From Methylocystaceae bacterium (GTDB taxonomy: Bacteria > Pseudomonadota > Alphaproteobacteria > Rhodospirillales > Terasakiellaceae), in the NCBI GenBank assembly GCA_013373265.1, contig JABXIC010000150.1:1-59542 (forward strand): DNA of 59,542 nucleotides, in the 5' to 3' direction. Made by a program: the position numbers and the translations under genes. Each line of letters starts with the position of its first letter. Within the stretch, counting starts at the first letter, position 1. The notes under the pieces are model-generated. The model did no database searches. It was not told the origin of the DNA and saw only the letters and a list, made by a program, of their open reading frames with translations. Of this stretch, positions 1-59,542 are shown one piece after another.

Positions 1-924
1 AAAGTTATCCTGCGCATCCGCCATATAACGGATAAACACATCTTCAAAGGATGGGTTTTCTTCACGCCAGCTATAACCTTCCAAATCAAAATATGGGGTC
101 AATGCTTCTTTCAGCTTTTCACCATCCGTCCCACTGACATGCAAACTATCTCCAAACGGCGCCACCGTTTTAACTGCTGGCAGGGATTCTAATTCTCTCA
201 CAAAGCCCATAAGACCTTCACCGCGCACCACCCATGTTGTCAGCCCGGCCCCTGAGATAACTTCTTGAACAGTGCCTTGTGTCACCAGTTTGCCATAGCT
301 CATGTAAATGATGGCATGGCAGCGTTCGGCCTCATCCATATAATGGGTACTGACCAAAACAGTCAGCCCTTCAGCCGCTAAATGATGTATTTCATCCCAA
401 AATTCCCGCCGTGCCTTGGGGTCCACTCCGGCGGTGGGTTCATCCAGCAACAGGACTTCCGGTTCATGCAAGACACATCCAGCTAAGGCAAGGCGTTGCT
501 TCCACCCACCCGACAAATTTCCCGCCAATTGTTTTTGGCGGTCTTTCAGGTTCAGTTTTTCAAGGGCTGTGTCAACACGTTCCGCGACACGGTCCAGGCC
601 GTAAATTTCAGCAACGAATTCAAGATTTTCACGAATGCTTAAATCTTCCCAAAAGCTGAATTTTTGGGTCATATAGCCAATACGTTTTTTAATCTCCAAC
701 GCTTGGGTACGGATATCAAGCCCAAGGCACGTCCCTTCCCCATCATCAGGCGTTAAGAGACCACAAATCATGCGCAAGGTCGTTGTTTTGCCCGACCCAT
801 TTGGTCCTAAAAACCCGTATATTTTGCCTTTGGGGACTTTAACATCAAAATGATCCACCACCAGTTTGCCGCCAAATGATTTGGTCAGATTTTTAACGTC
901 GATGGCATAAGACAAGGCTGGCAT
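1..924 (-). CDS. ABC transporter ATP-binding protein, YbhF/CcmA-like (3' end cut by window edge)
   Basis: This is the cytoplasmic ATPase of an ABC-2 type exporter. The reading frame is open from an ATG at 924 to base 1 (308 codons), so the stop lies outside; the ORF track misses it for that reason. Walker A (GPNGSGKTT, near residue 40), the signature LSGGWKQR and Walker B (LLLDEPTAGVD) are all present. Its ATG shares one base with the TAA of the upstream membrane-fusion gene (TAATG), which points to translational coupling. The last visible residues look close to the C-terminus of a single-ATPase protein; a YbhF-like double ATPase cannot be excluded. The permeases would lie beyond the window. 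Substrate unknown; multidrug-type export is inferred from the family. Confidence 0.9.
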   Translation of the reverse strand, partial: MPALSYAIDVKNLTKSFGGKLVVDHFDVKVPKGKIYGFLGPNGSGKTTTLRMICGLLTPDDGEGTCLGLDIRTQALEIKKRIGYMTQKFSFWEDLSIRENLEFVAEIYGLDRVAERVDTALEKLNLKDRQKQLAGNLSGGWKQRLALAGCVLHEPEVLLLDEPTAGVDPKARREFWDEIHHLAAEGLTVLVSTHYMDEAERCHAIIYMSYGKLVTQGTVQEVISGAGLTTWVVRGEGLMGFVRELESLPAVKTVAPFGDSLHVSGTDGEKLKEALTPYFDLEGYSWREENPSFEDVFIRYMADAQDNF

Positions 925-1871
925 TATTCCCCCCTCAACGTGATAGACACGGGCAAACCGGGGCGTAGTTCCTTTTGATACTGGTCCGGCACCGCTTCAA
1001 CCAGAAAGACCAGCTTTTCACGTGATTCCACACTATAGATGACAGGTGGTGTATATTCAGCCTGTGAGGCGACATAAGAAACCTTCGCCGCAATTGGCCC
1101 CGTACAGCCATCACATGTGACCTCCACCGCATCCCCCGGTGCAAGCTCTGCCACCTTTTTTTGGGAAACAAAAAAACGCAGTTTTACTTTTTCCGGTGGC
1201 AGTAACTTCACAACCGGTTGCCCCATTGAGACAAATTCTCCGGGTTGAAAAAAGGTATCTTCAACCAAACCTGTGACAGGTGACACGGGCGCGGCATCGC
1301 TTAGCTTTTTATCCGCTTCCACCAACAGCTGTTCCGCACTTTGTAAAGAAGCTTTGGCCCCGTTGATTTCGTCAATGCGTCCACCAAGGTTAGCTGCTTT
1401 GACCTGTGCTTCCAATTCATCACGGCGCGCCTGCGCACGGTCCAGTTCCGCTCTTGCTTTATCAAGAGATGCCCGGCTTAAGGATCCTGTTTTACTGAGG
1501 GGAAGAACACGCTGATATTCCTTCTGCGCATTAATCAACTGGGCTTTCGCCTGTTCTTTTTGCGCAAGTATAATTTCAATTTTTTCAGGGCGTTCCCCTT
1601 TTAGCAAATCATCCAAATGCGCTTGGGCAGCACGCACCCCTGCAACAGCGCGCATTTTCTGTGCATCTAATTCAGTTAAATCCAGTGAAAACAACACCTC
1701 GCCCGCCTTAACCTGTTGCCCACGTTGCACATACACGCTCTTAATCAAACCCGCACTTGTCGGGGCGATCATCAGATACTCCCCTTCCACATACCCATTC
1801 AGCTGTTCATCAGAAGGTTGGCAAGCCACGAGCAACAGCGGCAAGAGCCAGAATAGTTTTTTCATCATCAT
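924..1871 (-). CDS. HlyD/YbhG-type membrane-fusion lipoprotein
   Basis: This is a 315-residue periplasmic adaptor that would link the adjacent ABC exporter to the outer envelope. The N-terminus is a lipoprotein signal (MMMKKLF followed by a hydrophobic stretch and the lipobox LLVAC, Cys near residue 17). A biotinyl-lipoyl-like half-motif occurs near residues 40-75, a long Ala/Glu/Lys/Gln-rich coiled coil near 75-195, then a beta-barrel region (PVTGLVEDTFFQPGEFV onward). The start overlaps the stop of the TetR gene by four bases (ATGA), and an AGGAGG ribosome site lies inside the end of that gene. The order regulator-fusion protein-ATPase matches the E. coli cecR-ybhG-ybhF operon. The lipid anchor replaces the usual membrane helix. 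Confidence 0.88.
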   Translation of the reverse strand: MMMKKLFWLLPLLLVACQPSDEQLNGYVEGEYLMIAPTSAGLIKSVYVQRGQQVKAGEVLFSLDLTELDAQKMRAVAGVRAAQAHLDDLLKGERPEKIEIILAQKEQAKAQLINAQKEYQRVLPLSKTGSLSRASLDKARAELDRAQARRDELEAQVKAANLGGRIDEINGAKASLQSAEQLLVEADKKLSDAAPVSPVTGLVEDTFFQPGEFVSMGQPVVKLLPPEKVKLRFFVSQKKVAELAPGDAVEVTCDGCTGPIAAKVSYVASQAEYTPPVIYSVESREKLVFLVEAVPDQYQKELRPGLPVSITLRGE

Positions 1872-2545
1872 TCATCCCTCCTGCGATGCGCAGCGATGAC
1901 GGCATCGGTATTCTGCAAAATCAATTGAATAATCGTTTCAACATTTTCAGCACTCAAAGACGCCACCCCCAAGCTGCGCAAGGCCAGTTCCTGATGTGTT
2001 TTAAAGACCATCAACTGACCAAGAATACTGTGGGTACATAAGATCGTTTCCACTTCATGCGCACCCGTACCACATAAGAAACTAATCAAACGCGTCAGAA
2101 TGGCATGTACAGGCCCCATAAAATCATCATATAAAATCTCAAAGATCGAAGACGGTTGCATTTGTTCACGGACAATAATTTGCGCAAAATAAGGAGTATT
2201 TTGTTCACTCAACAAAAAAATCGTCATACTTTTAATAAATTGATGCAAAAACTCACGCGCACTGGGTTGTGTTAACGTACTTTCTTCCAACGCAGCTTTA
2301 ATGTGCTGAATCATTTCGCCAACTTTTTCCGAAGCTTGAGAAATGATATGACGCACAACCGCTTCATACAGCCCTTCCTTACTTTCAAAATAATAAGGGA
2401 TAGCTGAAATATTGACCCCGGCTTCCTTCGTTAACAGACGCGTGGATGCCCCTTCAAAACCATGAATGGCAAAAATTTTGATGGCGGCTTGCAATAATTT
2501 TTCTTTTGCATCCTTGCCAGTTTTCTTTTTCTTTTTATCACTCAA
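1868..2545 (-). CDS. TetR-family regulator, CecR-like
   Basis: This is a 225-residue repressor-type protein that probably controls the two downstream export genes in response to a toxic ligand. A Lys-rich leader is followed by a TetR helix-turn-helix (residues about 15-60, FAIHGFEGASTRLLTKEAGV and YYFESKEGLYEAVV). The C-terminal ligand domain resembles the CecR (YbiH, formerly DUF1956) type: LTRLISFLCG and the run leading to HSILGQLMVF. The start is TTG: an AGGAG site lies eight bases before it and no better ATG exists. A perfect 12-base palindrome sits just upstream and is a plausible autoregulatory operator. Regulator class is certain; ligand and targets are inferred from gene order. Confidence 0.85.
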   Translation of the reverse strand: MSDKKKKKTGKDAKEKLLQAAIKIFAIHGFEGASTRLLTKEAGVNISAIPYYFESKEGLYEAVVRHIISQASEKVGEMIQHIKAALEESTLTQPSAREFLHQFIKSMTIFLLSEQNTPYFAQIIVREQMQPSSIFEILYDDFMGPVHAILTRLISFLCGTGAHEVETILCTHSILGQLMVFKTHQELALRSLGVASLSAENVETIIQLILQNTDAVIAAHRRRDE

Positions 2546-2591
2546 AACCGATCTCCTCTTATCATACAGCTTATACCAAAACTAAATTAAG

Positions 2592-2603
2592 TCAATCGAT
2601 TGA
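2592..2603. promoter_or_regulatory. Candidate TetR operator (TCAATCGATTGA)
   Basis: This is a perfect 12-base palindrome, TCAATCGATTGA, in AT-rich DNA about 47 bases upstream of the TTG start of the CecR-like gene. Its position and symmetry suit binding of a TetR dimer at its own promoter. The assignment is by position only. Confidence 0.45.
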
Positions 2604-2630
2604 ATTATTTGTTTGGTATGAGATACACCC

Positions 2631-2672
2631 ACAATAAAAAACACCCCTCGACCAAAGGGCCAAGGGGTGTTG
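2631..2672 (-). terminator. Intrinsic terminator of the OmpA-family gene
   Basis: Read on the minus strand, AACACCCCT pairs perfectly with AGGGGTGTT (bases 2640-2648 and 2663-2671) and is followed directly by a T-rich run (TTTTTTATTG). It lies 20 bases after the stop of the OmpA-domain gene and before the CecR promoter region. Confidence 0.85.
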
Positions 2673-2693
2673 CTGTCTTATTGATATTAGGTT

Positions 2694-3575
2694 TTATTCT
2701 TCGACAGAAATAACCACACGACGGTTTTTAGCTTCACGTACACCGTCTGCTGTTGTAACGGCAGGCGAACCTTCACCCGCACCGGCTGTTTTCAGCTTGT
2801 CCGCACCAATACCAAGATTGGCAACGAAACGTTTCACCGCTTCAGCACGGCGCAAAGACAGTTTTTGGTTATAAGAGGCTGAACCCGCGCGATCAGCGTG
2901 ACCAGTCAGTGCCAAACCAACAGCTTTGCCGCCCCAATCTTCAACCAAGGCCTGTAGCACTTGTTGACCAATGGGGGTAATTTCGGCTGAATCAAAATCA
3001 AAGAAGACTGTGTAAAGTTTCGCCATATCAACCGTTTTTTCGATATGGGCTTGTTTCAACTCAGCCATAGCGGTGTCGAAATCACCTTTACATTTTGCGA
3101 TCTCGTCGTTTTGCCAGCCTTCTTCTTGTTCTTCAACCCAGCAATCGAATCGCGCTTGCGCTTTTGCAGACAGGACAGGAAGTTTCTCAACTGTTTCAGA
3201 CAAGGTAGAAACCAGATCCGTGCGTGACGGTTCAAACTGTTTCAACTCTTCTTTAGAAAAACGCCATTGCGCAGGATCTTCCGGCGGCAAACCATTATCA
3301 GAAGCTGCGACCTTCATAGCCTTGCGTGCAAAGAAGTCAGAGTCAAACCAATCCGACCAAACATCGCCTTCCTTCGTTGCAAGCATCTGATATTCTTTAA
3401 CCAGCGCTCCTTTAAAAGTTGTCTCGTTGGTTTGCAAGGCTTGCGCTTTTTCGTAGTTGAACGGTTGTGTAAACGGATTACCGCCATGGTCCAACGCATT
3501 TGGAAGGTTGCTACACCCCATCAGAACGGATGCAGAAATCAGCAATGCTGATGTAGAAAGGATACTTCTTCTCAT
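2694..3575 (-). CDS. OmpA-domain outer-membrane lipoprotein
   Basis: This 293-residue lipoprotein probably tethers the outer membrane to peptidoglycan. I place the start at the internal ATG (MRRSILST) rather than the ORF-track start, because AAGGAA lies just before it and it opens a clean lipoprotein signal with lipobox LMGC (Cys near residue 20). The C-terminal 110 residues form an OmpA/Pal domain: FFDFDSAEITPIGQQVL, LTGHADRAG, YNQKLSLRRAEAVKRF and NRRVVISVEE, including the Asp and Arg that bind diaminopimelate in this family. The middle contains WxxWF and a two-Cys segment of unknown role. It is a single-gene unit with its own terminator. The domain call is firm; the exact physiological role is not. 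Confidence 0.88.
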   Translation of the reverse strand: MRRSILSTSALLISASVLMGCSNLPNALDHGGNPFTQPFNYEKAQALQTNETTFKGALVKEYQMLATKEGDVWSDWFDSDFFARKAMKVAASDNGLPPEDPAQWRFSKEELKQFEPSRTDLVSTLSETVEKLPVLSAKAQARFDCWVEEQEEGWQNDEIAKCKGDFDTAMAELKQAHIEKTVDMAKLYTVFFDFDSAEITPIGQQVLQALVEDWGGKAVGLALTGHADRAGSASYNQKLSLRRAEAVKRFVANLGIGADKLKTAGAGEGSPAVTTADGVREAKNRRVVISVEE

Positions 3576-3760
3576 TGTTTTTTCCTTTTCGCAGAGAAAC
3601 ACATATTCAAGCATTAACGCCCATGATGAGCGAGAGCGACTTTAAAACTATACTAATGATAAAGATTTTTTGGGCATATGCCAAGCAAACTACTTTAAAA
3701 CAACATGTTTAAAGGTTTTATAGAAATTCTAAATTTTTAAATTTGTAAAAAAACTGAATT

Positions 3761-4387
3761 TTACAAGCAACTTGAAACAATTTTCTGAATGTTGCGATCA
3801 GTAGTCAGATATTGAGGACTCAACGCACTTGAAATAACCACATCCTCACTCGGGCGACCAATCACTTTATCCAACCGCCCTTTTATTCTTTGAACCAAAG
3901 ACAGCACACCATCATCAGTTTTACGCACAATGATTTTTTCAAAGGGTGTTTGAGTCGGCACTTCTGCACAGACTTTACCAAGATGTTGGTCAATTTTATC
4001 GACAAGAGAAAAATCTGGGTTAGGTTCTACATCATCAGATGAATAGATTTGCTTGGGATGCACACCCGGTCTCGGTCGCCATTGTTCTAAACGCAATGTA
4101 CTTGAAACAATGTAACCTTCAGGAAAGTAAACAGCCGTATTGTTGGTCAGCAAAACCCGATCCCCCAACACATTGCCAGAGCGTAAAAGCTTTTTAATTC
4201 TTTTCGCCATGATCTTGCCTGAAAAATCATTGAATTTGAGGATGTTTTTATCAGCACGCTTTTGAGCGAAATATTCTTCAAAAGGCAACAAATGTGAAGA
4301 ACCATTGGTTTGCGCCGCCTGAGCCGACTCAAAACTCAAGACCACACCGACCAAAAACAAAACTAAAAATTGGACAAAACGAAGCAT
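3761..4387 (-). CDS. Exported protein of unknown function
   Basis: I do not recognise this 208-residue protein. It starts with an ATG behind AGAAGGA and has a clear Sec signal peptide (MLRFVQFLVLFLVGVV, probable cleavage after SAQA), so it should be periplasmic. The mature part is basic and hydrophilic with no evident catalytic motif; it contains two Cys residues (KVCAEVP and the C-terminal SSCL) that could form a disulfide once exported. It stands alone, with 185 bases before it that contain no other gene and 130 bases after it before the GntR regulator. Composition is like its neighbours, so I see no sign of recent transfer. Confidence 0.7.
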   Translation of the reverse strand: MLRFVQFLVLFLVGVVLSFESAQAAQTNGSSHLLPFEEYFAQKRADKNILKFNDFSGKIMAKRIKKLLRSGNVLGDRVLLTNNTAVYFPEGYIVSSTLRLEQWRPRPGVHPKQIYSSDDVEPNPDFSLVDKIDQHLGKVCAEVPTQTPFEKIIVRKTDDGVLSLVQRIKGRLDKVIGRPSEDVVISSALSPQYLTTDRNIQKIVSSCL

Positions 4388-4514
4388 TTATCCTTCTCAA
4401 CCCCAAATATATTTCCTAGGCAGACTTCTAACATATTTTATATTAGATCACAATTAGCAAATATATAATCTCAGCTATATATGTAAAGAAATGATCATCT
4501 ACGTTCGTCGAACA

Positions 4515-5285
4515 CTAAAGATATGTATCCAGACTCAAAAGATGCTCCAGATGCGGTTGTGCAATTTGCCCTTCCAGATCAACCCCTGAACGCAGCAACC
4601 CTTTCACAAAGTCACGCACATGTTTGTCCATCCATGTTTTCACCACATCAACGTTTCGTTCTTCAAGCCCTTGAAGCATAATTTTGTGGGCTTCTAACAA
4701 CCGCGCTGGCGCTTCCGGCACTGCTTCAAAAATATATTGAGTTGCCGGATAAATCAAAAGCCCGGCTGGTTCACGTGCCAGCAGAAAAACACGATTGTCT
4801 GCGGCTTCTGCGATAATTGAATGAAATTCCGTATCCAACTCAGAAAGACGATCCCGATCATCCAATTCTTTTTCCGTCAAAGCGACATTGATGCGCAGAC
4901 GTTCTAATTGATCTTCTGTGATACGTTGCGCCGCCATGGCAATGGTTTTGGGTTCCAAAATTTCAAGCGTTTCTACCAATTCGCGAAAGGTCACTTTATG
5001 CAGAACGAGAGAGCGGCTAATCCGGGTCGCCAATTTGTCATACCCCGGTAGTGATACATAAAGACGGCGTTTATCCCCCCGGCGCAGCATCCCGCTTTGT
5101 TCCAAAATGCGAATGCCTTCACGCACAGTTGAACGATTAACACCAAACTGTTCAACCAAATCCGCTTCTGTTCCGATGGGATCTTCCGGCATAATCTTAC
5201 CCGTCATGATCTGTTCTTCGATTGCATCTGCAACCAGACGGTAGGCTGGCAAGATTTCCAATTTTTTAAATTTATTATGTTTCAT
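4515..5285 (-). CDS. GntR-family (FadR/FCD subfamily) regulator 1
   Basis: This 256-residue protein has an N-terminal winged helix (about residues 14-80: EQFGVNRSTVREGIRILEQSG) and a C-terminal FCD ligand domain. The FCD metal-site residues are present (DTEFHSIIAEA, AHKIMLQGLEE, MDKHVRDF), so it likely binds a carboxylate or acyl effector through a metal ion. I prefer the ATG at 5285 (MKHNKFKK) over the upstream start at 5333, as it brings the helix-turn-helix to the usual distance. It is divergent from, and a clear paralogue of, the GntR gene at 5604, so the pair probably regulate the long transport and beta-oxidation run. Ligand unknown. Confidence 0.87.
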   Translation of the reverse strand: MKHNKFKKLEILPAYRLVADAIEEQIMTGKIMPEDPIGTEADLVEQFGVNRSTVREGIRILEQSGMLRRGDKRRLYVSLPGYDKLATRISRSLVLHKVTFRELVETLEILEPKTIAMAAQRITEDQLERLRINVALTEKELDDRDRLSELDTEFHSIIAEAADNRVFLLAREPAGLLIYPATQYIFEAVPEAPARLLEAHKIMLQGLEERNVDVVKTWMDKHVRDFVKGLLRSGVDLEGQIAQPHLEHLLSLDTYL

Positions 5286-5603
5286 AAGGCGCCCTAGACA
5301 AGCAATGCATGCTCTTGATGGTCTTATCAGCATTACATGCCACGGACTATAATTATTGAATTCCGGCTTGTCATCCCTCGAATCACCTCAAATTTGCGCA
5401 TGGTTCTCATTTGCTACAGCATTTGTTCTAAAAAACGTTACCAACACAAACTCCAATAAACGCAAGGCATCGCTGCGCCGCACATAAAGATTTAAAAAAA
5501 AAGCCTTGCCTTTCAGTCATTTTTTATCAAAAGTCCAATTGTCCGACAATATGATTATCTAAACTTATAACAAAAAGATAACAAGACAGGGAGGGCATGC
5601 GTA
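5286..5603. other. Divergent intergenic region between two GntR genes
   Basis: About 318 bases without a gene separate the two divergent FadR-like regulators. It is AT-rich toward the right end. The only structured element I can support is the ATTGTCCGACAAT palindrome (listed separately), which lies 53 bases before the start of the rightward regulator. I see no small open frame with a ribosome site and no hairpin terminator here. Confidence 0.6.
5538..5550. promoter_or_regulatory. Candidate FadR-type GntR operator (ATTGTCCGACAAT)
   Basis: ATTGTC-C-GACAAT is a perfect inverted repeat with a one-base centre. The TTGTC/GACAA form with an odd central base is typical of FCD-type GntR operators (compare TGGTCNGACCA for FadR and ATTGGTNNNACCAAT for PdhR). 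It lies between the two GntR genes, upstream of the import and beta-oxidation operon. Confidence 0.6.
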
Positions 5604-6344
5604 ATGTTTGAAAAATTGGCCGTGCAATCTGCCTATCATCAGGTTGTTGATGCGATTGAGTCTAAAATCCTCAGCGGTGAATTGTCTTTGGGGGACCCTT
5701 TAGGTACGGAGTCGGAGCTTGAAGAACAATTTGGTGTTAGTCGCAGTTCTATCCGCGAAGGTCTGCGTGTCTTAGAACATCTTGGTGTCTTAACCCGTGA
5801 AAAAGGACGTCGTCTGAGTGTAGGAAAACCTAAAAGCAGCATTCTTAATGCACAAATCAGCCGATCCCTTCTTTTACAGCATGTGACCTATCGTGATCTG
5901 GTGGAGTTTTTAAGTTTCATTGAAATGGCCTCCATCGAAAGTGCGTTGGATGCCACCTGTGATGATCTCCTCAAAAAACTAAAAGTCAATCTGGCCCAAA
6001 CCAAAAAATCGATGAACAAACCCAAAAAGCTCGCCAGTCTTGATGTGGAATTTCACACACTTCTGGCACATGCAACACAAAACGGCGCGATGATCATGGC
6101 GTATGAACCTGTCGGCCAGTTGATCTACGCTTCGACACAACAAATTTTTGAATCCGCCAGCATCGGTGCACAACGTCTTTATGATGCCCATGCCATTCTG
6201 GTTGACGCCTTGGAACGAAAAGACCGCGACATGGCCTTGTCCTGGATGAAAAAGCACATTCTGGATTTTGAAAAGGGCTTGATGACCGCCAACGTAAATT
6301 TCGATGAACCCGTTAATCCAAAATATTGGACGCCAACGCAATAA
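5604..6344 (+). CDS. GntR-family (FadR/FCD subfamily) regulator 2
   Basis: This 246-residue regulator is the paralogue of the one at 4515-5285. Winged helix at about residues 8-75 (EEQFGVSRSSIREGLRVLEH), then the FCD domain with the metal-site pattern DVEFHTLLAHA, AHAILVDALER and MKKHILDFEKG. Start is an ATG behind GGGAGG. It lies 21 bases before the LIV ATPase gene with no terminator between, so it is probably the first gene of the import and beta-oxidation operon and controls it, presumably derepressing in response to the substrate or its CoA ester. Why two similar regulators are kept is unclear. Confidence 0.88.
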   Translation: MFEKLAVQSAYHQVVDAIESKILSGELSLGDPLGTESELEEQFGVSRSSIREGLRVLEHLGVLTREKGRRLSVGKPKSSILNAQISRSLLLQHVTYRDLVEFLSFIEMASIESALDATCDDLLKKLKVNLAQTKKSMNKPKKLASLDVEFHTLLAHATQNGAMIMAYEPVGQLIYASTQQIFESASIGAQRLYDAHAILVDALERKDRDMALSWMKKHILDFEKGLMTANVNFDEPVNPKYWTPTQ

Positions 6345-6365
6345 CTCAGGAAGTCTAAAAGTAAA

Positions 6366-7226
6366 ATGCAAACTACGGAAGTTTCAAGTTTAACGACATC
6401 ACCTCCACCGACACTGGCAGGTCAAGAAATCCTGAGTGTAGACGGATTATCTTTATCCTTTGGCGGTGTCAAAGCCTTACAGCATGTTTCTTTCAGCGTC
6501 GAAGAAGGTTCTGTCACTTCGGTCATTGGGCCAAACGGTGCAGGAAAAACATCACTCTTTAACTCCATTTCAGGCTTTTATACGCCCAGTGAAGGCAACG
6601 TCAATTTCTTAGGCAAAAACGTCAACAAAATTGCCCCGCCTGATCGTGCTGCCATGGGGATGGCTCGGACATTCCAAAACATCGCCTTGTTTAAAGGTAT
6701 GACCGTTTTGGACAACATTAAGCTCGGCCGTCACGCTCATCTGAAAACAAACATCTTGGAAGCCTTGTTTTATTTTGGCCCGGCACAACGTACCGAAGCG
6801 GCGTTGCGTCGGGAAATTGAAGAAAAAATCATCGATTTTCTGGAAATAGACCATATCCGCAACAGCTCTGTTGGCGCCCTTTCTTACGGTCTGCAAAAAC
6901 GTGTGGAACTGGCGCGCGCTTTGGCGATGCAGCCTAAAATCCTGTTATTGGACGAACCTGTTGCCGGCATGAACCGCGAAGAAACAGAAGACATGGCCCG
7001 CTTCATTCTGGATGTGAAAGAAGAATGGGGCGTGACCGTCTTGATGGTGGAACATGACATGGGCTTGGTCATGGACATATCAGACCATGTGGTCTGTCTC
7101 AATTTCGGGCAAGTTATCACCCAAGGCCTGCCTGATGAAGTACAGGGCCATCCCGATGTTATTTCAGCTTATCTGGGGTCCGGCGATGTGACGGCGCTTC
7201 GTAAAAAATTCAAGGAAGGGAGATAA
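6366..7226 (+). CDS. livG: LIV-type ABC transporter ATP-binding protein LivG
   Basis: This 286-residue cytoplasmic ATPase energises a branched-chain-amino-acid-type (HAAT) importer. Walker A GPNGAGKTS, signature LSYGLQKRVELARAL (a variant of LSGGQ common in LivG proteins of this clade) and Walker B ILLLDEPVAGMNREE are visible; the HD switch is VEHDMGLVM. The N-terminal 20 residues before the ABC domain are extra. It is followed after four bases by livH. The neighbouring acyl-CoA genes suggest the cargo is a carboxylic acid rather than leucine, but the ATPase cannot tell. Confidence 0.9.
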   Translation: MQTTEVSSLTTSPPPTLAGQEILSVDGLSLSFGGVKALQHVSFSVEEGSVTSVIGPNGAGKTSLFNSISGFYTPSEGNVNFLGKNVNKIAPPDRAAMGMARTFQNIALFKGMTVLDNIKLGRHAHLKTNILEALFYFGPAQRTEAALRREIEEKIIDFLEIDHIRNSSVGALSYGLQKRVELARALAMQPKILLLDEPVAGMNREETEDMARFILDVKEEWGVTVLMVEHDMGLVMDISDHVVCLNFGQVITQGLPDEVQGHPDVISAYLGSGDVTALRKKFKEGR

Positions 7227-7230
7227 CGTT

Positions 7231-8109
7231 ATGGATTGGTTATTCTTTTCCGAAATCGGACTTGCTGGCATTGGTACAGGTGGCTTGTATGCCGTTTCAG
7301 GACTGGCTTTTGTCCTCATCTACAAAGCCACCCGCGTTGTCAATATGGCCATTGGCGAGATGATGATGATGGGCGCTTATATCTTTATCGGATTTAGCGT
7401 TGGTCTGGCCCTACCCGTCTGGGCCAGCATTCCCCTTGCCGTTATCGTTTCAGGCATCATGGGCGGCGTGATTGAACGCGCGATAATCCGTCCCATGTTG
7501 GGTGAAAATGCCATTTCCGTCTTTATGGTAACAATAGGTCTGGGCAGCGTGCTTGTCGGTCTGGTGGAAATCATCTGGGGCGCTGACCCTAGACGCCTCA
7601 TCGAATTTGTCCCCAGTGATCCGATCTTTATCGGGGAAGCTTACCTGTCCCCCAAAGTCGGCTATAGCTTTGCTGTCGCCGCCGTCATCGTCGGGCTTTT
7701 CTTGGTCATTTTCAGAACATGGCGCGGCGGTGTTGCCTTGCGGGCGACTGCGGGCGATCAAGCAGCGGCTTATTCTATGGGTATTAATGTCCCCAAAGTC
7801 TTTTCTCTGGTCTGGATCATTGCCGCCATGATTGCCGCTGTTGCAGGCATTCTGGTCGGGTCCATCGGCGGGGTTTCCCCCAACATGGGTGTTTATGGTC
7901 TGTCCGTCCTTGTCGTTGTTATCATTGGCGGTTTGGACAGTCTGCTTGGTGCCCTCATCGCCGGAATTTTTGTCGGACTTATTGAAACCTATGCAGGTGC
8001 CTTTCTTGGTGGAGAATACAAAATGCTGGCAACGTTCAGCTTGTTAGTCTTCGTCTTGATTGTCCGCCCCTATGGCCTTTTCGGCACACATGAAATTGAA
8101 CGGTTGTAA
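7231..8109 (+). CDS. livH: LIV-type ABC transporter permease LivH
   Basis: This 292-residue inner-membrane permease has about eight hydrophobic helices and the family motifs GLAFVLIYKATRVVNMAIGE near the N-terminus and RATAGDQAAAYSMGINVPKV (the cytoplasmic coupling loop contacting the ATPase) near residue 170. It pairs with LivM encoded five bases downstream. A GGAAGGGAG ribosome site lies in the end of livG. Full length for the family. Confidence 0.9.
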   Translation: MDWLFFSEIGLAGIGTGGLYAVSGLAFVLIYKATRVVNMAIGEMMMMGAYIFIGFSVGLALPVWASIPLAVIVSGIMGGVIERAIIRPMLGENAISVFMVTIGLGSVLVGLVEIIWGADPRRLIEFVPSDPIFIGEAYLSPKVGYSFAVAAVIVGLFLVIFRTWRGGVALRATAGDQAAAYSMGINVPKVFSLVWIIAAMIAAVAGILVGSIGGVSPNMGVYGLSVLVVVIIGGLDSLLGALIAGIFVGLIETYAGAFLGGEYKMLATFSLLVFVLIVRPYGLFGTHEIERL

Positions 8110-8114
8110 GTAAA

Positions 8115-9158
8115 ATGCGTATCGGTACAGCAAAAGAAAATTATACCGCCGACGAGGCACTCTTTGACACCAACATTCAGCGCGGATGGATGATCGCCTT
8201 AATGATCGCCCTGTTTGCCCTCCCCTTTATGACAGGACAATATGCCATCTATCTGGTCTGCCTGGTAATGATCAATATTGTCAGCACAACCGGATTAAAC
8301 ATCCTGACCGGTTTTACAGGTCTTGTCAGCTTGGGCCAAGCCGCCTTTATGGGGGTGGGTGCTTATACCGTGGCGATTATGGAAATTAATCTCGGCACCC
8401 CCTTTTTACTAAACTTACTTATCGCCGGTAGCGGGGCAGCCCTTGTTGGTATCGTGGTTGGTTTGCCCAGCTTACGTGTAAAAGGTTTGTATCTTGCCAT
8501 TGCCACCATTGCGGCTTCAGTCATTTTGCACTTTATTTTTGCAAACTGGACCAGCATGACAGGCGGTGTATCCGGCCTCTCCATGCCACCCGCAAGCCTT
8601 TTCGGGCTGGAACTGGTCCAACCGGATCAGGTTTATTGGATCATTATGCCCATCACTGTATTGATGCTGTTTGGTGCGGCTAATCTCTTTCGCACACGCA
8701 TTGGCCGTGCCTTTATTGCCATCCGAGATCGAGACATTTCAGCAGAAGTCCTAGGCATTCGCCTGTTGCGCTTCAAGTTATTAAGCTTTGCAATATCTTC
8801 TTTCTATGCGGGCGTTGCAGGTGGATTGTGGGCCTATTTCTTCCGTGTCATCACACCTGAAAGCTTTCCGCTGCTCATGTCCATCTTCTTCCTTGCCGCC
8901 ATCATTGTCGGGGGCATGGGGTCTATTCTTGGCGGTATTTTGGGCGCGACCTTTATGACCATGGTGCCTGAAATTTTAAAAATGATGGTTGGTGTTCTAT
9001 CCCCCATCTGGCCGGATGCCGTCGCAGTCATGTCACCTGTACGCGTTGTTGTTTTCGGCGCCTTGATCATTTTCTTCCTGATTTTTGAACCAGACGGCCT
9101 TGCCGAAATCTGGCGCAACATCAGACGTTTTTTCCACCTCTGGCCCTTCAAAACATAA
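8115..9158 (+). CDS. livM: LIV-type ABC transporter permease LivM
   Basis: This 347-residue inner-membrane permease is the LivH partner. It has about nine to ten hydrophobic helices, the LivM hallmark GLNILTGFTGLVSLGQAAFMG at about residue 65 and the coupling loop AIRDRDISAEVLGIRLLRFK near 200. The protein ends with a basic tail (NIRRFFHLWPFKT). Ribosome site is weak, consistent with coupling to livH. The 65-base gap to the binding-protein gene contains its GGGAG site and no terminator. Confidence 0.9.
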   Translation: MRIGTAKENYTADEALFDTNIQRGWMIALMIALFALPFMTGQYAIYLVCLVMINIVSTTGLNILTGFTGLVSLGQAAFMGVGAYTVAIMEINLGTPFLLNLLIAGSGAALVGIVVGLPSLRVKGLYLAIATIAASVILHFIFANWTSMTGGVSGLSMPPASLFGLELVQPDQVYWIIMPITVLMLFGAANLFRTRIGRAFIAIRDRDISAEVLGIRLLRFKLLSFAISSFYAGVAGGLWAYFFRVITPESFPLLMSIFFLAAIIVGGMGSILGGILGATFMTMVPEILKMMVGVLSPIWPDAVAVMSPVRVVVFGALIIFFLIFEPDGLAEIWRNIRRFFHLWPFKT

Positions 9159-9223
9159 CAAAGGCCGGATTACCTTGACCAACCAAACAAATAAACCAAA
9201 CCAAATTTAACAGGGAGTTACAC

Positions 9224-10396
9224 ATGTCTATTTTTAAAATAGCCAAACAAGTTACGGGGGCATTGCTGGCAGCTGGTTTGCTCAGCGGTGCAGCCCATGC
9301 AGAAGATAAGAAGGATATCGTCTTAGGCGGTTCCATTCCAATGACAGGCGTCTTTGCTTTTGCCGGCGTCGGTATCCATGCAGGCATCACGGATGCAACA
9401 AAAATCATCAACGACAATGGCGGTATCGAAGGTCACAAGCTCGTCTACGTACCGGAAGATACAGCTTATAAAGTTGATGCATCCGTTGCCGCTTTCAACA
9501 AAATCACCAGCCAGCATGATGTAAACCTTTATTATGGTGACTCAACAGCATTTTCCAAAACCATTTCACCTGAAGTAGATCGTCTTGGAAAAATGGTTCT
9601 TACAGGTGCGTCTTTTGCATCTGAACTGAACGACACGAAAAAATTCCCCAATATCTTTATTCCCGGTCCTACCTATACTGACATGATCGGCATTCTGCTC
9701 AACCATATCGCCAAAGAAAAACCGGGTGCAAAAGTTGGCCTAGTCCATTCTGAAACAGAATTTGGTCGGGACCCGGTTGAAGGTGCTAAAGCAACGGCTA
9801 AAGAACTTGGTCTGGATATGAGCCTGATCATTTCAACAGCCCCGGGTGGCGTTGATGTATCCACGGAAGTTCTGAAAATTCGTCGCGCCCGTCCAGATTT
9901 CGTTATCTTCCATGGGTATGTTTTAGCCCCAATCCCTGAATTTATCTCGCAAGCACGCGCCATGGGTTTGAAAACAAAATTCATGGGCACTTTCTGGTCA
10001 ATGGATAATTCCATGGTCGGCAAAATGGGTGATGTCGCCGATGGCTTCATGGGTGTTATGCCGTACAACTATTACTACAGCGAACAAGCCAATGCACCGA
10101 TGCTTGATAAAATCCGCTCTATGCGTGACACATACCAAAGCAACGCCTACATGCAAGGTTTCTTCAGCACAATGATGCTATCCGAAGCCGTTCGTAACAC
10201 CATCAAAGCCGGTAAAGAACTAAACGGTCCGAACATCCATGCTGGTTTACAACAAATCAAAGATTTCGACACAGGCGGGATTATCGGTGTTCCAGTCTCT
10301 GTAAAAGGGAACTCCGTTCCGATCGGTCGCGTTTACCAATACGACCTGTCCAAAAAACAAATGGTTCCGGCCTCTGACTGGATCCGTCTGGATTAA
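9224..10396 (+). CDS. LIV-type ABC transporter substrate-binding protein
   Basis: This is a 390-residue periplasmic binding protein (peripla_BP_6 family). Signal peptide at residues 1-26 with cleavage after GAAHA. The mature protein begins with the family pattern IVLGGSIPMTGVFAFAGVGI, then ATKIINDNGGIEGHKLV. Regions such as GYVLAPIPEFISQARAMG correspond to the second lobe. Proteins of this subclass that lie beside acyl-CoA ligases bind carboxylates of many kinds (fatty, dicarboxylic or aromatic acids), so the ligand cannot be read from the sequence. It lies between livM and livF and has its own good ribosome site, suiting high expression. Confidence 0.9.
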   Translation: MSIFKIAKQVTGALLAAGLLSGAAHAEDKKDIVLGGSIPMTGVFAFAGVGIHAGITDATKIINDNGGIEGHKLVYVPEDTAYKVDASVAAFNKITSQHDVNLYYGDSTAFSKTISPEVDRLGKMVLTGASFASELNDTKKFPNIFIPGPTYTDMIGILLNHIAKEKPGAKVGLVHSETEFGRDPVEGAKATAKELGLDMSLIISTAPGGVDVSTEVLKIRRARPDFVIFHGYVLAPIPEFISQARAMGLKTKFMGTFWSMDNSMVGKMGDVADGFMGVMPYNYYYSEQANAPMLDKIRSMRDTYQSNAYMQGFFSTMMLSEAVRNTIKAGKELNGPNIHAGLQQIKDFDTGGIIGVPVSVKGNSVPIGRVYQYDLSKKQMVPASDWIRLD

Positions 10397-10406
10397 GGAG
10401 AAATCA

Positions 10407-11222
10407 ATGACAAGCGCTTCTCCAATTTTGGATATCCGAAATATTGAAGTTGTTTACAACAACACTATTCAGGTATTGCGCGGCTTGTCCCTTTCTGTGC
10501 CAAGGGGGGCGGTCGTCGCCCTCCTCGGTTCAAACGGGGCGGGCAAATCAACAACCTTAAAAGCCATTTCCCGTTTACTTGAACTGGAAAAGGGAGAACT
10601 CAAATCAGGCGACATCCTTTTTGACGGTAAATCGGTTCGACAAGACAGCCCCCATGGCTTGGTGCGTCGCGGTCTGTTTCATGTTATGGAAGGTCGACGC
10701 GTCTTTGAAGATTTAACGGTTGAAGAAAATTTAACTGCCGCAACATACGCAGATAACCTGTCCAAAGCCAAACAACGCTTTGAACTGGTATATGAATATT
10801 TCCCACGTTTGCATGAACGCCGCGATGGATTGGCCGGATATCTTTCTGGTGGGGAACAGCAAATGCTTGCCATCGGACGTGCATTGATTGCCAACCCGGA
10901 AATTATCTTGCTGGATGAACCTTCTCTCGGACTGTCCCCGCTTTTCACCGAAGAAATTTTTGGCATCATCGCCCGGATCAATAACGAACAAGGCACCTCT
11001 ATGTTGTTGGTGGAACAAAATGCCGCCATGGCCTTTGCGGTTGCGGACTATGGCTACATCATGGAAACCGGAAAAATCGTTTTGGACGGCCCGACCGAGC
11101 TATTAACCAAAGATGCCGATGTACAGGAATTTTATCTAGGTATGGGCGGACATGGTGACGAAGAACATAAAAGTTTCCGCGACATCAAACACTACAAACG
11201 CCGTAAACGCTGGCTTTCTTAG
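10407..11222 (+). CDS. livF: LIV-type ABC transporter ATP-binding protein LivF
   Basis: This 271-residue second ATPase of the importer has Walker A GSNGAGKST, signature LSGGEQQMLAIGRALI, Walker B IILLDEPSLGLSP and the H-loop replaced by VEQNAAMA, as is normal for LivF. A basic C-terminal tail (DIKHYKRRKRWLS) extends beyond the usual end and is typical of the versions found beside AMP-binding ligases. AAGGAG precedes the start. It is followed 26 bases later by the acyl-CoA ligase gene, which links transport directly to CoA activation. Confidence 0.9.
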   Translation: MTSASPILDIRNIEVVYNNTIQVLRGLSLSVPRGAVVALLGSNGAGKSTTLKAISRLLELEKGELKSGDILFDGKSVRQDSPHGLVRRGLFHVMEGRRVFEDLTVEENLTAATYADNLSKAKQRFELVYEYFPRLHERRDGLAGYLSGGEQQMLAIGRALIANPEIILLDEPSLGLSPLFTEEIFGIIARINNEQGTSMLLVEQNAAMAFAVADYGYIMETGKIVLDGPTELLTKDADVQEFYLGMGGHGDEEHKSFRDIKHYKRRKRWLS

Positions 11223-11248
11223 AATAATCAAAACGGAACGTTTAGAAA

Positions 11249-13060
11249 ATGAACGCGATAAAACCCCTCCCCAATCTTACCATCGGGCAAATGCTACAAG
11301 CACATGCGCACGACAGTGCAGATCACATTGCCTTGCGCCAAAAAGAACATGGTATCTGGAAGCCGATTACATGGCAGGAATACTATTTACGCTGTTGTTA
11401 CTTTGCCCTTGGCTTGCAAGAAATCGGCATCACAGCCGGATCACATATCGGTATATTGTCTGAAAACCGTTGGGAATGGGTCACCTCTCAACTGGGTGCC
11501 AATATCCTGCGTGCCATTTCCGTCGGCGTTTACCCCACCAGTCCGGCCGAAGAAGTCTCTTATGTCCTGGAACATGGCGACGTTGAAGTTGTGGTGTGTG
11601 AAGACCAAGAACAAACGGATAAAATTCTTGAGAACTGGGACCAACTTCCCAAAGTTCGCAAGATCATTGTGATGGAACATAAAGGTTTTCGCAGCTATCC
11701 AGCCGATAAAGTCATCCTTTTTGACAATCTGTTGGCAAAAGGTGAAGAACTTGCCCAAACAGAACTTGCCGAACTCGAAGCGGGTTTAGCCAAACAGACC
11801 TTGGATGACATTGGTTTAATGGTCTATACATCCGGTTCAACCGGTCGCCCGAAAGGGGCCATGTTATCTTATAAAAACATGCGGGCAGAAGGCGCTGCCG
11901 TCATCCATGCTTTTAAGGCGGACAACACACACAAGTATCTATCTTACTTACCATTATGTCACGTTGCCGAACAGCTTCTCAGCGTTTACGGGGCCATTTA
12001 CGGGGCCTATCAAGTGAACTTTGGGGAATCTATCCGCACCGTGCAACAAGACGTGCGTGAAGTCGCCCCCGATTTCTTCCTCGGTGTACCGCGTATCTGG
12101 GAAAAGCTACAATCTGCCATTCATATCAAAATGGTAGAAGCGGGTGGCATTCGCTACGCCCTTTATCAAAAATTTCTACAATGGTGTGAACCTTTTGCCA
12201 TCAAGCCCCACAGCAAACGAACTTTTGGTGAAAAGCTTATCTTCCAGATTGCCTACTGGCTGTATTTTCGTGCCTTGCAAAACTATGTCGGTTTGCGTAA
12301 AGCCCATGTTGTTATGAGTGGGGCCGCCCCGGTTGCGCCATTCATTTTAAACTTTTTCAGAACCATCGGCCTGCCCTTCATTGAAGTTTATGGACAAACA
12401 GAAACAACAGGAATGGTCACGTCACAAACGCTAGAAGACATCCGCCTTGGGACCGTCGGCCCGGCCGTTTTCAATGCTGAAATTAAAGCGGATGAACAAA
12501 CCGGCGAATTGCTCATCAAATCCGACCTTATCTTTTCCGGCTATTATAAAAATGAAGAAACCACAAAACAGACCATTGTTGATGGGTGGCTTCATACCGG
12601 AGACGTTGTGCGTATTGAAGATGGGCATGTGCGCATCGTTGATCGTTTAAAAGACATCATGATTACAGCCGGCGGTAAAAACCTCAGCCCGACTGAGATT
12701 GAAAACACCATGAAGGCCAGCCCTTACATTAAAGAATGCATTGTCATCGGTGAAAAACGCAAGTTTGTCTCCGCCCTCATCCAAATTGACCCGGAAACGG
12801 TCGGGCAATGGGCAGAAACCAAAAACATCGGATACACAAACTATAAAAACCTCGTGGAAAATCCGGCGGTGCGAGAACTCATTGAAGAAGAAATCGCCAA
12901 AGGCAATGCCACAATGGCCAGTGTCGCCAATATTCGCAAATTCCACATGTTGACCAAAGAATTGGACCATGACGATGGGGAAGTGACCGCCACAATGAAA
13001 ATCAAACGCCAAAGCATCACCAGTAAATATGAAACCGAAATTGAAGCAATGTACGCCTGA
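11249..13060 (+). CDS. Long-chain-type acyl-CoA synthetase (AMP-forming)
   Basis: This 603-residue ligase activates a carboxylic acid with ATP and CoA, forming the acyl-AMP and then acyl-CoA. The P-loop YTSGSTGRPKGAMLSYKN is near residue 190, YGQTETTG near 380, and the hinge region GWLHTGDVVRIEDGHVRIVDR near 445. Length and motifs fit the long-chain (FAA1/FadD15-like) group. Its place right behind livF suggests that it traps the imported acid as a CoA ester. Chain-length or aromatic preference is not readable. The gene has no obvious strong ribosome site and may be coupled to livF. Confidence 0.9.
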   Translation: MNAIKPLPNLTIGQMLQAHAHDSADHIALRQKEHGIWKPITWQEYYLRCCYFALGLQEIGITAGSHIGILSENRWEWVTSQLGANILRAISVGVYPTSPAEEVSYVLEHGDVEVVVCEDQEQTDKILENWDQLPKVRKIIVMEHKGFRSYPADKVILFDNLLAKGEELAQTELAELEAGLAKQTLDDIGLMVYTSGSTGRPKGAMLSYKNMRAEGAAVIHAFKADNTHKYLSYLPLCHVAEQLLSVYGAIYGAYQVNFGESIRTVQQDVREVAPDFFLGVPRIWEKLQSAIHIKMVEAGGIRYALYQKFLQWCEPFAIKPHSKRTFGEKLIFQIAYWLYFRALQNYVGLRKAHVVMSGAAPVAPFILNFFRTIGLPFIEVYGQTETTGMVTSQTLEDIRLGTVGPAVFNAEIKADEQTGELLIKSDLIFSGYYKNEETTKQTIVDGWLHTGDVVRIEDGHVRIVDRLKDIMITAGGKNLSPTEIENTMKASPYIKECIVIGEKRKFVSALIQIDPETVGQWAETKNIGYTNYKNLVENPAVRELIEEEIAKGNATMASVANIRKFHMLTKELDHDDGEVTATMKIKRQSITSKYETEIEAMYA

Positions 13061-13092
13061 TGGTCAGGTCTGACAGAGCAAGGAATTAGAAT

Positions 13093-14871
13093 ATGACGTC
13101 TTACACTGCACCGTTGGATGACCTTAAATTTGTCATTCAACATATGGTCGACTTTGATCAAATTCAGGAAAAATCGGCAAATGAAAACCTGTCGTGGGAT
13201 GTGGTTGAAGCCGTTTTTGAAGAAGCAGCTAAAATTTCCTCACAAGTGCTTGCCCCGTTGAACGGCACTGGGGATCAACAAGGTTCCCGCATAGTCGAAG
13301 GCAAGGTCGTCACACCTGATGGCTGGAAAGACGCCTTCAAAGAAATCACTGAAGGCGGCTGGGTTGGCTTGGGTTGTTCTGAAACCTACGGCGGGCAAGG
13401 CTTTCCTGAAGTTGTCGCCGGGGCGGTTTCTGAAATGTTTCAAAGTGCCAACTTGGCCTTTTCCCTATGGCCTTTGCTTAATCAAGGTGCAGGTGATGCG
13501 TTATTGCGCCATGGCAGTGATGCGTTAAAAGAAACCTACCTGCCCAAGCTTTTCAGCGGAGAATGGACAGGCACCATGAACCTGACGGAACCACAAGCCG
13601 GTTCTGACCTTGCCGCTGTGCGTACAAAAGCGGTGCCCAACGGGGATCATTATCTCATTTCCGGGTCCAAAATTTTCATTTCCTATGGCGATCATGACAT
13701 GTGCGACAATATCGTGCATCTCGTGCTGGCACGCACCCCTGATGCCCCAGAAGGGGTGAAAGGTATTTCCCTCTTTGTCGTGCCCAAAATGCTGGTCAAT
13801 GATGATGGCAGTCTGGGGCAAGCCAATGACCTGCGTTGCGTGTCGTTAGAACATAAACTGGGCATCCATGCCAGCCCGACCTGCGTGATGGCTTATGGCG
13901 ACCAAGGGGGGGCTGTCGGTTATTTAATCGGTGAAGAAAACCGTGGTCTTGAATATATGTTCGTCATGATGAACAAGGCCCGTTTTGAAGTCGGCATGCA
14001 AGGTGTCTCTATTGCAGAACGTGCCTATCAACAAGCCTTGGCTTATGCCAAAGAACGTGTACAAGGCGTGCCCTTTAACGGTAAACCCGGCGATACAATC
14101 ATCAATCACCCGGATGTGCGCCGTTTGTTGATGCATATGAAATGCCAAATTCAAGCCATGCGCGCCCTCACGTATTGGGGCGGGGCACAACTTGATCTGG
14201 CCCATTATGAAAGCAACGACACCCGCAAACAGACCTATCAAGCCACAGCAGAATTTTTAACCCCGGTCATTAAAGCCTGGTGCACAGAGCGCGGTAGCGA
14301 AATGACATCATTGGGTATTCAAGTTCATGGCGGCTTGGGGTTTGTGGAAGAGACCGGGGCGGCGCAGTTTTACCGGGATGCCCGCATCATCACGATCTAT
14401 GAAGGGACAACGGCCATACAGGCCAATGACTTCATTTTCCGCAAAACTCTGCGTGATGGTGGTGCCACCGCACACAGGCTGCTCTCATTCTGGCAGGAAG
14501 AAGTCCAAGCAATCACAGAACCTACCTTACAAGAAAATAAGGCCAAGGTTGTCTGTGCATTATCTCATTGCAAAACGGCCCTTGATCTTGTCATCGAACG
14601 GGCCAAAAGCAACCCTGCCAAAATCGCATCCACAGCCGTCGCTTACCTGGATGTCTGGGGCTATGTGATGGGCGGATATCTCATGTTAAAAGCAACCACC
14701 ATTGCCAAAAAGCAACTGCAGGACGGGGCGGACAACCCAGCCTTTTTAAAAAGCAAAATAGCCTGTTGCGATTTCTACATCACTCACATTTTGCCACAAG
14801 GCGAAGCTTCTTTAAACACGGTCATGGATGGCACTGATGCCGTCTGGGGACTGTCAAACGATCAGTTTTAA
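13093..14871 (+). CDS. Acyl-CoA dehydrogenase with C-terminal extension (DmdC/FadE-like)
   Basis: This 592-residue flavoprotein catalyses the first oxidation step of acyl-CoA. Its domains follow the acyl-CoA dehydrogenase N/M/C order (TMNLTEPQAGSDLAAVRTKA near 160; MQGVSIAERAYQQALAYAKER near 305; VHGGLGFVEETGAAQFYRDARI near 415) plus an extra C-terminal domain of about 130 residues, as in the DmdC/AidB-related branch. The catalytic Glu is in IYEGTTAIQ. Such enzymes take medium- or long-chain acyl-CoA or methylthiopropionyl-CoA; the surrounding beta-oxidation genes favour a general acyl substrate. An AGGAATT site lies before the ATG. Confidence 0.9.
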   Translation: MTSYTAPLDDLKFVIQHMVDFDQIQEKSANENLSWDVVEAVFEEAAKISSQVLAPLNGTGDQQGSRIVEGKVVTPDGWKDAFKEITEGGWVGLGCSETYGGQGFPEVVAGAVSEMFQSANLAFSLWPLLNQGAGDALLRHGSDALKETYLPKLFSGEWTGTMNLTEPQAGSDLAAVRTKAVPNGDHYLISGSKIFISYGDHDMCDNIVHLVLARTPDAPEGVKGISLFVVPKMLVNDDGSLGQANDLRCVSLEHKLGIHASPTCVMAYGDQGGAVGYLIGEENRGLEYMFVMMNKARFEVGMQGVSIAERAYQQALAYAKERVQGVPFNGKPGDTIINHPDVRRLLMHMKCQIQAMRALTYWGGAQLDLAHYESNDTRKQTYQATAEFLTPVIKAWCTERGSEMTSLGIQVHGGLGFVEETGAAQFYRDARIITIYEGTTAIQANDFIFRKTLRDGGATAHRLLSFWQEEVQAITEPTLQENKAKVVCALSHCKTALDLVIERAKSNPAKIASTAVAYLDVWGYVMGGYLMLKATTIAKKQLQDGADNPAFLKSKIACCDFYITHILPQGEASLNTVMDGTDAVWGLSNDQF

Positions 14872-14900
14872 AAAACAATTCAAATATTTGGAGTTTTATC

Positions 14901-16088
14901 ATGTCAAACATTTCAGACGTCGTTATCCTTGATGGGGCCAGAACAGCCATCGGTACTTTTGCAGGCAGCTTAAGCGGCTTTCGCCCGGCCGACTTGGGCA
15001 TCATCGCCTCAAAAGAAGCCGTCAAACGTTCCGGTGTTGACCCTGCCGAAATTGAACATAGCGTTTTTGGCCATATCATCCCCACCAGCACCGCAGATGC
15101 GTACCTGTCACGTGAAATCGCCCTCGGCGTCGGCATGAAAGAAAGTTCGGTTGCTTTTCACCTCAACCGTTTGTGCGGATCTTCCATTCAATCTTTGATC
15201 TCGGCGGCACAAATGCTGGTGTTAGGTGATTGCAAACTCGCCCTTGCTGGCGGAACTGAAGTCATGAGTGCGGGCCTTTATTACATTGATAACGCCCGCT
15301 TTGGACAACGCATGGGTGATGGGCGCATGGTGGATATGACCACGGGCGTCTTGGCTGACCCCTTTGACAGCGGCCATATGGGCGTGACGGCAGAACGGGT
15401 GGCAGAACGCTATAACCTGAGCCGTGAAGAATTAGATACATACGCCGTTGAAAGCCATAACCGCGCCAAAAATGCCATCGAGAAAGGCTATTTCAAAAGC
15501 CAGATTGTACCTGTTGATGTCAAAAAAGGACGCAAAAGCTTTACCTTCGACACCGATGAACATGTGCGCCACGATGCCAGCCTTGACGGTATGGCAAAAC
15601 TGAAACCTGTCTTTAAAAAAGACGGTGTTGTCACCGCGGGTAACGCCTCAGGTATCAATGATGCGGCCTGCGCCATGGTCTTGAGCACGGCAAAAGAAGC
15701 GGAAAAACGGGGTCTTAAACCGCGTGCACGTATTTTATCTTATGGTTTCTGCGGCGTGGCCCCGGAAGTCATGGGACTTGGCCCCATTGGGGCCGTACCT
15801 GTTGCATTGGAACGGGCGGGCCTGAAACTGCAAGATATAGATGTCATTGAATCCAATGAAGCCTTTGCCGCCCAAGCGATGGCCGTGTCCCAAGAACTGG
15901 GCTTTGACCCCGCCAAAGTAAACCCCAATGGCAGCGGCATTAGTCTGGGTCATCCGGTCGGCGCCACTGGATCCATCCTAACCTTGAAAACCCTTTATGA
16001 ACTTGAACGCATCAATGGTCGCTATGGCCTGATGACGATGTGCATCGGTGGCGGACAAGGAATTGCGATGATCGTGGAGAAACTTTAA
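14901..16088 (+). CDS. Acetyl-CoA acyltransferase (thiolase)
   Basis: This 395-residue thiolase cleaves 3-ketoacyl-CoA (or condenses acetyl-CoA). Active-site Cys is in RLCGSSIQSL near residue 90; the His motif is GHPVGATGS near 350 and the second Cys is in CIGGGQGIAM at the C-terminus. NEAFAAQAMAV is also present. Its stop codon overlaps the ATG of the hydroxyacyl-CoA dehydrogenase gene (TAATG), an arrangement expected for subunits of a beta-oxidation complex made in equal amounts. The context favours the degradative direction. Confidence 0.92.
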   Translation: MSNISDVVILDGARTAIGTFAGSLSGFRPADLGIIASKEAVKRSGVDPAEIEHSVFGHIIPTSTADAYLSREIALGVGMKESSVAFHLNRLCGSSIQSLISAAQMLVLGDCKLALAGGTEVMSAGLYYIDNARFGQRMGDGRMVDMTTGVLADPFDSGHMGVTAERVAERYNLSREELDTYAVESHNRAKNAIEKGYFKSQIVPVDVKKGRKSFTFDTDEHVRHDASLDGMAKLKPVFKKDGVVTAGNASGINDAACAMVLSTAKEAEKRGLKPRARILSYGFCGVAPEVMGLGPIGAVPVALERAGLKLQDIDVIESNEAFAAQAMAVSQELGFDPAKVNPNGSGISLGHPVGATGSILTLKTLYELERINGRYGLMTMCIGGGQGIAMIVEKL

Positions 16089-18358
16089 TGACACATAACA
16101 TAAAAAAAATAGGCGTTATCGGTGCAGGTGTCATGGGGGCCGGGATCGCGGCCCAAGCCGCTAATGGCGGCGCGGAAGTTGTTTTACTGGATATCGTTCC
16201 CGATGGGGCAGAAGACAGAAATACCATTGCTGCCGGGGCACGCGAACGCTTTATAAAAGCCGGGGCAAGTGGTGGCTTTATGGGACAAAAGGCGAGCGCT
16301 CGCCTTAGCGTAGGCAACACCGAAGACCATATGGATTTATTGGCGGATTGTGACTGGATTGTTGAAGCCATCGTGGAACGTCTTGATATCAAGCAAGACC
16401 TGTTTAAACGCATTGAAGAAGTGCGCAAAGACGGTTCTGTCGTATCTTCCAACACATCCACCATTCCGTTGGCCTCTTTAATGGATGGAATGCCCCAACG
16501 TTTGCGGGAAAACTTTATCGTCACCCATTATTTCAACCCACCCCGTCATATGCGTTTGCTTGAAATCATCAAGGGCGAAGATACAGATCAAACCTGTGTG
16601 GATCGTGTGGCTGAATTCAACGACATTCATATGGGTAAAACCGTCATTCATTGTGCTGACAGACCGGGCTTCATCGCTAATCGTTTGGGGGTCTTCTGGA
16701 TGCAGGTGGCTGTTTATGAAGCCACGCGCAATGGGCTGAGCATTGAAGAAGCCGATGCCATCATGTCCGGTCCTTGCGGTTATCCCAGCACAGGTATTTT
16801 CGGGCTATGGGATTTATGCGGTATTGATTTAATGCCAGATGTCACTGCAAGTCTAGCAAGCCTCTTGCCCGAAAGTGATGCCTTTGCCCCATATGGGGAC
16901 GTCATGCCTGCCGTCACCGCCATGGTAGAAAAAGGCTATCACGGTCGCAAAGGCCGGGCTTATCAAGGCTTTTACCGTGTGACCAAATCTGAAGATGGCA
17001 AACGTCTCAAAGAAACCATTAATTTGGAAAATCTTGATTATCGCGCCTTGGAAAAATCCACCCTTGCCAGCGGACAGTTGAAAAAAGGCCAATTATCCGC
17101 CTTGCTCAGCAGTGACGACAAAGGCGGTATTTATGGTTGGAAAGTCTTGTCACAGGTGTTGAATTACGCCACCACCCTTGTCCCGGATGTTGCCAAAGAC
17201 ATTACCTCTGTCGATAAAGCGATGAAGCTCGGCTACAACTGGGCCTTTGGTCCGTTTGAAATGATTGACCTGATCGGCACAAAAGCCTTTGTTGATCGTT
17301 TAGAGGCGGAAAACCTGCCCGTTTCTGATTTTCTAAAAAAAGCCGCAGGACGTCCCCTTTATACCTTTGAAGACGGTGTGGAAAAATGCATGGGTGCAGA
17401 CGGTGCCTATCATACCATCCAAAAAGGCGATGGCATCTTATTATTAAATGATCTGAAACAGAAAAATGCCTTGGTTATTGAGTCAGAAACAGCCAACGTC
17501 TGGGATTTAGGCGATGATGTCTGGTGTCTGGAATTTCGCACGAAAATGAATACTCTGCCCCGTGATCTTCTGGAAATGATTGAAAAAACCATTGATATGG
17601 CTGAAGAAAAAAATAAGGCCATCGTACTTTATAATGAAGGACCGCTTTTTGCCGCTGGTGCCAATCTGGCTGACTTAATCGATCATGTGACCGACCGCGA
17701 TTATGTACATAGTTACATCGCCTATGGACAACAAGTTTTCATGAAGTTGAAGTATGCTTCCATTCCCGTTGTCGGGGCTCCTGCCGGACGAGCCTTTGGT
17801 GGGGGTGTTGAAATTTTAATGCATTGCCACGCCGTGCAAGCACATAGCGAGCTTTACATTGGATTGGTTGAAAATAATGTCGGTATCCTACCCGGATGGG
17901 GTGGCACCAAAGAATTGATCCTGCGTAGCATGGAATGCCTGGGCAAAGAAAATGCCATTGCCAATGCCTATAAAGTCATTCAAGGGGCGATGGTATCTGG
18001 TTCGGCCCTGCATGCACAGGAATTATGCTATTTGCGCAAAAGTGATGGCATCACCATGAACCGGGATCGTTTATTGATGGATGCAAAAAAACGTGCCCTA
18101 CAATTGCGCACACAAAGGCGAGAGCGCAAACCGTTTGCGCCCCTGCCCGCACCTTCTGAACCAGCCTTCGCAACAGAAGGATATCAAGCGCATTTGGAAC
18201 GCACCACGTTTGACACCATGCTCCCTGCGCAAACGCCAGATTGGGAAGATGCGTTGTTGGCTTCTGAACTGAAAAATGTCGTCGAATTATGCGCCAGACC
18301 TGAGGCCATCGCGCGCATGCAACACATGCTTAAAACGGGTAAGCCTCTCAAAAACTGA
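16088..18358 (+). CDS. 3-hydroxyacyl-CoA dehydrogenase / enoyl-CoA hydratase, FadN-like order
   Basis: This is a bifunctional beta-oxidation protein of 756 residues. I start at the ATG overlapping the thiolase stop (MTHNIKK); the ORF-track start lies inside thiolase. The N-terminal half is the NAD-binding dehydrogenase (GVIGAGVMGAGIAAQA at residue 8, catalytic His in VTHYFNPPRH), followed by its C-terminal helical domains. A crotonase-like hydratase domain is at the C-terminal end (PAGRAFGGGVEILMHC; ENNVGILPGWGGTKEL with the catalytic Glu). Dehydrogenase first and hydratase last is the reverse of FadB and matches the FadN arrangement. Confidence 0.9.
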   Translation: MTHNIKKIGVIGAGVMGAGIAAQAANGGAEVVLLDIVPDGAEDRNTIAAGARERFIKAGASGGFMGQKASARLSVGNTEDHMDLLADCDWIVEAIVERLDIKQDLFKRIEEVRKDGSVVSSNTSTIPLASLMDGMPQRLRENFIVTHYFNPPRHMRLLEIIKGEDTDQTCVDRVAEFNDIHMGKTVIHCADRPGFIANRLGVFWMQVAVYEATRNGLSIEEADAIMSGPCGYPSTGIFGLWDLCGIDLMPDVTASLASLLPESDAFAPYGDVMPAVTAMVEKGYHGRKGRAYQGFYRVTKSEDGKRLKETINLENLDYRALEKSTLASGQLKKGQLSALLSSDDKGGIYGWKVLSQVLNYATTLVPDVAKDITSVDKAMKLGYNWAFGPFEMIDLIGTKAFVDRLEAENLPVSDFLKKAAGRPLYTFEDGVEKCMGADGAYHTIQKGDGILLLNDLKQKNALVIESETANVWDLGDDVWCLEFRTKMNTLPRDLLEMIEKTIDMAEEKNKAIVLYNEGPLFAAGANLADLIDHVTDRDYVHSYIAYGQQVFMKLKYASIPVVGAPAGRAFGGGVEILMHCHAVQAHSELYIGLVENNVGILPGWGGTKELILRSMECLGKENAIANAYKVIQGAMVSGSALHAQELCYLRKSDGITMNRDRLLMDAKKRALQLRTQRRERKPFAPLPAPSEPAFATEGYQAHLERTTFDTMLPAQTPDWEDALLASELKNVVELCARPEAIARMQHMLKTGKPLKN

Positions 18359-18376
18359 GTCAAGAAAGGAACATCC

Positions 18377-19363
18377 ATGTCCATCCCCAAGCAGTTTAAC
18401 GGGAGACTTAAATTACCCGCCGTTGCCGCACCTATGTTTTTGGTATCTGGCCCTGATCTGGTCATCGAAACCTGTAAATCAGGTGTCGTCGGCACCTTTC
18501 CTGCCTTAAACCAGCGCACAAGCGAAGGCTTTGAAGAATGGGTGGTCGAGATCAAATCCAAACTGGCCGCTTATGAAAAAGAAACCGGTGCAAAAGCCGC
18601 CCCCTTTGGTGTCAACCTGATTGCACACAGAAGCAATAAGCGACTGGATGCTGACTTGGCGATCTGCGTCAAACATGAAGTTCCCCTGATCATCACCTCA
18701 TTGGGGGCTGTTCCCACATTGATTGATCAGGTTCACGCATACGGTGGGATCGTCTTTCATGATGTGATCAATGTTAAATTTGCCAAAAAGGCCGCAGATG
18801 CCGGGGCAGATGGGTTGATTTGTGTCTGTGCGGGTGCAGGAGGACATGCGGGACAAATAAACCCCTTTGCACTGATCTCGGAAATTCGCCAATTCTATGA
18901 CAAAACCGTCTTACTGGCGGGTACGCTATCCACCGGACAGGATATCGCCAGCGCCCAAATGATCGGGGCTGATCTTGCCTATCTAGGCACCCGCTTCATC
19001 GCCACACAAGAAGCTATGGCCGTACCTGAATACAAAGAGATGATCATTGAAAGTCATGCCGCAGATATCGTCTACACCCCTAAAATATCCGGTGTAAACG
19101 CCAATTTTTTAATGCCAAGCATCGAAAAGGCAGGCATTGACCTCAGCAAAACACCTGAAAAAACTGAGATTGATTTCGGATCAGAACTCAAATTGGATAA
19201 AGACTCAAAAGCACAAGGAGCCTGGAGTAATATTTGGTCTGCCGGACAAGGGGTTGGCTCGATACAATCAAGTCCATCCGTTTCACACTTGATCCAGACC
19301 CTGCATCAGGAATATTGTCAGGCCATTGCTACCCATCAGGAAAAAAGCAAACAATTCTTATAA
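18377..19363 (+). CDS. Nitronate monooxygenase-like FMN oxidoreductase
   Basis: This 328-residue TIM-barrel flavoprotein belongs to the nitronate monooxygenase / 2-nitropropane dioxygenase family (COG2070). Diagnostic parts are the start APMFLVSGPDLVIETCKSG, the FMN-binding CAGAGGHAGQ near residue 155, and GADLAYLGTRFIATQEA near 200. Real substrates of members in acyl-CoA operons are mostly unknown; NADH:quinone reductase and enoyl reductase activities occur among relatives. AAAGGAA precedes the ATG and the gap to the upstream gene is 18 bases, so it belongs to the beta-oxidation operon. Confidence 0.85.
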   Translation: MSIPKQFNGRLKLPAVAAPMFLVSGPDLVIETCKSGVVGTFPALNQRTSEGFEEWVVEIKSKLAAYEKETGAKAAPFGVNLIAHRSNKRLDADLAICVKHEVPLIITSLGAVPTLIDQVHAYGGIVFHDVINVKFAKKAADAGADGLICVCAGAGGHAGQINPFALISEIRQFYDKTVLLAGTLSTGQDIASAQMIGADLAYLGTRFIATQEAMAVPEYKEMIIESHAADIVYTPKISGVNANFLMPSIEKAGIDLSKTPEKTEIDFGSELKLDKDSKAQGAWSNIWSAGQGVGSIQSSPSVSHLIQTLHQEYCQAIATHQEKSKQFL

Positions 19364-19379
19364 AAGGACCCTCCAATTC

Positions 19380-20051
19380 ATGACAAATGCAGTTACATAC
19401 GAACAAGATGGTGACATCGCTATCATCACTTTAAATGATGGCAAAGCGAATGCCTTTACATTCGATATGATTGCCGAAGTAGATAAAGCTCTGGACAAAG
19501 CTGAACAAGAAGCCAAAGCAGTAATTATGACAGGCCGGGCCGGTATGTTTTGCGGCGGGTTCGATCTAAAAACCATGATGGATGGCGGTGATGGCCGCGA
19601 AAAGATTTTGTTGGAAGGTTTTAAACTTTCCTACAAGATGATGAACTTTCCCTATCCGATTGTAATTGCATCTACAGGTCATTCTGTTGCTTACGGCGGT
19701 GTTTTACTGTTATCTGCCGACTACCGTGTCAGCAGTGACGGCAACTTTAAAATCGGCTTAAATGAAATCGCCATTGGGCTTGTCATGCCTGACTATGGTG
19801 TGGATTTGGTGCGCAATCGTATCCCACTGTCTCATCAAATTCCGGCTATGGCAAATAGCGTCCTATATAACCCGCAAAATGCAATTCCCGCAGGCTTTAT
19901 TGATGAAATGGTTCCTGCTGAAGAAACCCTCAGCCGGGCCAAAGAAGTGGCCGCACAATTAACCAAACTGGACATGCACGCCCATGCAGAAGCCAAACGT
20001 GCGTTACGCCGTGACTTCTTGCAAAAACACAAAACAGTATATGGTGGATAA
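19380..20051 (+). CDS. Crotonase-family protein (enoyl-CoA hydratase/isomerase-like)
   Basis: This 223-residue single-domain crotonase is a second member besides the C-terminal domain of the FadN-like protein. I start at the ATG behind AAAAGGACCC (MTNAVTYE), not at the ORF-track start inside the previous gene. The CoA-binding oxyanion-hole loop is FCGGFDLKTM near residue 57 and the second is HSVAYGGVLLLSADYR near 100. One acidic position is present (GLNEIAIGL), but the usual PGxGGT loop reads MPDYGVDL, so ordinary hydratase chemistry is doubtful; an isomerase, hydrolase or other role is possible. It lies directly before the thioesterase gene. Confidence 0.85.
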   Translation: MTNAVTYEQDGDIAIITLNDGKANAFTFDMIAEVDKALDKAEQEAKAVIMTGRAGMFCGGFDLKTMMDGGDGREKILLEGFKLSYKMMNFPYPIVIASTGHSVAYGGVLLLSADYRVSSDGNFKIGLNEIAIGLVMPDYGVDLVRNRIPLSHQIPAMANSVLYNPQNAIPAGFIDEMVPAEETLSRAKEVAAQLTKLDMHAHAEAKRALRRDFLQKHKTVYGG

Positions 20052-20055
20052 TTCT

Positions 20056-20481
20056 ATGGCTGAAAATATAGATTTAACTCAACGTGATATTTTCAAGTTC
20101 TGGACACACGATACATTTCGCTTTGCTGATCTTGATGCGTTGAACCACCTCAACAATATTTCATCCGCCATCTATTGTGAAACCGGGCGCGCTGACTTTT
20201 TTGTCAGGGTTCTCAACCACGATTTCAGTTCTAAAGTTAATTGGGTGATTGCCAATCTCAATATCACCTACCGTTTACCGGTAGATTATCCGAACGATAT
20301 TCTTATCGGGACAAAGATCGGGAAAATTGGCAACAGCTCTGTGATCATCCATCAGGGGCTCTTTACCAAAGATGTGTGTTTTTCAACAGCAGAAACCGTC
20401 TTGGTCAAAGCAGATTTAAAAACAGGGAAGTCCGTTCCCTTCAGCGATGACATGAAAGAAAAACTGTCAGCTTATCTTTAA
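20056..20481 (+). CDS. Acyl-CoA thioesterase, 4HBT hotdog family
   Basis: This 141-residue hotdog-fold protein should hydrolyse an acyl-CoA to free acid and CoA. The motif FRFADLDALNHLNNISSAIY near residue 20 is the conserved D-x-D-x-x-x-H-x-N-N signature, followed by CETGRADFF. I start at the second ATG (MAENIDLT), which has GGTGG eight bases before it. It is the last gene of the long plus-strand run and may release CoA when degradation stalls. A long hairpin and convergent genes follow. Confidence 0.85.
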   Translation: MAENIDLTQRDIFKFWTHDTFRFADLDALNHLNNISSAIYCETGRADFFVRVLNHDFSSKVNWVIANLNITYRLPVDYPNDILIGTKIGKIGNSSVIIHQGLFTKDVCFSTAETVLVKADLKTGKSVPFSDDMKEKLSAYL

Positions 20482-20494
20482 CCTGTAAAGCCAA

Positions 20495-20522
20495 CCGCCC
20501 AAGACATATATGTCTTGAGCGG
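20495..20522. terminator. Hairpin between convergent operons (possible bidirectional terminator)
   Basis: CAAGACATATATGTCTTG (20500-20517) is a perfect 18-base palindrome, extended by CCGC/GCGG to a 28-base stem with one mismatch. It lies 14 bases after the thioesterase stop and 23 bases before the stop of the opposing mmsA gene. Neither side has a clear T-run, so termination is inferred from position and stem strength. Confidence 0.55.
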
Positions 20523-20544
20523 CAAAAAGGACTTACATTTTTAA

Positions 20545-22035
20545 TTAACTCGGGAAGGAGAAAGACACCCCTTCACGCACACTACTGGACGGCCAGCGTT
20601 GGGTGATGGTTTTACGCTTGGTATAGAAACGCACCGCATCCGGCCCATAGGCGTGCAAATCCCCAAACAGGGAGCGCTTCCAGCCACCAAAACTATGGTA
20701 GGAAACCGGCACAGGTAACGGCACATTGATGCCAACCATGCCCACTTCAATATTATCAGAAAAATACCGTGCAGCTTCGCCATCACGGGTAAAGATACAA
20801 GTACCGTTGCCATATTCATGATCGTTGATCAATTGCATAGCTTCATCCATGGTCTGTACCCGCACGACCTGCAAGACAGGGCCAAAAATTTCAGCCTGAT
20901 AGCTTTGCATCTGTGGTGTCACCCCATCAATGAGGGTTGCCCCGACAAAGAATCCTTTTTCAAAACCATCGACTTTGGCATCACGACCATCAACCACCAC
21001 GGTGGCACCATCTTTTTCTGCACTGGTGATATGACCTACAACCTTATCTTTATGCTGAGCGGTAATCACAGGGCCAAAATCATTATCCTTGTTGCTAAAA
21101 GCCCCCACTTTAAGCGGCTTCATAGCCGTACTCATTTTAGCGATCAAAGCGTCTGCGGCATCATCGCCCACAGCCACGGCAACCGACAACGCCATGCAAC
21201 GTTCCCCGCTAGAACCGAAGGCAGCGCCAAGAAGCTGGTTCACTGCGTTATCCATATCGGCATCCGGCATAACGATGGCATGATTTTTTGCCCCACCCAG
21301 GGCCTGACAACGTTTACCATGGGCATTGGCTGTCGAATAGATATATTCCGCAATGGGCGTGGACCCGACAAAGCTGACCGCTTTAATGCGTGCATCCGTC
21401 AATAAGACATCAACCGCTTCTTTATCGCCATTAACCACATTGATCACCCCTTTGGGTAAGCCTGCTTCTTCCAGCAATTGGGCGATAAACAGGCTTGAAC
21501 TGGGGTCGCGTTCTGATGGTTTTAAAATGAACGTGTTACCACAGGCAATCGCCATGGGGTACATCCACAAAGGCACCATGGCAGGGAAATTAAACGGGGT
21601 AATCCCGGCCACAACGCCAAGGGGTTGAAACTCGCTCCAAGAATCAATATTAGGGCCCACATTTCGACTATGTTCGCCTTTAAGCAATTCCGGCACACCA
21701 CAGGCATATTCCACATTTTCAATACCGCGTTGCAATTCTCCGGCCGCATCATGGGCGATCTTGCCGTGTTCTTCACCAATCAACTGGCAGATTTTATCTG
21801 CATTTTCTTCCAGCAACTGCTTAAAGCGAAACATCACCTGTGCGCGTTTGCTCGGCGGTGTGTTACGCCATGCCGGATAAGCCGCTTGTGCCGCTGCAAT
21901 AGCGTCTTCCACAGTCTTTGTATCTGCCAATGCAACCTGTTTGCTCACTTCCCCCGTTGAGGGGTTAAAAACATCTTGAGTACGTTTTGCATCAGTGCGG
22001 CTTTCACCACCGATCAGATGACCTATGATCGTCAT
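20545..22035 (-). CDS. mmsA: CoA-acylating (methyl)malonate-semialdehyde dehydrogenase
   Basis: This 496-residue aldehyde dehydrogenase converts malonate semialdehyde or methylmalonate semialdehyde plus NAD and CoA to acetyl-CoA or propionyl-CoA and CO2. The catalytic-Cys segment GSSGERCMALSVAV near residue 285 and the early stretch FQPLGVVAGITPFNFPAMVP are hallmarks of the MmsA branch, which lacks the usual general-base Glu. AAGGAA lies seven bases before the ATG. It follows the omega-transaminase gene by 58 bases, so the two likely form one beta-alanine (or valine/propanoate) degradation unit. Confidence 0.93.
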   Translation of the reverse strand: MTIIGHLIGGESRTDAKRTQDVFNPSTGEVSKQVALADTKTVEDAIAAAQAAYPAWRNTPPSKRAQVMFRFKQLLEENADKICQLIGEEHGKIAHDAAGELQRGIENVEYACGVPELLKGEHSRNVGPNIDSWSEFQPLGVVAGITPFNFPAMVPLWMYPMAIACGNTFILKPSERDPSSSLFIAQLLEEAGLPKGVINVVNGDKEAVDVLLTDARIKAVSFVGSTPIAEYIYSTANAHGKRCQALGGAKNHAIVMPDADMDNAVNQLLGAAFGSSGERCMALSVAVAVGDDAADALIAKMSTAMKPLKVGAFSNKDNDFGPVITAQHKDKVVGHITSAEKDGATVVVDGRDAKVDGFEKGFFVGATLIDGVTPQMQSYQAEIFGPVLQVVRVQTMDEAMQLINDHEYGNGTCIFTRDGEAARYFSDNIEVGMVGINVPLPVPVSYHSFGGWKRSLFGDLHAYGPDAVRFYTKRKTITQRWPSSSVREGVSFSFPS

Positions 22036-22093
22036 TATCTATTCCTTTATTCTTTTATCTTTTTCCCCTGTCAGGGAAATCATTCTATATAAA

Positions 22094-23443
22094 TCAGGCC
22101 AATTCACCAAGGGCGTCACCCATGGCATTGATCAAAAGATCGATTTCTTCAACTTCAACAGTGAAAGGCAACCCCAGTTGCAACGTGTCACCGCCATAAC
22201 GCACGTAGAAGCCTTTCTTCCAACATGACATGGCAACCAGATACGGGCGCAGTGCGGGTTCTCCCGGTGCAGACTCAAGGGTCAAAGCACCTGCCAAGCC
22301 ATAGTTGCGAATATCCGCAACATATTTAACGCCTTTCAGACTGTGCAGCTTTTCTTCAAAGATCGGCGACATCGTCTTCACACGTTCAACCAGCTTGTCA
22401 TTTTCCAGCAAATCAAGTGACGCCAAACCTGCTGCACAGGCCACAGGGTGTGCAGAATATGTATAGCCATGCGGCAGTTCCAGCATATAGTCTGGACCAC
22501 CAGCTTCCATAAAGGTATCGTAAATTTCCTGCTTGGAAATCACCGCGCCCATGGGGATCACACCATTGGTCAGTTGTTTTGCCGTTGTCATAATATCAGG
22601 AACAACACCAAACTCTTCCGATCCGGTTTTTGCCCCCATACGACCAAAGCCCGTGATGACTTCATCGAAAATCAACAGCATATTATGCTTGTCACAAATC
22701 TCGCGCAGGCGTTTTAAATACCCGACAGGCGGTGGTAAAACACCCGCAGACCCGGCCAATGGTTCCACAATGACCGCTGCGATGTTGGAAGCATCATGTA
22801 AGGCAACAAGATTTTCCAGATCATCAGCCAAATAAGCGCCCTTTTCAGGCATCCCTTTAGAAAACGCATTTTCAGGCAAAAGCGTATGGCTTAAATGGTC
22901 TGTGTCAATCCCTTGACCATAAAGCGCACGGTTTCCAGCAATGCCGCCCACACTCATACCGCCATAGTTTACACCATGATAGCCTTTTACCCGGCCGATC
23001 AAACGTGTCTTTGTCCCCATGCCTTTTTTGCGCCAGTATGCCCGGGCAATTTTCAACGCTGTATCCACGGCTTCAGAGCCAGAACCTGTAAAGAACACAC
23101 GATTCAAACCTTCCGGCATAAAATCGCAAATACGGTGGGCCAATTGAAAGGCCTTCGGATGTCCATATTGAAACGCCGGAGAATAATCAAGTTCACTGAC
23201 TTGCTTGCTCACCGCTTCAGAAATTTCATCACGGCAATGGCCCGCACCACAGGTCCACATGCCGGACAGACCATCAAATACCTGACGATTATCCCCATCG
23301 ATAAAGTAATTGCCTTTTGCCGATGTAATCAGTCGCGGGTCTTTCTTGAAATCACGGTTACCCGTAAAAGGCATCCAATGTGCGTCAAGTTGTTCTTGGG
23401 ATAAGCCGCAGTTTTGCTCAGTTTTGATCATGGCGTCCATCAT
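22094..23443 (-). CDS. bauA: Beta-alanine:pyruvate-type omega-aminotransferase (PLP)
   Basis: This 449-residue class-III PLP transaminase would move the terminal amino group of beta-alanine (or a similar omega-amino acid) to pyruvate, giving malonate semialdehyde for the adjacent MmsA. Motifs: LDAHWMPFTGNRDFKKDPR at the N-terminus, FTGSGSEAVDTALKIARAY near 120, PLP-contacting LIFDEVITGFGRMG near 260 and the Schiff-base Lys in TTAKQLTNGVIPMGA near 290. These fit the beta-alanine:pyruvate group very well. No local regulator is seen. A second-choice substrate is taurine or another amine. Confidence 0.9.
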   Translation of the reverse strand: MMDAMIKTEQNCGLSQEQLDAHWMPFTGNRDFKKDPRLITSAKGNYFIDGDNRQVFDGLSGMWTCGAGHCRDEISEAVSKQVSELDYSPAFQYGHPKAFQLAHRICDFMPEGLNRVFFTGSGSEAVDTALKIARAYWRKKGMGTKTRLIGRVKGYHGVNYGGMSVGGIAGNRALYGQGIDTDHLSHTLLPENAFSKGMPEKGAYLADDLENLVALHDASNIAAVIVEPLAGSAGVLPPPVGYLKRLREICDKHNMLLIFDEVITGFGRMGAKTGSEEFGVVPDIMTTAKQLTNGVIPMGAVISKQEIYDTFMEAGGPDYMLELPHGYTYSAHPVACAAGLASLDLLENDKLVERVKTMSPIFEEKLHSLKGVKYVADIRNYGLAGALTLESAPGEPALRPYLVAMSCWKKGFYVRYGGDTLQLGLPFTVEVEEIDLLINAMGDALGELA

Positions 23444-23550
23444 GTACCTCTATGCGTTAAATCATGTGGATCAGTATGCCAGCATTAAAAGTTTTTAAAA
23501 TCATATAAAACTTAAATTAACTTAATTAAAAACTAAACTTAATAAACATA

Positions 23551-23588
23551 AAAAAACACCCCTTTCACAACAAAAGGGGTGTTTTTTT
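23551..23588 (-). terminator. Intrinsic terminator of the RND pump operon
   Basis: AAAAAACACCCCTTT (23551-23565) and AAAGGGGTGTTTTTT (23574-23588) are perfectly complementary, leaving an eight-base loop. Read on the minus strand this is a GC-rich stem core closed by A-T pairs and ending in a T-run, five bases after the stop of the RND permease gene. The stem core is like that of the terminator at 2631-2672. Confidence 0.85.
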
Positions 23589-23593
23589 AAAGC

Positions 23594-26500
23594 TTAGTCC
23601 GCGACCTTTTCAGGGTGCTTCTTCGGTTTGAAAAAACCAATGATTAACACAAAGAAAAGCGGCACAAAGAAGATCGCCAAGACCGTTGCGGCAATCATCC
23701 CGCCCATCACACCTGTGCCCACGGCAATACGGGCACCAGCACCTGCCCCTGTACTAATCGCCAAAGGAAGAACACCCAGCGTAAAGGCCATAGAGGTCAT
23801 GACAATCGGACGTAAACGTTGACGCGCGGCTTCCACCGTTGCTTCAACGATATCCATACCTTGGTCATAGAGTTCACGGGCAAATTCCACGATCAAAATA
23901 GCGTTTTTCGCCGATAGACCGATGGTGGTCAAAATCGCCACCTGGAAATAAACGTCCCCAGGTAGACCACGCAGCATTACGGCAATCACGGCACCTAAGA
24001 CCCCCAGCGGCACCACCATCATGACTGAGACAGGAATGGTCCAGCTTTCATAAAGGGCTGCCAAACAAAGGAAGATAACGATGGCAGACAAGAGGTAAAG
24101 TACACCACCTTGTTCACCCGCTTCTTTTTCCTCATAAGACAAACCTTGCCAATCCAGCCCCACACCACCAGGAAGCTTCTTCACGATTTCTTCCATCGCT
24201 TGCATCGCTTCACCAGACGCCACACCAGGTGCGGCTTGACCTTGAACGTTTAATGAAGATAAGCCATTAAAACGTTCAAGACGCGGTGACCCATAGCTCC
24301 ATTTTGTTGAGGTAAAGGCCTCAATCGGAACCATTTCACCTTCTGCATTGCGCACATACCAGTTGTTCATGTCTTGTGGCATCATCCGGTACGGGGCATC
24401 AGCTTGGATGTAAACCTTCTTCACCCGACCTTTTTCAATGAAGTCATTCACATAGCTCGATCCCCAAGCCGTTGCCAAAGTCCGGTTAATATCAGCAATA
24501 TTAACCCCCAAAGCACTGGCTTTTTCCTGATCGATATTGACATCAAACTGCGGCATATCATTCAAACCATTGGGGCGCACACCCACAACACGTGGATCTT
24601 TGCTTGCCATACCCAACAATTGATTACGCGCTGCCATCAAGGCCGTATGACCAATGCCACTACGATCTACCAATTGCAGGTTAAACCCGGTCGCACTACC
24701 CAACTCAATAATTGCAGGTGGTGCAAAAGCAAAGATCATGGCTTCGCGAATACCTGCAAACGCGCCATAAGCCCGCCCGATCACTGCTTTAACTGATTGA
24801 TCAGGTCGTTTACGCTCTGACCAGTCTTTTAAATTAAGAAAGGCGATACCAGCATTTTGCCCATTCCCCGCAAAAGAGAAACCTGCAACCGTGAACAAGC
24901 CGTCCACGATATCTTTCTCATTATTAAGGAAATGATTTTCCAGTTTTTTAAGGACTTCAACTGTTCTTTCTTGTGAGGCACCGGCAGGCAACTGAACCAT
25001 AGAAAACATAATGCCTTGGTCCTCGTCCGGCAGGAACGACCCTGGCAAACGGTTATAAAGAACAGCAAGACCACCAACCAAAATGACGTAAATGAATAAG
25101 AAACGCCATTTGCGGAAGGTCACATAGCTCACACTGCTTTGATAAAAACGGTTTGTTTTCTCAAAACCCCGGTTAAACCAGCCAAACAAACCTTTTTTCT
25201 TGAAAGGATCATGGTCTGAAGGTTTTAACATGGTCGCACACAAGGCCGGCGTCAAAATGATCGCCACTACCACAGAAAGCCCCATTGCTGAAACAATCGT
25301 GACAGCAAACTGTCTATAAATCGCACCTGTCGACCCTGCAAAAAAGGCCATCGGCACAAACACCGCCGATAACACCAAGGCAATCCCGATCAAGGCACCC
25401 GTGATTTGATCCATCGATTTACGGGTTGCTTCACGCGGCCCAAGACCGTCTTCATGCATCACCCGTTCAACGTTTTCCACCACAACAATGGCATCATCCA
25501 CCAAAAGACCAATGGCCAAAACCATGGCAAACATCGTCAATGTATTGATGGAATATCCAAAGGCCGCCAAAATACCAAACGTCCCCAGCAAAACAACAGG
25601 GACCGCAATTGTCGGAATCAACGTTGCCCGTATATTTTGCAAGAACAACAGCATGACGAGGAAGACCAAAACAATCGCTTCAAACAGCGTATTGACCACT
25701 TCTTCAATAGAAACTTTAACGAAAGGCGTCGTATCATAAGGATACACAATTTCAACACCTTCCGGGAAGAAAGATTTCAATTCATTCAAACGCTTCTTGA
25801 CCGCATCGGCCGTATCAAGAGCATTGGCACCTGTTGCAAGATTAATCCCGATCCCTGTCGCAGTCTGACCATTATATCGGGCCACAACGGAATAACTTTC
25901 CGCACCAATTTCAATACGTGCCACATCCCCAAGACGCACTTGAGAACCATCGGTGTTCACACGTAGCAAAATGTTTGCAAATTCAGACACGCTTTGAAGC
26001 TTACTTTGTGCCGTAATCGTCGCATTGATTTGCTGCCCCGGCACAGAAGGTGCCCCACCGATTTGGCCGGCTGTAACTTCCGTGTTTTGTGCAGAAATTG
26101 CAGAGCTTACATCAGAAACCGTCAGGTTGTAGCTGATAAGCTTGTTTGGATCCAACCAAATACGCATCGCGTGCTTGGCCCCAAAGACCCGCACGCTGCC
26201 CACGCCGTTAACACGCGCAAGCGGATCACGAATAGAGGACACAACAAAATCGGATAAATCGGATGCTGGCATGCTACCATCTTTGGACACAAAGCCGACA
26301 ACCATCAAAAAAGACCCGCTTGATTTTGAAACGGTCACACCTTGTTGCTGCACTTCATTGGGCAACAAGGCCATTGCGCCTTGCATTTTGTTCTGAACTT
26401 GAACTTGCGCAATATCAGGGTCTGCTTCCGGTTCAAATGTCAATTCAATAGACACGCCACCGTTGGAATCACTGGTCGAAGAAATATAACGCAGATAATC

Positions 26501-26716
26501 CAAACCGTTCATCTGCTCTTCAATCACCTGTGTTACGGCATTTTCAACGGTCGCGGCAGAGGCACCGGGATAGGTTGTTTTTACCGTGACTTTCGGTGGG
26601 GCAATGGACGGATATTGCTCGATCGGCAACTGCAAAATAGACAGCCCACCAGCAAGCATGATCACAAGCGCGATCACCCATGCAAATACAGGACGATCAA
26701 TAAAAAATTTAGCCAT
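23594..26716 (-). CDS. RND multidrug efflux permease, AcrB/MexB (HAE1) type
   Basis: This 1040-residue inner-membrane proton-driven pump has the N-terminal HAE1 start [20 protein letters not shown], the porter segment [20 protein letters not shown], the proton-relay Asp pair in [17 protein letters not shown] (near residue 405) and the relay Lys in [14 protein letters not shown] (near 935). Length matches AcrB. It follows its adaptor gene after 12 bases and has an intrinsic terminator after it. No TolC/OprM gene is nearby, so it must use a channel encoded elsewhere. No local regulator is present either. Confidence 0.93.
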
Positions 26717-26728
26717 GGGTTGCGATCC

Positions 26729-27892
26729 TTACTCAGCCGTCTTTTTTGTATCAATAGGCTGTGCAGCAACTGCCGCACCTGGCCCTATACGTTGCAAACC
26801 GTCAACAATGACTTCAACACCATCTGTTAACCCGCTTGTTACAACCCAGTTTTCGCCTTGCGCCTGCTCAATCGTCACAGGTGTCACGGCCACTTTACCA
26901 TCCACAACAGAATAGACATAAGCTGACCCGTCAGGTTGACGCATGGTTGCTTTTTGCGGGACCAAAAATGCTTTTTCAAGCGCCCCTTGGTGCACCAGAC
27001 CACGCACAAACATGCCTGGCAGTAAAACACGATCAGGATTTGGGAAAACAGCGCGCAAACGTACAGTTCCTGTGGTCTCATTTACAGTCACGTCAGAAAA
27101 CTTCAACGTTCCTCTGATCGGATATTCTGCCCCGGTGGCGTCAATGATCAACGAAACATCAATTTTGCTATTATCAGAGTTGCTTAATCGACCAGATTGA
27201 ATGGCCTGTTTCATCTTAATCAAACGTCCACCAGCTTGCGTGACATCCACATAAATGGGGTCAAGCTGCGTGATTGTTGACAATGCATTATTTTGACTTG
27301 CCGTGACCAAAGACCCTTCATTGTAAGCCGAAGCCCCAATTTGACCAGAAATAGGCGCTTTAACTGTGGTATATTCCACATTGATGCGCGCACGATCGAC
27401 TTTAGCACGTGCAGAAGCAACAGCGGCCCGCGCTTGTGCTTCCTCAGCAATGGCATCGTCATATTTTTGTTGGCTCAAAGCTTGTGTTTTTACAAGCTTT
27501 TGATAGCGCGTCAATGTCTTGCTGGCCTGCGAAAAGGTGGCATTTTGTTTTGCCAGTTCCGCTTTCGCTGAATCCAGTTCAGCCAGATAAACGTCTTGAT
27601 TGATCAAATAAAGCTGTTGCCCAGCTTCAACAAAAGCGCCTTCTTCAAAGTTACGTTCTTTGATAATTCCATCCACTTGTGGGCGCACATCTGTTTTGCG
27701 ATAAGCGACTGTACGGCCCGGCATTTCTTCAATCAAGGTGATGCGCTGGCTTTCCAATTTTACAGTGCTTACTGGTGTTGCATTTTTCTTTGCACCAGCT
27801 TGCGCCTTCTGACCTTCCTCCTGCCCACAGGCACTTAATGCCAAAAAAGCAGTAACAACAGCGATATTTTTTATATATGAGCGAGCAAACAA
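26729..27892 (-). CDS. RND efflux adaptor lipoprotein, AcrA/MexA type
   Basis: This periplasmic adaptor of about 387 residues is for the downstream AcrB-like pump. The lipoprotein signal has lipobox ALSAC, then PVSTVKLESQRITLIEEMPG, lipoyl half-motif DGIIKERNFEEGAFVEAGQQ, coiled coil near 100-170, and barrel domain. The ORF track starts at a TTG at 27910, but the AGAAGG ribosome site lies after that codon; the next in-frame TTG (27892, giving MFARSYIKNIAV) is correctly spaced, so I use it. A long AT-rich gap separates it from modE. Confidence 0.88.
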   Translation of the reverse strand: MFARSYIKNIAVVTAFLALSACGQEEGQKAQAGAKKNATPVSTVKLESQRITLIEEMPGRTVAYRKTDVRPQVDGIIKERNFEEGAFVEAGQQLYLINQDVYLAELDSAKAELAKQNATFSQASKTLTRYQKLVKTQALSQQKYDDAIAEEAQARAAVASARAKVDRARINVEYTTVKAPISGQIGASAYNEGSLVTASQNNALSTITQLDPIYVDVTQAGGRLIKMKQAIQSGRLSNSDNSKIDVSLIIDATGAEYPIRGTLKFSDVTVNETTGTVRLRAVFPNPDRVLLPGMFVRGLVHQGALEKAFLVPQKATMRQPDGSAYVYSVVDGKVAVTPVTIEQAQGENWVVTSGLTDGVEVIVDGLQRIGPGAAVAAQPIDTKKTAE

Positions 27893-27910
27893 CTTTGCAT
27901 TCCTTCTCAA

Positions 27911-28400
27911 TTTTCAAATTTTAATTATTTAATGAGGCAGGTTTTGTCTCTTGCAGTGACACGACAAAGACAGACGCCCCGATAGTCATAAAGATACATA
28001 CCCAACTATAATATAGTAACTTACACAGGGCTCACACTTTTTTTGTAAACTACTTCACAGTTTTTTTAAAATACTTTTATGAACGTATAAGGCAATGACA
28101 AAAAACTTTTTGATGAGCTGTACGCTTTGCAACAAAGGTCACAAAAAATTGTCGCAAAAAGCCACAAAACCTCATTTTTATTTTCTTACATTTAAACATA
28201 AAACATTGATATAAATACAATTTATAACTTTGGCATAATTTTCGCTTTGTAAATTATGTTTGCTGCACGTTTCGTTATGTACTAAAACTACATAACGAAT
28301 CCACCCATCCAATTCAAATGATCGTATAAAAAATCCATTGTCTAAAAAAGTCAACCGTTATGCAGTCAAACAACATATTGCCGGAAAGAAAGGAGTTTAA
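27911..28400. other. AT-rich divergent intergenic region between the RND adaptor and modE
   Basis: About 490 bases contain no convincing gene on either strand. It is strongly AT-rich, with promoter-like TATAAT-type stretches (for example around 28200-28260). The one clear element is the ModE-type palindrome at 28271-28299, listed separately. The leftward promoter for the RND operon must also lie here, but I cannot place it. Confidence 0.6.
28271..28299. promoter_or_regulatory. ModE operator (TTCGTTATGTA-N7-TACATAACGAA)
   Basis: There are perfect 11-base inverted arms, TTCGTTATGTA and TACATAACGAA, around a seven-base spacer. The CG-TTAT-TA / TA-ATAA-CG layout closely follows the known ModE box (CGNTATATA-N6/7-TATATAACG). 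It lies 102 bases before the GTG start of modE, so ModE-molybdate most likely autoregulates the whole modEABC operon. Confidence 0.88.
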
Positions 28401-29228
28401 GTGACACAATCTTTAATCAAACCAGCACTTGCCTTTTTAGGTACACAAGGTCAGCGCTGCGGAACAGACCGCTTTGAACTTTTAGCCGCCATTGATGAAA
28501 CGGGCACGATTTCCGCTGCAGCCAAAAAGGTCGGCCTCAGTTACAAAGCAGCTTGGGATGCCGTCAATGCATTGAACAATCTATTTTCCGCTCCCTTGGT
28601 CGTTAAACAACCCGGGGGAAAGCATGGGGGCGGGTGTCGCGTTACCGCCGAAGGACGCAAAGCCTTAGATGCCCACCGCAGCTTAAGCCACACCTTACAA
28701 ACCCTTCTTCTTGAACTTGAAAAAAATCTAGCTTCAAAAGAAATCACCAACTTTTCTGCCAGCGCCTTTTTAGGGACACCAAGCATGAAGACCACTGCAC
28801 GCAATCATTTTCGCGGTACAATTCGTAAAATTACAAAGGGTGCCGTATCCGCCGAAATTTGCATCCAAATTTCACCAACAAACGAACTTATTGCCATCAT
28901 CACCAACCCCAGCGTCGACAAACTAGAATTAGCTGAAGGCAAAGAAGTCTACGCTTTGATCAAAGCCAGCTCCCCTATCCTGATGAGCGCTCCTGTCCTC
29001 ATGGCTGAAAATGAGGGTATCAGAACGTCTGCAAGGAATTATCTTGTCGGAACAGTGCAATATGTCGATCACGGTGCAGTGAATGCTGAAGTGGTCATAG
29101 ACTTGGCTGATGGTAAAACACTCACAAGCATCATCACAGAAGCCTCCGCCGAATCACTAGAGATCAAAGAAGGACAAAAAATTTGCGCCTTGATCAAATC
29201 CTCTCACATCATTCTCGCTGTCGAATAA
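28401..29228 (+). CDS. modE: Molybdate-responsive regulator ModE
   Basis: This 275-residue protein binds molybdate and represses molybdate uptake genes. The N-terminal winged helix is at about residues 20-115 (LLAAIDETGTISAAAKKVGLSYKAAWDAV and GGKHGGGCRVTAEG), followed by two Mop/TOBE repeats (SARNHFRGT-like starts TTARNHFRGTIRKITKGAVSAE and TSARNYLVGTVQYVDHGAVNAE) that form the molybdate pocket. The start is GTG with AGGAG six bases before it. It is the first gene of modEABC and has a near-ideal operator upstream. Confidence 0.95.
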   Translation: MTQSLIKPALAFLGTQGQRCGTDRFELLAAIDETGTISAAAKKVGLSYKAAWDAVNALNNLFSAPLVVKQPGGKHGGGCRVTAEGRKALDAHRSLSHTLQTLLLELEKNLASKEITNFSASAFLGTPSMKTTARNHFRGTIRKITKGAVSAEICIQISPTNELIAIITNPSVDKLELAEGKEVYALIKASSPILMSAPVLMAENEGIRTSARNYLVGTVQYVDHGAVNAEVVIDLADGKTLTSIITEASAESLEIKEGQKICALIKSSHIILAVE

Positions 29229-29240
29229 AGGTTCATACTC

Positions 29241-29999
29241 ATGTCATTAAAACAAACTTTCTTAGGTTTATGCACCGCAACTTTTTTTGCCGCAACCGCT
29301 TGGCAAGCAAGTGCAGACACAACCAACATTGCCGTTGCCGCCAACTTTACCGCCGCAGCCAAAGACATTGCTGCAGCCTTTAAAGAAGACAGCACCCATG
29401 AAGCCATTTTGAGCTTTGGTTCCACAGGAAAACTCTATGCGCAGATTGCCAATGGCGCCCCTTTCACCGTTTTTCTTGCCGCAGACAGTAAACGCCCGGC
29501 GCGTCTTGAAAAAGAAGGTCTTGCCATTGAAGGCAGCCGCTTCACCTATGCCAGTGGAAAAATCACCTTATTCAGTAAAGACGCCAGCCTTATTGACCAA
29601 GATGGCACCATTTTAAAACACCCCGATGCCTTTAAACGGCTGGCGATTGCCAACCCAAAAACAGCGCCTTATGGCACGGCTGCCATTGAAGCCTTGCAAA
29701 AAATTGGTGCTTATGAGGCCGTCAAAGATAAGATCGTGCAAGGGGACAACATTGCCCAAACCTTCCAGTTTGTCGCCACAAAAAATGCACAATTGGGTTT
29801 TGTCGCCCTGTCCCAAGTCATCAACGACACCGACGGATCACAATGGGTTGTCCCGACTGAATATTACCACCCCATTGCTCAGCAAGCCGTGTTATTAACA
29901 AAGGGCAAAGACGATGCGGTGGCCCGTGCTTTCATCGCGTACTTGCAAAGCCCGCGCGCACAACGCATCATTCAATCTTATGGTTACGGTTTAAAATAG
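29241..29999 (+). CDS. modA: Molybdate ABC transporter binding protein ModA
   Basis: This 252-residue periplasmic protein captures molybdate or tungstate. Signal peptide at about residues 1-25 (cleavage after QASA), then [36 protein letters not shown] and [18 protein letters not shown], which carry the oxyanion-contacting Ser residues of ModA. It lies 12 bases after modE and ten bases before modB. Length and motifs fit the family throughout. Confidence 0.95.
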
Positions 30000-30009
30000 G
30001 ACAAAGACC

Positions 30010-30675
30010 ATGTGGGACCCGATCAGCACCACGTTAAAACTGGCCCTCATCACAACCTTGTTTTTGATGTTGATAGGCACACCGATTGCTTGGTGGTTGT
30101 CACGTTCCAAAGCCAGTTGGAAAGAGGCCATTGGTGCCATTGTCGCGCTCCCCCTTGTCCTACCACCCACCGTTTTGGGCTTTTACCTTTTATTGTTGTT
30201 GGGTCCCGGCAGCCCTGTTGGGCAAGTGGCAACCAGCCTGTTTGGCCAAGCCCTGCCCTTTACCTTTCAAGGCCTTGTGATTGGGTCGGTTATTTATTCT
30301 CTACCCTTTGCCGTCCAACCCATTCGCAATGCCTTTGATGCCATTGGAGAACACCCTTTAGAAGCCGCAACCACCTTGCGCGCATCACCTTGGGATTGTT
30401 TTATCAATGTGGCCATCCCTTTGGCAAAACCCGGCTTGATCACCGGGGCGATTTTAGGGTTTGCCCATACGGTCGGGGAATTTGGCGTCGTCTTGATGAT
30501 TGGTGGCAACATCCCCGGCGAAACAAAAGTCTTAAGCGTCGCCATTTATGATTATGTCGAAACACTGGAATGGGGAAAAGCTCATGTGCTTTCTGCCGGG
30601 ATGCTGGCTTTCTCTTTCTTGGTGATCCTGATCACCATGGTGACGGAAAAACGCTTGAGGAATCGTCTGATATGA
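30010..30675 (+). CDS. modB: Molybdate ABC transporter permease ModB
   Basis: This 221-residue inner-membrane permease has about five helices. [20 protein letters not shown] near residue 25, [17 protein letters not shown], and the coupling loop [20 protein letters not shown] near 120 are typical, as is [20 protein letters not shown]. It overlaps modC by four bases (ATGA). Confidence 0.95.
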
Positions 30676-31763
30676 CAAGTGTCGATGCTTGCTTTAAAGG
30701 TCAACAAGGTGATTTCACACTTGATGTTGCTTTTCGTCTGCCTGACCTTGGCGTTTCGGCCCTATTTGGTCCGTCAGGTTGCGGCAAAACAACCGTCTTG
30801 CGCTGTATCGCTGGTTTAACCCAAATTCCCGATGGGCATTTACTAGTCAACGGCACAGTTTGGCAAGACGGCTTCAAACAACGCCCACCGCATAAGCGCG
30901 CTGTGGGTTATGTCTTTCAGGATGCCAATCTTTTTGCCCATCTCAGCGTCAAAGACAACCTCACCTTCGGTCAAAAACGTAGCAAAACCACTCAAAACGC
31001 GTTGGCATTTAATGAAGTCGTAGACTTGTTGGGTCTGTCCCATCTTCTGGCGCGGTCCTCCAAGCGCCTATCAGGTGGGGAACGTCAACGCGTTGCCATT
31101 GGTCGGGCTTTATTGTCGGGCCCTGAAATCCTTTTAATGGATGAACCCTTGGCCGCTTTAGATAAATTCAGCAAAAACGAAATCATTCCGTATCTGGAAA
31201 ATCTGCATCAAGCCCTTGCCATCCCCATTATCTATGTCAGCCACGACATCACCGAAGTTGAACGCCTTGCGGACTATATGGTCTTGATGGAAAAAGGCCG
31301 CGTTCGGGCAAGAGGTCCCTTATCAGAGCTTTTGACCGACCCGACCTTACCCTTTGCCCGTGAACCGGAAGCCACCAGTGTCTTTATGGGACATGTTGCC
31401 ACCTATGATGCCAAGTATGGCCTTGCCCATTTAGCTGTAGGATCAACAGAAATCATCGTCCCCACCCCGGCCTGTCAAACAGGCAGTGCGCTGCGCCTGC
31501 GTATCTTCGCCAAAGATGTAGGCTTATGCCGCACCGTCCCCAAAGAAGGCATCAGTATCATCAACAGCTTGCCTGCGCGCATTGAAAGAATAGAACCCAT
31601 GGGCGATTTTAAAGTCAGTATCTTCTTAAGGCTGGGACAAAACGGTGACGGGGCCAGCCTGATGGCCCATATCACCAAAAAATCCTTTGATGCCCTTGAC
31701 CTTAAGCTCAATGAACCGATTGTCGCTTTGATCAAAAGTGTCGCGTTGATCGAACATGTTTGA
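30672..31763 (+). CDS. modC: Molybdate ABC transporter ATP-binding protein ModC
   Basis: This 363-residue ATPase drives molybdate import. The start is the ATG overlapping the modB stop (MTSVDACF); the ORF-track start is inside modB. Walker [10 protein letters not shown] near residue 34, signature [16 protein letters not shown] near 130, Walker [13 protein letters not shown], and H-loop [16 protein letters not shown]. The C-terminal 70 residues are a TOBE/Mop domain that in this family binds molybdate for feedback inhibition. It is the last gene of the operon. Confidence 0.95.
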
Positions 31764-31774
31764 CCCCCAAATTA

Positions 31775-31793
31775 GATAAAGATTTACTTTATC
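31775..31793. other. Short inverted repeat in modC-RND gap (GATAAAG-N5-CTTTATC)
   Basis: GATAAAG and CTTTATC are perfect seven-base arms around ATTTA, 12 bases after the modC stop and about 60 bases before the next start. It lacks a GC-rich stem or T-run, so it is more likely a protein-binding site for the next operon than a terminator. Function unknown. Confidence 0.3.
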
Positions 31794-31851
31794 CAAAAGC
31801 TATCTCAGAATGTTTTGCAATTGGGCCATTCTTATCTCTTGCGGAGCATTC

Positions 31852-32925
31852 ATGACCATAAAAAGTCACTTCACAGCACCAAACTTAAAACCGTTAACAA
31901 AGTTGTTTGCGCTGTCTCTGTATGCCTGTGCCCTCACCCTGCCCCATCAAAGCATGGGGGCCGATCCCGTCAAAAAAACCGCTCTACCAGTTATTACGAA
32001 GCCCGTGGTACAATCGAGTGATGATCGTATCATCAAGGCGATTGGTACGTCACGCGCGGTACGTTCAGTGACACTTTATTCAAAAATTGATGGGGACATT
32101 GCTGAAATTGTCCCGCGTGAAGAACAAATGGTCGCAGCCCAAGATGTCATCATCAAATTGGACAATCGCAATGCCAGTCTTTCCGCACGCCTTGCCGAAA
32201 CCCAGTTAAAAGCAGCAGAAATCGCCTTGAGGCGGGCACAACAATTACGCAAAAACAATGTACGTTCCAGCGCCAATGTTGAAGATGCCCAAATCGGTGT
32301 TGAAAAAGCCCGTATCGAACTGTTACAGGCCAAGGAAGTCTTGAAAGATCATACACTACGCGCGCCTTTTGCCGGATTTGTCGGCATTGCCAAGGTTGAA
32401 GTGGGTGACCGTATCACCACCGACCAGCCAATCATCACGTTAGATGACCGCAGCACGCTTATCATAGAATTTGGCGTGGCAGAAAACTATCTCTCCCGAC
32501 TAAAAAAAGATATGGCGATCACGGCCCAAAGTGCCAATTATCCGCCCAAAACCATTAAAGGTGTGATTGAACGTATCGACAGCCGTGTGGACCCCGTGTC
32601 ACGCACTGTACTGGTCCGTGCAGCTTTTGCCAATCCATTGGGGGATTTATTGCCGGGCATGTCTTTTGCTATCACCCTTAAGCTGCCTGGGGATGATTTT
32701 TTAGCTGTGCCGGAACTGGCCCTGCAATGGCGTGATGGTAAAAGTTATGTCTGGCGCATTGATGGCGATATAGCCAAACGTGTAGAAGTCTTACTGGTGC
32801 GCCGCCTTAACAACAACGTGCTTGTCCAAGGGGATTTAAAGGCCGGGGACCGCGTGGTTGTGGAAGGCGTACAACGCTTGCGCGATGGACGTAGCGTTCA
32901 ATCCATTGACGCTGAAGGCAGCTAA
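31852..32925 (+). CDS. RND efflux adaptor (membrane-fusion) protein 2
   Basis: This is a periplasmic adaptor of 357 residues. I start at the ATG behind GCGGAG (MTIKSHF), which gives a Sec signal ending near SMGA; no lipobox is present. The lipoyl half-motif reads YSKIDGDIAEIVPREEQMV, with a short coiled coil (LRRAQQLRKNNVRSSANVED) and barrel segments such as APFAGFVGIAKVEVGDRITT. The permease gene begins one base after its stop codon, so the two are made together. The short coiled coil and the form of the partner fit the MexH/VexC-like branch. Substrate unknown. Confidence 0.87.
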   Translation: MTIKSHFTAPNLKPLTKLFALSLYACALTLPHQSMGADPVKKTALPVITKPVVQSSDDRIIKAIGTSRAVRSVTLYSKIDGDIAEIVPREEQMVAAQDVIIKLDNRNASLSARLAETQLKAAEIALRRAQQLRKNNVRSSANVEDAQIGVEKARIELLQAKEVLKDHTLRAPFAGFVGIAKVEVGDRITTDQPIITLDDRSTLIIEFGVAENYLSRLKKDMAITAQSANYPPKTIKGVIERIDSRVDPVSRTVLVRAAFANPLGDLLPGMSFAITLKLPGDDFLAVPELALQWRDGKSYVWRIDGDIAKRVEVLLVRRLNNNVLVQGDLKAGDRVVVEGVQRLRDGRSVQSIDAEGS

Positions 32926-32926
32926 C

Positions 32927-35900
32927 ATGTCCCTTTTTGATGGCAAAAGTGCGCTAAACGATCTTCCCGCACTCAGTGTGCGCCGCCCCTATCTTGCGAT
33001 TGTCATGAATTTATTGATCATGATTGCTGGATTTGGGGCCTATATGGGCATTGATGTACGTGAACTGCCCGATATCGACCGCCCCATCGTCACCATACGC
33101 GCAGATTATCCCGGGGCTTCACCTGAAACACTGGATAGTGAAGTCACCAGCGTGATTGAAGCAGCCGTTGCACGGGTTAACGGGGTCAAGGAAGTGCGTT
33201 CTTCCAGCGAAGAAAATAACCTGCGTGTCCGCGCCATCTTCAATCCGGACATCAATCTGGATGATGCCGCCACCGATGTGCGTGAAGCGGTCAGCCGTGT
33301 AGAACGCCAACTACCCGAAGCCGTTGAAAACCTGAGTGTTATTAAGGCGGATGCAGATGCTTATCCCATTCTTTCTTTGGCCGTGCGCAGTGACAAATAT
33401 CAGATCGATGCCCTGAGCCGACTGGTCGAAGACCAGATCGTACCGGAACTGACCGCAGTAACAGGCGTAGCCGATGTCACCATGTATGGGGATCGCCAAA
33501 CTGTGCTGCGTGTCAAAATTGACCCCATGCGTCTGGCCAGCTATGGTTTGAGCGTTGCCGATGTGACCAAGGTGATGCAAAATGCCCGCTATGACGTGCC
33601 TGCTGGCAGCTTTGCCTCTAATGATCAAGAAGTCCTTGTCCGTGCCAACGCTTCTGTCGTCACCGCACAAAAGATCGAAGAACTCTATATCCAGAAACCG
33701 ATACGTATCGGGGATGTGGCTTCTGTCTTTTTTGCGCCGGACACACCGGAAAGCTGGGTACGCTTAAATGGTCAACAAGTCATCAGTCTGGGGATTGTAC
33801 GCCAAGCCAGTTCTAACACCATTGCCATTGCCGATGGGGTACAACGGGCCGTTAAGCGTCTGGCCCAAAGTATGCCGGACATTCATATCGAAACCATTTC
33901 AGATGATTCATTGTTCATCAAAAGCGCGATTTCTGAACTTTTAACCACATTGGCCTTGAGCATCTTGATCGTAGTTGGGGTTATCGCCATCTTTACCGGG
34001 CAGTTTCGTGCCTCCCTCATCCCGACCCTTGCCATCCCCGTGGCTTTGGTCGGGTCCCTCTCTGCCATATGGGCCCTTGGCTTTACATTAAACTTAATCA
34101 CCCTGCTTGCCATGGTCTTGGCAACGGGTGTGGTGGTTGATGATGCCATTGTCGTGCTTGAAAACACCCAACGCCTGCGCGCCAAAGGCGTTCATTCAAA
34201 AGCAGCGGCTGTTTTAGGCACCCGTCAACTGTTCTTCGCTGTGATTGCGACCACGGCAACCTTGATTTCCGTCTTTGTGCCGATCTCCTTTTTACCGTCA
34301 GAAGCAGGACGATTGTTTCAGGAATTTGGTTTCGTCTTAGCGGTCAGTGTTGCCATCTCCTCCTTTGTCGCCTTGACACTGGTGCCGATGCTGGCGTCTA
34401 AACTGCCTGCCCATGCCCATGTTCAACATAATCGCATTCAAGATGCCATCTTTTCGTTCGGGCGTTCCTTCCATGCCTTTTATGAACGTCTGCTTGATCA
34501 TGCTCTTAATCACAGCAGGTTCGTCATCGTCGGCTGTCTTGGCATTGGTGTCTTGGCCGGACTCAGCTATCTGATACTGGATCATGAATTGGTCCCTGAA
34601 GAAGACAGAGGCCGTATTACGGTGCGTCTAACGGGCCCTGATGGCGTCGGTCTGACTTTTACAGATCGCCAAGTCATTGCTGTGGAAAATATATTGGCCC
34701 CCTATGTGGATATGGGTGTGGTCAAAAACCTCTATAGCATTGCCGGACGTTATGATCTCAATCGTGGACAGATTGACGCCCCGCTGATTGATTGGTCTGA
34801 ACGCGACCTCAGCGAAGGTGAAATCATCCAGCGCATCAATAAAAAATTACAAAAAATACCGGGCGCACAAGTACGCGTCAGCCGAAGTAACAGCCTGAAC
34901 CTTAGAAACGCCGATGGTGGGGTGGAGCTTGCACTGATCGGGTCTGACTACGCCAAGATATTCAGTGAAAGCCAACGTCTGGTCAAAATTTTGGAAGAAA
35001 AAGCCCCCTGGTTTCAAAATTCGCGGATCGAATTTCGCGCCACCCAGCCGGAACTCTCCATTCATTTAGATCGCACCCGCGCAACTGATCTTGGTGTTGA
35101 CTTGGATGAACTGGCCAGCACCATTCGTGTCTTGATTGATGAACTGGATGTGGGCGACCTGATCATCCATGACCAAAGCATCCCCATCTTATTGCAAGCC
35201 CGTGAAGGCACTATTCAGGACCCGGAAAACATCGCCAACCTTTACGTTCCTTCCAAAGCAGGAAATCTCATCCCCATCGGACAAATGGTCACATTTTCAG
35301 AAACATCGGTGGCCGCTGAACTGGACCGCCACGCCCAACGCCGCGCCATTGAAATCCGCGCTGACTTAGGCGATGGTGTCCCCTTACAACAGGCTGTCGA
35401 CGCCTTGCGTCTAATCGCACAAGATACACTATCATCTGATGTCCGATTGATCTTTTTGGGCGAAGCCAAAGCATTGGAAGAAACCAACCGGGATTTAGTC
35501 GTTGTCTTTGCTATTGCCCTTTTGGTCGTCTTCCTTGTCCTACTGGCCCAATTTGAAAGCCTTACCAGCACACTTGTGGTCATGGTGACGGTTCCGCTTG
35601 GCATTTGTGCGGCAATCTTTGCCTTGGTGATCACAGGGACATCCCTCAATATCTATTCACAAATCGGTATCTTGATGCTGATTGGCATCATGGCGAAAAA
35701 CGCGATTTTGATGGTTGAATTTGCCGATCAATTGCGTGAAACCGGAGAAACACCAAAAGAAGCTGCGCGCATGGCCTCCCTTGTGCGTCTGCGCCCGATC
35801 ATGATGACGATGGTATCAACCATTGCCTCCGGCCTGCCGTTGATCCTTGGCACGGGTGCCGGTATTGAGGCACGAACCTCTATCGGATGGGTAATCTTTG

Positions 35901-36049
35901 GCGGCCTTGGACTTGCAGGCATCTTTACCTTATTTGTCGCCCCAGCGGTCTATAGTCTGATTGCCGGATATTCCACCCCGCGCAGCCATCACGGCGCCAA
36001 ATTGATGCAGGAAATTGCAGAGGCTGAAAAGAATAACCTACTCACCTAA
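32927..36049 (+). CDS. RND efflux permease 2 (MexI/VexD-like branch)
   Basis: This 1040-residue proton-driven inner-membrane pump uses the ATG directly after the adaptor stop (MSLFDGKSALNDLPALSVRR). Family marks: VRELPDIDRPIVTIRADYPG, relay Asp pair in GVVVDDAIVVLENTQRL near residue 410, second-half motif ILMLIGIMAKNAILMVEFAD with the relay Lys, and the C-terminal helix set. It differs clearly from the AcrB-like pump at 23594 and has no outer-membrane partner here. Its 3' end overlaps the convergent kinase gene by 12 bases. Being next to modC, it may share read-through but its job is unrelated as far as I can see. Confidence 0.9.
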   Translation: MSLFDGKSALNDLPALSVRRPYLAIVMNLLIMIAGFGAYMGIDVRELPDIDRPIVTIRADYPGASPETLDSEVTSVIEAAVARVNGVKEVRSSSEENNLRVRAIFNPDINLDDAATDVREAVSRVERQLPEAVENLSVIKADADAYPILSLAVRSDKYQIDALSRLVEDQIVPELTAVTGVADVTMYGDRQTVLRVKIDPMRLASYGLSVADVTKVMQNARYDVPAGSFASNDQEVLVRANASVVTAQKIEELYIQKPIRIGDVASVFFAPDTPESWVRLNGQQVISLGIVRQASSNTIAIADGVQRAVKRLAQSMPDIHIETISDDSLFIKSAISELLTTLALSILIVVGVIAIFTGQFRASLIPTLAIPVALVGSLSAIWALGFTLNLITLLAMVLATGVVVDDAIVVLENTQRLRAKGVHSKAAAVLGTRQLFFAVIATTATLISVFVPISFLPSEAGRLFQEFGFVLAVSVAISSFVALTLVPMLASKLPAHAHVQHNRIQDAIFSFGRSFHAFYERLLDHALNHSRFVIVGCLGIGVLAGLSYLILDHELVPEEDRGRITVRLTGPDGVGLTFTDRQVIAVENILAPYVDMGVVKNLYSIAGRYDLNRGQIDAPLIDWSERDLSEGEIIQRINKKLQKIPGAQVRVSRSNSLNLRNADGGVELALIGSDYAKIFSESQRLVKILEEKAPWFQNSRIEFRATQPELSIHLDRTRATDLGVDLDELASTIRVLIDELDVGDLIIHDQSIPILLQAREGTIQDPENIANLYVPSKAGNLIPIGQMVTFSETSVAAELDRHAQRRAIEIRADLGDGVPLQQAVDALRLIAQDTLSSDVRLIFLGEAKALEETNRDLVVVFAIALLVVFLVLLAQFESLTSTLVVMVTVPLGICAAIFALVITGTSLNIYSQIGILMLIGIMAKNAILMVEFADQLRETGETPKEAARMASLVRLRPIMMTMVSTIASGLPLILGTGAGIEARTSIGWVIFGGLGLAGIFTLFVAPAVYSLIAGYSTPRSHHGAKLMQEIAEAEKNNLLT

Positions 36050-38899
36050 AAACAGTTTATCTATTTTCTGCTGTAAAACTTCCCAATCAACGGGTTTGGT
36101 CACAAAGACGGAAATGCCAGCTTCTTTATAACGTTTATTGTTTTCTGCCTGAACATCCGCTGTTAAGGCAATAATCGGGGTTTGTCCTATGGGGCCTTTT
36201 TCTTGACGGATTTGAATGGTCGCTTCACACCCGTCCATTTCAGGCATTTGCATATCCATTAGAATCAAATCATATTCATTGCATTTGACCTTATCAACAG
36301 CTTCAGCCCCATTGATTGCCTCATCAACCCCATGCCCCATACGTTTTAAAACTGTGGAAATAACAGTGCGGTTGATCTGGTTGTCTTCTGCCAATAAAAT
36401 TGAAAGAGGCCGCGTATAACTAACGCGCGATCTATCGATTTTAGAGAGTGCCAGATCAGATTTTTCAATATCCGCATGGTCTGTTTTTTCAAGGGACAGT
36501 TCAAACCAAAAGACTGAACCTTCACCAAGCGTGCTTCCAAAATCAATCTCACCGCCAAGGCCCTCAACAATTTTTCGACAAATCGCAAGACCAAGACCTG
36601 TTCCGCCAAATTTGCGGGTGGTCGATTCATCCGCTTGGGTAAAAGGTTTAAAGAGTTTGTCGCCCAGCTCATTGGGGATGCCCGCGCCGGTATCATGAAC
36701 CTCCACCCTCAAACGCCCTTCATCAGAGAGAGGTTTCACAATGATTGAGACACTGCCTTGCTTGGTAAATTTAATGGCGTTGGAAGCAAGGTTTAACAAG
36801 ACCTGACGTAGTCTGACAGGATCAGACCTAAAGAAATAATCCGTGTCTTCCCCTTCAATCCGAGACAAAAGATTAACACCTTTTTGCGAGGCAACTGGTT
36901 CTAACAACTGAAGGACACCATCAACAAGATCACAGAAATCAAACGCCACAGCCTCAAAGGTTAGATGTCCGGCTTCAAACTTCGAATAATCGAGAATGTT
37001 ATTCAGCAAAGAAAGTAATGTTTCAGCCGAAATGCGCAGGTTCTTTAAATGCGTTTTCTGTGTTTCATCCAAATCCGATACCAACAGCAAATCGGATAAA
37101 CCGAGTATGCCTGTCATGGGTGTTCTTAACTCATGACTGACAATAGCAAGAAAATCACTTTTCGCCTTATCTGCCTTTTCTGCCAATTCCCGCGCAACGT
37201 GACTTTCATGGGCAAGTTTCTTAAGTTCTCCCGCCTGCTCTTTAAGTTTTTCTTCTTTTTGTTTAATCTCCGTCACATCGGTTCGAACCCCGACGATATG
37301 ACCGCTTACTGTCTTTCTTTCATCAATTTTAAGCCAACGGCCTTGATCGGTAAATTGTAAGATCACTTCTGAAGGGTTAAGATGTTGTGCGACACGCTGA
37401 CGGATCCATTCCTCTTTTGATTCATCCCTATCACCCGCAGCGGGATATTGATTATTTGCGACCCCATAGCGGATAATATCTTCAAATTTTGCACCCGGCA
37501 CCATGGCAGGGGACGAGGCTTCATATATTTTTTTATAAGCTGAATTACAAACAACAAGCCTGTCTTCTGCATCATAAATAACAAACCCGTCGGGAATTGT
37601 TTCCAGTGCTTCGCGTAAAATTTCTTCCGCTAGATTACGTTCTTTTTCAAGTGTTACCCGGCTGGTGACATCACGTACCGTCGCTGTAATAATCAGATCT
37701 TCATTTTTTCCAGAAACACCGAGATTGATCTCAACATAACGTTTGTTGTTTTTATGAGTATATATCTTCAACGGCATCCCGCGCGACATGTCTCTCGGCA
37801 CACCGGCTTTTGCAAAAGCCTTTCTTTTTGTTTGATGGGCCGACCTTTGATCTTCCTGTAAAAGAGCATCCACATTCAGCCCTTCTAACGTTCCCGCTTC
37901 ATATTCAAACAATTCGTGAGCCTTGTCGTTCGCTTTGATAATTTCACCTTTATGGTTCACAAACACCATGGCATCCGGCGCATTGATAAGTAGGTCCAAA
38001 TACTGTTTCTGTTTTAACTTGAATTCACCATAAAGTGACCTTTTGCTGGCAACCAAAAAGCCGAGATAACAAGATAAAGCAATCAGCAGAACAACAATGC
38101 CGATAATAAAAGATTTAATTCTCGACAATTTAGCATAACTTTCTTCAACCCACAGACCAGTTAAAGAAGTCGCCAGTTGCCATACCCCATCGGGTAACAC
38201 AATGTCAGAAATATACCCGGTATTATTCTGACTAAAAAGTTCAGCATCCCCCCAAAATGGCTTTTGCGCCCCATCCTTGCGAATGGCGAATTTCACACCT
38301 TCTTCCTCGAAAGGTATCAGCAGTTTTTCGACATCAATGACGATACTCACAATTCCTAAGAAATTCCCCAAAGTGCCATCACCACTTTTATAAACAGGGG
38401 TGCGTTGAATAAGCCCGACCCCGCCTTGAATCAGGTTGAGAGGACCATCAATCACAGAATGACGTGTTTCAATCGCCTTTTCCACCTTGGGCCATTGCTT
38501 GGGAATTTTTTGATAATCCATCCCCACAAGACCTTCATTACTTTCCAAAGGATAAACATTGGTAAAGACTGTTCCCTTTGTTAAACCAATATTTTTTACA
38601 AAAGGTGTTTTTGCCAAAAGCTCTGCAGCCAAAGCTTCAAACTCAGCAGCATCAAGTGCACCTTTGATGGCATAAGGTGCCTCCACCCCTTTGGATAGGG
38701 CCAACGTTAAGGAAAGTTCCCCTTCTATTTTAGCGCGTAAAGTTGTCGCACGTGCCAAAAGAACGTTTCTTTGATTTAATAAAACAGTCTTTTCAGCTTG
38801 ATCAATAAGGTATGATGTTAAGGGTGCCAAAATCACAAGCGCAACCACAGCCCCAATAAGACTACCTAAAAAAGAAGAGCTATTTTTCAACACTTGCAT
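36038..38899 (-). CDS. Hybrid sensor histidine kinase (CHASE-PAS-PAS-HisKA-HATPase-REC)
   Basis: This is a membrane two-component sensor of about 953 residues. First helix at residues 12-34, then a periplasmic CHASE-like sensor (KNIGLTKGTVFTNVYPLESN), second helix near 270, PAS domains near 300-410 and 430-545, HisKA with phospho-His in IVSHELRTPMTGILG, ATPase N-box NLASNAIKF and G-box FGGTGLGLAICRKI, and a C-terminal receiver with the phospho-Asp in LILMDMQMPEMDG. I start at the ATG (MQVLKNSS); the ORF-track start is an unsupported TTG. No Hpt or partner regulator lies nearby, so its target is unknown. Confidence 0.9.
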   Translation of the reverse strand: MQVLKNSSSFLGSLIGAVVALVILAPLTSYLIDQAEKTVLLNQRNVLLARATTLRAKIEGELSLTLALSKGVEAPYAIKGALDAAEFEALAAELLAKTPFVKNIGLTKGTVFTNVYPLESNEGLVGMDYQKIPKQWPKVEKAIETRHSVIDGPLNLIQGGVGLIQRTPVYKSGDGTLGNFLGIVSIVIDVEKLLIPFEEEGVKFAIRKDGAQKPFWGDAELFSQNNTGYISDIVLPDGVWQLATSLTGLWVEESYAKLSRIKSFIIGIVVLLIALSCYLGFLVASKRSLYGEFKLKQKQYLDLLINAPDAMVFVNHKGEIIKANDKAHELFEYEAGTLEGLNVDALLQEDQRSAHQTKRKAFAKAGVPRDMSRGMPLKIYTHKNNKRYVEINLGVSGKNEDLIITATVRDVTSRVTLEKERNLAEEILREALETIPDGFVIYDAEDRLVVCNSAYKKIYEASSPAMVPGAKFEDIIRYGVANNQYPAAGDRDESKEEWIRQRVAQHLNPSEVILQFTDQGRWLKIDERKTVSGHIVGVRTDVTEIKQKEEKLKEQAGELKKLAHESHVARELAEKADKAKSDFLAIVSHELRTPMTGILGLSDLLLVSDLDETQKTHLKNLRISAETLLSLLNNILDYSKFEAGHLTFEAVAFDFCDLVDGVLQLLEPVASQKGVNLLSRIEGEDTDYFFRSDPVRLRQVLLNLASNAIKFTKQGSVSIIVKPLSDEGRLRVEVHDTGAGIPNELGDKLFKPFTQADESTTRKFGGTGLGLAICRKIVEGLGGEIDFGSTLGEGSVFWFELSLEKTDHADIEKSDLALSKIDRSRVSYTRPLSILLAEDNQINRTVISTVLKRMGHGVDEAINGAEAVDKVKCNEYDLILMDMQMPEMDGCEATIQIRQEKGPIGQTPIIALTADVQAENNKRYKEAGISVFVTKPVDWEVLQQKIDKLFLGE

Positions 38900-38929
38900 A
38901 CAATAACTTCTAGTTACGACATTCAAACT

Positions 38930-38951
38930 TCATCTAATCATATCTAGATGA
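38930..38951. promoter_or_regulatory. Candidate operator palindrome (TCATCTA-N8-TAGATGA)
   Basis: These are perfect seven-base inverted arms TCATCTA and TAGATGA with an eight-base spacer, located in the 146-base gap between the divergent kinase and citF-like genes. Its position would allow control of both promoters. No binding protein can be named. Confidence 0.35.
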
Positions 38952-39045
38952 CTATTTAAAGCGAGAGTTTCTAGTGTAATTGCAAAATATGTAGAAAATC
39001 TGTTTAATTCTTGCTTCTTAATCCTTCTTCTAAAGAAACAATCTC

Positions 39046-40458
39046 ATGACGTGCCACACATATAAATGGTTGCAAAACCTTCAAGAATCCTTCGACACCT
39101 GTGACATAAATGATGGTGCCGTCCTTTCATTTCATCACCATCTACGCAACGGTGACATTATCATGAAAAAAGTTCTTGATATCGCTTCACAAAGAAACCT
39201 TAAAGGACTTGGCATTGCTATCAGTTCTATATTTCCCATTCATGCACCCATGGAAAAATATATTCAAACAGAACTCATCAGTAAGATTTGGACCGGATAT
39301 ATCAAAGGGCCTGTTTCTGTCCCCCTTATGTCTCAAACATTACCATACCCTGTCACCATCCAATCCCATGGGGGACGTGCACGTGCCATTGAAGCCCGGA
39401 ATTTAAAAATAGATGTCGCCTTTGTGGCAGCACCTTGTGCGGATCAACAAGGAAATTTAACAGGAGCGTTAGGACCCTCAGCCTGCGGTCCGTTGGGTTA
39501 TCCTATGGTGGATGCAAAATATGCAACCCATTGCGTTGGTCTGGTCGATCACATAAGCAACACCCCTTTGCCCATGGTAGAAATCCCCCATACACAACTG
39601 GATTATCTAATCAAAGTTGATAGCATTGGGGACCCTAAAGGTATTGTGTCCGGCACCACACGCGCCTCCCAACATCCTGATGACTTAAAAATTGCCCAAA
39701 TGGTTTCAGAAGTGGTTTTGGCTTCTGGTTTGATGAAAGACGGATTTTCTTTTCAAACCGGCGCTGGTGGCATTTCACTGGCCAGTGTCAGCGCCATTGG
39801 TCAAAAAATGCGCGCACATGACGTAAAAGGCAGCTTTATTTCTGGCGGCATCTGCCAATCCCATGTCGATCTCGTAAAAGCTGGATTGTTCGACAAAATT
39901 TATGACGTACAATGTTTTGATCACGGTGCTGTAGCATCCTTTGCCCGTGATCGCTGGCATCACGCCATGTCTGCGCGTCAATATGCAAGCCCACTTTGTT
40001 CAAATAATATCGTGGATCAATTGGATGTCACCATTCTTGGCGCAACGCAAATTGATGCCGACTTCAACGTCAATGTCACAACAGCTGGTGACGGGCAAAT
40101 CATCGGTGGCCCCGGTGGGCATCCAGATACATCCGAAGGCGCAAAGCTTACAATTATCACGACCAAACTCACAGGCGGTGGTTTTGCCAAGATTGTCGAT
40201 AACGTCCATACCATCACCACTGAAGGCAAACACGTCGATGTACTCGTTTGTGAAGAAGGAATCGCCGTCAACCCTGCAAACTCGGAACTTTTAGAAAGAT
40301 TACAAACACATGGCTTAAAACCACTTGATATCCATCAACTCATCAATAAAGCACAAAAACAAGCACCTCATCAAAATGTCCCCAAAGGTGAAGGCCCTGT
40401 CATTGCAACCATAGAAAATCGCCATGGTGATTGTGTTGACGTCATTCGTGCGACTTGA
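39046..40458 (+). CDS. citF: Citrate lyase alpha subunit-like CoA/ACP transferase (solitary)
   Basis: This 470-residue protein aligns by eye along its whole length with CitF, the citrate:acetyl-ACP transferase subunit: AVLSFHHHLRNGDIIMKKVL near residue 25, IQSHGGRARAIEARNLKIDV, SFQTGAGGISLASVS near 235, GGICQSHVDLVKAGLFDKI, VQCFDHGAVASFARD and DADFNVNVTTAGDGQIIGG. It lacks roughly 40 N-terminal residues compared with the E. coli protein. The partner genes citC, citD, citE, citX and citG are absent around it. It may therefore act as a free CoA transferase on citrate or a related acid. Family assignment is strong; the actual reaction is uncertain. Confidence 0.85.
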   Translation: MTCHTYKWLQNLQESFDTCDINDGAVLSFHHHLRNGDIIMKKVLDIASQRNLKGLGIAISSIFPIHAPMEKYIQTELISKIWTGYIKGPVSVPLMSQTLPYPVTIQSHGGRARAIEARNLKIDVAFVAAPCADQQGNLTGALGPSACGPLGYPMVDAKYATHCVGLVDHISNTPLPMVEIPHTQLDYLIKVDSIGDPKGIVSGTTRASQHPDDLKIAQMVSEVVLASGLMKDGFSFQTGAGGISLASVSAIGQKMRAHDVKGSFISGGICQSHVDLVKAGLFDKIYDVQCFDHGAVASFARDRWHHAMSARQYASPLCSNNIVDQLDVTILGATQIDADFNVNVTTAGDGQIIGGPGGHPDTSEGAKLTIITTKLTGGGFAKIVDNVHTITTEGKHVDVLVCEEGIAVNPANSELLERLQTHGLKPLDIHQLINKAQKQAPHQNVPKGEGPVIATIENRHGDCVDVIRAT

Positions 40459-40534
40459 TCTGTTCAAAAGAAGCCCTTACATACTTATTAAGCGCGCGCT
40501 CCATCTTTCCAGCCTAAAGAAATGAACTGATAAT

Positions 40535-41920
40535 ATGGAAAACCAAGAACAAACAGAAGAAATCATCGTCTCTGAAAATGAAGCGGCCTTCGACGCGCTA
40601 CTGCAAGCGCTCGAAACAAAAGATACAGAGTCCCTGATTGAAATCGTCGACAGCATGACGATCAGTGATGCCTTGCGTTATTTCTTATGGTTGGATGATG
40701 CGCAAAAAGAAACCTTTCTCAATTTATTACCCCATGACCTGTCCGCTGAATTAATTGCTGAACTGCCACTCGAACATGCTGGCGGCGTTGTTGAACAGTT
40801 GGAAGAAGACATCGCCGTCGGCATCCTTTCAGAAATGGAAACGGACCTTCAGGCCGACGTTCTTGGGGAACTTACAAGCGAAAATGCTGACTCCATTTTG
40901 GCCAAAATGGATCAACAAGAAGCTGAAGAAGTCCGTAACCTCGTTCAATATGACGAAAACACGGCTGGTGGTTTGATGAAAAGCGAAGTCTTTTCCTTTC
41001 ATACCACAGATACGGTTGGCCTGATCTTGCGCACCATGGCCTCGGAAGATGAAGAATTTGAACGTTTCCGGGGGCAACACCCTTACGTTATTGATGAAAA
41101 TGATAAGTTGGTCGGTGTAGTTTCTTTGCGCACCATGTTATCGGAAAAGCGATCTGTTAAACTAGCTGACGTCATGGTCCCGGCGGTTTCCCTGCCCGTA
41201 AACATGCATATCGACGATATTGAAGACATTTTTATTAAGGAAGATTTCTTAACCTTACCTGTCCTTGACGCCAACAATGTATTACTTGGCGTGGTCACCC
41301 GTACCACCTTGCAAGATGCCGTCTATGAAAAGTCTGAAGCTGACAACATGAAACGTCATGGGGTGGTTGGGGATGAACTCCGCTCCATGCCACTTTTCTT
41401 GCGTTCACGGCGCCGCCTTGCTTGGTTAAGTGCCAATATCGTGCTGAACATCCTTGCTGCCAGCGTCATTTCTTCTTACGAAGACACATTAACCGCCGTC
41501 ATCGCCATTGCGGTTTTCCTGCCGATGGTATCTGACATGAGCGGCTGTTCCGGTAATCAGGCTGTGGCCGTTAGCCTGCGTGAATTGGCCTTAGGGACAA
41601 TCAAACCCATCGATATGGCCCGCGTCTGGTCTAAAGAAGTCAGCCTTGGCATGATTAATGGACTGGTGCTGGGGATGCTGATCGGTGTGGTTGCCTGGGG
41701 CTGGAAAGGCAACCCATTTTTAGGGGTCGTGATCGGTGCTGCCTTAATGATCAATACAGTCATTGCCGTTTCAATCGGCGGTGTCGTGCCTTTACTGCTG
41801 AAACGTTTCAATCAAGACCCGGCGGTTGCTTCCGGTCCCTTATTAACGACAATCACCGATATGGCGGGTTTCTTCCTTGTCCTGAGCTTGGCAAGTCTGA
41901 TGATGCCGTTTCTCGTTTAA
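40535..41920 (+). CDS. mgtE: Magnesium transporter MgtE
   Basis: This is a 461-residue inner-membrane Mg2+ channel. The N-terminal acidic helical domain (about residues 20-140) and two CBS domains (about 145-265; HPYVIDENDKLVGVVSLR and LPVLDANNVLLGVVTRTTL) form the cytoplasmic Mg2+ sensor; five helices follow. The pore region carries the family motif LPMVSDMSGCSGNQAVAVSLRE (quoted as LPMVSDMSGCSGNQA). The full length is present. The stop codon lies inside a perfect 18-base palindrome, and a decayed transporter remnant follows. It stands 76 bases after the citF-like gene and may have its own promoter. Confidence 0.93.
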   Translation: MENQEQTEEIIVSENEAAFDALLQALETKDTESLIEIVDSMTISDALRYFLWLDDAQKETFLNLLPHDLSAELIAELPLEHAGGVVEQLEEDIAVGILSEMETDLQADVLGELTSENADSILAKMDQQEAEEVRNLVQYDENTAGGLMKSEVFSFHTTDTVGLILRTMASEDEEFERFRGQHPYVIDENDKLVGVVSLRTMLSEKRSVKLADVMVPAVSLPVNMHIDDIEDIFIKEDFLTLPVLDANNVLLGVVTRTTLQDAVYEKSEADNMKRHGVVGDELRSMPLFLRSRRRLAWLSANIVLNILAASVISSYEDTLTAVIAIAVFLPMVSDMSGCSGNQAVAVSLRELALGTIKPIDMARVWSKEVSLGMINGLVLGMLIGVVAWGWKGNPFLGVVIGAALMINTVIAVSIGGVVPLLLKRFNQDPAVASGPLLTTITDMAGFFLVLSLASLMMPFLV

Positions 41921-41929
41921 TTAAACGAG
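41912..41929. repeat. Perfect palindrome across the mgtE stop codon
   Basis: CTCGTTTAATTAAACGAG reads the same on both strands over 18 bases, and the TAA stop of mgtE (41918-41920) is inside it. It could fold into a hairpin with an AT-rich tip, but no T-run follows. It may be the stem of a damaged terminator or mark the joint where the following gene lost its 5' part. Confidence 0.5.
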
Positions 41930-41956
41930 CCTAGGGCCGTAATAAAAAGTAATTTT

Positions 41957-42239
41957 ATGATCGCCTTAAATACGATCACCACGACGATTGACTATGTGAG
42001 CGCCCGAAAATTAAAAAGCAATAAAGCCGACAGCATAACCATCAGTATGGAATCCGGCCTGCAAAATGCTGCACAAGCTATTTTTGTTGCGATTAAGTGT
42101 CTTACATAATGTGCAACTCATGATCCCGGAGATTATTTATGCCGTCATCATGAATATCTCTGTAGCTGCCATTATTTTTTGGGCGCGCCGCTCTCAGGCA
42201 GATGATCTATCCCCTGCAAAATTCTTCCCATCACTTTGA
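41957..42239 (+). pseudogene. C-terminal remnant of a bile acid:sodium symporter (BASS) family gene
   Basis: The ORF track shows nothing here, yet two frames give transporter-like sequence. The first reads KADSITISMESGLQNAAQAI (residues about 24-43 from the ATG at 41957) and hits TAA at 42107; the second, shifted by one base, continues VLHNVQLMIPEIIYAVIMN then an FWARRS helix end and stops at 42237. Removing one A near 42095 joins them as AIFVAIS-VLHNVQ. The pattern ITI-E-GLQN-A followed by a last helix and ARR is that of the C-terminus of BASS/COG0385 transporters. The first two thirds are missing, so this is a relic. Confidence 0.72.
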
Positions 42240-42268
42240 GCGCGAGAAAATAACCACAAAAAACTATT

Positions 42269-42287
42269 GCAAGTCATTCTCAATTGC
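42269..42287. promoter_or_regulatory. Fur box-like site 1 (GCAAGTCATTCTCAATTGC)
   Basis: The site is a near-palindromic 19-mer whose complement, GCAATTGAGAATGACTTGC, closely matches the classical Fur box form GCAAATGAGAATNATTTGC. It lies 48 bases before the imelysin ATG, in the expected promoter zone of an iron-uptake operon. Confidence 0.75.
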
Positions 42288-42303
42288 TTTAGATGTGTTG
42301 TTA

Positions 42304-42322
42304 TTGATAACCATTCGCATTA
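42304..42322. promoter_or_regulatory. Fur box-like site 2 (TTGATAACCATTCGCATTA)
   Basis: GATAACCATTCGCATTA matches the GATAATNATTNNCATTATC-type Fur consensus in most positions and lies 12 bases before the imelysin ATG, 16 bases after site 1. Two tandem sites suggest tight repression by Fur-Fe. Fur itself is not in the window. Confidence 0.65.
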
Positions 42323-42334
42323 ACAAGGCTCCTT

Positions 42335-43612
42335 ATGAAATTATTTAGTCTCTTAAAATCTACTGCCGCTGTCAGCATGTTGATGGTCGCATCCACAACA
42401 GCACAAGCTGCCCCGCCAACCGTGCCTGAAATCGTCAAGAACTATGCCGATATCGCCTTGGCTATGTATCAAGATTCTTTAAGCGAAGCTACGAAGCTTA
42501 AATCAGCTGTCACTCAATTGATTGCAGCCCCCACACAAGAGAACTTGGAAGCTGCACGTGACGCATGGATTAAAGCGCGCGTTCCTTACCAACAAACAGA
42601 AGCATTTCGCTTTGGTAATCCGGTGGTTGATGATTGGGAAGGTAAAGTAAACGCATGGCCCTTGGATGAAGGTCTCATCGATTATGTCGATCCTTCCTAC
42701 GGCAAGTCTTCAGATGAAAACCCGGCTTATACACTCAACGTTATTGCCAACAAAAAAGTGCGCATTGGCCCTAAAGTAATTGATGCCACCAACATCACGC
42801 CAGCACTTCTTTCCGGTACGTTGCATGAAGCACAAGAAGTTGAAGCCAACGTGGCAACGGGCTATCACGCCATTGAATTTATGCTATGGGGTCAAGACCT
42901 GAATGGCACCAAAGCCGGGGCTGGCAACCGCCCGGCGACTGACTTTAGCCTCAAAAACTGCACCCATGGCAATTGTGATCGCCGTATTCAATATTTGAAC
43001 GCCGCAACAGACTTGCTCATTGACGACTTGAAAGAAATGGTTGCCTCATGGTCTGAAGGTGGTAAGGCCCGCACAGACATTCTTGCCAAAAGCGACAAAG
43101 ATGCCCTTTCAACCATTTTGACCGGCATCGGCTCCTTATCTTACGGGGAATTGGCCGGTGAACGTATGAAACTTGGCGTCTTGCTTCATGATCCAGAAGA
43201 AGAACATGACTGCTTTTCTGACAACACACACAATTCACACTTCTATAACCAAGTCGGCATGACCGCCATTTATAATGGTCGCTATTCTCGCGTAGACGGA
43301 TCCGTTTTGTTTGGCCCAAGTGTTGCCGATCTTGCTATGGCCAAAGCCCCCGCTGCCAATCAACGTTTTGAATCACTGCTTAACGCAACAAGCGTTAAAA
43401 TGCAGGTGATGAAAAACACCGCTGATAGCGGAAAAATGGCCTACGACCAAATGCTGGCAAACGGCAACCTTGAAGGCAACAAAATCATTCTAGACGTTGT
43501 CGACGGTTTGGTTAATCAAACACGTGGTGTTGAACAGGTCGTAAATGATCTCGGGTTAAAAATTCAAGTTGAAGGATCAGATAGTTTAGATAATCCTACT
43601 GCTGTGAATTAA
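42335..43612 (+). CDS. Imelysin-family iron-regulated periplasmic protein (IrpA/ICMP-like)
   Basis: This 425-residue secreted protein of the imelysin (peptidase M75) family is involved in iron uptake. Signal peptide at residues 1-26 with cleavage after AQA. The family motif GxHxxE is intact in GYHAIEFMLWGQDLNG near residue 185; other conserved parts are ARDAWIKARVPYQQTEAFRF near 75 and GSLSYGELAGERM near 265, then DNTHNSHFYNQVGM. Proteolysis is doubtful for this family; metal binding like EfeO is more likely. It is the first gene behind two Fur-box-like sites and is followed 44 bases later by the oxidase. Confidence 0.9.
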   Translation: MKLFSLLKSTAAVSMLMVASTTAQAAPPTVPEIVKNYADIALAMYQDSLSEATKLKSAVTQLIAAPTQENLEAARDAWIKARVPYQQTEAFRFGNPVVDDWEGKVNAWPLDEGLIDYVDPSYGKSSDENPAYTLNVIANKKVRIGPKVIDATNITPALLSGTLHEAQEVEANVATGYHAIEFMLWGQDLNGTKAGAGNRPATDFSLKNCTHGNCDRRIQYLNAATDLLIDDLKEMVASWSEGGKARTDILAKSDKDALSTILTGIGSLSYGELAGERMKLGVLLHDPEEEHDCFSDNTHNSHFYNQVGMTAIYNGRYSRVDGSVLFGPSVADLAMAKAPAANQRFESLLNATSVKMQVMKNTADSGKMAYDQMLANGNLEGNKIILDVVDGLVNQTRGVEQVVNDLGLKIQVEGSDSLDNPTAVN

Positions 43613-43656
43613 TATCTAATGGCATCTCTTTGGGGTACGGGAAAAGGAGACACACC

Positions 43657-45111
43657 ATGCCTATATCTAGAAGAAGTGTCATTGGCGGGGGCGCGGCATT
43701 AGCCGCGCTTTCCGCTTATCCACTTCTTGCACAACCAGCCTTAAGTACGGAGCGGCCTTCGCTTCCAAAAAGAAAAGAACCAATCTTAAACGATGCTGTG
43801 GTGAATGCCCGCCTCATCGCCAAGGAACGCCCGCGCAAACTCTTTGCCGATGGGCCTGTCTTGCCTTTCTGGACCTACAGCGATGATCCGTTATCCATCA
43901 TCAAAGTTCCTAAAGGGGGGCGCTTAAAAACCCATTTTACCAACGAATTGCCGGAACACACTTCCATCCACTGGCATGGTATTCGTCTGCCCAATCATAT
44001 GGACGGCGTGCCCTATGTGACCCAAAAGCCGGTTTATACGGGGGAAAGCTACCACTATGACTTTACCCTGCCTGACAGCGGTCTCTTCCCCATCCATTCC
44101 CATTGCAACACAGTCGAACAACTTGGGCGCGGCCTTGCCGGTGCTTTGTTGGTCACTGGCGATGAAACCCGACCCTATGATGATGACGTGCTTTGTGTCA
44201 TCAAAGATTGGCGCTTGGGCGAAAATGGCGAATTTCTGGATTTTTTCACCGATGATGGCGCCAGTCGCGGCGGGACATTTGCAACTGTGCGTACGGCTAA
44301 TTTAGAAAAAGTCCCCGTCATGAAAGTTCCTGCCAATGCCGATGTCCGCCTGCGTATCATGAGCGTCAATAGCTCCCGTGTTGGACAAATCGGTATTGAA
44401 GGTCACAACGGTGCAGCCATCATCTCCACCGACGGTCAAGCAGTTGCTCCCTTCCCCTTAAGCACATGGCGTTTGGGATCAGCCATGCGTATGGATGTTG
44501 TGGTACGCACCCCAAAAAGCGGCGGTGAAGCCATCGTCTATGACTATTTCGCCCCCAAGCCCATTGTCATTGCCAAATTAAAATCTGTCGGACCGAACCT
44601 GCAACGTGGTGACTTTGACCCCGCCCCGCTTTATGCCCCGGATATTGCTGAACCGGACTTATCCAACGCCATTTACAAACGCGTAGATTTCACTGCAACG
44701 GCAACACCGTCTTATGTGGAACTGCCAAACGGGGAAGAGCTGAACTATGCAGACAGCCTATGCCTTTCTGACAAAACCTATTGGGCAATGAACAAACAAA
44801 CATGGCCGGAAGATGGGCATCAGAAACTACCCGCACCAATCTTAAACTTAAGCAAAGGGCGGACGTACGTGATCGAATTGGTCAATGGGACCCCCCATAT
44901 GCACCCCATTCATATTCACGGTCATACTTTCCTTTATCTCAAATCAAATAAAGAATCATTGCCGAAACATTTTGCAGATACCGTACTGATCAAACCGAAA
45001 GAACGTGTCCATGTGGCCTTTGTCGCCGACAATCCAGGAGATTGGATGTTTCACTGCCATATCATCGAACACGCCGAAAGCGGTATGATGAGCATTCTCA
45101 GAGTCGCCTAA
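43657..45111 (+). CDS. Multicopper oxidase, Tat-exported
   Basis: This is a 484-residue periplasmic copper oxidase. Start is the ATG behind AAAAGGAG. The N-terminus MPISRRSVIGGGAALAAL is a Tat signal. Three cupredoxin domains carry the copper ligands HWHGIRLPNHMDG (near residue 105), IHSHCNTVEQ (near 145), HPIHIHGHTF (near 420) and FHCHIIEHAESGMM (near 465). The second motif departs from the usual WYHSH/HPHxH form, with PIHSHCNT. In this Fur-linked operon the enzyme probably oxidises Fe2+ or a siderophore-like or copper substrate; that is inference. The next gene starts at the base after its stop. Confidence 0.9.
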   Translation: MPISRRSVIGGGAALAALSAYPLLAQPALSTERPSLPKRKEPILNDAVVNARLIAKERPRKLFADGPVLPFWTYSDDPLSIIKVPKGGRLKTHFTNELPEHTSIHWHGIRLPNHMDGVPYVTQKPVYTGESYHYDFTLPDSGLFPIHSHCNTVEQLGRGLAGALLVTGDETRPYDDDVLCVIKDWRLGENGEFLDFFTDDGASRGGTFATVRTANLEKVPVMKVPANADVRLRIMSVNSSRVGQIGIEGHNGAAIISTDGQAVAPFPLSTWRLGSAMRMDVVVRTPKSGGEAIVYDYFAPKPIVIAKLKSVGPNLQRGDFDPAPLYAPDIAEPDLSNAIYKRVDFTATATPSYVELPNGEELNYADSLCLSDKTYWAMNKQTWPEDGHQKLPAPILNLSKGRTYVIELVNGTPHMHPIHIHGHTFLYLKSNKESLPKHFADTVLIKPKERVHVAFVADNPGDWMFHCHIIEHAESGMMSILRVA

Positions 45112-46269
45112 ATGAAACAAATATATATTATAGCCCTCCCTTTCTTGGTCGGCACCACACCTTTGCAGGCCGAATCCCTTGATTTCGCCCTTGGTAAAGC
45201 CTTGTTTGATCGCCCCTGGACATCGGCACCGGCTTCGACCCAAGCCACAGATGGCCTTGGCCCACTTTTTAACGCACGATCCTGCGTTTCCTGCCATCCC
45301 CAAAATGGGCGTGGTAAAATCACGAAAGACAAAGACGGTGCCATTGGCGGGATCGGTTATGTTTTACGTTTAGGGAATGCAGACGGTACAGGCGACCCCG
45401 TCTACGGACACCAACTGCAAACCAACGCAATTCATGGTCAAAAAGCTGAAGGGCGCGTCTTTCTAAAAAATCACACTTATCAACTCATAGACTTGGCCTA
45501 CGGCCCGATGGATATATCCACCAGATATGCCGGACGGTTGTCACAACCCCTACATGGCTTAGGATTGCTGGAACAAGTCAGTGATGAAACAATTTTATCT
45601 CATGCTGACCCGGATGACCTTGATGGGGACGGCATTTCCGGGCGCCCAAATATCATCAACGGGCAAATTGGTCGATTTGCATGGAAAGCGACGGCCCCCA
45701 CCTTACGCATACAGGCGGCAAACGCTTTTTTCAATGATATCGGCATGTCGACACCAGTTCACCCACAACATGCAGGCGATTGTACCCCCAGCCAAACAGA
45801 TTGTCTTAACGGTCCCCACGGCAATAGCCCACAGTTTGAAAATCTGGAAATTGATAGCCAAATGCTGAACCTGATCAACAGCTATTTGAAAGGTTTACGC
45901 GCCCCAGTTTACCAACCCGCAGAAGGTATCGACCTTTTCAAAAACGTGGGCTGTGCAAGTTGCCACTTACCAGAGCTTCCTTTGCCCAATGGTGATGTCA
46001 TTCACCCCTTTAGTGACCTCTTACTTCACGATATGGGGCAGGCCTTGGCGGACGGCATCAAAGAAGGCGATGCCGACGGGCAGGAATGGCGCACTCAACC
46101 CTTATGGGGCAGCCAGGAAACAAAACTCTTTTTACATGATGGACGTGCAAAAACCGTTGAAGAAGCCATCAACTGGCATGGCGGCGAAGCAACGAAAGCC
46201 AAAGAAAACTTTCTTGCCCTGCCCGCAGCCGACAAACAACAACTCATTACCTTTTTGAACAGCCTTTAG
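45112..46269 (+). CDS. Di-heme oxidoreductase (DHOR) family c-type cytochrome
   Basis: This periplasmic diheme protein has 385 residues. Short signal peptide (MKQIYIIALPFLVGTTPLQA), first haem motif CVSCH near residue 63 and second CASCH near 285. The region LDGDGISGRPNIINGQIGRF and the end FLHDGRAKTVEEAINWHGGE are typical of the family once called thiol oxidoreductase. It commonly occurs between imelysin genes in iron operons, as here. It likely passes electrons to or from the iron-handling partners. The ATG abuts the oxidase stop, and the next gene begins nine bases after its stop. Confidence 0.9.
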   Translation: MKQIYIIALPFLVGTTPLQAESLDFALGKALFDRPWTSAPASTQATDGLGPLFNARSCVSCHPQNGRGKITKDKDGAIGGIGYVLRLGNADGTGDPVYGHQLQTNAIHGQKAEGRVFLKNHTYQLIDLAYGPMDISTRYAGRLSQPLHGLGLLEQVSDETILSHADPDDLDGDGISGRPNIINGQIGRFAWKATAPTLRIQAANAFFNDIGMSTPVHPQHAGDCTPSQTDCLNGPHGNSPQFENLEIDSQMLNLINSYLKGLRAPVYQPAEGIDLFKNVGCASCHLPELPLPNGDVIHPFSDLLLHDMGQALADGIKEGDADGQEWRTQPLWGSQETKLFLHDGRAKTVEEAINWHGGEATKAKENFLALPAADKQQLITFLNSL

Positions 46270-46278
46270 GACTTTCCA

Positions 46279-47292
46279 ATGAAACGCTTACCTTATCTTT
46301 TGGGACTTTGTTTACTCCTCCCCCTGTCTGCACAAGCTGCCCCGACAAAACAGGAAATATCCTTAAAGGTTTTGACGGACTTTGTTATTCCGGCATATGA
46401 AAACCTCGCTGTACAAGCCACTGAACAAAAAAAAGTCTGGCAAACAACCTGTAACGCAGCAGACTTGAAAGAAAGTTTTCAAAAAACATCGGATGCTTGG
46501 GCCAGCGTTCAAAATATTAATTTTGGCCCCGTCATCTTGCTCTTGCGCCGTGACCGTATGTACCACTGGCCGGAACGCAGAAACGCCGTTTCAAAAAGCT
46601 TGAACCACCTACTGGCTGACAAAAATAATGAAAAGGCACTCACCCACAAGTATTTCTCAGCCTCCAGTGTCGCCGTTCAGGGACTTCCTGCCATGGAACG
46701 ATTGCTCTATACAGACCTGCTCAAAGATGACTGGTCTTGTAAAGTCGGACGCACCATTGCCGACAATATAGCTGAAATCGCAACGGGTACGGTCAAAGAT
46801 TGGAAAGACACCCTTACCTACATCAAAGAGGGGAAATCCCACCCGATCTATTTTGAATCCATGGACGAAGTCGCCATTCGCCTGTTTACCGAACTTCTGA
46901 CCGGCTTTCAGATGATCTCCGATCAAAAGGTTGCTCTGCCCATGAGCACCAGCATCACAAAAGCAAATGGCAAACGTGCTGAAGGATGGCGCAGCCATCG
47001 CTCCACACGTTACATCCAGAAGAACGCCCAAGCCCTGATGGATTTCTCTAAGCCCTTCATGTCTTTTTTACCTGAGCCGGACCGCAAGGAACTATTGGAT
47101 CAATTCGCTAAATTTGAAAAAGCCACCGATGATTTACCACCCTCCATCAAAGACGCGGTGAGCGATGAAAAGGGGCGTGAAAATTTAAAAAGCTTCCTGT
47201 CCACGGCCCGCACAACCCGTAACTTGATCGTAGACAAATTCACCAAACAACTCGATTTAACTATCGGCTTTAATAGTCTGGACGGGGACTAA
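46279..47292 (+). CDS. Imelysin-family protein 2 (lacks the His motif)
   Basis: This is a 337-residue exported protein related to imelysin. Signal peptide at residues 1-20 (cleavage after AQA). The body has FGPVILLLRRDRMYHWPERR near residue 75 and AVQGLPAMERLLYTDLLKDD near 130; the latter is the place of GxHxxE, with GLPAMERLL instead, so the His is missing. A C-terminal helical half follows. Two Cys residues (TTCNAAD and WSCKVGR) may form a disulfide. It follows DHOR and precedes the DUF1513 gene by two bases, a conserved order in iron operons. Confidence 0.87.
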   Translation: MKRLPYLLGLCLLLPLSAQAAPTKQEISLKVLTDFVIPAYENLAVQATEQKKVWQTTCNAADLKESFQKTSDAWASVQNINFGPVILLLRRDRMYHWPERRNAVSKSLNHLLADKNNEKALTHKYFSASSVAVQGLPAMERLLYTDLLKDDWSCKVGRTIADNIAEIATGTVKDWKDTLTYIKEGKSHPIYFESMDEVAIRLFTELLTGFQMISDQKVALPMSTSITKANGKRAEGWRSHRSTRYIQKNAQALMDFSKPFMSFLPEPDRKELLDQFAKFEKATDDLPPSIKDAVSDEKGRENLKSFLSTARTTRNLIVDKFTKQLDLTIGFNSLDGD

Positions 47293-47294
47293 TC

Positions 47295-48341
47295 ATGCAA
47301 CGCAGAACCTTTATTTCCGCCTCTTTGGGGGCATTGGGCAGTGTCTTCTTTTCTCCCCTGCTTGAAGCCGCGACTATACACAAAGGCTGGCTTAACGGCT
47401 TTAAAGACGATCAAGGGCGTTATGGCATTGCCTATATTGATGAAAGCTTTAACGCAACGCCGCTTGTCTACACGCCCATCCGCTTACACGGGATAACCAA
47501 ACACCCCACAAAAGCCGACATTGTCGCCCCGGCGCGTAGACCGGATATGCAAATGTTTGTCTTTGATATGGAAAGAAAAGCTTTGCGGATCATTGAATCT
47601 GACGAAGGCCGTCACTTTTATGGTCATGGAGTATATTCAACGGATGGCAAATTGTTCTACACCACCCAAAACGCCTATGACGAAGAAAAAGGTGTGATTG
47701 GGGTCTATGATGTCGATCAGGGGTACAAGAAAGTTGCTGAATGGGACAGCGGCGGCATCGGCCCCCATGAACTACGCTTGTACAAAAACCAATTGATCAT
47801 CGCCAACGGTGGTATCCTAACCCACCCTGATATGGGACGTGCCAAACTGAATATTGACAGTATGGCCCCGAACCTGACTTATCTTGACCTTGCAACGGGA
47901 CAAATTAACAATCAACTCAGCCTCCCCCAAGACCTTCATCAACTTTCCATCCGTCATATGGATGTGACACAAGATGGAACTGTCTTTGTCGGCTTGCAAG
48001 ACCAGTTGGAACATCGAAGGGATTTACCTTTGGTCTGGAAAACTCAAAATGGGAAACTACAAGAAATGACGCAACCCACAGAGGGGTGGCGTATCTTCAA
48101 TGGTTATGTCGGCAGTGTCTGCGCCAATCAAAATGGCCTGTGTGTGTCTTCACCACGGGGCAATGTGGTTCACTTTTGGGGACAAAAGATGAAAGCCCTC
48201 GCGCAAAAAGATGTCTGTGGTTTGGCCCAATGTGGAAAATCTGATTTTCTGATCACCACCGGCGCGGGCACAATCATGAACTTTAGTCATAATGGCCCCC
48301 ATTCTGCACTGCATTTTGATAATCACTGCACGGCTATTTAG
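47295..48341 (+). CDS. DUF1513 family periplasmic protein
   Basis: This 348-residue protein has repeating beta-rich units like a seven-bladed propeller. The N-terminus MQRRTFISASLGALGSVFF is an export signal with a Tat-like RRTF. Conserved features are FYGHGVYSTDGKLFYTTQN near residue 110, GVIGVYDVDQGYKKVAEWDS, GIGPHELRLYKNQLIIANGG near 155 and LHQLSIRHMDVTQDGTVFVG near 215. This family is regularly the last gene of imelysin-DHOR-imelysin iron operons; its molecular role is not known. Stop is a TAG; a weak hairpin follows. Confidence 0.88.
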   Translation: MQRRTFISASLGALGSVFFSPLLEAATIHKGWLNGFKDDQGRYGIAYIDESFNATPLVYTPIRLHGITKHPTKADIVAPARRPDMQMFVFDMERKALRIIESDEGRHFYGHGVYSTDGKLFYTTQNAYDEEKGVIGVYDVDQGYKKVAEWDSGGIGPHELRLYKNQLIIANGGILTHPDMGRAKLNIDSMAPNLTYLDLATGQINNQLSLPQDLHQLSIRHMDVTQDGTVFVGLQDQLEHRRDLPLVWKTQNGKLQEMTQPTEGWRIFNGYVGSVCANQNGLCVSSPRGNVVHFWGQKMKALAQKDVCGLAQCGKSDFLITTGAGTIMNFSHNGPHSALHFDNHCTAI

Positions 48342-48405
48342 AAAATCTTGCTGATTTTCACAAAAGACCTGTTATCTTATTTTTTCCGTTATCGGAGAGG
48401 GGAAG

Positions 48406-49716
48406 ATGACAGAAACACAAGAAAAACAAGAACAGCCGTTTCAGCTCAAAGGGTTATTTTACAGTCGGATCATTCCCGGCTTGATCATATCCCTTTTGGT
48501 GCTGCTTGTTTTTGCCTTTTTCGGTTCCAAGACACTGGTTAAAAGCATTTATCTAAGCTTTGCGGTTAACCGTGCTCAAGCCATTGAACTGAACATTAAA
48601 AAGCAAGCCCCGGATGCGTGGGAAGAACTGTTGGCAACACGCCATCCGGACTTATTTTTCCAATCCCCACAAGGTTTGAAACTCCATAAAGTCATCGATG
48701 ATATCGTCGTTGATACCCGCACGGATAAATTCAAGCTCTATAACAAAGACCGGGTTATGCTTTTCAGCCATCAAACCGAAAGGATTGGTAGTTTTGAAAA
48801 CAACCCGGACTTGGACCCGTTGTTTCGGGAAGGTAAATCACTTGTTATTGCCAAGGAAAAAGAAGGCTTAAACGAACTCTATGTCCCGCTTTTTAATAAA
48901 GATGGATCAATGCGCGCTATTTTTGAACTCTACGAAAAACGCATTTTCCTTGATTCTATCTTGCTGGAAAGCTTCCTACCGACCATCATTGTACCGACCA
49001 TCCTGTTTTTGATCCTCTTTGCTTATATGTTAGGGATCGTAAGAAAAGCACAAATTGATATCGATTTGCGTGCCACTGCTTTGATGTCTGTGCGCAAAAA
49101 ACTGGAACAATTTGTCTCTTTCAGCACTGTTCAAGCCGCAACGCTTTTTTCTGAATCAGGTGAAATTGAACCCCAGCGCATCGCCACAACCATTTATTAT
49201 TCAGATGTGCGTAGCTTCACCAGCCTTGCAGACACACTGCCCCCGACAGAAGTGGTCAATTATCTCAACACCGTCATGTCCATCCAGATTGATATCATCA
49301 AGAAACATAACGGGGATATCGACAAGCTGATTGGTGACGCCGTTCTTGCCCAGTTTGACGGGACAGACGGTGAAAAACGAGCTGTAACAGCAGCCGTAGA
49401 AATCATCACTGCGCTTCAAAAGCTTGACCTTGCCCGTGGCATTGGTATCGGCATACAGGCTGGGGATGTTCTGGCCTGTGCCGTTGGGTCAAAGGACCGC
49501 AAAGACTTCACCATCATTGGGGATACGGTCAATTTGGCCGCGCGTCTGTGTTCTGCGGCGCAAGTTTGGGAAATAGTTGTGGAAGAACGAACCCTTCGTC
49601 ATAGCGGACAACGCAGTGACGCCTTTATCGGCCCGGAAGTTATTCAGGTCAAAGGTCATGAACATCCGATTGAAATCTTCAGATGGCATGGACAAGAAGA
49701 AACGTCCGCCTCATAA
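48406..49716 (+). CDS. Membrane-bound class III adenylate cyclase
   Basis: This 436-residue protein would make cAMP at the inner membrane. A helix at about residues 25-47, a periplasmic sensor segment of some 140 residues of no recognised family, a second helix near 190-212, then the catalytic domain without a HAMP linker. Metal-binding Asp residues are in YYSDVRSFTSLAD and LIGDAVLAQF; the adenine-selecting Lys (DKLIGD) and Asp (RKDFTIIGD) fit adenylate rather than guanylate; the transition-state Asn is in VNLAARLCSAA. GGAGAGGGGAAG precedes the ATG. It lies 64 bases after the iron operon on the same strand. Confidence 0.88.
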   Translation: MTETQEKQEQPFQLKGLFYSRIIPGLIISLLVLLVFAFFGSKTLVKSIYLSFAVNRAQAIELNIKKQAPDAWEELLATRHPDLFFQSPQGLKLHKVIDDIVVDTRTDKFKLYNKDRVMLFSHQTERIGSFENNPDLDPLFREGKSLVIAKEKEGLNELYVPLFNKDGSMRAIFELYEKRIFLDSILLESFLPTIIVPTILFLILFAYMLGIVRKAQIDIDLRATALMSVRKKLEQFVSFSTVQAATLFSESGEIEPQRIATTIYYSDVRSFTSLADTLPPTEVVNYLNTVMSIQIDIIKKHNGDIDKLIGDAVLAQFDGTDGEKRAVTAAVEIITALQKLDLARGIGIGIQAGDVLACAVGSKDRKDFTIIGDTVNLAARLCSAAQVWEIVVEERTLRHSGQRSDAFIGPEVIQVKGHEHPIEIFRWHGQEETSAS

Positions 49717-49729
49717 AGCGGCGGACGTT
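49701..49729. terminator. Hairpin terminator between convergent cyclase and reductase genes
   Basis: AACGTCCGCC (49701-49710) pairs perfectly with GGCGGACGTT (49720-49729) around a nine-base loop. The stop codon of the cyclase gene is in the loop. The minus-strand side is followed by TTCTTCTTG, so it could serve both genes; the plus side has no T-run. Confidence 0.7.
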
Positions 49730-49736
49730 AAATCCC

Positions 49737-51071
49737 TTAGCGCATTTCAAACAGTTCCTGATGAAAGCGTGAACTGTCCAACCCATTTTTGGTGAAGTCT
49801 TTTTTCAGAGCTTGTCCAAATCCTTTTGGTCCACAAAACCAAACGCTGGATTTATCCCAATCCGGCACCTGTTTTTTGATTTGTTGTGCGTCCAGAAGAC
49901 CATCTTCAGGTGTGCGGATCAGGTGCAAGGTAACACCTGCGTCTTTGGCATAAGCACGGATGGTTTCAATAAAACCTTCATCAGGTGATTGCGTACTGTA
50001 AAACAAATCAACAACCTGTTTTGTTTTCTCACGCGCCAATCCTTGCAAGCGCGATACAAAGGGCGTGATGCCAATGCCACCGGCAACCCAGATTTGTCTA
50101 TCTTGTTCCCCCTTAAAATCAAACTGACCATAAGGGCCTTCAACACGTACAAATGCGCCTGTTTGCAACAAACTGGGCAATTGTCCGGTATAATCCCCCA
50201 ACCCTTTGATCATAAACTCCAGTTTACCATCATTCTTCCAGGAAGAAGAAATGGTAAAAGGGTGTGGCCCTTCATTTGGGTCAAGCGTTAGAAAAGCAAA
50301 TTGCCCTTCTTTATGACCCGGCCATTGATCAACGATATGAATAGAAATTTTAAGAACGTTGTTATCTTTAAAGTGCGTAACGCCTGTCACCTGACCTTTA
50401 TGACGACGGTTTTCACCGATCTTTCTAAAGAGGGAATAAAAGGCGCCAATGGTGCCGCCGACAAGCAAAGGCATCATAACAACAGATGTCACCGTTCCCC
50501 AATAAGCTGAATTGATCAAGATGAAAGAATGAAACACCAACGCAAGATAAGCCAACGCAATAAAACGATGGGTTTTGAAGAAATATTTGTAAGGGAAAAA
50601 CTTGATCAGTGCCAAAATCATCAACACCAAAGCAACATAGAACGCCCATTCACCAACACCTTCAGCCGTGTGGCGCATGCTGCGAAAGAATTGTTCGATG
50701 GTATCAAGTGCTTGTCTTCCACCATTATGTTTGCGTTCTGGTCGGGCCAGTAAGCCCAATTGCACAGCCCATTTTGGCCCTTGCGCCCAGAGATAATGAG
50801 CAATGGAAACGACCAGCCCGGTAATACCGAGCCATTTGTGTAGCCTGTAAGATTTATCCAGTCCACCAACCCATGTTTCTATTTGAGCCGGACGAATGGC
50901 AATTATCATGGCGACACTCATCACCGTGATACCGATCAAGCCCGTATAGTTCACCATAGCTGCCCTGAGCGCAAAGAAACTATAGGTCTGATTAAAAAAA
51001 GGATCCGTCGTCAACCATAGTGCGCTGATCACAACGATGAGGAATACATAGATATATTTAATATTTTTCAT
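49737..51071 (-). CDS. Ferric reductase-like membrane flavocytochrome
   Basis: This 444-residue protein joins a six-helix ferric-reductase haem domain (residues about 1-215; haem-type His in VSIAHYLWAQ, KTHRFIALAYL and VFHSFIL) to a cytoplasmic ferredoxin-NADP-reductase module. FAD contact is HPFTISSSW near 270; NAD(P) contacts are WVAGGIGITPFVSRLQG near 325 and VWFCGPKGFGQAL near 415. It should carry electrons from NAD(P)H through FAD and haems across the membrane, reducing Fe3+ or another acceptor. It lies tail-to-tail with the cyclase and iron operon, which supports an iron role without proving it. Confidence 0.88.
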   Translation of the reverse strand: MKNIKYIYVFLIVVISALWLTTDPFFNQTYSFFALRAAMVNYTGLIGITVMSVAMIIAIRPAQIETWVGGLDKSYRLHKWLGITGLVVSIAHYLWAQGPKWAVQLGLLARPERKHNGGRQALDTIEQFFRSMRHTAEGVGEWAFYVALVLMILALIKFFPYKYFFKTHRFIALAYLALVFHSFILINSAYWGTVTSVVMMPLLVGGTIGAFYSLFRKIGENRRHKGQVTGVTHFKDNNVLKISIHIVDQWPGHKEGQFAFLTLDPNEGPHPFTISSSWKNDGKLEFMIKGLGDYTGQLPSLLQTGAFVRVEGPYGQFDFKGEQDRQIWVAGGIGITPFVSRLQGLAREKTKQVVDLFYSTQSPDEGFIETIRAYAKDAGVTLHLIRTPEDGLLDAQQIKKQVPDWDKSSVWFCGPKGFGQALKKDFTKNGLDSSRFHQELFEMR

Positions 51072-51289
51072 AACCTTATCCTACCCATAAGGAATAAATT
51101 GTACATAAGACAGACAGCCCCCTGTCATCCCTTTAAATATACGCCTGTCATGTTTCCTCAGTGTTTCTAGCAAGGCTTATTTTGTAACAGTTTGTAAGCA
51201 CCCTTAAAAAGCGCGTTGCAACAAGCCGATAGACTGTTAAAGTACGCACCCTCTCTCAATTTTAAAATGGCGTATCTTCGCTTCATCAC

Positions 51290-52336
51290 ATGTCAAAAGC
51301 TTTGCCCATTATCATTACCCTGCTCGCTGGTTTTATGGGCGGATTTATTTTTACACTGATATCTGCACCCTTGCCATGGATTTTGGGTTCCATTTTTGGT
51401 GTGATCGTTCTTTCACAAACACCTGCACGCGTCCATAAAGTCCCACGCCCTTATGTAAATGTCGCAAGGATCATCATCGGCATTGCGATTGGCGGTCAGT
51501 TTTCCCCTGCCATTTTAGACGATATCACCAGTTACGCCACAAGCTTAGCCTTTTTACCTTTTTATATATTACTCGTCACATCCTGTGGCTGGTTTTACTT
51601 TCATGTTTTGATGAAGCTGGATCGAAGAACTGCCTTTTTATGTTCCACCCCCGGCGGCATTGCAGAACTGGTTATTGTCGGCGAAGACATCAAAGCCAAC
51701 GTGCCGCAATTGGCCTTGATACAAGGGGTACGCATTCTGGTTGTTGTCTATACCTTGCCATTTTTAGCTGGCTCTCTTAAGGATATGAATGTCGGCAGCG
51801 TCAAACAATTTATGCCCCCTCTATCTGCCAGCCAACCAACAGCGCTTTTGCTTCTGGTTCTCATTGGCATCAGTGGCTGGTTAATCGCGCGTAGTTTAAA
51901 AATCTCCGGTGCACCGATCATTGGTCCCATGATCTTTTCTGCTTTGTTAAGCATCAATAACCTTTTGCCACAAGAACCGCCCGATGAAGTTTTCAAATTT
52001 GCTCAATTTTTGCTTGGCACCTCTATCGGCAGTGTCTTTTTTGGCTATTCTATTAAAGACATGGCCCTAACCGTGCTCAAAAGCGTCGGTTTTTTATTTG
52101 TACTGGCTGCGATAACAGGATTAATGGCTTATTTGATCACACAAATAACCGATTTTAGCTTCTTATCAGCCCTCTTGGCCTATGCGCCCGGTGGACAAGC
52201 AGAAACAAGCATTGTTGCTTTGGTCTTAGGGGAAAACACAGGCTATGTCGCGTTACATCATTTGGCGAGGCTATTTGTTATTGTGTCGATCATACCGCCC
52301 GTCGCCCGGCGGTTCTATCGTGATCGCCCAATTTAA
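51290..52336 (+). CDS. AbrB-family membrane protein (COG3180)
   Basis: This 348-residue integral membrane protein has about nine to ten helices in two similar halves, each with the AbrB-duplication pattern (PLPWILGSIFGV near residue 28; PGGIAELVIVGEDIKANVPQ near 125; GAPIIGPMIFSALLSI near 210; YAPGGQAETSIVALVLGEN near 300). The family was once linked to ammonia monooxygenase by name only and is thought to be a transporter. Start is an ATG with a weak ribosome site. The 218-base gap upstream, shared with the divergent reductase, holds no clear element. Its 3' end overlaps the opposing HupE-like gene by four bases. Confidence 0.83.
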   Translation: MSKALPIIITLLAGFMGGFIFTLISAPLPWILGSIFGVIVLSQTPARVHKVPRPYVNVARIIIGIAIGGQFSPAILDDITSYATSLAFLPFYILLVTSCGWFYFHVLMKLDRRTAFLCSTPGGIAELVIVGEDIKANVPQLALIQGVRILVVVYTLPFLAGSLKDMNVGSVKQFMPPLSASQPTALLLLVLIGISGWLIARSLKISGAPIIGPMIFSALLSINNLLPQEPPDEVFKFAQFLLGTSIGSVFFGYSIKDMALTVLKSVGFLFVLAAITGLMAYLITQITDFSFLSALLAYAPGGQAETSIVALVLGENTGYVALHHLARLFVIVSIIPPVARRFYRDRPI

Positions 52337-52938
52337 CGACTATTTAAGGCAATCAACAAGGCGACAATGGCAAAAGCCCACGCGCCCAAAATCTGGCGGC
52401 TTCTTTTAACGACAATCACGGGCAACCTGTTTGTCACTAAAGACAGCAACACCGACAAAAGCGCCACTCCCAAACACAGGCTGACCATAACACCGCCATG
52501 ATAGAGTAAACTATCCCCAATCGCGCCATGCCCCGCACTTAGGGCTAAGCCATTGGCACCCGCAACAATCATCACTACGATTAAGGTCATGCTCCCCTGT
52601 AGTCTGAGTCCACTTGCCAAAACAAGTGACTGGGCTAATATGACCATATTCAAAATAAAAGGGGTGTTCTCTTCAAAAGGAACGTATAGTCCAAGGATCA
52701 ACGACAGCAGTAAAAAAACTGCAAAAATCAAAATGTTTTCCGCGTTAGTCACTGCACTCATCAAGACAAAACAGACAACCGATATAATCGTTGGGACAAA
52801 AAGAAAAGGCACAATCAAGCCATCATAAAAGCCACCTAGACCAAAGTGGGTTTCATGCGCCCATGCAGGCCTTGTCAACAAGAGTGTTGAAACAAAAAAG
52901 GCGCTGCCCGACTTAAGATGATCAGGTAAGGCCGACAA
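52333..52938 (-). CDS. HupE/UreJ-like membrane protein 2
   Basis: This inner-membrane protein of about 201 residues has six to seven helices. After a signal-like start it reads AWAHETHFGLGGFYDGLIVP, which resembles the mature N-terminus of HupE/UreJ nickel permeases (AHxG-x-GF-x-G-x-x-HP) but without the second His-Pro-Asp-His motif. The ORF track starts at 53022, overlapping the upstream gene by 101 bases; a TTG at 52938 behind CGGGG gives a normal signal peptide ending at AWA and only a 17-base overlap, so I use it, with modest certainty. It is probably translated with HupE and may help nickel or cobalt uptake. Confidence 0.68.
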   Translation of the reverse strand: MSALPDHLKSGSAFFVSTLLLTRPAWAHETHFGLGGFYDGLIVPFLFVPTIISVVCFVLMSAVTNAENILIFAVFLLLSLILGLYVPFEENTPFILNMVILAQSLVLASGLRLQGSMTLIVVMIVAGANGLALSAGHGAIGDSLLYHGGVMVSLCLGVALLSVLLSLVTNRLPVIVVKRSRQILGAWAFAIVALLIALNSR

Positions 52939-53503
52939 AGAAGAAAACCCCGGCAAGTGCGATGGCAACACCGCTTGTTCTGATGACCATTCTTCCTGCG
53001 GGCCAACGCACCATATAGCCAAAGCCTATCCCCAACAGATGCAAAAACCCTGTCGCCAGAACAAAACCAACCGCATAAGCCAATGGATTTGCCGCCGTTG
53101 GTAATTCTGCCCCATGGGCATAACCATGGAAAATGGCAAAAATGCCAACAATCAAACCCGTTGCCCAAAGGGGCAATTTAACCGCCAAGGCAATAAAAGC
53201 CCCAATAACAATGGAAGAAAGCGCAATACCGATTTCAATGGCGGGAATATTGATCCCTAAAATACCAAACACGCCACCGATTGCCATCACCAAAGGAAAG
53301 ACAACAGGCAAAACCCAAACGGCTTTACCCTTCAAAAAGGCGCCCCAAACGCCAACGGCAAACATCGCAATTAAATGGTCCGGGCCTAGAATTGGATGCG
53401 CCACCCCACTGGTAAAACCACCTAAAACGCCAGCACCAACGTGAGCAAACGCGGCTTGCTGAAAAGCAAAATAAATTGAAACAGCGATCAAGAAAATACG
53501 CAT
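52922..53503 (-). CDS. hupE: HupE/UreJ-family nickel permease
   Basis: This is an inner-membrane protein of 193 residues. Signal-like start ending FAFQQAAFA, then HVGAGVLGGFTSGVAHPILG and PDHLIAMFAVGVWGA, the HX5DH-type His/Asp metal signature of HupE/UreJ; FHGYAHGAELP near residue 125 is the second His motif. I start at the ATG (MRIFLIAV) preceded by GGAGTGGGG rather than the one four codons earlier. A NikR-type operator lies 29 bases upstream, and urease genes are close, so Ni2+ uptake is the likely job. Confidence 0.88.
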   Translation of the reverse strand: MRIFLIAVSIYFAFQQAAFAHVGAGVLGGFTSGVAHPILGPDHLIAMFAVGVWGAFLKGKAVWVLPVVFPLVMAIGGVFGILGINIPAIEIGIALSSIVIGAFIALAVKLPLWATGLIVGIFAIFHGYAHGAELPTAANPLAYAVGFVLATGFLHLLGIGFGYMVRWPAGRMVIRTSGVAIALAGVFFFVGLT

Positions 53504-53531
53504 TCCCCACTCCATTTAATAATAACTGTGC

Positions 53532-53559
53532 GTATGACTAACATCATCTTTTATCATAT
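53532..53559. promoter_or_regulatory. NikR-type operator (GTATGA-N16-TCATAT)
   Basis: GTATGA and TCATAT are separated by exactly 16 bases; the known enterobacterial NikR site is GTATGA-N16-TCATAC, so 11 of 12 half-site bases match. It lies just upstream of the hupE start on the promoter side, where a nickel-dependent repressor would act. NikR is not encoded in the window. Confidence 0.72.
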
Positions 53560-53729
53560 CAACAGTTAAAATCACATCCAATATGTAATCGCCTGTTTCA
53601 ACAGGATCCTGCGCTTTTCAGGACATAAACCAAAGTTATAAAGCCTCGAATATGCATCCGGGTTGATTGTTGTACATGCTTAAAGCCGTCATCTTCCACG
53701 AAACCGAATTATTATGTGGAGTAAAGCAT

Positions 53730-54845
53730 TTGGACCACACACCCGACATAACGACAAAACAATCAACTCTGATTTGGGACTTACCTTTGCGCCTATTTCA
53801 TTGGGCCATGGTGTCAGTTGTTTTTGTCGCCGCCGTCACAGGATATTTTTTTGAAGAATGGTGGCTGGATATCCATGCCTATGCCGGATATGCCTTAGGC
53901 TGTCTCTTAATTTTCAGAATAATCTGGGGATTTATCGGCAGTTATTACAGCCGCTTTCAGACCTTTCCATTGGCAAAACAAGGTGTCATTGCACATATCA
54001 AAAGCCTGCTCAGCTTCAAACCAAAAGAATATAGCGGTCATAACCCCATAGGGGCATGGATGATCGTCATCTTATTAGCAACCCTGTCTTTATTGGTCAT
54101 TACAGGACTGGTTCTCTATGGCGGTCAAGAAAAGCATGGCCCCTTTGCAGGTCTTATCAGTTTCAACATTGCTGAATTCAGTGAAGAGATTCATGAAAGC
54201 CTTGCCGGAATTTTAATGACAGCCATTGCTGTGCATGTCGCCGGGGTCTTATTTGAAACCGTTATTTTAAAACATGCCCTCATTCAGGCCATGATCAACG
54301 GCAAGAAACAAGGCGCTGACAATCCAAAAGCACCAACGATCTGGCATACAATCGCCGGTGTCACCCTTTTTGCTGGCATCCTTTTAGGCGGTTTGTATTT
54401 AGCCACCACGCCCTCCCAATCCACCATCCCGAGCGTGCAAAATGAAACCTACAAGCGTGAATGTAGTGACTGTCATCCGGCCTATCACCCCAGCCTGAGG
54501 CTGGCGTCAGACTGGACTTATATTATGAAGCATCTGGATGACCATTATGGGGAAGATGCAACGCTTAATGCTGAAAAAAATGCAGAAATCACCGTATTCT
54601 TACAAAACAATGATGCCCTGTCTTTTGATACTGAAGTTGCCCATAAAATTGGCCGAATATCGACACCAAGCATGCGCATGAGCGATACCCGCTACTGGAA
54701 AAAGCGCCACCATGAAATTGATCCCGCCAGCTTTAAAATTGCTGCTGTTGGATCAAAAGTCAACTGTAACGCCTGTCATCAAGATGCCGATAGCGGCCAT
54801 TTTGATGATGCAAAAATCAAACCACCTGTTGGAGTTAAATCATGA
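53730..54845 (+). CDS. Cytochrome b561 fused to diheme cytochrome c (DHC) domain
   Basis: This is a membrane electron-transfer protein of about 371 residues. The first 200 residues are a bacterial cytochrome b561 with four helices and haem His residues in LRLFHWAMVS, DIHAYAGYAL and EIHESLAGILMTAIAVHVAG. A further helix (AGVTLFAGILLGGLYL) leads to a periplasmic diheme c domain with CSDCH and CNACH. I choose the TTG at 53730, which has GGAG eight bases before it and places WDLPLRLFHW near the N-terminus as in the family; the ATG at 53676 is the alternative. It overlaps the next gene by four bases. Confidence 0.87.
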   Translation: MDHTPDITTKQSTLIWDLPLRLFHWAMVSVVFVAAVTGYFFEEWWLDIHAYAGYALGCLLIFRIIWGFIGSYYSRFQTFPLAKQGVIAHIKSLLSFKPKEYSGHNPIGAWMIVILLATLSLLVITGLVLYGGQEKHGPFAGLISFNIAEFSEEIHESLAGILMTAIAVHVAGVLFETVILKHALIQAMINGKKQGADNPKAPTIWHTIAGVTLFAGILLGGLYLATTPSQSTIPSVQNETYKRECSDCHPAYHPSLRLASDWTYIMKHLDDHYGEDATLNAEKNAEITVFLQNNDALSFDTEVAHKIGRISTPSMRMSDTRYWKKRHHEIDPASFKIAAVGSKVNCNACHQDADSGHFDDAKIKPPVGVKS

Positions 54846-55240
54846 AATCGATCCTTCTTTTAACCGCTTCTCTCTTACTTGTTACGCAGATGGCATCCGC
54901 TGCCCCGCTGGATGACTATCGCGCGCAGGCAAAGGCGACAGACCCGTCTTTCAGCGATTTTTCAGCTGAAAAAGGAAAAGCTTTTTTCCTTGAAAATCAC
55001 ACCGGGGGAAAACCTGAAACACCCTCTTGCACCAGTTGCCACACAAAAGATGCCAAAGCCGTTGGACAAACCCGCGCAGGCAAAGCCATAGAGCCGATGG
55101 CCCTATCCGTATCGCCAACACGCTACAGCGACAAAGACAAGCTCGAAAAGTGGTTTCGCCGTAACTGCAACAGCGTCTTGGGCCGTGAATGTAGTGCGCT
55201 GGAAAAAGGCAACTTCATCACCTTTATGCAAACGCAATAA
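54842..55240 (+). CDS. SHP-like c-type cytochrome (DUF1924)
   Basis: This 132-residue monohaem cytochrome resembles the sphaeroides haem protein (SHP). Signal peptide at residues 1-20 (cleavage after ASA). The haem site CTSCH is near residue 62, followed by GQTRAGKAIEPMALSVSPTR; a Cys pair (RRNCNSVLGRECSALE) may form the disulfide seen in SHP. SHP binds O2 and NO through a haem with a displaceable Asn ligand, and is reduced by DHC. Its place between a b561-DHC fusion and a free DHC fits exactly. Start is the ATG in ATGA overlapping the previous stop, behind GGAG. Confidence 0.87.
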   Translation: MKSILLLTASLLLVTQMASAAPLDDYRAQAKATDPSFSDFSAEKGKAFFLENHTGGKPETPSCTSCHTKDAKAVGQTRAGKAIEPMALSVSPTRYSDKDKLEKWFRRNCNSVLGRECSALEKGNFITFMQTQ

Positions 55241-55267
55241 CCCCCTTTGAAGTAGGAGTTCCACACC

Positions 55268-55738
55268 ATGACATCCCTAAAAATGATTTTAACCGGCGCT
55301 GCCATAATCGCCAGCACCTCATTGGCTTTTGCTGATGAACGTTACAGCCCTATAAAAGACGAGACCGTTTTAAAAGAATGCGGTGCCTGCCATATGGCCT
55401 TTCAGCCGCAAATGCTGCCCAAACGCTCTTGGGGAAAAATTATGACGACCTTAAGCGACCATTTTGGCGAAGACGCCTCGCTGGATGATAAAACGACACA
55501 ACAGATTACAAACTATCTTGTTGAAAATGCAGCCGATTCGGGTTGGTACAGTGGTAAAATGATGCGTGGTGTGCACGATGACTGGACACCGATGCGCATT
55601 ACAGAACTGCCTTATTGGATCCGTGAACATAAGAAAGAAGTCCCTGAACGCGCATGGAACGACCCCAAAGTAAAAAGCAAGGCCAACTGTACCGCTTGCC
55701 ATCGTTATGCAAAAAGTGGAAACTATGATGACGATTGA
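55268..55738 (+). CDS. Diheme cytochrome c (DHC)
   Basis: This is a 156-residue periplasmic diheme cytochrome. Signal peptide at residues 1-22 (cleavage after AFA). Haem motifs are ECGACHMAFQP near residue 37 and NCTACHRYAKSG near 139, with PKRSWGKIMTTLSDHFGEDA between; the same pattern occurs in the C-terminal part of the b561 fusion protein (DWTYIMKHLDDHYGEDA), so the two DHC units are related copies. It should pass electrons from the membrane b561 to SHP. AGGAG precedes the ATG. Its end overlaps the next gene. Confidence 0.9.
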   Translation: MTSLKMILTGAAIIASTSLAFADERYSPIKDETVLKECGACHMAFQPQMLPKRSWGKIMTTLSDHFGEDASLDDKTTQQITNYLVENAADSGWYSGKMMRGVHDDWTPMRITELPYWIREHKKEVPERAWNDPKVKSKANCTACHRYAKSGNYDDD

Positions 55739-56339
55739 GGTTCATCACCTCGATCCATCAATCGCCAAATCCTTGGTCAATAGGACGCCGGAAATGTCAT
55801 TATCTAAAACCCGAGCTTTTGAAGTTCGTACACTTCTCTTCTCGTTTGTTGTCATTGCTTTCGGCGTCGTATTTTTCATGATTGATGTTATTGCGGACTG
55901 GTTCCGCCTTGATATGAATACGGCTTGGATTGAACATGATGTGATGGAACTTTTCCTGACATTCCCGCTTGTCTTTGCGATGATTGTCATTGGCATGCAG
56001 CTTGTCCGCTTACTCAGAGAACACCGTGTCGCACAAGAGTCTGTTCAGGTGGCTTCCGGGGAGCTTCTCAACGTCATCTATCGTCATTTTGACGAATGGA
56101 AGCTTTCCCCATCAGAACGCGAAGTCGCTTTGCTTTTGATGAAAGGCATGTCCACACAGGAAATTGCAGATATCCGCGACACTAAAATCGGCACTGTTAA
56201 AAGCCAAAGCAGTGCAATTTATCAAAAAGCAGGGGTACGCGGACGCAATGAATTGGTAGCCTACTTTGTTGAAGACTTGCTGGCAGGTGAAGTCGGGATA
56301 GATACTTCTGTCCCCGCAACACCGCCAAACAATACATAA
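55725..56339 (+). CDS. Membrane-anchored LuxR-type transcriptional regulator
   Basis: This protein of about 204 residues has two predicted membrane helices (LLFSFVVIAFGVVFFMIDVI near residue 40 and FLTFPLVFAMIVIGMQLV near 80), a short coiled linker, and a C-terminal LuxR/GerE helix-turn-helix (SPSEREVALLLMKGMSTQEI, then KIGTVKSQSSAIYQKAGVRG). DNA binding would have to occur from the membrane. The gene starts inside the end of the DHC gene, so it belongs to the haem operon and likely reports on electron flow or O2/NO there. I chose the ATG pair at 55725/55728 behind GTGGAAAC; a later ATG is possible. Confidence 0.83.
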   Translation: MMTIEVHHLDPSIAKSLVNRTPEMSLSKTRAFEVRTLLFSFVVIAFGVVFFMIDVIADWFRLDMNTAWIEHDVMELFLTFPLVFAMIVIGMQLVRLLREHRVAQESVQVASGELLNVIYRHFDEWKLSPSEREVALLLMKGMSTQEIADIRDTKIGTVKSQSSAIYQKAGVRGRNELVAYFVEDLLAGEVGIDTSVPATPPNNT

Positions 56340-56350
56340 GGTGATGCGCC

Positions 56351-56968
56351 TTAAGCGCTCTTGCGCACCCCACCCGTTTCCACGATGAAATCAACAATCC
56401 CCTGAACGCCTTCTTTGGCTTTCAGGTTTGAAAAGATAAAAGGCCGTGTGCCGCGCATACGTTTACTGTCGGCTTCCATCACATCCAGATTAGCCCCTAC
56501 AAGCGGTGCGAGATCGATTTTATTGATCACCAATAAGTCAGATCGCGTAATGCCAGGACCGCCTTTGCGGGGTATTTTTTCCCCGGCAGACACATCAATC
56601 ACATAGATCGTAATATCGGCGAGCTCCGGGGAAAAAGTTGCCGCCAGATTATCCCCACCGGATTCAATAAAAATCACTTCAAGGTCAGGGAACTTGGCAC
56701 ACATATCTTCAATCGCCGCCAAATTGATCGAAGCATCTTCACGAATGGCCGTATGGGGGCAACCACCCGTTTCCACCCCCATGATCCGTTCCGGTGGCAA
56801 GGCCCCGGTTTCGGTCAAAATGCGCTGATCTTCTTTAGTGAAAATATCATTGGTGATGGCGGCAATGTCGTAACGCCCCCACATATCCTTACACAAAGCT
56901 TCCAACAAAGCGGTTTTACCGGACCCAACCGGGCCGCCGACCCCAACGCGCAAAGGTGAACTCATCAT
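56351..56968 (-). CDS. ureG: Urease accessory GTPase UreG
   Basis: This 205-residue SIMIBI GTPase delivers Ni2+ to urease. P-loop [20 protein letters not shown] near residue 8, the nickel-binding CPH motif in [19 protein letters not shown] near 65, [20 protein letters not shown] near 95 and the guanine-specificity NKIDL near 148. The ATG directly follows the ureF stop (TAG-ATG). It is the last gene of the urease run in this direction and converges on the LuxR-type gene, with only 11 bases between stops. Confidence 0.95.
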
Positions 56969-57661
56969 CTAGCTCCTAAACAGTCTGGTATATTGTGTTT
57001 CATGTTTCATGGATGTCCAATCGATTACAGGTGCACAAGACCCGATATCTTTGAAATCCGTCTTTAAAGCAACCTCTGCCGCCTCCTGCACAGACGTTTC
57101 CAAACCATGCAAGGCACGTTGACCTGCCGTTTGACCAAGGGGCACCAGACGCACACCGGCAGATACCAAATTGGCCGCAAAGGCATGCAGGTAAGCCACC
57201 AAGGCCGCCTGACAATCAATCTTTTCAAAAGCCGCTACCGCCCCGACGATCACCGGATAAGCCGCCAAATGACCACTGTCTTTTAAGGCATCAGCCAGGG
57301 CAACAAGCCCTGTACTGGGAATCACATCCAATAAAGTGGTCAAAAAGGCACGGCCCTGGGCCTCACTTTCCAACGCCATTTCTGATGTGGGGCGCAAGGC
57401 AGCCGCATATTCATTCAAACCAACCAAGGCCTTTACATCCCAGTCTTGCCCATGCTTCCATGCTTCACAAAAAAACACCCCATCTGTGCGCCCTGCGCCA
57501 AACAGTAACGCCCCTTCACACCAATCACGCAAGCTATCGCCATCATGGACCAAACCTGCTTCCACCGCATATTCAAGCCCATGGGAATAGGTATAAGCCC
57601 CGACAGGAAAGCTTGGCGACAGCCACGTCATCAAACGCATCAACCCCTCAGTGGTGAGCAT
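56969..57661 (-). CDS. ureF: Urease accessory protein UreF
   Basis: This protein of about 230 residues is part of the UreDFG complex that loads nickel into urease and regulates UreG GTP hydrolysis. Hallmark MTWLSPSFPVGAYTYSHGLE near residue 10 and AFAANLVSAGVRLVPLGQTA near 165. I start at the ATG (MLTTEGL) with GGAGGG seven bases upstream, not at the longer ORF-track start, which would lie well inside ureE; the overlap with ureE is then 14 bases. Sequence is intact. Confidence 0.92.
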   Translation of the reverse strand: MLTTEGLMRLMTWLSPSFPVGAYTYSHGLEYAVEAGLVHDGDSLRDWCEGALLFGAGRTDGVFFCEAWKHGQDWDVKALVGLNEYAAALRPTSEMALESEAQGRAFLTTLLDVIPSTGLVALADALKDSGHLAAYPVIVGAVAAFEKIDCQAALVAYLHAFAANLVSAGVRLVPLGQTAGQRALHGLETSVQEAAEVALKTDFKDIGSCAPVIDWTSMKHETQYTRLFRS

Positions 57662-58124
57662 GTCCATGCCCTCCGCCAGATTGATAAGCACCACGTTCCG
57701 GTGCAAAGGGGGCTTTCTTGGCCTCACAATGCCCGCCCAGCTTCCGGATCATATCTTCCAGCACATGGTCATAGCGCAAGCGAATAACCCCGGTTTCAAA
57801 GATTTGCACAGGCGTATGACGATTGCCGATATGCCAGACAAGACGGGCAGTTTCCGCCACACTATGACAATGCACATCCATGACATCTTCTTGGGCGGCT
57901 CTGACTTGAATGGCGTTGCCATCTTCCAGTTCCAGCACATCGCCATCATCCAGATAGGTTGCCTGTTCCAGATCAAGCAAGAAATCCACGCCGTTATCCG
58001 TCGTCATTTTAATGCGACGACGGTGGCGGTCGTCATAAGCCAGCGTCACCGTGGACAAAACCTGCAAATCAACAGGCTTGTCCCACGCATGGTGTCTTGT
58101 TGCCCGCTTCATAACGCCCGTCAT
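57648..58124 (-). CDS. ureE: Urease accessory nickel chaperone UreE
   Basis: This is a metallochaperone of about 158 residues. N-terminal domain with LAYDDRHRRRIKMTTDNGVD near residue 30 and LLDLEQATYLDDGDVLELED; C-terminal metal domain with WHIGNRHTPVQI (nickel His) near 96. The tail GGGHGHAHH is a short His-rich nickel-binding end. The ATG shares a base with the ureC stop (TGATG); the ORF-track TTG is one codon earlier. Order ureC-ureE-ureF-ureG is the usual one. Confidence 0.93.
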   Translation of the reverse strand: MTGVMKRATRHHAWDKPVDLQVLSTVTLAYDDRHRRRIKMTTDNGVDFLLDLEQATYLDDGDVLELEDGNAIQVRAAQEDVMDVHCHSVAETARLVWHIGNRHTPVQIFETGVIRLRYDHVLEDMIRKLGGHCEAKKAPFAPERGAYQSGGGHGHAHH

Positions 58125-59542
58125 CAAAACAGGAAGTAGCGTTGTGCCATGGGCAGTTCTGTCGCCGCCTGACAGACCAACGCTTCCCCATCGGCACGTA
58201 CTTCATAGGTTTCCGGATCAACCGAAATTTCCGGGACATAATCATTCAATTTCATGGATGATTTGCCAATAGACCGCGTATTGGTCACAGGCAGCACCGT
58301 TTTAGATAACCCGATCAATCCCGCAATATCGCGCGATACAGCCGCTTTTGAAGCAAAAGTCACAGATGACTTGCTTAACGAGCGACCAAACCCGCCAAAC
58401 ATAGGGCGATAATGCACCGGTTGCGGTGTCGGGATAGAGGCATTGGGGTCCCCCATCGCGGCGGCGGCAATGGTGCCGCATTTGACGATGATATCCGGTT
58501 TCACCCCAAAGAACATGGGTTTCCAGAAGACCAAATCGGCAAGTTTCCCAACCTCAATAGAGCCCACATGATCAGAAAGTCCATGGGCGATGGCCGGATT
58601 GATGGTGTATTTGGCAATATAGCGTTTGGCGCGGAAATTATCATTATGGGTGCCATCGCCATCTAATGCCCCGCGTTGCTTTTTCATTTTATCAGCGGTT
58701 TGCCATGTGCGGGTAATCACTTCCCCGACACGGCCCATGGCCTGACTGTCCGATGAAATCATGGAAAATGCACCAAGGTCATGCAGAATGTCTTCTGCTG
58801 CAATGGTTTCACGACGGATACGGCTCTCGGCAAAAGCCACATCTTCGGGAATATTCGGGTCAAGGTGGTGACAAACCATCAACATATCGAGATGTTCATC
58901 AATGGTATTGACCGTAAAGGGGCGTGTCGGGTTGGTCGAAGACGGCAACACATTATGTTCACCGCACAGCTTAATAATATCCGGTGCATGTCCGCCGCCT
59001 GCGCCTTCTGTGTGGAAGGTATGGATCGTGCGTCCTTTAAAGGCTGCACGGGTATGTTCCACAAAGCCGGACTCGTTTAACGTATCGGTATGGATGGCAA
59101 CTTGTACGTCCATTTCATCGGCCACACTTAAGCAATTATCAATGGCCGCTGGCGTAGTACCCCAATCTTCATGCAGCTTCAAGCCAATGGCGCCAGCTTG
59201 AACCTGTTCCACCAGCCCTTCGGGGCGTGAACTATTGCCTTTGCCAAAGAAGCCCAAGTTCATGGGCAACCCTTCTGCCGCTTGCATCATACGTTCCAGA
59301 TGCCAAGGACCGGGCGTACAGGTTGTTGCGTTTGTGCCTTCTGCCGGACCTGTGCCCCCACCCAACATGGTGGTGACACCGCTATAAAGCGCATCTTCCA
59401 CCTGCTGCGGGCAAATCCAGTGGATATGGGCGTCAATCCCACCAGCCGTCACAATCCGGCCTTCACCAGCAATGGCTTCGGTACCGGGACCGACGATAAT
59501 ATCCACATCGGGTTGCACATCCGGGTTACCCGCCTTGCCGAT
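58124..59542 (-). CDS. ureC: Urease alpha subunit UreC (5' end outside window)
   Basis: This is the catalytic subunit, open at the window edge: the frame continues upstream of the ORF-track ATG ([14 protein letters not shown]), so 472 residues are visible and about 95 N-terminal ones are missing. Nickel-site elements: [14 protein letters not shown], the carbamylated Lys in [34 protein letters not shown], the flap Cys in [13 protein letters not shown], and the Asp in [12 protein letters not shown]. Nothing is broken. ureA, ureB and ureD would lie beyond the window. Confidence 0.96.

Follow-up and report, generated by a model that had tools for sequence, protein, structure and literature searches.

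What does a multicopper oxidase do inside an operon of imelysins? The question is raised by a locus in a 59,542-nucleotide stretch of DNA from a Methylocystaceae bacterium (the window), in which a same-strand run of five genes (42335-48341, plus strand) encodes an imelysin, a three-domain multicopper oxidase, a di-haem DHOR, a second imelysin and a DUF1513 protein. The genes and the Fur-like boxes that precede them are as follows.

42268..42288, plus strand: Fur-like box 1, TGCAAGTCATTCTCAATTGCT; 17/21 match to the consensus TGCAAATGATTCTCATTTGCA, equalled by 0 of 200 shuffles
42305..42319, plus strand: Fur-like box 2, TGATAACCATTCGCA; 12/15 match to the 7-1-7 consensus TGATAATCATTATCA, p 0.015
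42335..43612, plus strand: imelysin 1, ICMP/PA4370 type; PF09375 1e-80, PDB 7xrx (ICMP) E 1.7e-114
43657..45111, plus strand: multicopper oxidase, three-domain, with Tat-like signal; three Pfam Cu-oxidase domains and copper ligands
45112..46269, plus strand: DHOR, di-haem oxidoreductase (PF06537/DUF1111), short form; PF06537 2.4e-56
46279..47292, plus strand: imelysin 2, IPPA/PA4372 type; PF09375 2.8e-27, PDB 3pf0 (IPPA) E 1.1e-10
47295..48341, plus strand: DUF1513, PA4373 type; PF07433 2.8e-94

Successive intergenic gaps in the run are 44, 0, 9 and 2 bp, the oxidase ORF directly abutting that of the DHOR. The original prediction had read the locus as five exported proteins encoded by nearly contiguous genes behind two Fur-like boxes; the Pfam domains, the common strand and the short gaps agree with this, and an operon made up wholly of exported proteins is supported. 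Imelysin 1 has a Sec-type signal peptide. The most likely start of the oxidase is ATG 43657, which has a good ribosome-binding site and opens the Tat-like sequence MPISRRSVIG, and not TTG 43630; the Tat-like signal is RRSVIG. The assignment of export routes had to be corrected in one point: DUF1513, too, bears a twin-arginine signal (R3/R4, 61 of 62). Fur-type control, also predicted, was borne out at the level of candidate sites. At p <= 0.02, 44 of 87 relatives had the Fur-like motif upstream of imelysin 1, against 1 of 53 control upstream regions, and the boxes were enriched over shuffles as well as over these controls; in four congeners, both boxes were recognisable at similar positions. 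In Aliivibrio salmonicida, orthologues of VC1264/1265 are among the iron-limitation transcripts (PMC4324432).

The locus had been put forward as an undescribed system. This does not stand, because the four-gene core is the P. aeruginosa PA4370-4373 operon, which is iron/Fur regulated (PMC3143127). The base of the locus is this known, Fur-regulated and functionally obscure operon (VC1264-1267 in V. cholerae), and the new part is the oxidase. Indeed, the window locus has the ICMP-type gene order, with all genes on the same strand (a GxHxxE imelysin, DHOR, a GxxxxE imelysin and DUF1513) and with the oxidase added, and a Fur-type operator (the two boxes) before the first imelysin. A literature search found no paper linking imelysin and a multicopper oxidase in an operon and none that mentions both imelysin and DUF1513; PMC3143127 was the only paper to name at least two of the genes PA4370-4373.

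Is the oxidase a true member of this operon? A search of genomes for co-occurrence of the five families found them together, in the order IML1-MCO-DHOR-IML2-DUF1513, in 31 distinct loci; these come from at least 11 alphaproteobacterial genera, and in every one the oxidase stands between imelysin 1 and DHOR. Among sampled loci, 5 of 42 from Alphaproteobacteria had the oxidase, versus 0 of 15 from other classes; most relatives have the order without it, in agreement with the predicted insertion of the oxidase into a four-gene operon. Since the oxidase occupies the same slot in all 31 loci and the 44-bp gap between imelysin 1 and the oxidase has no promoter-like site, this is not an oxidase gene with its own promoter that is absent from the locus in all relatives. 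We rejected the idea that the oxidase had simply been moved in from another place in genomes with the four-gene operon: an operon-type oxidase occurred in six genomes of the class sample, and in 6/6 it adjoined imelysin 1 and DHOR. In trees, oxidase-plus operons clustered far beyond shuffles. In one genome (L003/L122), IML1-MCO-DHOR occurs without DUF1513 or imelysin 2. Other genes were also seen beside these positions, namely an ApbE-type flavin-loading gene between imelysin 1 and DHOR in one locus and, in another, a CcpA/MauG peroxidase gene that immediately follows that of the oxidase.

The oxidase is an accessory gene that has been lost repeatedly. In two congeners of the window genome, the other four genes are kept and the slot holds only a decayed oxidase scar, from which we conclude that the oxidase is dispensable; it has been lost in L120 as well, and the module thus works without it. 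Such losses, its absence from most four-gene operons included, would also be expected if the oxidase were a neutral passenger of the operon without functional coupling. We consider this quite improbable, since the slot is identical and the ligands are intact across at least 11 genera, the oxidase abuts the DHOR in the window, and the DHOR N-terminus is changed where the oxidase is present: the window DHOR is of the short form, in which an N-terminal segment (GGAAT..AFS..SANM) is missing, and gain of the oxidase coincides with loss of this segment. The fixed slot and the occasional loss of the oxidase suggest an oxygen-using add-on for iron handling outside the cytoplasm.

What, then, could the oxidase oxidise? 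All T1, T2 and T3 copper ligands are present, with Met as the axial ligand, and H105, H107, H147, H149, H416, H419, H421, H466, C467, H468, H472 and M477 are invariant in 17 aligned oxidases; an extra Cys150/Cys369 pair is also invariant. The CueO Met-rich insert is missing, the substrate-copper (Cu(I)-site) positions D439/M441 of CueO align with T412/H414, and the NCBIfam CueO score was 118.6 versus a cut-off of 525. An identity as a CueO/CopA copper-resistance oxidase was therefore rejected, the substrate-copper residues being absent and the scores lying far below the NCBIfam cut-offs. Four residues before its T1 His, the oxidase has Thr where CueO has Asp; Asp is also the residue in Fet3p. 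A ferroxidase-like role is what we infer for this enzyme, with iron as the putative substrate. The solved sequences nearest to it include laccases and "multicopper oxidases", no Met-rich segment caps its T1 site, and its carriers include many Azospirillum and Microvirga from soil or the rhizosphere. These features would suit a laccase-like enzyme whose substrates are iron chelators of phenolic or catecholic type (siderophores, plant or humic phenolics) and which so releases or protects iron for the imelysins. We regard this as rather unlikely, because the flanks have no conserved chelator gene and the oxidase also occurs in MAGs and in genomes outside the rhizosphere genera. The Fe2+-activated "laccase" of Methylobacterium extorquens (PMC9456135) was considered and dropped, as no sequence could be linked to the oxidase family.

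The imelysins had been predicted to bind the iron. Imelysin 1 has the GxHxxE motif (GYHAIE), which is conserved in oxidase-plus and oxidase-minus relatives alike, and for this protein the claim may hold. In imelysin 2 the His of the metal motif is replaced by Pro (GLPAME), and iron binding may therefore be confined to imelysin 1. Thermofluor assays detected no binding of heme or ferric ions to PIBO and IPPA (PMC3143127). Moreover, the metal handled by the module is not certain, because a study of EfeM reported that it binds copper, iron and zinc and prefers this trio of metals (PMC9174327). This preference, the four Cu atoms per oxidase molecule expected from the family and the link of MbnH-type enzymes to copper homeostasis could point to a module for copper, be it Cu(I) oxidation or copper capture, in which Fur control reflects copper-iron cross-talk. 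We find this very improbable given the absence of the CueO substrate-copper residues and Met-rich insert from the oxidase, the Fur-like boxes in the promoter and flanks that contain neither a conserved copper exporter nor a copper chaperone.

MauG matures methylamine dehydrogenase and MbnH matures MbnP by side-chain oxidation, and a MauG-like DHOR, with or without the oxidase, could likewise mature an operon partner, either an imelysin or the DUF1513 protein. The DHOR has two CxxCH motifs (residues 58-62 and 281-285), and its predicted model (pLDDT 92.8) has the MauG and CcpA families as nearest folds; MauG complexes were the most frequent matches (TMq 0.44-0.46, rmsd ~10 A), and MbnH (6e1c) was also listed. 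DUF1513 was predicted as a seven-bladed beta-propeller (pLDDT 93.3; nearest PDB matches, beta-propeller folds) with the five invariant His H65, H111, H158, H221 and H344 on inner strands, and both DHOR and DUF1513 remain in the operon after loss of the oxidase. However, with TM-scores below 0.5 and an rmsd of about 10 A the match to MauG is at the superfamily level only, no invariant Trp or Tyr pair was identified as the mark of a target site, and the L003/L122 genome does without DUF1513 and imelysin 2. Maturation of a partner is thus distinctly unlikely. The five His suggest that DUF1513 may be a metalloprotein, and the His-ringed propeller is the first concrete biochemical hypothesis that we found for this family.

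Where would the metal go? The prediction that no membrane permease or TonB receptor belongs to the locus was confirmed in that none is conserved alongside the operon; outside the Azospirillum synteny, the flanks have no conserved permease, TonB receptor, ferric reductase or cyclase. PF03239 (EfeU/FTR1) is absent from the operon and the window genome and present in 4 of 14 oxidase-plus genomes. FTR1 and FeoB were both undetected in the window genome and both absent in 9 of the 14 oxidase-plus genomes tested for both, the window genome included. FTR1 or FeoB was therefore discarded as a universal importer, most carriers being without them. In one betaproteobacterial MAG (L028), a relative of the oxidase has a cytochrome c and FeoB as neighbours.

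Our preferred reading, held with moderate confidence, is a Fur-controlled periplasmic iron-starvation module of the ICMP/IrpA type to which an accessory, O2-driven ferroxidase-like oxidase has been added in a fixed slot. It builds on the operon structure, the Fur-like sites, the gene order, the copper ligands, the accessory and repeatedly lost oxidase and the short DHOR that coincides with its presence; iron as the substrate, the redox direction and the hand-over are what we infer from these. When iron is scarce, Fur would leave the two boxes and the five exported proteins would be made. In the periplasm, the oxidase would oxidise Fe(II), or a complex of it, at the expense of O2, and the product would be bound at the GxHxxE/acidic site of imelysin 1. 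DHOR and the DUF1513 propeller might provide a second redox or metal-handling step, and the metal would then go to an importer whose gene lies outside the operon; as FTR1 and FeoB are usually missing, this importer is probably ferric. Points that weigh against this reading are the Thr four before the T1 His, the loss of the oxidase from operons that keep the other four genes, the mixed metal preference of EfeM and the thermofluor results on PIBO and IPPA. A more far-reaching version is tentative: an O2-driven periplasmic iron relay in which a Fet3-like oxidase without FTR1/FeoB is coupled to the di-haem protein and to a Tat-exported DUF1513 with an undescribed five-His metal site, imelysin 1 being the acceptor and the imelysin 1/DHOR slot a place for interchangeable redox add-ons. 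Should the oxidase prove to be a ferroxidase, the operon would serve to oxidise and capture iron in the periplasm independently of the known ferrous permeases. The imelysin-DHOR-DUF1513 set is one of the widespread proteobacterial iron-starvation operons of still unknown job, and one genus includes oxidase-plus, oxidase-decayed and operon-free species; together with the matching DHOR change, these offer a direct test of the redox step of the operon.

How does the locus compare with known systems? With PA4370-PA4373 (icmP) and VC1264-VC1267 (irpA) it shares the GxHxxE imelysin, the di-haem DHOR/DUF1111, the GxxxxE second imelysin, a fourth gene at the DUF1513 position and Fur control, here in the form of Fur-like sites. 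In these operons, imelysin 1 and DHOR are not separated by a multicopper oxidase as they are in the window locus, and the DHOR of alphaproteobacterial four-gene operons carries the extra N-terminal segment that the window DHOR lacks. EfeUOB/EfeUOM likewise pair a haem enzyme with a protein of the M75 (imelysin) domain in an iron-linked system, but the operon described here lacks an EfeU/FTR1 permease and a DyP peroxidase (EfeB), and the imelysin carries no cupredoxin domain: the imelysin and DHOR genes gave only Peptidase_M75 and DHOR domains, and the DHOR is a di-haem c-type protein unrelated to the EfeUOB haem enzyme. Like CueO/CopA, the oxidase is a three-domain, Tat-exported enzyme with a Met axial T1 ligand, but it differs in the missing Met-rich insert, in Thr/His for D439/M441, in the extra invariant Cys pair and in a Fur-like instead of a copper-type promoter context. 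Fet3p-Ftr1p of yeast is also a multicopper oxidase tied to iron acquisition, a tie suggested here by the Fur-like sites; in the window, by contrast, neither operon nor genome provides an Ftr1 partner, Thr stands four before the T1 His, and the ferroxidase activity is putative.

Two Fur-like boxes precede five genes that lie on one strand of the window, separated from 5' to 3' by 44, 0, 9 and 2 bp and carrying the Pfam domains of the families originally named:

42268-42288, Fur-like box 1
42305-42319, Fur-like box 2
42335-43612 (+), imelysin 1 (Pfam imelysin)
43657-45111 (+), multicopper oxidase (Pfam multicopper oxidase)
45112-46269 (+), di-haem oxidoreductase, DHOR (Pfam DHOR)
46279-47292 (+), imelysin 2 (Pfam imelysin)
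47295-48341 (+), DUF1513 protein (Pfam DUF1513)

The nearly contiguous arrangement was thus confirmed; the oxidase scored above the cut-off of no NCBIfam equivalog. Directly upstream are genes for the citrate lyase alpha subunit (CitF; 39046-40458) and an MgtE-type divalent cation transporter (40535-41920), neither of which is linked to the operon elsewhere. Downstream are a gene for a membrane protein with an adenylate/guanylate cyclase domain (48406-49716, same strand, 64 bp 3' of the operon) and, near the iron operon, one for a ferric-reductase-like flavocytochrome (PF01794 plus FAD and NAD domains; 49737-51071, -); neither position is conserved in relatives.

A 21-base Fur consensus, set ahead of the scan, matched (p <= 0.02) 5' of imelysin 1 at 44 of 87 related loci, versus 1 of 53 control regions taken from upstream of oxidases at unrelated loci. 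Moreover, comparison of four congeners placed the sequence surrounding each box among the better-conserved upstream parts, with divergence farther upstream. The enrichment and the conservation support the predicted tandem boxes and, with them, a putative Fur-type control of the operon. A promoter of its own for the oxidase had been named as evidence against the original prediction; no promoter-like site was found in the 44-bp gap before the gene, and the count of such sites across the region equalled the shuffled expectation.

Is the oxidase a regular member of the operon? A scan of GTDB genomes returned it at 26 loci with 46 to 70% identity, 25 of which had all five genes in identical order. 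The remaining locus, L003/L122 of genome G124, is a reduced form with imelysin 1, oxidase and DHOR only; imelysin 2 and DUF1513 are absent from the contig, and no DUF1513 was found in that genome. None of the next-best oxidases (about 47% identity and below) lay within this operon. An even sampling of 289 Alphaproteobacteria gave 42 strong DUF1513 loci for inspection, 5 of them with the oxidase. Among the genomes of this class sample, six had the operon-type oxidase, adjoining imelysin 1 and DHOR in all six. The 15 DUF1513 loci examined in other classes were all without it. Counting genome G374 and two congeners, the co-occurrence search yielded the same-order operon at 31 distinct five-gene loci, with the oxidase in the same slot, rather than its absence from the locus in all relatives. 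In maximum-likelihood gene trees, the oxidase-plus operons clustered strongly: the oxidase state changed 2 to 4 times per tree, compared to ~22 times in shuffles. This pattern fits one or few gains and then losses; the imelysin 2 and DUF1513 trees are somewhat mixed (L006, L015). Imelysin 2 of these two oxidase-plus loci clusters with oxidase-minus sequences, suggesting that single genes were swapped inside the operon.

Losses are evident in the window's own genus. In congeners G524 and G528 the operon is intact, with all five genes; in G525 and G527 the four genes other than the oxidase are intact and the slot between imelysin 1 and DHOR holds a decayed scar:

L153 9201-9560 (G527), N-terminal oxidase remnant (tblastn 2.9e-23) and C-terminal scrap
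Reverse complement of L152 7640-7860 (G525), shorter oxidase scar (5e-7)

Since these two species keep four genes with only a decayed oxidase, the oxidase is accessory to the operon, and the genus offers species for a natural comparison of intact and decayed oxidase. The fifth congener, G526, had no imelysin at all. In several genomes, a second di-haem peroxidase (CCP_MauG) adjoins or sits within the imelysin operon:

L004 9460-10611, CCP_MauG
L152 10286-11431 (-), CCP_MauG
L153 about 6568-7854, CCP_MauG
L126 10330-11496, CCP_MauG
L127 536-1708 (-), CCP_MauG
G000:C141:213-1364, CCP_MauG of the window genome, away from the operon

Within the genus it is adjacent to the operon in oxidase-minus species, and no close copy was found in the oxidase-plus G524 and G528; the peroxidase may stand in functionally for the oxidase. 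The slot also accepts other redox genes, since at L141 imelysin 1 and DHOR are separated by a 4-kb insert (2017-6121) with an ApbE flavin transferase at its end. At another locus, a third imelysin-like gene (L123 5059-6246, -) lies between imelysin 2 and DUF1513.

The DHOR (model pLDDT, 92.8; likeness to the MauG/CcpA superfamily with TMq up to 0.46) differs as well. Of the 37 alphaproteobacterial loci in the class sample that lack the oxidase, 36 have a DHOR with an N-terminal segment before the first haem region (GGAAT..AFS..SANM.F). The segment is missing in all oxidase-plus loci and also in L120, L152 and L153, three apparent oxidase losses. L085, L109 and L117 were called short by the automatic pattern, but a variant segment was present on inspection. 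The short DHOR thus coincides with oxidase gain; since this gain may be a single event, the link is a correlation on one lineage and coupling is statistically unproven.

The T1, T2 and T3 copper ligands are invariant in 17 oxidase sequences, with Met as the axial T1 ligand. Unlike E. coli CueO, the window oxidase has no Met-rich insert, and T412 and H414 stand where CueO has its substrate-copper residues D439 and M441. The pair C150/C369, common to the oxidase and its sister group and otherwise absent, likely forms a disulfide. In a betaproteobacterial MAG (L028 7038-12083), cytochrome c, a sister-group oxidase, a PilZ-domain protein and FeoB are encoded in a row, another iron context for this subfamily. 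Together with the Fur boxes, these features favour iron rather than copper as the probable physiological context. Confidence is high that this is a periplasmic iron operon of Fur type whose copper oxidase is both accessory and functional, and moderate that the oxidase has an iron-oxidising role.

As for a possible importer, neither a permease nor a TonB receptor is conserved in the flanks of the operon. FTR1 was present in 4 of 14 oxidase-plus genomes and FeoB (strict threshold) in 3 of 16, and both were missing in 9 of the 14 tested for both. Neither was found in the window genome, a provisional result because this genome is 90% complete; it encodes four TonB-receptor plug domains.

Modelled with a pLDDT of 93.3, the DUF1513 protein is predicted to be a beta-propeller, for which the order of strands gives 7 blades. 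Of 62 sequences, 61 have the Tat residues R3/R4 and all 62 have H65, H111, H158, H221 and H344 (alignment A3). In the model, the last four lie within, and H65 adjoins, strands assigned as innermost, and H65, H111, H158 and H221 share a register six residues ahead of the following turn. Because of these positions, the five invariant histidines may lie in a ring around the axis of the propeller and bind a metal or cofactor, a candidate site within this uncharacterised domain, although propeller histidines can also be structural.

The operon had been put forward as a candidate for an undescribed system, but its four-gene base is already known: Xu et al. 2011 (PMC3143127) described PA4370-PA4373 of P. 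aeruginosa, a Fur-regulated operon that encodes two imelysins and a DUF1111 protein. The same study split imelysins into GxHxxE and GxxxxE types. Imelysin 1 (GYHAIE) matched the solved ICMP structure of the former type (PA4370; 7xrx, 1.7e-114) and imelysin 2 (GLPAME) matched IPPA of the latter (PA4372; 3pf0), exactly the pairing of PA4370-PA4373, whose counterpart in V. cholerae is VC1264-1267. The window operon is a real, lineage-restricted variant of this known iron operon.
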